DNA of 27,095 bases from a virus: IMG/VR virus record IMGVR_UViG_3300037517_003563, positions 1-27,095 of that record; one strand, written 5' to 3'. Shown here in pieces: positions 1 to 27,095 of the stretch. The notes beneath the pieces were generated by a model. It was not told the DNA's origin and did not search any database. It saw nothing but the letters and a program-made list of their open reading frames with translations. Numbering within the stretch: position 1 is the stretch's first letter; every line of letters starts with the position of its first letter. A program made the translations under genes and the position numbers.

Positions 1-310
1 AACGATTAATGTTTTCATGACGCCACATTACACAAAATGTGAAACCATTACAAGCGTGTCCTTTTGTGCGTATCCTTGTGCGGTGCGGCTTTTATCCCCG
101 TAGAATCAAAAAAAGTGTAGAATCCCCTTAGCTCCACTCCGGTGACAATCAGATGCCAACCAATGGAATTGGCGCGGCGTTGGGGGCTTGTAATGGGTTG
201 ATTTTGATGATTGTGTAAGAAAACCAACGCCATTCATTGAATTTCATAGCACATTCACAGTTTATGGGTTCCTTTGTGCAGAGAACCGCGATTTTGTGCG
301 GGCTTTGTGT
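1..310. other. Noncoding left edge with short repeats, upstream of the integrase
   Basis: I see no convincing gene here; a 61-codon leftward frame at 48-233 has no family features. The stretch holds repeats. TTTTGTGCG occurs at 62-70 and 292-300, with related copies CTTTGTGCA at 272-280 and CTTTGTGT at 303-310, and an inverted relative ACACAAAATG at 31-40. GTAGAATC occurs twice, at 100-107 and 117-124, separated by an A-rich spacer. Phage attachment sites usually lie beside the integrase gene and carry short repeated arm sites, so this may be the left attachment region. No matching partner was found in the window. Confidence 0.35.
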
Positions 311-1456
311 ATGGCGACTGTATTTCAACGAAAGGGATCTGAAGTGTGGGTAGCGGCGTTCCGTGCGTGGGATGCCAGTGCGGGGGCGTGGATCTGGCGG
401 CAGAAGTCAACGGGCGTGACTGACAAGGCCACAGCGGGCGGGATCGCGGCTATGCTGGAGAGATCCAGCGGGGAGGCGAAGGCGGGGACGCTCTCACGCG
501 AGAAGGCTCAAGAGATGGTGAACGAGATTCTGCGACTGGCTGGCCTCCAGATTATCGAGACGGCTCCTAGCCTCGAAGCGGTGGCGACGGCCTTTCTTGA
601 CGAGGGGGAGCAGACGATAGCGGAGTCCACGGCGCGGCGGTATCGTGGGCAATGGGAGACGCTGAAGAAGTGGGCAGGGGCGCGTATCACCGAGGGCGTG
701 GACGCCTGGACGACTGAGGACATGGCGAGTTATTACAAGGACATGAAAGCCAAGTTCAGCGTCACCACGGCGAACGGGCATCTGAATTTTGCATCGATGG
801 TCTTTGGGCGAGCGGTTGACCTGGGGCATCGGTCGAACAACCCGACCGTGCTTGTGAAGCGCATGGACAACGATTCAGTCGCGAAGGAAACCATCAGCCA
901 TGCACAATGCGCAGCAATGTTGCGAGTGATGAGGAAGAACAAGGCGCACGACTGGACGGCGCTCTTGGGGCTCGGGTGGCATACTGGCCACCGACTCCAA
1001 GATTTGCTTGATGTGACTCCGGCGCAACTGGCGCAAGATCCTGAGTTCGGATGGCTGCTCACATTGCTGCCGGAGAAGACAAAGCGGAAGGGGCGCACGG
1101 TGGTCTTGCCGATTCCGACATGGATCGCTCTGCGACTGCGGCGGCTCGGTGGATTCAAGAGTATCAAGGGCGGCGACAATCGTAGCGGGCGAGTCTCCGA
1201 GGCGTTTCTTGTTTGGATGAGGGCGGCTGGGATTGACCCGTGTCCAAAGAAGCGCGGGCCTCGGGTGGTGAACCTGCGGAGCTTTCACTCATTGCGGCAC
1301 TCCATGACCACTCGGCTGACCTCTGCGGGCATCAGTGGGGAACTGGCGCGACTGGTGACAGCGCACAAGTCGCCAGCGGTGCAGCGGGCCTATGTTCACG
1401 CGGAAGTCAGGGCGCTGAAAGAGGCGCTTCGAGTGATGCGGGCGCGGAAGGGGTGA
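311..1456 (+). CDS. int: Tyrosine recombinase / phage integrase
   Basis: Site-specific recombinase expected to insert and excise the phage chromosome. Length is 381 residues from ATG 311. A GTG at 296 is in frame, but the protein from 311 begins MATVFQRKG, like many integrases whose N-terminal strand domain starts this way, so I chose 311. A SAM-like core-binding domain occupies about residues 85-185. The catalytic set is visible: Arg228 (HTGHRLQDLL), a Lys in the hairpin near 256-261, His326-x-x-Arg329 (FHSLRHS), His352 (TAHKS) and nucleophile Tyr361 (AYVHAE). All key residues are present, so the enzyme looks intact. Its last 50 bases overlap convergently with the leftmost gene of the early operon. 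No good ribosome binding site is visible. Confidence 0.95.
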   Translation: MATVFQRKGSEVWVAAFRAWDASAGAWIWRQKSTGVTDKATAGGIAAMLERSSGEAKAGTLSREKAQEMVNEILRLAGLQIIETAPSLEAVATAFLDEGEQTIAESTARRYRGQWETLKKWAGARITEGVDAWTTEDMASYYKDMKAKFSVTTANGHLNFASMVFGRAVDLGHRSNNPTVLVKRMDNDSVAKETISHAQCAAMLRVMRKNKAHDWTALLGLGWHTGHRLQDLLDVTPAQLAQDPEFGWLLTLLPEKTKRKGRTVVLPIPTWIALRLRRLGGFKSIKGGDNRSGRVSEAFLVWMRAAGIDPCPKKRGPRVVNLRSFHSLRHSMTTRLTSAGISGELARLVTAHKSPAVQRAYVHAEVRALKEALRVMRARKG

Positions 1457-1658
1457 CCTTGCACCTGTCGCCCCAGCCCATGTGAGCGTTGACAATCCGC
1501 GCTTTGTTGGCGGCGGCTTTCTCGGTGGCAAATGGCCACGCTTTGGACTGCTCCAAGGTGAAGCCGTAGCCCATCCGTTGCACGCATCGCGGTGTGCGCG
1601 GCCCCTGCAAGTAGTGGGTTTGGCCGTTGATTGCTGCGGTGATGTGGAGCGGGCTCAT
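1407..1658 (-). CDS. Small conserved-looking phage protein, unknown function
   Basis: 83 residues. The start at 1658 is chosen because its ATG overlaps the TGA of the upstream gene (ATGA at 1655-1658); a further upstream in-frame ATG at 1706 would overlap that gene by 52 bases. The middle contains a hydrophilic pattern (YGFTLEQSKAW, then KARIVNAHMG) that reads like real protein and resembles small phage proteins I have seen without a named function. There are no membrane segments and no Cys/His metal cluster. It is the last gene of the leftward operon, and its 3' end runs 50 bases into the integrase gene on the opposite strand, so leftward transcription could oppose integrase expression. Confidence 0.6.
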   Translation of the reverse strand: MSPLHITAAINGQTHYLQGPRTPRCVQRMGYGFTLEQSKAWPFATEKAAANKARIVNAHMGWGDRCKVTPSAPASLEAPLSAP

Positions 1659-1876
1659 CGTGACAGAGGCGTCCAGCCTGACGGTGGCTTGGGTAGATAC
1701 CGCCACATGGAAAGGTCAAAGCATTTGCTGCCCGTCGATGCATGGGTCCAGTGATTAAATTGGATGCAGACGATAGCTATGGAGCCCGTTTTGAGCAGGC
1801 CAAGGACAGGCACTCCCTCGTCCAGATCGTCAACGTCGATGCGTAGCCGCCATTCGGTATCGGTATCTGTGATCAC
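1655..1876 (-). CDS. Small hypothetical protein, translationally coupled to the RHH gene
   Basis: 73 residues from a GTG at 1876. The GTG overlaps the stop of the upstream ribbon-helix-helix gene (GTGA), and an excellent ribosome binding site AAGGAGG lies seven bases upstream inside that gene. These two facts decide the start, because the frame stays open much further upstream (to 2146) only as a shadow of the RHH gene. The protein starts acidic (VITDTDTEWRLRIDVDDLDEG), then has a hydrophobic strand (GSIAIVCIQF), and ends with a Trp- and Pro-containing tail. Function unknown. It sits between the regulator and another small gene, so a role tied to that regulator is possible but only inferred. 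Confidence 0.6.
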   Translation of the reverse strand: MITDTDTEWRLRIDVDDLDEGVPVLGLLKTGSIAIVCIQFNHWTHASTGSKCFDLSMWRYLPKPPSGWTPLSR

Positions 1877-2112
1877 CTCCGTTCCTCCTTCAGCATTTTG
1901 GACCATTCCTTTTCGATCAGCCTCGCGACAAACGAGGACCACGTTCTGCCGTCCATGTCGGCCATCTTCTGCGCCCGCTCGATGGTCACCGTGGACATGC
2001 TCATCGTCTTTTGAGACTGGCCCGGTGCTCGGACGCAGACGCGCTTCTCGCGCACCTTCACGATTTTGATTTTGATCTTGGGCTTTTGCCGTTTGGGTTT
2101 CTTGAGTGCCAT
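1873..2112 (-). CDS. Ribbon-helix-helix (CopG/Arc-like) DNA-binding protein
   Basis: 79 residues. The N-terminal 35 residues are very basic (KPKRQKPKIKIKIVKVREK). The C-terminal half reads as an RHH fold: a short beta strand (STVTIER), helix A (AQKMADMDG) and helix B (WSSFVARLIEKEWSKML). RHH proteins act as dimers, with the strand lying in the DNA major groove, and often repress their own operons. A promoter-like sequence with an AT-rich repeat lies immediately upstream, and the next two genes are coupled by GTGA and ATGA overlaps, so this heads a three-gene cassette. With ATG 2112 the transcript would be nearly leaderless; internal Met36 or Met38 are possible later starts. The RHH call is by pattern, not by profile search. 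Confidence 0.7.
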   Translation of the reverse strand: MALKKPKRQKPKIKIKIVKVREKRVCVRAPGQSQKTMSMSTVTIERAQKMADMDGRTWSSFVARLIEKEWSKMLKEERR

Positions 2113-2117
2113 CTTGC

Positions 2118-2146
2118 ATATTATTATATATTATTATTGGAGTCAA
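2118..2146 (-). promoter_or_regulatory. Predicted promoter with AT-repeat, for the RHH cassette
   Basis: On the minus strand TTGACT (2146-2141) is followed after 17 bases by TAATAT (2123-2118), a near-consensus -35/-10 pair. The spacer is an AT-only run built from repeated ATTATT units, a possible operator for the RHH protein encoded just downstream. Transcription would begin within a few bases of ATG 2112. Confidence 0.5.
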
Positions 2147-2152
2147 AGGGTA

Positions 2153-2848
2153 TCACACATAGCTAGGCCAGTTGCATTCGACGAGTCCGCCCGTCTCAGT
2201 GGCGCGGCGGATGATGGAGGGGCCAAGGCAAGTGTTGAGCTCTGCGGCCTTGAGGTTGGCGATGATGACGGTCGGGAGCAGTGAGTCGTAGCGATGATCC
2301 ACGATATTGACCAGCGTGCGGTTCTCCCATTCGCCTTCGCTTCGCTCCTGGGCCTCGTCGATGACAAGGAAGGGGGTGCGGCGAAACTTTGAGATGACAT
2401 CGCTCTCGATCTCCTTCGTCTGCGGGTGCCAGCTGCGTTTGATGGCCTCGAAAATGTTGTGCGCCTTGACGTAGGTTCCCGGCTTTCCGCCTTTCCGCTG
2501 CCGCTCGCGCTCCATCCAGGCCGACATCACGGTTTTGCCCGTGCCGCGATCTCCGATGAAGAGAAGCAAGCCCTCCTTCGTTTTCGGGTAGAGCGCAACG
2601 GCCTTCGAGATAGCTGGACCTGTCGCGGCGTCGAGGGCGCGGATTGCTCGCTTCGGCCAGCAATCGGCAAACTCGACCTTTGCGGTCTTTGGGGCGGGTG
2701 GGAGTGCATCGGGGTTAAGGCTCGGGTCGCACGCCTCGCAATAGGCCAGCATTCCGATGGCGGTGAAGGGGTCGCCGCATCGAACGCAATCGCGCCGGGT
2801 TGTGTAGCTTAGGCGTTCGAGGACTTCTGCAAATGGGTTCGGGGTCAT
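2153..2848 (-). CDS. DnaC/DnaI-like replicative helicase loader (AAA+ ATPase)
   Basis: 231 residues. An N-terminal zinc-finger-like cluster (Cys21, Cys24, Cys37, Cys40) precedes an AAA+ core. Walker A is GDRGTGKT at 99-106, Walker B is LVIDEAQ at 161-167, sensor I lies in VIIANL at 194-199, and an Arg-finger region IIRRATE at about 212-218 is followed by the WPSYV ending seen in DnaC relatives. Proteins of this family load the host DnaB helicase at an origin. Its ATG overlaps the TGA of the DUF1376 initiator gene (ATGA at 2845-2848). This order and coupling match the lambda O/P or phage DnaD/DnaC pairs. No DnaB-like helicase gene is seen in the window, so the phage probably uses the host helicase. 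Confident of the family, less of DnaC versus DnaI type. Confidence 0.9.
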   Translation of the reverse strand: MTPNPFAEVLERLSYTTRRDCVRCGDPFTAIGMLAYCEACDPSLNPDALPPAPKTAKVEFADCWPKRAIRALDAATGPAISKAVALYPKTKEGLLLFIGDRGTGKTVMSAWMERERQRKGGKPGTYVKAHNIFEAIKRSWHPQTKEIESDVISKFRRTPFLVIDEAQERSEGEWENRTLVNIVDHRYDSLLPTVIIANLKAAELNTCLGPSIIRRATETGGLVECNWPSYV

Positions 2849-3708
2849 AATCTGGGGAGAGTGTCGGCGGTGTGGACGGTTTCGATTTCGCGTTCTCTGC
2901 GCGGGTCGGTTTTGGGTTTCTTCTGGGTGGAGGCGTGCGCCCTGCCGATCTCGCCGGGGAGATTGTTCAGGAACGTGAGCAAGTCATGCCGGAGAATGTT
3001 TCTGTCGCGGTCGGCTGGCCAGTTGGCGGCGTAGTAGGCTTCCAAAGCGGCGAGGTCATCCTCGGGAACGATTCCGATTTTCTTGTAGGCCCGAATCTCC
3101 TTGTCGGTCCACGGGGTTGATTCCCTGCGGTGGAAAATGGCGGCGATGCGCTTGGATTGCGTGGTGGTGGGGATCTTGCCCGATGCCTTGCCATCGGTGA
3201 TGCCGCTCTTGGGTTTTGATTCTTCTGAATCCCCCTCGCCCGACGAAGGCGAAGCCGGAGGAGTTTCGGGGGCTAAGGGGGTTTCTTTTAAAGGAGAAGG
3301 AGAAGGAGAAGGAGAAGGAGAAGGCAGCTTTGGTTTGGCTTTGTTTTCTAAAAAGGGTTGGCTTTCCGAACCCTTTTCGTTTTCGGTAGGGTTGGCTTTG
3401 GGTCGCCCTCCTTTTTTCCCGAGGTCAGACTGGCGCTTCTGGTAGGCTTCACGCTCAGACCGAACCCGTTCCAGTCTGGCGTTGCGATAACCGTCTGCGC
3501 CCAGTTCAAACTTGGCGAGCACCTCGCCTAGTTTTTTGGGGGAGACTCCAGCAATGCGGGACAGTTTGGATTCATCTGCGGGAATTGAGCCTTGCTCCCA
3601 TTGGAAGCAGAGCAGGCGAATGTACGCGCCGACCTCCTCCGTAGTCAGTAACATGGTGCCCAGAATGAAATCGGACGGGTAGAAGGGGAATGATTGAGAG
3701 GTCTTCAC
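2845..3708 (-). CDS. DUF1376-type replication initiator-like protein
   Basis: 287 residues from GTG 3708. The N-terminal domain (about 1-85) has the DUF1376 hallmark FPFYPSDFILGT, then LTTEEVGAYIRLLC and a small winged-helix region (ESKLSRIAGVSPKKL). A low-complexity linker follows (about 110-185) with a run of Ser-Pro repeats, then a basic/acidic C-terminal domain. DUF1376 proteins in phages sit where lambda O sits and are thought to bind the origin. The frame stays open upstream to a TTG at 3771, but that stretch forms a terminator hairpin, so I prefer GTG 3708, the codon directly after the hairpin's T tract; it has no Shine-Dalgarno. The linker DNA carries iteron-like repeats, and the helicase loader gene overlaps its stop. 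The start remains the main doubt. Confidence 0.8.
   Translation of the reverse strand: MKTSQSFPFYPSDFILGTMLLTTEEVGAYIRLLCFQWEQGSIPADESKLSRIAGVSPKKLGEVLAKFELGADGYRNARLERVRSEREAYQKRQSDLGKKGGRPKANPTENEKGSESQPFLENKAKPKLPSPSPSPSPSPLKETPLAPETPPASPSSGEGDSEESKPKSGITDGKASGKIPTTTQSKRIAAIFHRRESTPWTDKEIRAYKKIGIVPEDDLAALEAYYAANWPADRDRNILRHDLLTFLNNLPGEIGRAHASTQKKPKTDPRREREIETVHTADTLPRL
3293..3400. repeat. Iteron-like and purine-rich repeats inside the initiator gene (candidate origin)
   Basis: Within the linker-coding part of the DUF1376 gene, the plus strand shows five tandem GGAGAA hexamers (3293-3322), then three related 12-mers: GGTTTGGCTTTG (3332-3343), GGGTTGGCTTTC (3355-3366) and GGGTTGGCTTTG (3389-3400). 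A perfect 9-bp inverted repeat, AAAAGGGTT (3351-3359) and AACCCTTTT (3369-3377), overlaps the middle copy. The stretch is T-rich compared with its surroundings. Lambda-type phages keep origin iterons in the linker of the initiator gene, so this arrangement fits an origin; that function is inferred. Confidence 0.5.
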
Positions 3709-3712
3709 GGGC

Positions 3713-3769
3713 AAAAAAAGAGCCCACCGTGTGAGACTCCGGTTCTCGAAAGAACGCGGCACGGTGGGC
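3713..3769 (-). terminator. Intrinsic terminator hairpin in the initiator leader
   Basis: On the minus strand GCCCACCGTG (3769-3760) pairs perfectly with CACGGTGGGC (3731-3722) as a 10-bp stem. The 28-base loop holds a nested hairpin (GTTCT, TTCG, AGAAC). The stem is followed by TC and then seven T residues (3719-3713). It lies after the small genes at 3861-4369 and directly before the GTG of the DUF1376 gene, so it would either end the upstream transcript or act as an attenuator that controls the replication genes. Confidence 0.75.
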
Positions 3770-3860
3770 AAACTGTGTTTTCATCGGTCTCAAGCGATGG
3801 TGCCGACTGGCGGCGTAGGGATGTAAAATGAGATGACATCTTATGCAAGAGCGGAGTGCG

Positions 3861-4121
3861 TTATTTATTCAAAGCGTCCTCGCGCTCCTTGGCGTCGCGC
3901 ATGTCCTCCATCCAGCCGAGAACGTCAGGGTCGTCCTCTTGCATGGCGGCTACGCGCTCAAGTTCTTGGATCTGTGCGCCGGTCCAGCCGGAGCGGGAAA
4001 GAAGCGCCTGGGCGATCTGTGCGGCCTCGCGCAACATTGGCGGGGTGATGGGTGCAACGTGGTCGTCCTCGCTGTAGAGCATCGCTTGTTCGTGGGTTTG
4101 TTCTTGGAATAAGGTGCTCAT
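3861..4121 (-). CDS. Small acidic hypothetical protein
   Basis: 86 residues, rich in Glu, Asp, Gln and Ala, with no Cys and no membrane segment. The central part (MLREAAQIAQALLSRSG, then AQIQELERVAAMQ) should form amphipathic helices, and the end is strongly charged (WMEDMRDAKEREDALNK). Its ATG overlaps the stop of the upstream gene (ATGA at 4118-4121). It is the last gene before the terminator-like hairpin. Two rightward frames on the opposite strand are judged shadows. Function unknown; its place beside a Cro-like gene and the replication genes suggests an early-phase role only by context. Confidence 0.65.
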   Translation of the reverse strand: MSTLFQEQTHEQAMLYSEDDHVAPITPPMLREAAQIAQALLSRSGWTGAQIQELERVAAMQEDDPDVLGWMEDMRDAKEREDALNK

Positions 4122-4369
4122 AGTTCGGCGTACGGTAAGTGGTCTATTCCTTCAGGCAGCATCACGGACGCAATCCGAGAGCAGTTGTTTGGCTTCCGTT
4201 CATGGACATGCTTGGCAAACGCAACTGCAACGGAGCGAGTCAGAGCCAGAAAGACCAGTGGTTTACCCTCAGTCGCAAGTTTGTGCGCTAGCGTCCAGCA
4301 TTGACTGCCCACGGGTCGCTCGAAAACCACGTAGTATTTCCTGAAGGTTGATTCATCCTTGATTATCAT
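4118..4369 (-). CDS. Small hypothetical early protein
   Basis: 83 residues. It begins MIIKDESTFRKYYVVFERP and continues with a mix of strands and helices (KPLVFLALTRSVAVAFAKHVHER), which reads as a compact soluble protein. The start overlaps the end of the Cro-like gene by 17 bases and its stop overlaps the next ATG, so it is tightly coupled in the operon. I do not recognise a family. The hydrophobic stretch in the middle is too broken by charged residues to be a clear membrane segment. Confidence 0.65.
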   Translation of the reverse strand: MIIKDESTFRKYYVVFERPVGSQCWTLAHKLATEGKPLVFLALTRSVAVAFAKHVHERKPNNCSRIASVMLPEGIDHLPYAEL

Positions 4370-4553
4370 TTGGTTTCCTTTTCCACGTTGTTATTATGTG
4401 CGTCAAAGCCACGATCCCAAGGCCGTTGGGCTGCGATACTTCCTGCTCCCAATTCTGGTAACTGCGGATGGAGATTCGCAGCAATGCAGCGGCCTCTTTT
4501 TGGGTGAGGTCGTTTTCCATCCTCCAAATCTGAAGTTGTCTGGCAAGTTTCAT
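4353..4553 (-). CDS. Cro/XRE-family helix-turn-helix protein
   Basis: 66 residues. The HTH is clear: helix RQLQIWRMENDLTQKEAAALL, turn, then recognition helix RISIRSYQNWEQ. The small size suits a Cro-like or accessory repressor acting as a dimer on operator DNA. It begins just after the stop of the SSB-like gene (TGATATG), and the next gene overlaps its end, so it belongs to the early transcript and is not divergent from a partner as a cI/cro pair would be. It may lower expression of the replication genes; that role is inferred from place only. Confidence 0.85.
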   Translation of the reverse strand: MKLARQLQIWRMENDLTQKEAAALLRISIRSYQNWEQEVSQPNGLGIVALTHIITTWKRKPNDNQG

Positions 4554-4554
4554 A

Positions 4555-4983
4555 TCAAAAGGGAATGTCGTCGTCTTCGCAGGGCTCGAAGTGTTCGGGG
4601 TTGGCTTGTGGCGCGGGTGTCCTGCTGGCCGCTGGCCGTGGTGCTTGCCTGCGTTCTTGGGGTTCCCGGCGCTCTTGCCGTGGCTGTTCCTCGCGGAAAG
4701 CCTCGGAGTCGAACAGCTTACCGTTTCCGAGGAAAGGAAGATCTTCGCGGGCGTCGCGCTCCTCTTTGGTGGCCTTCTCTTTGACGAAATGGGTGTTCCC
4801 GTAATCGTTGGGGCCGTTCTTGTTCTCGATGGCTTCGAGGTTGAAGTACACCTTGCCGTTTTGGTGCGGCTTGGCGCGGGAGGCGGCGAGGTCGATAACG
4901 AGAATGTCTTTCCCGCTGTTCGAGGTCATGCGTTGAGCGCCTTTGATGGCGGTGAGGTCGATGGAAATTTCAACTTTTCTCAT
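4555..4983 (-). CDS. Putative single-stranded DNA-binding protein with SSB-like acidic tip
   Basis: 142 residues. The N-terminal 80 residues look like a beta-rich ssDNA-binding fold (KVEISIDLTAI, ILVIDLAASRA, KVYFNLEAIENKNG, YGNTHFVKEKATKEER). A disordered Arg/Gln/Pro linker follows (about 95-128), and the protein ends in CEDDDIPF, very close to the DDDIPF tip that bacterial SSB uses to recruit partner proteins. It is not an obvious standard SSB in its fold region, so it may be a phage ssDNA-binding family of its own. Neighbouring helicase, RusA, exonuclease and annealing protein fit a role in phage replication and recombination. Confidence 0.75.
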   Translation of the reverse strand: MRKVEISIDLTAIKGAQRMTSNSGKDILVIDLAASRAKPHQNGKVYFNLEAIENKNGPNDYGNTHFVKEKATKEERDAREDLPFLGNGKLFDSEAFREEQPRQERREPQERRQAPRPAASRTPAPQANPEHFEPCEDDDIPF

Positions 4984-4989
4984 GGGTGT

Positions 4990-5217
4990 CTATTTCTTGG
5001 CTGAGTGAAGGGAGGCGCGGATGGCTCCGGCGAGGTCGGCGGACTCAATGGAACGCTCGCCATTCCAACGCCAGAACGGAAAGCGCCGGTCAGGCGGATA
5101 CTGGACCGGGCGCGGCTTGTCGCTCCAGCCGTAGAGGCGGATGGCAAGCCGAGTCAGGCCGATGGAGAGGAAGAGGATCTGGCGTGAAAGCCAGCGGGTG
5201 AGCGTGTTGGATTGCAT
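4990..5217 (-). CDS. Small basic hypothetical protein, possibly membrane-associated
   Basis: 75 residues, basic and rich in Trp, Arg and Leu. The first half contains LSRQILFLSIGLTRLAIRLYGW, a hydrophobic stretch interrupted by three Arg, so it could be an amphipathic helix lying on a membrane more than a crossing segment. The rest is Pro/Arg rich with DLAGAIRASLHSAKK at the end. It starts after the sequence CATCTCATTTCATCCT, a leader seen before other genes of this operon, with no Shine-Dalgarno. Six bases separate its stop from the SSB-like ATG. Function unknown. Confidence 0.55.
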   Translation of the reverse strand: MQSNTLTRWLSRQILFLSIGLTRLAIRLYGWSDKPRPVQYPPDRRFPFWRWNGERSIESADLAGAIRASLHSAKK

Positions 5218-5234
5218 AGGATGAAATGAGATGT

Positions 5235-5480
5235 CTAAATGAGGGAATGGACGTTGGCGAATTTGCCGGATTGATTTCTGCGACGAGCGCCGGTTTCACA
5301 GGCGAGTCCGAGTTTCTTTAGCTCGGTGAACCGTGGCCGGACGGACAACGGGGAGAGGTCAAGATGCGCTGCGCACTCGTCGGCGGTCATGGCTCCATGG
5401 GTGCGGAGCGCGGACTGAACGAGGAGACGCAAGCGGGAGGCTTCAGAGGGCAGGGGGGCGGCTTCTAGGCTTGTGTTCAT
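5235..5480 (-). CDS. Small winged-helix DNA-binding protein
   Basis: 81 residues from ATG 5480; longer upstream frame is a shadow of the helicase gene, whose stop lies at 5492. The sequence SRLRLLVQSALRTHGAMTADECAAHL then SPLSVRPRFTELKKLGL is a typical winged helix: three helices with the recognition helix around SVRPRFTELKK, followed by a basic wing (ETGARRRNQSGK). Such small proteins in phage early regions resemble transcription regulators or replication accessory proteins. It is followed after a short CATCTCAT-type leader by the next gene. Confidence 0.7.
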   Translation of the reverse strand: MNTSLEAAPLPSEASRLRLLVQSALRTHGAMTADECAAHLDLSPLSVRPRFTELKKLGLACETGARRRNQSGKFANVHSLI

Positions 5481-5491
5481 GGTGTTGTGGG

Positions 5492-7207
5492 TTAAAAACG
5501 TGAAACGGCCTTTTCCAGTCCGTTGTTGAGAATCGAGATCCGCAACATCTTGTCCCGAGTGCGGGCCACCATCTTCTCGGTGATGGCACCCTTGAGGCAG
5601 GGAATCCACTGGACGGACAGGGACTTGCCGCCTACGCGGTCAATGCGCCCGGTGGCTTGCTCCATCTGGACAACGTGGTCGGTGGGGAAAATGTAGCTCA
5701 CCCGTGGTCGCTCGCCGCGCTCGTCGTGCAGGGAAACCGATGCGCCTCCGGCTCCGATGTTGGAGACGAGCACATGCACACGGTTGGCTTGGAACTCCCG
5801 CTCGAAATACTGGCGGCGTGCTTTCGGCTGGCCTCCGTAGAATCCGGCGTTCGTGTTCAGGAGCTTGGAGAGGGCAATGCGCGACTCGTTGAAGTTCATG
5901 AACACGGCTATGCTCTTGTCCTCCTCCAGATCGGCGCGGATACGGGCGGCGATGTAGGGTACTAGTGTCATCTCGCACCGTTGCCACATTTTCATGCGGG
6001 CCTGAGACTCCACCATGCGGGCGCGGGCTTGGTCCATGCCTTGCCGTTGGAGGCGGTCGATCATTTCCAGCGTGTCTTTCCACTCCTGCTCGATCTTACG
6101 GCCCTCGGGCACATCGAACGGCAAAACTTCAATTTGAGTCTCGGGGCATTCTTCACCCAGGTCTTGTTTGCGCACACGGCACCCACGGCGGGGGAATAGC
6201 TGAGAATGGATGCGCTGGAGGTGATGGCTGCGAAGATCCCACTTCCAAGTGCTGCGCTGTTTGACGCATCCATGAGCCGACAAGAAGCGAGCCCAATCGT
6301 CGCCCCCTTGATGCAAGCCAGTGATTCGGCCCGCGAACCGCATTTCAAGCGGGCTGATGGCAATGGTGGCACTGGCCACAATGATCGGGATGCCTTGGCG
6401 AATGGCAGCGGAGCAGCAACGGACTGTCAAATTTTCGTCATGCCTGAGAGCCTGAGCTTCGTCAAGGATCAGAACCATGTCCTCGGCGTGCTTCCATGTG
6501 AACTTGCCGGTTAAGTCCATGGTGGCAATGTGCGGGCGGAAGGCACCGCGCACGGCCTCATAGGTTGAGATGAAATGCGGCTCTGCCCCAAAATGGACGA
6601 AAGCCTTGCGCCATCCGGCCTCTCCTACACTCGGGCAGAGAACGCCGATGCGCTTCCCGGTCTGGAGTGCGGCGGCGATGGCCATGTAGGTCTTGCCAGT
6701 GCCCATGTCTGACAGGTCCACGGCTCCAGGGTATCCCCATTCCTCGCGTCCCTTGGAGAGCGCCCGGTAAAGCTGGCGGGCAGGGTCCACCTGATAGCCT
6801 CGGAGTTTGGCGACGATCTCCGGCGACAACTCGGGCAAGTCGAGGTGTATCTCTGCCGGGATAAGTGTGAAAGTCTGCTGTTGAGGTTGGGGAGCAGCTG
6901 CGGCCTCCAGTCGCTCGATGCCTATGGCGGTCAGCGTCAACCCCTCGGGCGTGATGGCGAGCCACTGTTGCAGCATCCATTTTCCGTTGTGATTGCGCAG
7001 TCCGAAGCCACGGCCCAGCCATTGCCGCTTGTCCTTGGCCCAAGAGCGCCGGAATGCTGCCTCGGAGGGCATCGGGACGCCGACCTCGCGAAACATGCAC
7101 TTTCCGGCTGCGGTGTATTTCTCATGCAACGCGGGAATGGATAGACCTGCGATCACCACGGGGGGCGATGGGTCAGGCACAAGGTAGCTGGAGGGTGCGG
7201 CGGTCAC
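5492..7207 (-). CDS. SF2 DEAD-like/SNF2-type helicase
   Basis: 571 residues from GTG 7207. Motif I is DMGTGKT (167-173), motif II LILDEAQ (246-252), motif III SAT (279-281) and motif VI QATGRIDR (517-524). Two RecA-like domains are therefore complete. The first 160 residues are an extra domain with a possible winged helix (WLGRGFGLRNHNGKW, then LTLTAIGIERLEA). Phage SF2 helicases of this layout unwind or remodel DNA in replication or recombination. GTG 7207 is the first usable start after an in-frame stop, with no Shine-Dalgarno; the leader holds a long hairpin. The exact substrate cannot be read from the sequence. Confidence 0.9.
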   Translation of the reverse strand: MTAAPSSYLVPDPSPPVVIAGLSIPALHEKYTAAGKCMFREVGVPMPSEAAFRRSWAKDKRQWLGRGFGLRNHNGKWMLQQWLAITPEGLTLTAIGIERLEAAAAPQPQQQTFTLIPAEIHLDLPELSPEIVAKLRGYQVDPARQLYRALSKGREEWGYPGAVDLSDMGTGKTYMAIAAALQTGKRIGVLCPSVGEAGWRKAFVHFGAEPHFISTYEAVRGAFRPHIATMDLTGKFTWKHAEDMVLILDEAQALRHDENLTVRCCSAAIRQGIPIIVASATIAISPLEMRFAGRITGLHQGGDDWARFLSAHGCVKQRSTWKWDLRSHHLQRIHSQLFPRRGCRVRKQDLGEECPETQIEVLPFDVPEGRKIEQEWKDTLEMIDRLQRQGMDQARARMVESQARMKMWQRCEMTLVPYIAARIRADLEEDKSIAVFMNFNESRIALSKLLNTNAGFYGGQPKARRQYFEREFQANRVHVLVSNIGAGGASVSLHDERGERPRVSYIFPTDHVVQMEQATGRIDRVGGKSLSVQWIPCLKGAITEKMVARTRDKMLRISILNNGLEKAVSRF

Positions 7208-7226
7208 TTGAAAAAGTAGATCGGCA

Positions 7227-7270
7227 CCCGTGACAGCCCAGAACCCGGCTTACGCCGGAACTGCCACGGG
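7227..7270 (-). promoter_or_regulatory. Long hairpin in the helicase gene leader
   Basis: On the minus strand CCCGTG (7270-7265) pairs with CACGGG (7232-7227), CAG with CTG inside it, and CCGGC with GCCGG (7258-7245) closed by a GTAA tetraloop of the stable GNRA type. That makes 14 base pairs with one internal loop. It fills most of the 75-base gap before GTG 7207. A T5 run appears about 11 bases after it, too far for a standard terminator. An attenuator or translational control structure is possible. Confidence 0.5.
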
Positions 7271-7282
7271 ACCGAAAGGGTT

Positions 7283-7729
7283 TTAGGTTGGCTCGTCCTC
7301 GGAGATCGGAAGCGCCATCTGGCGTTCGTCGTTGGTGATGTCCTTCACCTCGATGACCTCTAGGGTGTCGAGACGAACGAGCGCCTTCTTCTCGGGGTGG
7401 TAGATGCGCTCTCCGGTGTGGGTGTCGAAGCCGGAGCACTCGAAATACCATTCACACTTCACCTCGCGGTCGGTTTCGCCCGTGATGATGATACCCGCGA
7501 TGCGTGAGCCTCTGGCCTGCTTCTCTTCGATGCGGGCCTTGTACTCGCTGCCGCTGGCTTTCTTGGCGTCCTCCAAGCGGGCGATCTGCTGGATGATTTC
7601 GCTTTGCTCTTTCGCGAGGATATTGGTTTCCTCGGAGTTGACCCGGCAGCGGAGGTTGCGGGTTTCGGTGGCCTCGGGCCACATTGGCAGGGTGGGGGTT
7701 TCTTCGTGGATTTTGAGTTCGTTTTTCAT
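7283..7729 (-). CDS. Hypothetical protein with N-terminal coiled coil
   Basis: 148 residues from ATG 7729; the frame upstream of it shadows the RusA gene. Residues about 38-70 form a coiled coil (ILAKEQSEIIQQIARLEDA, then KARIEEKQARGS). The second half is beta-rich (IAGIIITGETDREVKCEWYFEC), with a strand pair around YHPEKKALVRLDTLEVIEV, and an acidic end. I do not recognise a family. It sits between the resolvase and helicase genes in the recombination part of the operon, so a DNA-metabolism accessory role is likely but unproven. The start follows an A/C-rich leader ending CATCGT, as also seen before the coiled-coil gene at 11863. Confidence 0.65.
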   Translation of the reverse strand: MKNELKIHEETPTLPMWPEATETRNLRCRVNSEETNILAKEQSEIIQQIARLEDAKKASGSEYKARIEEKQARGSRIAGIIITGETDREVKCEWYFECSGFDTHTGERIYHPEKKALVRLDTLEVIEVKDITNDERQMALPISEDEPT

Positions 7730-7766
7730 ACGATGTTGTCTTATTGTTGTTTTGGGTTGTTGGCTC

Positions 7767-8210
7767 TCAATCGAGGGCCAAAATGTGGATGCGTGCGCCA
7801 GAGGCTTCGCCTGTCCCGGCGTAGCGTTTGATAATCCTGCCGTCGCACACTTGGGCGTCATCTCGCCAGACGCCGCACGCCGTCAACGTGTCGAGCACCG
7901 CCTTGTCGCAGTTGTCGCGGTCGGGCTTGACTGTGTGATAGGTCGGCGCGGAAGGCTTTAGTTCCCCCTTGGAATTGAAGTGACCCTTGATGCGCGGGAA
8001 GATAACCGTGATGTCCACGCGAACGGCTCCCGTGAACAACGGGAACGTCGGTTCATTTTGGGTTGCTTCAGTGACGGCACGACTAATGCAACCTTTCCAG
8101 TCGTCGGCGGTTCCAGGCGTGTACATGCGGACGAAGCCACCACGACGGGCCGCTTTGGCGCGAGGTTGGGCTTTTGGGAGCCCGCTAACCAGCAGATCGA
8201 GCACCTTCAT
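7767..8210 (-). CDS. rusA: RusA-family Holliday junction resolvase
   Basis: 147 residues. The RusA signature is nearly complete: KPDRDNCDKAVLDTLT at 95-110 followed by GVWRDDAQV at 113-121, matching the family's KPD-x-DN-x-x-K and W-x-DD-x-x-V pattern. Catalytic acids are Asp97, Asp99 and Asp117/118, with Lys103. RusA dimers cut four-way DNA junctions symmetrically, and lambdoid phages use them to resolve recombination or replication intermediates before packaging. The ATG overlaps the stop of the upstream small gene (ATGA). The neighbouring ERF and exonuclease genes make up a phage recombination module. Confidence 0.93.
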   Translation of the reverse strand: MKVLDLLVSGLPKAQPRAKAARRGGFVRMYTPGTADDWKGCISRAVTEATQNEPTFPLFTGAVRVDITVIFPRIKGHFNSKGELKPSAPTYHTVKPDRDNCDKAVLDTLTACGVWRDDAQVCDGRIIKRYAGTGEASGARIHILALD

Positions 8211-8527
8211 TGCACCTCCTTCGATTTGAGAATCAATGCCTTGGCCTCATCCGTCAGCGAATAAATGAGGATACTCTTTTGGCTGCCGCCCTCGCTGCAT
8301 CCGCGCATTGAGGTGAGGAAGCCAATTGCGGTGAAATCGTCCAAAACCCCTCGGGTCAAAGCCATGGAGAGTTCCGGCTTGAGACTCAGGCGGATCACAT
8401 TGGCTCCCGCATCGGTAATGGCGAGACGGGAAAGCACACGGGGATGGTTTCGGGTGTAATGGTCCCCCAATCGGGCGAAAAGGAGACGTTCGAGGCGCGA
8501 GGGGCGGGTAATCGGTGGTTTCGGCAT
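8207..8527 (-). CDS. Hypothetical protein, possible winged helix
   Basis: 106 residues. It begins MPKPPITRPSRLERLLFARLGDHY and has a helical middle (RVLSRLAITDAGANVIRLSL, then ALTRGVLDDFTAIGFLTSM) and a strand pair ending LIYSLTDEAKALIL, which would fit a winged-helix domain; I cannot confirm it. The start follows the leader CCATCTCATTCCATC without Shine-Dalgarno, and the stop overlaps the RusA start. Its constant coupling to rusA suggests a DNA-processing role, by context only. Confidence 0.6.
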   Translation of the reverse strand: MPKPPITRPSRLERLLFARLGDHYTRNHPRVLSRLAITDAGANVIRLSLKPELSMALTRGVLDDFTAIGFLTSMRGCSEGGSQKSILIYSLTDEAKALILKSKEVQ

Positions 8528-8556
8528 AATAAGAGGATAAGATGGAATGAGATGGT

Positions 8557-9543
8557 TTAATCAGCGAGAACCCAACGTCCGGTTTCGCCTTGCTCGAACT
8601 CGTAGGCGGGCCAGCAACGGCGGATTCCAGCGAAGTCTTGGGGCTCGCCCGCTTCGACATACTGGCGGGCGCATTCGAGGAAACGATCTACCCGGCTCAA
8701 GCCCTCGGGGATACCGAGAGCAAGACGAGCGAACTTGACGCCACGGTTCAAACTTGGATCGAGCGGGAGATCCGCAACGCGGCACATCGGCGGGCGAGGT
8801 GCGCGGCCTTCTTGGTCCTTGGCCAGCACGATGAACGGGGTCTTGGTGACGCTGATGTTGATGGCCGACAAGAGTAGTTCGTGGAGGTGGGCATACCACA
8901 CCGCTTGGAGGTGGTAGCCGTATTCCCAGCAGTCTTTTTCAAACTGCCTCGGGTGGCGGCGAGTGGTTTTGACATCGGGCAGGTAACGCATGTGCTTCGG
9001 CAGAATGTCCGGCCTCCACTTCACCCAGCAGTTCCAGCGAGGGTGAAAGAGAATACCGGATACCTCGCCCTCGAAGTCCTGAAGCTCGCTCATGGCGTCC
9101 TCGTTCATGTGCAAGGCTTGCTGAAGCTGGCGGCAGGTTTTCAGGTGCTCCTTGAGGCTTTCCTCGGTGACGATGATCTTACCGGGGTGCGCCTCGCGTG
9201 CGAGCGCCCATGCCTCTTCTCCCTTTTTGGTGCTCTCGCCGTAGGGTAGGCCAGTGCGCGGGTTGATGGGGATGTCAGCGAGCGCAAACGCCGAGGCCCA
9301 AGAGGTCTGCGGCTCTAAGACGGCCATGTGAACGAGCGTGCCGTCCGTAAGAGCGTCGGTGTCCTTCTGTGGGGTGGTGAGCTTCGCGAACATTTCGGCG
9401 GGCGTGTCGCACTTCAGTAACCCGGCTGAGATGGCCGGGAATGCGTGATACTCGGCGGCAGGGATGCGGCGATAGCCGAACTTGCCCGGTATCAGCGTGC
9501 CGGGAAGGGGAAGATCTTTGTTGGTGTAGTCGGTCCAGTTCAC
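8557..9543 (-). CDS. RecE/YqaJ-like PDDEXK exonuclease
   Basis: 328 residues from GTG 9543, chosen because the GTG overlaps the TGA of the upstream gene (GTGA) and a GGGGTGA sequence lies just before it. PDDEXK-exonuclease motifs are visible in order: GTLVHMAVLEP with His72, Glu160 near EVSGILFHP, Asp179 in KWRPDI, DVKTT with Asp190-x-Lys192, and the Tyr/Gln motif YGYHLQAVWY at 208-217. These match the RecE C-terminal nuclease and related phage enzymes that chew the 5' strand of DNA ends and hand the single strand to an annealing protein. The ERF-type protein two genes upstream is the natural partner. Confidence 0.9.
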   Translation of the reverse strand: MNWTDYTNKDLPLPGTLIPGKFGYRRIPAAEYHAFPAISAGLLKCDTPAEMFAKLTTPQKDTDALTDGTLVHMAVLEPQTSWASAFALADIPINPRTGLPYGESTKKGEEAWALAREAHPGKIIVTEESLKEHLKTCRQLQQALHMNEDAMSELQDFEGEVSGILFHPRWNCWVKWRPDILPKHMRYLPDVKTTRRHPRQFEKDCWEYGYHLQAVWYAHLHELLLSAINISVTKTPFIVLAKDQEGRAPRPPMCRVADLPLDPSLNRGVKFARLALGIPEGLSRVDRFLECARQYVEAGEPQDFAGIRRCWPAYEFEQGETGRWVLAD

Positions 9544-9794
9544 AGCTTCACCCCTTTCGCCTTTGCGATTGCTGCGTCTATCGGCTCCCAAGAAAATGCA
9601 GGATCGTCAATAAATGGAGAGTCCCAATTTTTGGCCCATTCTTTGAGTTCTTCGAGTTGCACTAGAAGCTCGTTGCGCTGGCGTTCGAGTTTGCGGGCGA
9701 AGTCAGCGGTAACATATCCACTCATTCCATAGTCGGATTGTCTGCTAATAATCGCCGCTGCCGCGTCTGTTTCAGGTGTCGGTAGATCAATCAT
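9540..9794 (-). CDS. Small phage protein with helical repeat-like core
   Basis: 84 residues. The pattern PETDAAAAIISRQSDYG, then VTADFARKLERQRNELLVQLEELKEW, is common in small phage proteins of many hosts that carry no named function. The second part is an amphipathic or coiled-coil helix. Another gene here, at 16946-17263, has a related layout (TPRTDW, then RQLERELNTCREALEAA), so the phage has two members of this type. The stop overlaps the exonuclease GTG, and the start lies seven bases after the ERF stop, so it links the two recombination genes. Confidence 0.7.
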   Translation of the reverse strand: MIDLPTPETDAAAAIISRQSDYGMSGYVTADFARKLERQRNELLVQLEELKEWAKNWDSPFIDDPAFSWEPIDAAIAKAKGVKL

Positions 9795-9801
9795 GGCGGT
9801 G

Positions 9802-10593
9802 TTACTTGAGGGCTAGAGCGATGGCGACCAACTGCGGCCCGGTGCATTCGTCGAAGCACTCGGGCAGGTTCAGGGAGCCGTATTCCTTGTGCAGCTGGAC
9901 CCAGGATTTGACGCCTTTGAGCTTGGCGCGATCCTCGATGAGTTCCGCCCTCCACGCATTCAGCCCTGGGTGAGTTGGGTTGGCCAGCCCGAGGGTATTT
10001 AGCCGACTCGGGGAGAGATCGCCCAAAGTGCCAACGCCACTGGAGTCTGAGGGGTCGGCCAATGCCGTCCATGTGCTCTGAGCCTCCTCGCAGAAGTGCC
10101 CCATGCTCGGAACGTGGCAGAGGCGGGTCCATGGGGTGGACGGCTGCGGGGTCGGCGCGGCCTGCTCGTTGATCGGTTGCCCGAGGCGTTGCGCGTCGTC
10201 GTCGTCTCCCACGATAAGGTGGAAGTAATCAACGAGCGCGTACCGCTTCCCGTAGGTGTGAGCCATGCCTTGGCGTTGGGTGAGATTGACGCCGCGATTG
10301 CCCTCGGGAAAGAGGACATCGAAGGTGACGCTATCGGTGTCGGTGCCGTTGCTCACCTCCATGACAAGTGATTGAACCCACGCGGAGTTGGTCGGGTTGG
10401 AGGAATCGACATGGCGCACGGTAGACGGCTTGAAGCCTACGGACAGGCCAGCGTCGGAGAGTGCGCCTTGCAGGCTATCCCAGACGTCCGCATAGCTGGC
10501 ATAGTCTGAGTTGATACCCGTGTTTCGGGCGGTTTTAACGACCACGATCCCGAGGGATCGGACTTTGTTGATAGATTCTGTGAGTGATGACAT
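9802..10593 (-). CDS. erf: ERF-family single-strand annealing protein
   Basis: 263 residues from ATG 10593; the long open frame upstream is a shadow of the coiled-coil gene. The ERF domain (about 1-135) shows YASYADVWDSLQGALSDAGL at 31-50 and the family's most conserved part, QRQGMAHTYGKRYALVDYF at 106-124, then DDDDA. ERF proteins form rings on single-stranded DNA and anneal complementary strands, for example to circularise the phage genome. The C-terminal 90 residues contain a separate helical domain (LNAWRAELIEDRAKLKG, then GPQLVAIALALK). The neighbouring RecE-like exonuclease completes a two-component recombination system. Confidence 0.9.
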   Translation of the reverse strand: MSSLTESINKVRSLGIVVVKTARNTGINSDYASYADVWDSLQGALSDAGLSVGFKPSTVRHVDSSNPTNSAWVQSLVMEVSNGTDTDSVTFDVLFPEGNRGVNLTQRQGMAHTYGKRYALVDYFHLIVGDDDDAQRLGQPINEQAAPTPQPSTPWTRLCHVPSMGHFCEEAQSTWTALADPSDSSGVGTLGDLSPSRLNTLGLANPTHPGLNAWRAELIEDRAKLKGVKSWVQLHKEYGSLNLPECFDECTGPQLVAIALALK

Positions 10594-10601
10594 GAGATGG
10601 G

Positions 10602-10799
10602 TTAATCGTCTTTGGAGATGGGACCGCAGTCGCAGGCGGCGGCGGTGTCGGCTTTGCAAATAGAGCAGTAGGGGGTGGGGTCGGTGTCGTTGGTGCAGTG
10701 CTCGCCGCACTCTTCGCAGAGGTCGGGGAGCAGAATGGCGGCACCACAGCAATTGCTGGAGGCAGTGGCGTCGCGGAGGTCGGCTGGGTCGAATGACAT
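10602..10799 (-). CDS. Small cysteine-rich zinc-ribbon-like protein
   Basis: 65 residues from ATG 10799, which shares its A with the stop of the coiled-coil gene (TAATG). Nine Cys residues appear in pairs: CCGAAILLPDLCEECGEHC, then YCSICKADTAAACDCG. The spacing suits two small zinc-binding knuckles. The rest is acidic. Small zinc proteins of this kind may bind nucleic acid or protein; no function can be assigned. An in-frame ATG at 10829 is less likely since it lies inside the upstream gene. Confidence 0.7.
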   Translation of the reverse strand: MSFDPADLRDATASSNCCGAAILLPDLCEECGEHCTNDTDPTPYCSICKADTAAACDCGPISKDD

Positions 10800-11863
10800 T
10801 AGAGGGCTTGGGCTTGGGTTTCGATCCACTTGGCGAAGGACTCGGCTTTTGCCTGAATATCAGCGAGCACCCTTTTGGCTTCGGGTGTAGAGACGGCAGG
10901 AAAGGCAAGAGCGCGGACAGTGGCGGCAATGCCTTTGACCTTCGCCTTGTCAGGGGCGCGGGCGGCTTTGGCGGCTTCCGCTTCGGCTTTTACCCGGGCG
11001 GCTTCCTCGGCTGCTTTCTGGGTGGCAATTTCAGCCTCCAGTGCCTCACGGGCCTCGCGCTCGGCCTTCGCCTTGGCTTCGATAGCCTCGCGCTCCTTGC
11101 GGGCCTTCTCTGTGGCTTCACGCTGGGCTTTCTCGGCAGCTTCGCGCTCGGCCTTCGCCTTGGCTTCGGCTTCGGCCAGTGCCTTAGCGGCTGCCTCGCG
11201 CTCGGCCTTCATGACTGCCTCGCGCTCTGCGGCCTCGGCCTTCATGCGCTCGTTCTCGACTTTGATCCGCTCGCGCTCGGCGGCTTCGGCTTGCTCCCGT
11301 GCGATGCGCTCGGCCTCGGCGCGTTTGGCGGATTCGATCTTCGCGGCGTGAAGCGTCTTGGTGTCCTCCAGAAAGCTGGCGAACTGCTCGTCCGTCATGC
11401 CATCCATCGGCGGCAGGACTTGCCCCTCTGTGATGAACGGGCTGATTGCCTCGGTGCGCTCGGCCATGATGCGGGCGGCTTCAGCGGCTTGCAGGCGGTC
11501 GGCAAACTGCTCTTGCTCCTCCAGATGCCGTTCAAGCGGGACAATAGCGGCAAGCAGAAGGTTATTTACTCCGTCGATGGCTTTACCCATGCGGAGAGAA
11601 TCTTCCTTCAGAGCCTTGCGGGTTTTCTCGGCGGCGACACGAATGTTCTTGAGTTCGAGCCGTGCAATCCTGGCCATTTTCATTTCGGCGGTTTGCGTGA
11701 GATCCGTGACCTTGATGGCGAGGGCTTTAACTCTCCATTCCTCGGCCTTGGCAAAGGAGTCTTTAAATCCGGCTTCAATGCTCGAAAGCAGGGAAGGCGG
11801 CAGGGATGCGTCAGTGATCGGCACAAGCGCGGTTTGGGTGGGGGTAACGTCGATGGTTTGCAT
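10799..11863 (-). CDS. Long Ala/Glu/Lys-rich coiled-coil protein
   Basis: 354 residues from ATG 11863. The N-terminal part (about 1-145) is a non-repetitive helical domain (FAKAEEWRVKALAIKVTDL, then RLELKNIRVAAEKTRKALKE) found in phage proteins near recombination genes. Residues about 170-300 are a nearly unbroken coiled coil of AEREAAEKA-type heptads like TolA, with a short ordered end. On the opposite strand this repeat produces long open frames, which are shadows. Position beside the annealing protein suggests a nuclease inhibitor or scaffold role, similar in place to lambda Gam, but similarity to Gam is not visible. Confidence 0.75.
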   Translation of the reverse strand: MQTIDVTPTQTALVPITDASLPPSLLSSIEAGFKDSFAKAEEWRVKALAIKVTDLTQTAEMKMARIARLELKNIRVAAEKTRKALKEDSLRMGKAIDGVNNLLLAAIVPLERHLEEQEQFADRLQAAEAARIMAERTEAISPFITEGQVLPPMDGMTDEQFASFLEDTKTLHAAKIESAKRAEAERIAREQAEAAERERIKVENERMKAEAAEREAVMKAEREAAAKALAEAEAKAKAEREAAEKAQREATEKARKEREAIEAKAKAEREAREALEAEIATQKAAEEAARVKAEAEAAKAARAPDKAKVKGIAATVRALAFPAVSTPEAKRVLADIQAKAESFAKWIETQAQAL

Positions 11864-11898
11864 ACGATGGTATTTTGTTTGGTTTGAGGTGACAGGGG

Positions 11899-12129
11899 TT
11901 AGTTGTGGCGGACGATCCACCGATTGACGGCGGACTGAATGCGATGGGTGAGACGGTCGAAGGCTTTGTTGGCTTCCCGCTCGGTGATTAGGTCGGCGCG
12001 TTCGAGTTTGCGGATGGCGTCCGCGTATTGCTCCAGCGTTTTTCCTGCCCGAGGGGATACATAGCCCGCGAGTTGTTCGGAGAGCGCCGGAGCGCCGTGT
12101 TGATAGGCCACCTTGAGATCAATATTCAT
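11899..12129 (-). CDS. Small hypothetical helical protein
   Basis: 76 residues from ATG 12129, which lies 11 bases inside the end of the upstream gene. The core (GKTLEQYADAIRKLERADL, then TEREANKAFDRLTHRIQSA) is helical and charged, and the end NRWIVRHN is basic. This could be a small protein or DNA binder. No family recognised. An A/C-rich leader follows its stop, before the coiled-coil gene. Confidence 0.65.
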   Translation of the reverse strand: MNIDLKVAYQHGAPALSEQLAGYVSPRAGKTLEQYADAIRKLERADLITEREANKAFDRLTHRIQSAVNRWIVRHN

Positions 12130-12391
12130 CGTCGCGGGAGGGGATGTGGTTCCAGGCGTCTTCGGTGATGTCATCCAGTTGGCTGGCCGTGGCGTCGAAG
12201 TCGTCGCCATTTAAGGTGATGCTGGTGATCTCGATGGTGGCAGGCTCTGGCGGGTTGGTAGGCCGCTCGCCTCTGGGGCCGGAGGCGGGACAGCCGGGGC
12301 GAAAGTCCGCCTCAATGGTGAGGCAAACTTCGCCGCCGTCCTCGTCAGCGATCCAGTATTCAAAATCAAAAGTTCGGGTTTGCGTTCTCAT
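12119..12391 (-). CDS. Small acidic beta-rich hypothetical protein
   Basis: 90 residues with strands TRTFDFEYWIA, EVCLTIEADF and ATIEITSITLNG, then an acidic helix FDATASQLDDITEDAWNHI. A beta-sheet protein of this size with an acidic surface is common in phage early operons. The start overlaps the stop of the upstream membrane protein gene (ATGA at 12388-12391). Function unknown; the strong acidity leaves open a DNA-mimic role, but nothing proves it. Confidence 0.65.
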   Translation of the reverse strand: MRTQTRTFDFEYWIADEDGGEVCLTIEADFRPGCPASGPRGERPTNPPEPATIEITSITLNGDDFDATASQLDDITEDAWNHIPSRDDEY

Positions 12392-12567
12392 TTGCTCCAG
12401 TAATGAATGACCATGTAAACGATTCCAAAATAAGCACCCACACCGAGGGCGACCAAGGCCAGCCCACCACCAATGCAGGCGAGGTAGGATGACTTCTCGT
12501 ATTCGTCGGGGCGGCGGTGTTGAGTCAGGTCAACCAGCGGGGAGTTGTCGGGGCGTATTTTATTCAT
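12388..12567 (-). CDS. Small single-pass membrane protein
   Basis: 59 residues. After a polar N-terminus (PDNSPLVDLTQHRRPDEYEK) there is one clear transmembrane segment, about residues 34-55 (LACIGGGLALVALGVGAYFG, then IVYMVIHYW). The tail is only a few residues. The gene overlaps both neighbours by ATGA, so expression is coupled. Early phage membrane proteins can be involved in superinfection exclusion or inhibition of host functions; this is a guess from topology and timing. Confidence 0.65.
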   Translation of the reverse strand: MNKIRPDNSPLVDLTQHRRPDEYEKSSYLACIGGGLALVALGVGAYFGIVYMVIHYWSK

Positions 12568-12833
12568 TGGGGGATAGTGGCGAGTTTGTTGATGCAGCGA
12601 GCGGCGAGCACGGACAGGGCCAGCCGCAATTCGCGGGTGCTGCCTCCTGTTTCGGCTGCCATGACCTTGGCAAAGTCGTTGACGGTATCGTTCAGCCAAT
12701 AGCTGCTTTTTGGGTGAGTCGGGGACTCCAACTCTGCAGCGACAAGGCACACAGCTGTTTGCTGTGCCTTGGTGAGTTCCGCCATCCATTCGGAGGCGGT
12801 CAGTTCTGTTTCTTGATCGGGTGTTGTTGTCAT
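12564..12833 (-). CDS. Small hypothetical helical protein
   Basis: 89 residues, mostly helical (TASEWMAELTKAQQTAVCLV, then WLNDTVNDFAKVMAAETG and ELRLALSVLAARCINKL), acidic at the start, with no membrane segment. It overlaps the next gene by ATGA. It reads as a genuine compact protein, yet matches no family I recognise. A 41-base gap with a C8 run lies upstream of its ATG. Confidence 0.65.
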   Translation of the reverse strand: MTTTPDQETELTASEWMAELTKAQQTAVCLVAAELESPTHPKSSYWLNDTVNDFAKVMAAETGGSTRELRLALSVLAARCINKLATIPQ

Positions 12834-12874
12834 ACCGGGTTCTGGGTCGGTTGTTGGACTGGGTTGGGGGGGGA

Positions 12875-13105
12875 TTACTTCGCGCCCCTCTTACGGTGCT
12901 GTAGGATGGAATGATATGCTGTGCGTTTATTGTCATCTGGAATCACGCCTTCAGCCACTAGCCATAAAACGGCGGTCCAGATCGAGTAACCCTTTTGGGT
13001 GAGCGCATCGACCACCGGGACAAAGGCAACCCATTTTGAGCGAGGTTGATCCAGAGCGGGCTGTGCTTCGACTTTTTTCAAAAGCTCTGCAATGTTTGCG
13101 GCCAT
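12875..13105 (-). CDS. Small hypothetical protein, possible DNA-binding regulator
   Basis: 76 residues from ATG 13105, one base after the stop of the RHH gene, with a GGAG ribosome binding site nine bases upstream inside that gene. Residues about 28-60 (VPVVDALTQKGYSIWTAVLW, then LVAEGVIPDDNK) resemble a small helix-turn-helix-like unit used in plasmid and phage regulators, followed by a basic end LQHRKRGAK. Being second gene in the early operon after an RHH repressor, it may serve regulation. This is weak inference. Confidence 0.6.
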   Translation of the reverse strand: MAANIAELLKKVEAQPALDQPRSKWVAFVPVVDALTQKGYSIWTAVLWLVAEGVIPDDNKRTAYHSILQHRKRGAK

Positions 13106-13106
13106 G

Positions 13107-13277
13107 CTACTTTGCTCCTTTCTTGGTTGTTTGCTTTTTGGCTGGTTTGACATCGATGTCGGCGCGGATGAGGCTGCGAATGTATTCGGAGCGACTCATG
13201 CCTTGCTCCACTAATCGAGCGTTCAGCGAGGATGATGTTTTGGGGTCCAGCGAGATCGAGAATATCTTGTAACTCAT
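13107..13277 (-). CDS. Ribbon-helix-helix regulator, first gene of the leftward operon
   Basis: 56 residues. RHH features: strand YKIFSISLDP, helix A KTSSSLNARLVEQG, helix B SRSEYIRSLIRADI, then a basic tail ending KKQTTKKGAK. Length and layout match Arc/CopG-type repressors that bind operator DNA as dimers of dimers. A predicted leftward promoter with paired TAACGGTT repeats lies about ten bases upstream, so autoregulation is likely. The divergent partner at 13362-13538 is another RHH protein. The stop lies one base before the next ATG. Confidence 0.8.
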   Translation of the reverse strand: MSYKIFSISLDPKTSSSLNARLVEQGMSRSEYIRSLIRADIDVKPAKKQTTKKGAK

Positions 13278-13286
13278 AGGGAATGG

Positions 13287-13321
13287 TAACGGTTAATAAC
13301 GGTTCTCATTGCGCCTGTCAA
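13287..13321 (-). promoter_or_regulatory. Leftward early promoter with tandem operator repeats
   Basis: On the minus strand TTGACA (13321-13316), a 17-base spacer and TATTAA (13298-13293) make a strong sigma-70-type promoter for the early operon. The -10 box lies within two direct copies of TAACGGTT (plus strand 13287-13294 and 13297-13304) spaced ten bases apart, one helical turn, as RHH operators often are. Binding there would block the promoter. Confidence 0.65.
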
Positions 13322-13328
13322 ACAAAGA

Positions 13329-13356
13329 TTGCAAAATTAACAACTGTTGTTAAAAT
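13329..13356 (+). promoter_or_regulatory. Rightward promoter with a palindromic operator in its spacer
   Basis: TTGCAA (13329-13334), a 16-base spacer and TAAAAT (13351-13356) give a plausible promoter for the rightward RHH gene and perhaps terL. Between the boxes lies a perfect 17-bp palindrome, TTAACAAC-T-GTTGTTAA (13337-13353), the typical position for a repressor operator. The ATG at 13362 follows so closely that the transcript would be almost leaderless. Confidence 0.55.
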
Positions 13357-13361
13357 ACCTC

Positions 13362-13538
13362 ATGAGAACTCACAAGCCAGTATCGGTGTCGTTGCCCGAA
13401 GAAATGTTTCGGGAGGCAGAGGCGCGGGCAAAAAGTCTAGGATTTAAAAGGGCGACTTATATCCAGCAACTAATTCTCGCGGATCTCAAAAAGGCCAAGG
13501 GCGATGACGCAGAGGCGAAGAAACGACCCGAGAAATAA
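13362..13538 (+). CDS. Ribbon-helix-helix regulator, rightward partner
   Basis: 58 residues from ATG 13362; an in-frame start at 13347 would lie inside the operator palindrome. The RHH pattern is clear: strand KPVSVSLPEE, helix A MFREAEARAKSLG, helix B KRATYIQQLILADLKKA, then a charged tail. It differs in sequence from the leftward RHH protein, so the two may recognise different sites (tandem TAACGGTT repeats versus the TTAACAAC palindrome). Divergent small repressors flanking a shared control region are typical of lysogeny switches. Which one is repressor and which is antirepressor cannot be read from the sequence. Confidence 0.8.
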   Translation: MRTHKPVSVSLPEEMFREAEARAKSLGFKRATYIQQLILADLKKAKGDDAEAKKRPEK

Positions 13539-13544
13539 TACGGT

Positions 13545-13569
13545 AAAACCGGGGGTGCGCCCCCTTGCG
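13545..13569 (+). promoter_or_regulatory. Late-gene leader element, copy 1 (before terL)
   Basis: The 25 bases beginning AAAACCGGGGGTGC and ending CTTGCG match 22 of 25 positions of the sequence 54 bases before the portal start (20590-20614). Here the G5 run can also pair with the following C5 run. The element begins 56 bases before ATG 13601. A shared RNA leader, a late-transcription signal or a packaging-protein site are all possible. Confidence 0.5.
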
Positions 13570-13600
13570 GGCACGGTAAACGGGAACGGTGTTGCCGCGT

Positions 13601-15364
13601 ATGCCCGACAGCCCTGATGCTCACCTTCCCGCCAGCTCTGCCCTTGTCCATTTCGAGACAATGGCAAAGATTGAAGACGAGCGGACGAAGGAACTGTTCA
13701 CACCCACGGCAAACACGTTCCAACGGCGGCTTTTCGAGGCATACGAGACTTTGCTGGCGGTCATGCAGGCGGTTGATTTCGATTTCGAGATCCGCATTCT
13801 CGGGCTCAAGATCCGCCAGTGTGGAGGGACGACGGCCTCCAATCACATTATTTATCACCACTCGCAGAGATTCGCCACGGACTCGGTGATTATGACGGAC
13901 GTTAAGCCCTCATCGAAGGAGGTTCTTTTGCGCATGAAGACGCTTTCTAAAGCCGACCTCTACCCGTGGAACAACCCGCTCGATCCACTCTCGGATCAAC
14001 TCGCGTGGGCGAATGGCTCCCGTAGCCAGATCACCTCGGCAGAGACGCCCAACGCGGGCATCGGGCGAACTCGGCAAGCTGCGCTGCTCTCCGAGGTCTG
14101 CAAATACCCAAGAGGCGGCGTTAAGGATGACAAAAGCATCATGGCGGGCATTTTGCCGTCCATTAACCAGCTGGTGATCGCGGAGAGCACCCCTGACGGC
14201 GCGAGTGGATGGTTCTTTGAGCAGTATCACGGCACCAAGGACATGCCGGGGGCTTTGAGCCTGGACGCCTACATCGCGCAGCTGAAACAAGGCAACAGGA
14301 AACCCGGTAACGGCTGGGTGAAAGTGTTCGCGGCGTGGTGGGAGTTTGGCGAAAACGCTCGGCCTGTATCGGCGGGAGATCGCGCCAACATCTCCGAGAA
14401 ACTGACGGCACGGGAGGCCAACGGGATCGCGACCTACGGCTGGACCATCGAGCAAATCGCCTGGAGGCGGGACATGCTGTTCTCGGAGTGCGGCGGGGAT
14501 GAATCGCTTTTTGATTCCTACTATCCTGAAGATGACGTTTCCTGCTTCCTTTCTTCGGGCCGTCCGCGTTTCAATATGGGGGCGATTGTGGCCTTAGAGC
14601 GCAAACTGGTGAACTACACCACGGAGGAGGGCGCTTTGACTCCGCAGCGTGACGGTGTTGTGTTCGTCCCGCAGTATGACAACTATTCACCGATTCAGAT
14701 TTTCGAGCGGCCTCGGCCTGGGTGCAAATATCTCGTTTGGTGCGATCCGGCGACCGGCGAGGACCAGACCGAGGGGAAAGACCCCGACCGGCATTCAATC
14801 GGCGTGTTGCGAGCCGGATACGTCGAGGGCGACACATGGCGGAATCACAAAGTCGTTGCCCGAGTCCGCCCGCCTTGCACCTCGGAGGGAGATGTCATCA
14901 TTGACCACATCGCGAACCTGTCCGCGTTTTACGGTGACTGCTTGGTGGTGCTTGAAATCAACATGGGGCATTACGTTCTCAAGGGCTTGAAAGACAGAGG
15001 CGTTCCGCTGTTCAAACGTGAAATTATCGACCTGCACGACCGCGACGGCCCGCCGAAATTGCAATACGGCTACAAGCTCAAAGACAGGGACCAACGCCGC
15101 GAAATCGTGGTGTGTCTGGCTGCTCACTTGCGCGACGGTGCAATCGACGTTCCTTGTGGGCACATTTTGAAGGAGGCGAAAACCTTTATCATCGACAAAA
15201 ACGGCAAGGAAACCGCCCGCGCTGGGTGCCACGATGATGATATTCTGGGGCTGGGCATGGGCCTTGTGTCCATCGGGGGCGCAACCCTCTACCGAGGCCC
15301 GCAGCGCGTGCGCCGGAAGCCAGTCGATCATCGGCAGTGGAAACGCCATCCCGGCTACAGTTAA
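13601..15364 (+). CDS. terL: Terminase large subunit
   Basis: 587 residues from ATG 13601; GTG 13589 and ATG 13661 are in-frame alternatives. The packaging ATPase has an adapted Walker A (LKIRQCGGTTAS, about 69-80, as in terminases with KxRQ), a Walker B-like AALLSEVCKYP (160-170) and motif III LVIAESTPDG (191-200). The nuclease domain has Asp382 in YLVWCDP, Glu452 in VVLEINMG and Asp545-Asp547 in GCHDDDI, the metal ligands that cut concatemers. The motor docks on the portal and pumps DNA into the prohead. All key residues are present. A shared leader element precedes it. Unusually, the probable small subunit lies 3 kb downstream. Confidence 0.92.
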   Translation: MPDSPDAHLPASSALVHFETMAKIEDERTKELFTPTANTFQRRLFEAYETLLAVMQAVDFDFEIRILGLKIRQCGGTTASNHIIYHHSQRFATDSVIMTDVKPSSKEVLLRMKTLSKADLYPWNNPLDPLSDQLAWANGSRSQITSAETPNAGIGRTRQAALLSEVCKYPRGGVKDDKSIMAGILPSINQLVIAESTPDGASGWFFEQYHGTKDMPGALSLDAYIAQLKQGNRKPGNGWVKVFAAWWEFGENARPVSAGDRANISEKLTAREANGIATYGWTIEQIAWRRDMLFSECGGDESLFDSYYPEDDVSCFLSSGRPRFNMGAIVALERKLVNYTTEEGALTPQRDGVVFVPQYDNYSPIQIFERPRPGCKYLVWCDPATGEDQTEGKDPDRHSIGVLRAGYVEGDTWRNHKVVARVRPPCTSEGDVIIDHIANLSAFYGDCLVVLEINMGHYVLKGLKDRGVPLFKREIIDLHDRDGPPKLQYGYKLKDRDQRREIVVCLAAHLRDGAIDVPCGHILKEAKTFIIDKNGKETARAGCHDDDILGLGMGLVSIGGATLYRGPQRVRRKPVDHRQWKRHPGYS

Positions 15365-15389
15365 GCATGGGACACCATAAGATTTAATA

Positions 15390-16061
15390 ATGGAATTGAC
15401 GGCTGCGGGGTATGTGTCATCAGTGGTAATGCGTAACGTAAACTGTCCAAAGGCAAAAGTCTGGATTCGCTGTGATGCGTTTGGTGGTGATGAGCGAGAA
15501 TTTGAACCAGCTTGGCTTGTATCGGCTAGAGTAATGCGTAACCGTCCCCTCTGCTTCCAGGCATGGATTGAGAAATACGCAGCTTGCTATGACAAGATTC
15601 CGCCCCAGTGCCTTTATTGGTATGAGCCGGAAGAAGATCATCAGGCATTACCTCTCCACAAGGTGCAGATGTGGGAGTGTCTGTCTGGCTCCATTGAGGT
15701 ATGGAGGAAAGATCAGTTGACCGATGTTCCTGTGTTAGTGAATCTGGGCAAGGGGCTGAAGCCGATCAGTGGACACTACTGGTTCACGGTTGATTACCTA
15801 CCTGAAGGCCAGGCCCAAGGGGTCATGGATATTGGTGATTCTGAGTTGCTGGAGGAGCACAAGGAGGGCAACGTCATCCGCCTAGAAAATGGGCAGATTG
15901 CCGTGTACCCAAACAACCGCATTAAATGGTTGCCAGTCTCGTTGACTGGTAAAGATGCCGCATCAGCGATTCCTGATTGGACCGCAGCGTCTAATGCCCA
16001 ATGGGATGAGTGGTGGCAGGACAGTGACGAGATTCTGGGTGACTCCAAATGGGCGTATTAA
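15390..16061 (+). CDS. Hypothetical acidic protein, first gene of the insert after terL
   Basis: 223 residues, acidic and Trp-rich (over ten Trp), with a beta-rich body (VWIRCDAFGGDEREFEPAWL, then QMWECLSGSIEVWRKDQ and IAVYPNNRIKWLPVSL) and an acidic end WDEWWQDSDEILGD. No signal peptide or membrane segment. I recognise no family. Its base composition looks lower in GC than terL and the portal gene, and its codons look different by eye, which suggests a more recent arrival. It begins 25 bases after terL ends, in an A-rich stretch without Shine-Dalgarno, so it may be transcribed with terL or from its own promoter. Confidence 0.7.
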   Translation: MELTAAGYVSSVVMRNVNCPKAKVWIRCDAFGGDEREFEPAWLVSARVMRNRPLCFQAWIEKYAACYDKIPPQCLYWYEPEEDHQALPLHKVQMWECLSGSIEVWRKDQLTDVPVLVNLGKGLKPISGHYWFTVDYLPEGQAQGVMDIGDSELLEEHKEGNVIRLENGQIAVYPNNRIKWLPVSLTGKDAASAIPDWTAASNAQWDEWWQDSDEILGDSKWAY

Positions 16062-16109
16062 CGATGAGATGACGAGCCCCCGACTAACCAAAGAAAGACC
16101 ACCAAAATA

Positions 16110-16373
16110 ATGAGCACTGAATCGAAGCTAGAGACACCCATCGACCACTCCGCTGAGGGGGTCGTCGTCCATCGCCTTGTTCGGCGTTTGCGGCGACTAT
16201 TGGAAGATATGGACGCTGCGGATTGTGAGCTTGTGATGATGGAATCTGGCACTGTCACATCACTACATATCCGTCCGCAGAGTGAACACCACAACGATAC
16301 CGACTTTGGTAAGCGGGCAGCGGACACAAGGGATGACTTTGGCCTCGCCATAGGAGGACACCGCTGCCCGTGA
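16110..16373 (+). CDS. Small hypothetical protein of the terL-terS insert
   Basis: 87 residues. After an acidic start it has VVVHRLVRRLRRLLEDMDAA, an Arg-rich amphipathic helix, then a strand pair (CELVMMESGTVTSLHIRPQ) and a polar end. The helix start (HRLVRR) is shared with the protein at 17256-17612 (NRLVRR), and a 14-base sequence is identical in both genes (16173-16186 and 17307-17320), so the two genes may share a common ancestor segment. Function unknown. Confidence 0.55.
   Translation: MSTESKLETPIDHSAEGVVVHRLVRRLRRLLEDMDAADCELVMMESGTVTSLHIRPQSEHHNDTDFGKRAADTRDDFGLAIGGHRCP
16173..16186. repeat. CTTGTTCG stem-loop, copy 1
   Basis: CGCC-TTGTTC-GGCG forms a short 4-bp hairpin. The same 14 bases occur at 17307-17320, and a third hairpin with the same loop but another stem lies at 16449-16468. 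The sequence is within a coding region, so protein constraint could explain this copy. Confidence 0.35.
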
Positions 16374-16391
16374 CGCCGAACGATTAGTCTC

Positions 16392-16694
16392 ATGGACGCG
16401 CCACCCACATCACCCGATTTCAGCAAGAACGCGCCCGGCGCGTTCCATGCAGACGCTTGTTCGTCTGCGGTTGATGCCGCCTGCAATGTTGCTGACTTCG
16501 TGCGCAACTACGTCAGACAGCGACAACACGCCATCCGCTGCCACTGCGACTCAATCCACGAAAACGCGCCGATCCAAGGCGCGGCTTGGAGGCTGGCGCT
16601 CGCTGAACTCGATCACGTTGCTGAGGCGTGCATCTCCGTATCTCGCCGGACGCTGAGTCAGACGAACGACCGAACTCTGCGACCTGCTGAATGA
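16392..16694 (+). CDS. Small hypothetical protein of the terL-terS insert
   Basis: 100 residues with a disordered Pro/Ser start, a Cys-containing middle (ADACSSAVDAACNVADFVRN) and a helical end AWRLALAELDHVAEACISVS. The frame is favoured because its TGA overlaps the next ATG (ATGA at 16691-16694). A second frame inside it (16447-16656) would encode a protein with a lipobox-like LLTSC, but I see no independent support for that one. No family recognised. Confidence 0.5.
   Translation: MDAPPTSPDFSKNAPGAFHADACSSAVDAACNVADFVRNYVRQRQHAIRCHCDSIHENAPIQGAAWRLALAELDHVAEACISVSRRTLSQTNDRTLRPAE
16449..16468. repeat. CTTGTTCG stem-loop, copy 2
   Basis: GCAGACG-CTTGTT-CGTCTGC is a perfect 7-bp hairpin. 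Its stem differs fully from the other two copies in this block, while the loop core CTTGTTCG is constant. Confidence 0.4.
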
Positions 16695-16912
16695 CCACAA
16701 CGCCAGCCAGTCAGTGCGACTCTCGAACTGCCAGCGAACCGCAGGTTCGCAGCAGTGAGCTTGTTATCCGGCCAGCACGTTTGAAGTATCGGGACGGAGA
16801 AGCGTGGGCTGTCGCCTGGTCGGGTGACTTTGGAAAGACAATAACCGTAACCAGCGAGGAAGTGCGCCTCTGCATTTTGCGAGGACAAATCGCGCAACTG
16901 CTGGCCGGATAA
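16691..16912 (+). CDS. Small hypothetical protein of the terL-terS insert
   Basis: 73 residues. The second half is a beta-rich unit (AWAVAWSGDFGKTITVTSEE) followed by a helix (VRLCILRGQIAQLLAG), which reads as a real fold. The first part is polar and probably disordered. The ATG overlaps the TGA of the gene before it. Function unknown. Confidence 0.55.
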   Translation: MTTTPASQCDSRTASEPQVRSSELVIRPARLKYRDGEAWAVAWSGDFGKTITVTSEEVRLCILRGQIAQLLAG

Positions 16913-16945
16913 AGACAAGGCTCAGGCGACGGCGAGCATACCACA

Positions 16946-17263
16946 ATGAAAACACCAAAGATCAACTTCGAGCCGTTGCCTGCTGCCGCTGGTTCTGTGA
17001 GGGATACTCCACGCACAGACTGGAGAGAAGCACGGTCAGAGGGACTGCACGATGAGTGGTGCTTCTCGCTATGCCGTCAGTTAGAGCGAGAACTGAATAC
17101 CTGCCGAGAAGCACTTGAAGCCGCCGACGAATGCCTCTCGCTCATTGAGGACGTAGGACATGGAGCCATGTCAGACAACGTGACTGTCGCTCGCGGCATA
17201 GTCCTAGCTGCGCTTTCACAGAACGACCAAGGTCACACACAGACGGGAGCGAAAAATGACTAA
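16946..17263 (+). CDS. Small phage protein with TPRTD and coiled-coil pattern
   Basis: 105 residues. The layout TPRTDWREARSEG, then SLCRQLERELNTCREALEAA, matches a widespread type of small phage protein of unknown function that is also seen here at 9540-9794. The second half (ADECLSLIEDVGHGAMSDN, then VARGIVLAALSQ) is helical. Its end overlaps the next gene by eight bases. The presence of a second member on the late strand suggests duplication or separate gain. Confidence 0.6.
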   Translation: MKTPKINFEPLPAAAGSVRDTPRTDWREARSEGLHDEWCFSLCRQLERELNTCREALEAADECLSLIEDVGHGAMSDNVTVARGIVLAALSQNDQGHTQTGAKND

Positions 17264-17612
17264 GACTTCACCCCAGACGTGGCCGCTCCCGGCTGTTGAT
17301 GTGAACCGCCTTGTTCGGCGGTTTTGTCGGATGTTCAAAGCGGATACCGCCCGCCTCTCTGCGCCGCTGAAAAAGACGATTTTCCTCATCATCGGCTTCA
17401 ATCGGAATACCAAAGATGATCCCGGCCAATGGGTCGATCAGGACGGAAAAGTAAAGAACTGGAACTACGTGCAGGAATCGTGCATCGCCAGCGGTGACAC
17501 CGTGGACGAGCTAATCGCCAGCGCAAAGCACTACAAACGACTGCAAGGCATGACATGGGAAGAGTTTTTCAGTCAGCCGAACAAAGCATTATCAAAAAGT
17601 CATGAGAATTAG
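17256..17612 (+). CDS. Hypothetical protein of the terL-terS insert
   Basis: 118 residues. A basic N-terminal helix (VNRLVRRFCRMFKADTARL) similar to that of the gene at 16110 is followed by KKTIFLIIGFNRN, then an aromatic polar stretch (WVDQDGKVKNWNYVQESCIA) and a helix ending EEFFSQPNKA. No catalytic motif recognised. It overlaps its neighbours by eight and eleven bases, so translation is coupled. Confidence 0.55.
   Translation: MTKTSPQTWPLPAVDVNRLVRRFCRMFKADTARLSAPLKKTIFLIIGFNRNTKDDPGQWVDQDGKVKNWNYVQESCIASGDTVDELIASAKHYKRLQGMTWEEFFSQPNKALSKSHEN
17304..17323. repeat. CTTGTTCG stem-loop, copy 3
   Basis: AACCGCC-TTGTTC-GGCGGTT is a perfect 7-bp hairpin with a 6-base loop. It contains the same 14-mer as copy 1 but with a longer stem. 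It is followed by TTG, not a T run, so it is not a terminator. Confidence 0.4.
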
Positions 17613-17949
17613 ACGCAAGGGCCGACCCAAAACCAGTGGCTCTTGGACGCCGGAGAAATCAGCCAAGGCGCACGCAGCCAAAGCTCGCAGGCGGATGGAG
17701 GCACCCCGAGACGATGAGCCGCGCCGAGTGCCCGAGGGCCAGTTCCTGGGAGTCATGCAATGGCACGCGGCGGACGGCACAGTTAGACGGTGGACCGTTA
17801 GGCAGGGGCCGAGGGCAAATAACATCGCTGTGACAGCCAAAGGCAAAACAGCGACTTGTGGCTGGGACTACCTTTTTCGCAAGCTCCGAAAACATCTATC
17901 CATCCCAAAAAGGATCTTTACCCGTGAAGGCGATCCCACTCCAGCATGA
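17602..17949 (+). CDS. Small basic hypothetical protein
   Basis: 115 residues, very basic at the N-terminus (MRIRRKGRPKTSGSWTPEKS, then AKARRRME), which suggests nucleic-acid binding through a disordered arm. A beta-rich middle follows (GQFLGVMQWHAADGTVRRW, then NNIAVTAKG) and a helix FRKLRKHLSI. Its last 32 bases overlap convergently with a leftward gene. No family recognised. Confidence 0.6.
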   Translation: MRIRRKGRPKTSGSWTPEKSAKAHAAKARRRMEAPRDDEPRRVPEGQFLGVMQWHAADGTVRRWTVRQGPRANNIAVTAKGKTATCGWDYLFRKLRKHLSIPKRIFTREGDPTPA

Positions 17950-18109
17950 TCGGCTCCAGCGCGACGTTTTCCCCATCGACTACCCGGCAACCCTTTGCGC
18001 ACTCGATGACATGGCACCCATCAAACAAGATGACGGGCCGTTCCTTGTGGGCTTTGCACTTGGGCGCATTGGCCGCGAAGTGCTTCATCTTCCGCTCAAT
18101 CTCGGTCAT
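17918..18109 (-). CDS. Small Cys/His-containing hypothetical protein, inverted
   Basis: 63 residues from ATG 18109, chosen because it overlaps the stop of the upstream leftward gene (ATGA). The sequence has Cys-Lys-Ala-His, HVIECAKGC and a compact strand pair (RPVILFDGCHVIECAKGC), perhaps a small metal-binding fold. It is one of only two leftward genes in the late arm. Function unknown; the ending overlaps the rightward neighbour. Confidence 0.6.
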   Translation of the reverse strand: MTEIERKMKHFAANAPKCKAHKERPVILFDGCHVIECAKGCRVVDGENVALEPIMLEWDRLHG

Positions 18110-18363
18110 TTCCGCTTCTTTACCCTGGCCGTGTACAAAGCGGCCTGATTGGGTGACACCATGACCAGCACCGGCGATGCTTGGCTGGCCTGCTTGGCGA
18201 ACTCGTAGAGATCGGTGCGCTGGCTCCACCGATGCAGATACGTCCTTCGACTCAGCGGCACCAGCTGCCGGTCCTTGGCCTGCTCCAGGGTAAGCGCATG
18301 GCGAAACCAAGCGGCCACGGTTAAACGGTATGCTCGAACCTCGGGGGTTGTAGTTGCTCCCAT
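18106..18363 (-). CDS. Small basic hypothetical protein, inverted
   Basis: 85 residues. It begins MGATTTPEVRAYRLTVAAWF and has an Arg- and Gln-rich middle (LEQAKDRQLVPLSRRTYLHR) and a basic end YTARVKKRK. The pattern of an N-terminal helix and basic middle might fit a DNA-binding regulator. It diverges from the probable small terminase gene, with a 104-base gap between them. A weak promoter (TTGAGG, 16 bases, TAAGAT on the minus strand) is visible upstream. An inverted pair of small genes in a late operon is typical of an independently expressed accessory (moron) unit. Confidence 0.6.
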   Translation of the reverse strand: MGATTTPEVRAYRLTVAAWFRHALTLEQAKDRQLVPLSRRTYLHRWSQRTDLYEFAKQASQASPVLVMVSPNQAALYTARVKKRK

Positions 18364-18467
18364 GGGATACTATCTTATGCTATCAGATGCCCTCCTCAAG
18401 AACAAAAGGCAAAAGCCCTCCAATTATCAGCGCCACTATACAGCATCCCGAACTAACTGAGGTGGAG

Positions 18468-19049
18468 ATGCAGAGCGGACCCCATCCAAGGTCACATAGA
18501 CGGATACCAAGGCAGATCGAGAACTGGATAGAGAGGTGCAAAGTGCTGGGGCTCCAGACCCGCCAACTGGTATGGGAGCTACATGTTTGCCAAGGTCATA
18601 GCAAGATCGAGACAGCCCGGTTACTCGACATCACAAGGGCCGCTGTGTGGCAGCATTACGAGGCAGCAAAACGAGAGATTTACGACCGTGCGCCCAAGAA
18701 TCCAGAAGAGTTCGCCGCAAAGCGTGAGGAGATCTACGACCGCCTACTCTCCACCTATGAGGAGGCGTGCAAGCGCACGCAGGTAAAAACGATTGACCAA
18801 GAGACAGGGGAGGAAGTGCTACAGGAACTCGACGCGGATCCGCGCAATCTGGCGATCCGGCTCAAGTGCTTAGACCAGATGGCCAAGCTCCACGGGCTCA
18901 ACTTGGAGAGAGAAACAGGCGCAGGGGATGAGGGCAAGGTGTATGCGACACCGGAGGATATCGCCCTGGCAGTGCAGGCCAGGGCGCTGGCTGTGCATGG
19001 CAGGGCAGGGGATGTGCAGGCCGCTGTTAAGGCGCTGACCAATGGGTGA
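18468..19049 (+). CDS. terS: Probable terminase small subunit
   Basis: 193 residues from ATG 18468, behind a GAGGTGG ribosome binding site; a longer in-frame start at 18354 is less likely. Residues about 30-65 form a helix-turn-helix (LVWELHVCQGHSKIETARLL, then DITRAAVWQHYEAA). A helical oligomerisation part follows (RLLSTYEEACKRTQ, DPRNLAIRLKCLDQMAKLHG), a layout usual for TerS, which binds the packaging start site and hands it to TerL. The C-terminal tail (about 150-193) probably contacts TerL. TerS normally lies beside terL, but here it is 3.1 kb away. The call rests on fold pattern and a typical DPRN-LDQMAKLHGL segment. Confidence 0.7.
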   Translation: MQSGPHPRSHRRIPRQIENWIERCKVLGLQTRQLVWELHVCQGHSKIETARLLDITRAAVWQHYEAAKREIYDRAPKNPEEFAAKREEIYDRLLSTYEEACKRTQVKTIDQETGEEVLQELDADPRNLAIRLKCLDQMAKLHGLNLERETGAGDEGKVYATPEDIALAVQARALAVHGRAGDVQAAVKALTNG

Positions 19050-19103
19050 GTGTCGGATTATCTGACACGGAAAAAGAAAATGTAAGATAATATGATATAG
19101 CCG

Positions 19104-19131
19104 TTGACGGCATGTCGTAATATATTACATT
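19104..19131 (+). promoter_or_regulatory. Predicted promoter with palindromic operator, right of terS
   Basis: TTGACG (19104-19109), a 16-base spacer and TACATT (19126-19131) form a fair promoter. The spacer and -10 overlap the perfect palindrome GTAATATATTAC (19117-19128). As at 13337-13353, the palindrome sits between the boxes, so a repressor could control the small genes from 19184 onward. Confidence 0.45.
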
Positions 19132-19183
19132 GGCGCACGCCCAGGTGGGCGAAACCGAAACCCAAACCGAATTAAAAATCAGT

Positions 19184-19492
19184 ATGAACCACATCACAGA
19201 AGCCACTGAAATCTCAGAAATCTACGCCTCCATTCAAGTCGGAGAGATCCCCGATGTTAAGATCGGTGACACGATCAACGGGAAATACCTGATCATCGAC
19301 TCAATCGGTAATTTCACGGAACTCGAAGAGGGTAAAAATTACTTCCTCTTTACTGAGGTGATCCGCAATCACTCGACCCAGCTGTCCTTCGTTGAGCGGT
19401 ATGTCTCGACTGAGCAGCAACCGCTGCGCTCGGACCTCAAGCATTTAGAAGTGATCAGCGTCGAATCAGTCCCTCTTGCCATCGCAGCATAA
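19184..19492 (+). CDS. Small acidic hypothetical protein
   Basis: 102 residues from ATG 19184, preceded by AAAAATCAGT, a start context repeated before two later genes. Strands dominate: EIYASIQVGEI, YLIIDSIGNF, NYFLFTEVIR, TQLSFVERYV and LKHLEVISVES. This looks like a compact beta protein. The composition is acidic. No family recognised. It is the first gene after a probable operator-controlled promoter. Confidence 0.65.
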   Translation: MNHITEATEISEIYASIQVGEIPDVKIGDTINGKYLIIDSIGNFTELEEGKNYFLFTEVIRNHSTQLSFVERYVSTEQQPLRSDLKHLEVISVESVPLAIAA

Positions 19493-19526
19493 CCACAACC
19501 CAGAAACCCAGAACCAAATCAACAGT

Positions 19527-19766
19527 ATGACCACACTCAACGAATACAAGATCCTCAGAAACGAAGCAGGCGAGCGGGCCGTCAAGATCCTCGCGACAGG
19601 GCAAATCATCCCGGCAGACATCGCGGGACTGTGCTGCGGTCCTGATGCGTGGCTCAGTGAGATCGAATGCAAGTGCCGCGACTGCGGCCAAAAGTTCCCG
19701 CTTCGCGAACTGCAAGGGAACGGCCAGTGGTGCGAACCCTGCCAGACCAAGGACATCGAGGACTAA
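19527..19766 (+). CDS. Small zinc-ribbon protein
   Basis: 79 residues from ATG 19527. A helix-rich start (NEYKILRNEAGERAVKILA) is followed by a zinc ribbon: Cys-Lys-Cys-Arg-Asp-Cys (CKCRDCGQKFPL) and WCEPCQ, four or more Cys in two knuckles. Zinc ribbons of this type bind nucleic acid or protein. It shares the start context CAACAGTATG with its neighbours and lies in a run of small genes between terS and portal. Exact role unknown. Confidence 0.7.
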   Translation: MTTLNEYKILRNEAGERAVKILATGQIIPADIAGLCCGPDAWLSEIECKCRDCGQKFPLRELQGNGQWCEPCQTKDIED

Positions 19767-19845
19767 GTTGCCACCCGTCTCCCCTGTGTCGCAGCGCAGG
19801 GGAGCAGGGTGCCATCAGGCCCAATAACCCAGAAATCAAAACAGT

Positions 19846-20055
19846 ATGAAGACCCAAACCATCCAGCAGAAGATCGCCGCCCTCATCAAGTCCGACCCCA
19901 TCGCGCTCATGTTCGTGCATGATGCGCTCATCAAGCAGACCGAGGCGGTGCTCGAAAACGAGGAGGCGACCCTGCTCGCCATGCAGAAGTCATTTGTGGC
20001 TGGCCCAGCGTGGGTCAGAGCCGCAAAGGATGTCAGAGCCGCAATCAATGCCTAA
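19846..20055 (+). CDS. Small helical hypothetical protein
   Basis: 69 residues, almost all helix (IQQKIAALIKSDPIALMF, then ALIKQTEAVLENEEATLLAM), with a Trp-containing end (GPAWVRAAKDVRAAI). No metal site or membrane segment. The start lies in ATCAAAACAGTATGA, the shared leader type of this trio. Function unknown. Confidence 0.65.
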   Translation: MKTQTIQQKIAALIKSDPIALMFVHDALIKQTEAVLENEEATLLAMQKSFVAGPAWVRAAKDVRAAINA

Positions 20056-20063
20056 CGGAAGCC

Positions 20064-20318
20064 ATGATCACACTTCCCACCATCCACAACAACGGCACCG
20101 GGCGGCAAATGCTGACCGAGGGCTACGACAATGCAGCAGACAAGCTCCAAGACTTTATCGAAGCCTGGGGCAAAGTGGAGTTCAACGCCCGCGATTACTA
20201 TGTGCAAGGTCCAGACGCATGGGTTAAGGCATTAGAGGAACGCGAGGCCATGAGCGCCAAGATCCGCGAGGTTCGCGACTACATCACCGAAATCCGCCAG
20301 CACCTCTACGACGCATGA
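20064..20318 (+). CDS. Small helical hypothetical protein
   Basis: 84 residues from ATG 20064, eight bases after the previous stop. Helical segments QMLTEGYDNAADKLQDFIEA and ALEEREAMSAKIREVRDYIT make it look like a small coiled-coil or helical-bundle protein, acidic overall. The TGA overlaps the next ATG. No family recognised. Confidence 0.65.
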   Translation: MITLPTIHNNGTGRQMLTEGYDNAADKLQDFIEAWGKVEFNARDYYVQGPDAWVKALEEREAMSAKIREVRDYITEIRQHLYDA

Positions 20319-20584
20319 CACCCACCCAATACAAAGCCGAGCGCACAAAGCGCGGGCTCTCGCAGGCCCAGCTTGCTGATGCTCTCCAAGTCTCCCGCCA
20401 GTGCATCAACCGGCGGGAGGCAGGGGATGCACGCTACCCGATCACACGGGAGGCCGAGCTTGCCATCTTGGGGTTGCCGACTGGCCTCAAGTTCATCCCC
20501 GTCCCCAAGGCTGACCCTCGGGCATTGGCGGCAGAGCGCGAAGTCCTCGCCCGACTGGCCAACCCACAGCTGAAGCGTAAGTAG
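20315..20584 (+). CDS. XRE-family helix-turn-helix regulator
   Basis: 89 residues. The HTH is textbook: TKRGLSQAQLADALQVSRQC, with recognition helix SRQCINRREAG. A basic Pro-rich C-terminal arm follows (LPTGLKFIPVPKADPRALAA). Small XRE proteins of this type may regulate their own operon or late genes. It is coupled to the gene before it by ATGA and lies just upstream of the portal gene and its shared leader element. Its targets are unknown. Confidence 0.85.
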   Translation: MTPTQYKAERTKRGLSQAQLADALQVSRQCINRREAGDARYPITREAELAILGLPTGLKFIPVPKADPRALAAEREVLARLANPQLKRK

Positions 20585-20589
20585 CCGTC

Positions 20590-20614
20590 AAAACCGGGGG
20601 TGCTCGCTCTTGCG
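20590..20614 (+). promoter_or_regulatory. Late-gene leader element, copy 2 (before portal)
   Basis: The sequence beginning AAAACCGGGGGTGC and ending CTTGCG matches the one before terL at 22 of 25 positions and starts 54 bases before the portal ATG, versus 56 for terL. Downstream, CGGTAACTGCGGG before the portal ATG also resembles CGGTGTTGCCGCG before terL. The equal spacing argues that the leaders are related as units. Confidence 0.55.
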
Positions 20615-20643
20615 TAGGCCGTGGCATCCTCGGTAACTGCGGG

Positions 20644-22764
20644 ATGCTCGTTACCCCGCCCGCTCCATCGAAAGCCGATAGCCTCCCTCTCAAGGCCCGC
20701 ATTGCCAGCAACACGCTACGCCGCAAGTCCAAGCGCAGCCCGCTGGAGGATGCTCTGAGCGCGGAGCAGGGCAAGCGAGCCGTCCAGATCGTCCAGTTCG
20801 CCCGGGAGCAATGGGCTAACTACAAGGCCAGTCTCTCCGCATGGCGCGAAAACCGACGCAAGTATGAGCAAGAGGCTGCCGATGTGTTCAAGCACCGCGA
20901 GTTGCCCGAGTTCGACGAAGAGGGCAAGCCGAGGGTGTTCGTCCTCAAGAATGATTCCCTAAACGTCGTTGGTGCGCTCGCTGAGTTTGCATCAGCGCAG
21001 GCCGAGCAAGATCTTTTCGGCGGGGAGCCATGGTTTGCCGCTGTGCCTGTGGGTCCGAGTGATCCGGCTCTCGCAGATGTCATGCAAAAGCACCTCCAGT
21101 GGCTCCACCGAGATGGACGACTGGTCGCGACCTACTGTCAAGGCGTCACGCGCTCGACCTGTCTCGGGGAATCGTTCACCGCGACGACCTACGAGATCGA
21201 GATGGACTCGTATGAGGCCGAGGTCGATGCGCTCCACCTCAATGGCAAGCCGCTGTTGATCGATGGCGCACTGGTCCGCACGACCGAGGAGGCTGAAGCC
21301 TACGTTGCTGCCGGAAGGCTCACCCTGCCAGCCAACGCCACGCTCGAATGGGGTGTAGCCTACGAGTCCCGCGATGAGATCCGCAGCCAAGGCACGGTCA
21401 CAACGGTGCTGCAATACACCAACGTCGCGTTTCGCGAGGATGCGCCCGAACTGCTCCTCAAGCACACCAACTTCTATCATGAGGTCGAAATGCCAGTGCT
21501 CGAAGCCATGAGGCGCTACAAGCTGAACAAGGCCGATGCACTCAAGCTCGCAGGCATTGCCGAGGTTCGCACGACCGTGAAGGATGAGCATGAAGAGACG
21601 CCCGCCAAGCCGGACAGCCAGCACGACGCACTGGACGAGGTGCAATACATCGGCACCGATGAAGAGCGGCTCCTCAATAGCCGAGTGCGGCTGATTGTGG
21701 GCTACCTGCGCATCGATCCGTTTGGCACAGGCAAATCGTCCGACATCTGCATTGTCATGACGCCAGACGATGGCGACGACCGGCTTTGGTATGCGAATTA
21801 CCTCGCCAACCTCTCCCCAGGTGGGAAGCTGCCCGTGGAGTGCCATCGGTGGGAAGCGGTGCCGGATCGGTTGTATGGTCGCGGGTTTTTTGCCAAGTAC
21901 AGCCACGTTCAGAAGCAGGTTGACGACCTTTGGAACCAGATCGCCTACCGCAACGCCATGCACGCCAATCCGGTGACAGGCTACGACGCCAAGCAACTCC
22001 AGAACGAGGAGGACGAGACAGACGCCAAGCTCGCGCCGGGGATGACCAAGAACCTCAAGCCAAACGCCAAGATCAGCGATGTGTACCAGTTCCTCGCCAT
22101 GCCCGACCTCGACGACAGGTCGATGGAGCTAATGAACATCGGCATCCAGATGGTGCAGCTGCGCAGTGGCATCACCAGCGCCTCGCAGGGGGACATGTCC
22201 AGCGTTCCAGAAAACAACACGGCCACGGGCATCCGCCAGCTGATGTCACGGGCCGCTGTGCTGCTCAAGAAGCCGGTGCGTGGACTCCGCAGATCGTTCT
22301 CCCGTGACTTCGCCTTCAACACGAAGCTGACCTATGCCAACTTCAACCGTGACGAGGCGTTTCAATGGGGTGAGGGCGAGAATACCGAACTTCTGACCCT
22401 CGAAGGCGACAAAGTGAAGAATCTGGATATCGATGTGCGGATGCTGCTCACCCAAGAGCAGAACCAGACCAAGCTGGAGAGCGCCCAAATCGCCATGAGC
22501 GCGATGCAGCAGTATCTTGCGGCACTGGAGCCGGACAAAGCGAGCCTTCGCCCTCTCGTCCTTCAGATCATCAAGGCGCTGGAGTTCGACCAAGCGGATG
22601 AAATCGTGCGCCAACCCGTCCTAAACCTCGAAAGCATGATGCAAATGCTACCCCCCGAGGAGCAAAACCGGGTAATGATGCTCTTGCAGTCTCAGCAAAT
22701 GGCCCAAACATTGCCGCCGTCAGTCAATCCCACACCTCAAACACAAGCCCCTGTTATCCCATGA
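20644..22764 (+). CDS. Portal protein
   Basis: 706 residues, large as in podovirus-type portals. The middle contains the pattern YGRGFFAKYSHVQKQVDDLW, then IAYRNAMHANPV, characteristic of P22-like and other short-tailed phage portals, followed by helical crown regions (IRQLMSRAAVLLKKPVRGLR, then FNTKLTYANFNRDEAFQWG) and a Gln/Met/Pro-rich tail that is probably disordered. The portal ring is the DNA entry and exit channel; TerL docks on it. The ATG follows the shared leader, with no Shine-Dalgarno. The stop overlaps the next ATG (ATGA at 22761-22764). A long leftward frame inside is a shadow. Confidence 0.85.
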   Translation: MLVTPPAPSKADSLPLKARIASNTLRRKSKRSPLEDALSAEQGKRAVQIVQFAREQWANYKASLSAWRENRRKYEQEAADVFKHRELPEFDEEGKPRVFVLKNDSLNVVGALAEFASAQAEQDLFGGEPWFAAVPVGPSDPALADVMQKHLQWLHRDGRLVATYCQGVTRSTCLGESFTATTYEIEMDSYEAEVDALHLNGKPLLIDGALVRTTEEAEAYVAAGRLTLPANATLEWGVAYESRDEIRSQGTVTTVLQYTNVAFREDAPELLLKHTNFYHEVEMPVLEAMRRYKLNKADALKLAGIAEVRTTVKDEHEETPAKPDSQHDALDEVQYIGTDEERLLNSRVRLIVGYLRIDPFGTGKSSDICIVMTPDDGDDRLWYANYLANLSPGGKLPVECHRWEAVPDRLYGRGFFAKYSHVQKQVDDLWNQIAYRNAMHANPVTGYDAKQLQNEEDETDAKLAPGMTKNLKPNAKISDVYQFLAMPDLDDRSMELMNIGIQMVQLRSGITSASQGDMSSVPENNTATGIRQLMSRAAVLLKKPVRGLRRSFSRDFAFNTKLTYANFNRDEAFQWGEGENTELLTLEGDKVKNLDIDVRMLLTQEQNQTKLESAQIAMSAMQQYLAALEPDKASLRPLVLQIIKALEFDQADEIVRQPVLNLESMMQMLPPEEQNRVMMLLQSQQMAQTLPPSVNPTPQTQAPVIP

Positions 22765-23330
22765 AATATTATTCCATCCTACTCGTCATCGCCTCTCTCT
22801 TCACGGCCTCGCTAGCCTCTGCGCAGGTTCAGACTCTGGATCGAGCCTCTCAGAATCTCGTTGCGGGCTCTGATAATCTCAATGTCCCGGCTTTGCCAAG
22901 CCTGTCCGTGTTTTCGCATGGTCTGCTTGACTTGAACAACAAGGTTCTCATTTCAGCATGGGGCGGAAAGTTGACCGCTCCGGCAAGCACCGTCACCACC
23001 GGCGTAACGAGCATCGGCGTTCAGAGTCGCGCAGTCATCACCAGCGCGGCGACCATTGCGCTTGTGCCTACAGCTTGGAACTCGGCTTACTCACTGACTC
23101 CGGCGCACACGGCGACCATCAATCTGACGAAGACCAATTGCGTGATCGGCAGACAGTATCACTTCATCATTACTACCTCGGGGACGACCAGCTACACGCT
23201 GACCTTTGGGACCAACTTCAAGAGCACGGGCACGCTGGCCACAGGGACCACAACCGCAAAGGTCTTCGTCATTACGTTTGTGTACGACGGCACCAATTTA
23301 AACGAGGTAAGTCGGACGGCTGCCATGTAG
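22761..23330 (+). CDS. Virion-like protein with a Sec signal peptide
   Basis: 189 residues. Residues 1-22 form a signal peptide (MKYYSILLVIASLFTASLAS) with a likely signal peptidase I site after ASA before QVQ. The rest is Thr/Ser/Ala rich and beta-rich and ends TFVYDGTNLNEVSRTAAM, an ending frequent in phage fibre or decoration domains (YDGTNWNEVSR). Such domains are normally assembled in the cytoplasm, so export is odd. It is directly coupled to the portal gene by ATGA. It may be a periplasm- or surface-exposed phage protein, or a virion protein with a hydrophobic anchor. Role unknown. Confidence 0.7.
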   Translation: MKYYSILLVIASLFTASLASAQVQTLDRASQNLVAGSDNLNVPALPSLSVFSHGLLDLNNKVLISAWGGKLTAPASTVTTGVTSIGVQSRAVITSAATIALVPTAWNSAYSLTPAHTATINLTKTNCVIGRQYHFIITTSGTTSYTLTFGTNFKSTGTLATGTTTAKVFVITFVYDGTNLNEVSRTAAM

Positions 23331-23364
23331 GCGCCAAAGCGCGAAACCTTAATCCCTCCTCGCC

Positions 23365-23694
23365 ATGCCTTCTTCCAAGCCAGCCAAACCGACGTTTCAA
23401 AAGCTCGATGCGATGCGCCGAGATGAGGGTGATATTGAGCGGCTGATTGCCGCAGTGGGGCGGGCCATTGTGCCATCGTCCGATTTTCGGGCCGTGACGC
23501 CGAGCGATACCGCACCAATCGCAAAAGGGCCAGCTAAGGCGTTGTTTGTCGGGGGCGCAGGCAATGTGGTTGCGATCAATGAGTTTGGCGTCGCCATCAC
23601 GTTCACAGGAGTTCTCGCGGGTTCGATTTTGCCGATCCAGACAATCCGTGTCCACGCCACCGGCACCACTGCTACCAACATCGTCGCCCTGTAA
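23365..23694 (+). CDS. Small virion-type protein (structural family)
   Basis: 109 residues. An initial basic helical stretch (FQKLDAMRRDEGDIERLIAA) is followed by the pattern RAVTPSDTAPI, KALFVGGAGNVVAINEFG, then ITFTGVLAGSILPIQTIRV and ending TTATNIVAL. This pattern is widely seen in small phage structural proteins, often near head or tail genes and probably decoration or head-fibre proteins. It sits in a run of small beta-rich genes after the portal. Confidence 0.75.
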   Translation: MPSSKPAKPTFQKLDAMRRDEGDIERLIAAVGRAIVPSSDFRAVTPSDTAPIAKGPAKALFVGGAGNVVAINEFGVAITFTGVLAGSILPIQTIRVHATGTTATNIVAL

Positions 23695-23700
23695 CGACTC

Positions 23701-23841
23701 ATGCCCGCCCTCGGACTCGCATTCGGATTGGCCTTCCCTCGACCGAGTGGGAGTGCTGCTGCGTCTGGGGGCGGACCTTTTACGGCTGGTTTTTGGGACG
23801 ACACAACAACTTGGGACGACACAACAACTTGGAACGATTAA
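23701..23841 (+). CDS. 46-residue mini-protein with WDDTTT repeats
   Basis: A short gene from ATG 23701, six bases after the previous stop, ending three bases before the next ATG. Translation gives an Ala/Gly/Pro-rich start (MPALGLAFGLAFPRPSG), a Gly run and an end made of two copies of WDDTTT plus WND. The repeated unit is an 18-base tandem duplication (23793-23828). Gene spacing and frame argue it is translated. Similar mini-proteins in phage structural operons have no set function; the repeated Trp-Asp motif may be an adhesive or docking tail. Confidence 0.6.
   Translation: MPALGLAFGLAFPRPSGSAAASGGGPFTAGFWDDTTTWDDTTTWND
23793..23836. repeat. 18-base tandem repeat encoding WDDTTT
   Basis: Two identical 18-base units of the form TTGGGACGACACAACAAC (23793-23810 and 23811-23828) are followed by a partial, altered copy TTGGAACG. 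The in-frame unit length of 18 lets copy number vary without a frameshift. Confidence 0.75.
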
Positions 23842-23844
23842 TTT

Positions 23845-24639
23845 ATGCCACTCTCGACTATCAACAATGGCGCATCTTCGGCTACGGCACGGGCTGCGAT
23901 CAACGCGGCAATCAATGAAATCAACAATAGGACTCCATTGGTGCGAGGCAGTGGAGTGCTTCAAGGCTACACGGTCCCGGCAACCAGCGCCACCTCTCCT
24001 CCTGCATTGCAATATTCGTTCAGTTATGGCGCTCCCGTAAACGGATATATCGCATTCATTCTCGACGGTACGACAGTTACCATTTATGTGGAAGACAGTG
24101 ATCCTTCCGCAGCGTATTGGGTGGACACTAGTGCCGCTAGCACCGCAGCCGAAATCGCTACTTTGTTTAGCAATTACATTAACGCCAACTTTTCGGTAAC
24201 TGCGGCGGTCGATGTCGACGTTGTTACCATTACCAACGCAAACACGGGTTCTGGGGCAATCTTAACTCACTCCGCAAACACCACGAACACAATGACGTAC
24301 TTCGGCGGAGGAGGCACGGGGACCAATGCCGTATCAGGCTCGGGCAGCGTTGAAGAGGTGACGCTGATTGCGCAGAGCGGCACCAAAACCATCAAGCCTG
24401 TAAAAATCATCGCGCTAGGAGGAGGAGTTAATGTTGCGGTAGAAATCGCGCTAAAAGTAGGATCGACTTACTACCCTGTTGTAACCAACCTTGCCTCTGG
24501 ATACGGTATAGGCGAACCCTTACCAACTCATGCTGAATGGGTATCAGGTCGCGCATCTGCTGCTTTGGTAGCACGGATGGTCGGAACGGTGCCGAATGGA
24601 GGCTCTCAACGAATCCTCGCCATCGTTGAACAGATATGA
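23845..24639 (+). CDS. Beta-rich virion-like protein (fibre or decoration)
   Basis: 264 residues. The N-terminus PLSTINNGASSATARAAINA, then INEINNRTPLVRG, resembles the short helical attachment segment common in phage tail-fibre and decoration proteins. The rest is rich in Gly, Thr, Ser and Ala with repeated beta strands (TVTIYVEDSDPSAAYWV, TAAVDVDVVTITNANTG, VEIALKVGSTYYPVVTNL), typical of trimeric or Ig-like virion proteins. No signal peptide. The TGA overlaps the next ATG. It could bind the host surface, but that is only inferred from the type. Confidence 0.7.
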   Translation: MPLSTINNGASSATARAAINAAINEINNRTPLVRGSGVLQGYTVPATSATSPPALQYSFSYGAPVNGYIAFILDGTTVTIYVEDSDPSAAYWVDTSAASTAAEIATLFSNYINANFSVTAAVDVDVVTITNANTGSGAILTHSANTTNTMTYFGGGGTGTNAVSGSGSVEEVTLIAQSGTKTIKPVKIIALGGGVNVAVEIALKVGSTYYPVVTNLASGYGIGEPLPTHAEWVSGRASAALVARMVGTVPNGGSQRILAIVEQI

Positions 24640-24812
24640 AAACGCTGTTGAGAATCCAGTTTGGTTTGCTGGTGCTTGTGCTGGTGCTCGCGGGTGCGCT
24701 CACCTCATGCAGTCTGCTCATTGGTCTGCGCCAGACCAACCCCAACGGCCATGTTCCAAACATCGTCGAAAAATGGTGGATGGAACAACAAGCTGACAAC
24801 AACTCACGCTGA
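24636..24812 (+). CDS. Small lipoprotein (candidate outer-membrane spanin subunit)
   Basis: 58 residues from ATG 24636 (ATGA overlap with the previous stop). A signal sequence (KTLLRIQFGLLVLVLVLAGA) ends in a lipobox LTSC, so Cys25 would be lipid-modified. The mature part is about 33 residues, polar, ending VEKWWMEQQADNNSR. Small lipoproteins next to lysis genes of Gram-negative phages are often the outer-membrane partner (Rz1-like) of an inner-membrane spanin; the membrane protein at 25222-25629 could be its mate. Direct similarity to Rz1 is not visible, so a lipoprotein with another envelope role is also possible. Confidence 0.65.
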   Translation: MKTLLRIQFGLLVLVLVLAGALTSCSLLIGLRQTNPNGHVPNIVEKWWMEQQADNNSR

Positions 24813-24818
24813 AACACT

Positions 24819-25121
24819 ATGGGTAAACCTCTCGACTCAATCCTTGCTGCTCCTCCGCTGACCAAGTTGCCGGGGATTCCTCGCGCACCTCAAGGTGGGC
24901 AAGATGCTATTGCCGAAGTCGCTGCGCTCGCTCGCCAGCAAGCCGCTGATTTGCCTGCTTCGGCTTCGCCGTTTGAGGTGGTGCAGGAAACTCCCAGAGG
25001 GTTTTCATTTTCGTTTTCACTGAACCCTACTGAGCGCACATTCGACTTTTCTTCGCCTCACGCACTTCGCACCCAGATCGAAAGCGTTGAGGGGCAAATC
25101 AAAGGCACGATCCACTTTTAG
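24819..25121 (+). CDS. Hypothetical protein between lipoprotein and membrane genes
   Basis: 100 residues. Start MGKPLDSILAAPPLTKLPGI, a helix (AIAEVAALARQQAADL), then two strands (GFSFSFSLNPTERTFDFSS) and an end ALRTQIESVEGQIKGTIHF. The spacing from the lipoprotein gene is six bases, and the gene ends before a tiny membrane protein. No family recognised and no membrane segment. Its place in the lysis cluster is the only hint of function. Confidence 0.65.
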   Translation: MGKPLDSILAAPPLTKLPGIPRAPQGGQDAIAEVAALARQQAADLPASASPFEVVQETPRGFSFSFSLNPTERTFDFSSPHALRTQIESVEGQIKGTIHF

Positions 25122-25123
25122 CC

Positions 25124-25225
25124 ATGAATGTGCTTCTCCATTTTGCGCTGGTCATAGCCGTTGGGCTGTTTTTTTCAGTGGCATTGAATTGGATGGCCAA
25201 AACCTCTCAAAAACTACCCAAATGA
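25124..25225 (+). CDS. 33-residue single-pass membrane protein
   Basis: From ATG 25124, two bases after the previous stop, the frame encodes a mini-protein with one transmembrane segment (LHFALVIAVGLFFSVALNW) and a short basic tail (MAKTSQKLPK). Its TGA overlaps the ATG at 25222. Tight packing with both neighbours argues it is real. Tiny one-pass proteins in lysis cassettes can be pinholins or antiholins; this assignment is inferred only. Confidence 0.6.
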   Translation: MNVLLHFALVIAVGLFFSVALNWMAKTSQKLPK

Positions 25226-25629
25226 TGACGACCCCTCACGCCATTGACACCATCACCGGCTCAATCTCTGCACTGATCGTTGGAGCGCCCGCCATCATCC
25301 ACGCCGTCATTGCAGAGATCGGCATCCCTACGCCCGAGTGGGTCGGCTCACTGACTCAAGTCAGCGCGTTCGGGCTTGTCGCATGGATTGTGTTCTTCAT
25401 GTTCACGAAATGGCTACCCAGCCTCCAGGCAGCGGCAGCGGAACAACTGAAAGAGCAGCGGGAAGCCCACACCGTCGCCTTGCAGGCCATTGCGGATGCT
25501 CACCGACAAGCGGTGACGGTCTTAACCGCTCAGTTTGGCGACAGTCTCCAAACGCAACGCCGCGACCTACTCAATATCGTTGAGGCCCGCAATGAAACCG
25601 ACAGCCTGAAAAGCGCCCCATCCCGATGA
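25222..25629 (+). CDS. Holin or spanin-like membrane protein with coiled coil
   Basis: 135 residues from ATG 25222 (overlap with the tiny membrane gene). A first hydrophobic stretch (SISALIVGAPAIIHAVIAEI) and a second, clearer transmembrane segment (VSAFGLVAWIVFFMFTKWL, about 48-67) precede a long helical, charged region (LQAAAAEQLKEQREAHTVAL, then AQFGDSLQTQRRDLLNIV). Two transmembrane segments plus coiled coil fit either a holin or an inner-membrane spanin. The TGA overlaps the next ATG. It is part of the run leading to the endolysin. Confidence 0.65.
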   Translation: MMTTPHAIDTITGSISALIVGAPAIIHAVIAEIGIPTPEWVGSLTQVSAFGLVAWIVFFMFTKWLPSLQAAAAEQLKEQREAHTVALQAIADAHRQAVTVLTAQFGDSLQTQRRDLLNIVEARNETDSLKSAPSR

Positions 25630-26000
25630 GCCGAGACGCACGCACCATCACCGAAACACGCGAGGCAGTCACGGCGCTGGTCCTCGCGTTCGACGCATGG
25701 GTGCGAATCAATGCAGACGGCAAGCGCACGGTCATGGAGTTAGTCACCCTGTTCTCGCTGGTGCCACCCGCGTGGGAAGCGTTGCAAAACGCTGACCAGA
25801 TCATGGCCGAGGTTAAAGACTTGGATGGGCTCGAAGCCGACGAGTTGATTGCCGCCGTCGCGACCAAGCTCAACCTGCATATTTCAACCCATGAGATGCG
25901 CCTCAAGATCGACAAGATTCTGATCGCCGCTCATGCCATAGCCGACGCCACCGCTCAATGGTTCGGCATCAATCCACCCCGAGCCGAAATAGTCCCATGA
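25626..26000 (+). CDS. Phage lysis-cluster hypothetical protein
   Basis: 124 residues, helical and acidic. The pattern INADGKRTVMELVTLFSLVP, then QIMAEVKDLDGLEADELIAA, recalls a small phage protein type often seen near holin and endolysin genes, of unknown function. There is no clear transmembrane segment. Overlapping ATGA junctions at both ends show coupling to the neighbouring genes. It could be a regulator or partner of the holin; this is not proven. Confidence 0.65.
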   Translation: MSRDARTITETREAVTALVLAFDAWVRINADGKRTVMELVTLFSLVPPAWEALQNADQIMAEVKDLDGLEADELIAAVATKLNLHISTHEMRLKIDKILIAAHAIADATAQWFGINPPRAEIVP

Positions 26001-26281
26001 ACCGATTCTTCTCACCCGTCCAAGCCTTCATCCAAGCGTCATTCCTCGCCCTAACCAAAGTCGATGGCAAACCCGGCCTGAGCGTCGATGACTTCAACGT
26101 CATCCTGACATGGGTGCGGACTGCATCCCGTGAGTTCACCGAGTCCAAATCAGGCCAGCAACGGGCCGAGTATGTGCGCGAGATGATCTTGCGCGTCTTT
26201 GGCACACGCGTTCCGAGTTGGACCGCTGACATCCTTGTTTATCTGGCCTACACGTTTGCCAAACGAAAGGGGTGGATTTGA
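25997..26281 (+). CDS. Small lysis-cluster protein, holin-like placement
   Basis: 94 residues from ATG 25997 (ATGA overlap). It begins MNRFFSPVQAFIQASFLALT and contains LSVDDFNVILTWVRTASREF, then VREMILRVFGTRVP and an end ADILVYLAYTFAKRKGWI that is hydrophobic with a basic tail. The hydrophobic parts are moderately amphipathic and could lie on or cross the membrane. Place just before the endolysin suits a holin-type role, but there is no clear transmembrane consensus. The endolysin GTG overlaps its end. Confidence 0.6.
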   Translation: MNRFFSPVQAFIQASFLALTKVDGKPGLSVDDFNVILTWVRTASREFTESKSGQQRAEYVREMILRVFGTRVPSWTADILVYLAYTFAKRKGWI

Positions 26282-26853
26282 ACACCAACGAGATCAAAGC
26301 GATGCAGGAGCGCATCGGGGTCACGGCTGATGGCTTTTGGGGTCCGCTCTCCATTGCGGCGTGCAAGCGGCATCTCCGCGCTTTGATGCCATCACCTAAC
26401 CCATGGCCAAAGCCTGACCGGGCCAGCGTGGAAGCGTTCTTTGGTCGTCCTGGCGATGAGAGTAATCTGGTGCCGTTTGAGTTCCCCTATCCAACCTACT
26501 ACGGCGGGAAGCAGGTAACGCGGGGAAGGTGCCACAAGAAAGTCAAAGACTCGCTCTTGCGGATCTTGCGTGACATCGGAGATCGCTACGGCCACGCCAA
26601 AGCCATCATGGAAGAAGCCGAGGACTACGGCGGAATTTTCAACTTCAGACAGAAGCGCGGGGGTGGCAGCTTGTCCCTTCATTCGTGGGGAATCGCTATC
26701 GACTTGGACGCCGATGACAACATGTTCCGTGATCACTGGCCGATGCGAGCCGACATGCCGTTGGAGATCATGGAGTGTTTTGCCCGCGAGGGCTGGCTCT
26801 CGGCTGGCGCTTTCTGGGGCTACGATGCCATGCATCACCAGAGCACGCAGTAG
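26272..26853 (+). CDS. Endolysin: peptidoglycan-binding domain plus M15 peptidase
   Basis: 193 residues from GTG 26272, just after an AAAGG ribosome binding site within the previous gene. Residues 1-40 are a peptidoglycan-binding fold (IKAMQERIGVTADGFWGPLS, as in PG_binding_1). Residues about 85-193 are an M15-type D-Ala-D-Ala/L-Ala-D-Glu peptidase: SLSLHSWGIAIDLDADDN contains the zinc His and Asp (H-x-x-G-x-A-x-D), and WGYDAMHHQ gives the last zinc His, where family members usually have MHFQ or MHYQ. The enzyme cuts peptide bridges in the cell wall to release virions. No signal peptide, so it depends on a holin. Confidence 0.9.
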   Translation: MDLNTNEIKAMQERIGVTADGFWGPLSIAACKRHLRALMPSPNPWPKPDRASVEAFFGRPGDESNLVPFEFPYPTYYGGKQVTRGRCHKKVKDSLLRILRDIGDRYGHAKAIMEEAEDYGGIFNFRQKRGGGSLSLHSWGIAIDLDADDNMFRDHWPMRADMPLEIMECFAREGWLSAGAFWGYDAMHHQSTQ

Positions 26854-26991
26854 GCTGGAAGGTTGCCCGCGCCAAGGATTCCAAGCAGGCGGGCGGCTAC
26901 TCAATCAGGGGATGTCATGAGGCACCCTCGGTTTTGACTCTCTTGGCTTATCAAGAGGGCATACTATGCCATCGCATACGCGAGACAACCG

Positions 26992-27003
26992 AAAACCGGG
27001 GGT
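26992..27003 (+). promoter_or_regulatory. Late-gene leader element, copy 3 (right edge)
   Basis: AAAACCGGGGGT is identical to the start of the elements at 13545 and 20590; beyond these 12 bases the similarity is lost. Here CCGGG (26996-27000) can pair with CCCGG (27017-27021). It lies 77 bases before an ATG whose frame is open to the window edge. Confidence 0.45.
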
Positions 27004-27068
27004 CTAAGTGGCAAAACCCGGCTTGACCGCTATTGCGACGCCAAAGCAAGCCTGAACCGTGCGGGTCT

Positions 27069-27095
27069 ATGATTGATACCTCCCCTACTGACGGC
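27069..27095 (+). CDS. Possible start of a further late gene, cut by the window edge
   Basis: From ATG 27069 nine codons (MIDTSPTDG) run to the edge without a stop. The frame is also open from TTG 27033. A copy of the late leader element lies upstream, as it does before terL and portal, which makes a real gene likely here, but nine codons do not allow a family call. It could be one of the missing head or tail genes. Confidence 0.3.

Follow-up and report, generated by a model that had tools for sequence, protein, structure and literature searches.

In the P2-type phage phiRSY1, Ogr sites are centered 50 to 90 nt upstream of the start codon, occur without a sigma-70 promoter, and have the form of a dyad, TGTTGT-X13-ACAACA (PMC5694545). 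The SAS of Cluster K mycobacteriophages lie 3–7 bp before the start, contain AGGAG, and precede nonstructural genes; the ESAS of these phages are thought to bind DNA-binding proteins (PMC3203893). The stoperators of Cluster A mycobacteriophages are 13-bp asymmetric sites whose orientation is tied to transcription and that number more than 20 per genome (PMC9283540). Here, we analyzed a short element that precedes head and packaging genes in an entire virus record of 27,095 bases (the window).

The exact 12-mer AAAACCGGGGGT occurs three times in the window, each time on the plus strand (at 13545, 20590, and 26992), with 0 copies expected from 100 dinucleotide shuffles. The copies at 13545 and 20590 (family D16) agree in 22 of 25 bases; their starts lie 56 nt before the terL ATG (13601) and 54 nt before the portal ATG (20644), respectively. 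The third copy lies 77 nt upstream of an ATG at 27069. These counts and distances agree with those given by an earlier, sequence-only reading of the same DNA.

We then compared the window with its relatives. The window and the contig IMGVR_UViG_3300034112_002103 (L004/L006) have the same sequence over 19758–26633; the contig reaches ∼7.4 kb beyond the window end, but the two abruptly diverge from 26634 to the window end (26634–27095), with the break inside the endolysin gene. The divergence point has the look of a junction left when related phages recently recombined. Toward the distal end of this contig, an ORF on the reverse strand (L006 ∼964–1278) carries a long His-Pro repeat (HPHPHP...). 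Beyond L004/L006, the viral collection held two relatives, L005 (portal 71%) and L007 (terL 84%); the related contigs are thus few, L005 and L007 are incomplete, and two of the contigs are short. No relatives of terL or portal were found in genome contigs, and the portal and capsid proteins of the window’s lineage had no match in the phage collection. The sequence-only reading had called the element unique to this phage and had made its regulatory role depend on the element’s presence before terL and portal in related phages. It is present before both, as AAAAGCCGGGTTGCTCGTGGTTGC 54 nt before the portal ATG in L005 and as AAAAGCGGGGGTGTGATGGGTTGA 58 nt before the terL ATG in L007, and is common to a small lineage rather than unique.

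Alignment of six leaders (those of terL, portal, and ORF 27069 in the window, of the same ORF in L004, of portal in L005, and of terL in L007) showed that the 12-mer is part of block A in a longer, 24-nt motif of two blocks, RAAASCSGGNKTGM-N6-TTGM, a consensus that not every position follows strictly (the first M is T in L007). The motif starts 54–58 nt before the ATG in all six leaders and is always in the sense orientation. Different leaders agree with one another at 10–14 of 14 positions in block A and at 3–4 of 4 in TTGM. Outside the blocks, agreement is near random (upstream 15–21 of 60, N6 0–4 of 6, downstream of TTGM 4–16 of 30), so the CGGT and TGC bases that had been described as shared further on are not a general feature. 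Leaders of terL, portal, and the capsid block have no common sequence beyond the motif; the third-leader copies of the window and L004 are close homologs, and their agreement extends more widely. At least five of the six leaders agree in 15 of the 24 columns, compared with 9 for the best of 1,000 Markov nulls (position-restrained null), although these conservation counts are inflated by common ancestry, the six leaders being three homologous pairs. When both strands of the window, of its extension on L006, and of L005 and L007 were searched with a two-block regular expression, exactly these six places matched (0.0 expected in Markov sequences); as the expression was written after the sites had been seen, this shows specificity and is not an independent test. 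The second half of the motif (positions 11–24) is a direct repeat, KTGM-N6-TTGM, with a 10-bp period, a spacing that suggests protein contacts in two consecutive major grooves. The 24-mer is not dyad-symmetric (best self-complementarity 26–60%).

In the third leader, the in-register element is a degenerate copy, AAAACCCGGCTTGA at 27013, 56 nt before the ATG, and the TTGC that follows it has the same offset as in the other leaders. The exact 12-mer at 26992 adds a further block A, 21 bp upstream of the in-register copy, so that block A occurs twice in the capsid-block leader, at a distance of two helical turns. This additional copy is preserved at 12 of 12 bases in L004, with flanking bases that differ at many positions. 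A near-copy on the minus strand, AAAACCGAGGGTGC (26922–26935), lies in the opposite orientation 56 nt ahead of the third copy and is not preserved in L004.

A search of IMG/VR with a relaxed two-block pattern returned 31 stretches, among which only L006 and L007 (again as L014) came from this group. The remaining matches were single, lacking a second copy, and did not convincingly show the motif in use beyond the lineage. One of the stretches, L029, repeats this layout 58 nt upstream of a start, but the gene is unrelated, and it was set aside as probable chance.

The genes behind the leaders, together with the motif copies and the candidate regulators, are listed in the table. The terL start codon is common to the window and L007. 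The start at 27069 opens, on L004/L006, an ORF without a family match that directly precedes the gene of the major head protein (phrog_334, E = 7e-15); this ORF is scaffold-like by position alone. Because it adjoins the major head gene on L004, the three leaders open three head and packaging blocks.

Features of the window, with strand and supporting evidence
Feature	Coordinates	Strand	Evidence or remark
terL, terminase large subunit	13601..15364	+	phrog_24361, E = 1.8e-4; tblastn to annotated terminases, E down to 5e-17
Portal protein gene	20644..22764	+	PF23899 SU10_portal, E = 9e-16; phrog_1216
ORF start	27069..27095	+	Cut by the window end; 365 aa on L004, directly before the major capsid gene
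Bipartite motif copy 1	13545..13568	+	AAAACCGGGGGTGC-GCCCCC-TTGC, 56 nt before terL ATG
Bipartite motif copy 2	20590..20613	+	AAAACCGGGGGTGC-TCGCTC-TTGC, 54 nt before portal ATG
Exact 12-mer, extra, block A only	26992..27003	+	21 bp ahead of the in-register copy
Bipartite motif copy 3, degenerate	27013..27036	+	AAAACCCGGCTTGA-CCGCTA-TTGC, 56 nt before ATG
HTH_3 protein, candidate regulator	20315..20584	+	PF01381, E = 2e-7; directly before portal leader
Small protein, candidate regulator	13347..13538	+	Directly before terL leader; weak CopG/Arc-like repressor match, phrog_4738, E = 0.0018
HTH protein, possible TerS or late regulator	18354..19049	+	Weak sigma-70 region 4 match, below cut-off
Small protein, candidate regulator	1876..2130	-	Conserved in L005 (63%); weak RHH match, below cut-off
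Small protein, candidate regulator by conservation alone	8210..8560	-	Conserved in L007 (47%); no family match

Gene order differs among these phages. In L005, portal adjoins the integrase gene and is divergent from it (L005 1342–2845), whereas in the window (296–1456 and 20644) portal lies ∼5 kb after the terL block; modules have changed places, and the leader has kept to its gene. The L005 portal frame has an in-frame TAG at codon 18 (2845–2898), which could reflect misassembly or a mutation, or could indicate that the gene starts further on.

We next considered how transcription might begin at these leaders. The terL leader of L007 lies within a gap of ∼97 nt to a divergent ORF, which, together with the divergent portal and integrase of L005, leads us to expect a transcription start near the motif. 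No sigma-70 promoter (−35 and −10 hexamers 16–18 nt apart) was present at the leaders, and the best −10 hexamer in any leader matched at three of six positions. A sigma-54 promoter was rejected, since the motif does not have the GG-N10-GC spacing in any of the six leaders; two unrelated GG-N10-GC matches (C1 and L5) lie downstream of the motif.

We assign a probability of roughly 55% to the view that the motif serves scattered late operons as a directional DNA site for their activator. A late-transcription signal, one of several functions that the sequence-only reading had offered, is the best supported of these, and we infer protein binding, activation, and late timing alike. This reading draws on the three exact 12-mers with 0 expected, the specificity for six leaders, the conservation of columns, and the unconserved pairings described below. 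The motif would act in cis, as a directional site starting 54–58 nt before the start codon of the first gene in each of three head-gene blocks. A phage-encoded (or host) activator would bind it in one orientation and recruit the host RNA polymerase to late promoters without the usual sigma-70 sequence, and the blocks headed by terL, portal, and the ORF preceding the capsid gene would be switched on together, late in infection. Points that count against an activator site are the poor −10 hexamers, the weak candidates for an activator, and the common ancestry behind the conservation counts. A further one is that the constant distance runs to the ATG, not to a mapped transcript start, and a translational role suits such a distance equally well.

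The candidates for such an activator are weak, or their presence across all contigs is not established. No match to an Ogr/Delta zinc-finger activator turned up among the proteins scanned, which were part of the ORFs of an incomplete genome. The small protein before the terL leader (13347..13538) also gave a CopG_antitoxin match below the cut-off. A perfect palindrome, TTAACAACTGTTGTTAA (window ∼13336–13355), overlaps the start region of this CopG-like ORF and is possibly the operator of the ORF itself.

An unlikely alternative places the element in RNA: the transcribed motif would be read by a protein or the ribosome and would coordinate translation of the head genes. The fixed 54–58 nt to the ATG and the invariable sense orientation are in keeping with this, as are start-proximal bases kept within gene pairs (for example, GGTAACTG before portal and TGCCG before terL). 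Several leaders also lack a strong Shine–Dalgarno sequence, but so do many other genes here. Energies of the six leaders compared with shuffles had z scores of 0.47, −0.31, 0.03, −1.52, −1.70, and 0.99, so that none was much more stable, and RNAalifold found no pair in the six-leader alignment; a weak six-pair consensus on four leaders vanished when all six were used. On inspection, the GGGGG-TGCG-CCCCC hairpin of the window terL leader was absent from L007, and the long stem that the portal leader forms in the window was broken in L005. Rfam covariance models gave 0 matches up to E = 1, and no conserved, covarying base pairs were found in the leaders (six sequences). The structured 5′ leader proposed earlier is thus not supported, as no leader folds much better than its shuffles and the pairing partners of the element are not conserved. 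With the primary sequence constant and the pairing inconstant, a DNA-binding site fits better than a structured RNA. An RNA leader is therefore disfavored by these alignments and folds, though a single-stranded RNA recognition sequence is possible.

The motif might instead be a repressor site of the stoperator kind, lying in short gaps, through which the repressor of a prophage would block late genes during lysogeny. The phage has an integrase, and the motif is asymmetric, has a size of 12–13 bp, and keeps a single orientation relative to transcription, traits of asymmetry, size, and orientation that stoperators share (PMC9283540). However, in the available genome it occurs at just three leaders, all of head or packaging genes and at a fixed distance from the ATG, while L5-type systems have more than 20 sites per genome, and no site was found at the early region; we regard this explanation as quite improbable. 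We judge in much the same way the idea that the motif is itself a core promoter for a polymerase-recruiting factor of this lineage, replacing both the −35 and the −10 and leaving a very short transcript leader.

It is very improbable that the motif is a recombination linker through which phages swap head-gene modules. The variable gene order and a sharp change of identity ∼360 bp before the third copy speak for a linker, but that change falls inside the endolysin gene and not at the motif, and recombination does not need bipartite conservation, a variable N6, or a fixed distance to the ATG. Packaging normally starts at a single site near terS. A TerS site was also among the earlier suggestions; as a packaging-initiation (pac/cos) site it would suit the copy immediately before terL, but it is almost certainly the wrong explanation for an element that recurs at a constant distance from the start codons of three separate genes. 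The scar of a mobile leader, also suggested earlier, is unlikely because the motif alone, and not its flanks, is common to the leaders.

The activator-site reading offers a defined and testable candidate for late-gene control in a temperate phage lineage, whose late regulon could then be read from sequence. It predicts that head genes dispersed among other genes stay co-controlled by carrying the same site.

Among known systems, the lambda CII site, TTGC-N6-TTGC, resembles the second half of the motif: positions 11–24 match it at 7, 7, 7, 7, 8, and 5 of 8 bases in constant register. By inspection, however, the leaders have no −10-like hexamer ∼17 bp after the N6, where CII promoters have their −10, and the motif has an additional AAAASCSGG block and stands before head rather than lysogeny genes. 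The resemblance to CII sites is one of layout, not of membership. Sigma-54 (−24/−12) promoters likewise have a compact two-block layout with a TTGC end, but their GG-N10-GC spacing is absent here. Like SAS and ESAS, the motif is a short asymmetric repeat linked to gene starts in one orientation; unlike them, it stands 54–58 nt before head and packaging genes. It differs from stoperators in its restriction, within the available genome, to three leaders, all of head or packaging genes. The motif is asymmetric, whereas the Ogr site is a dyad, and lacking that dyad it is not filed under P2 Ogr sites. P2 Ogr is nevertheless the nearest parallel, with an activator site before each of several separate late operons, as we propose for this phage, where lateness is judged from the genes.
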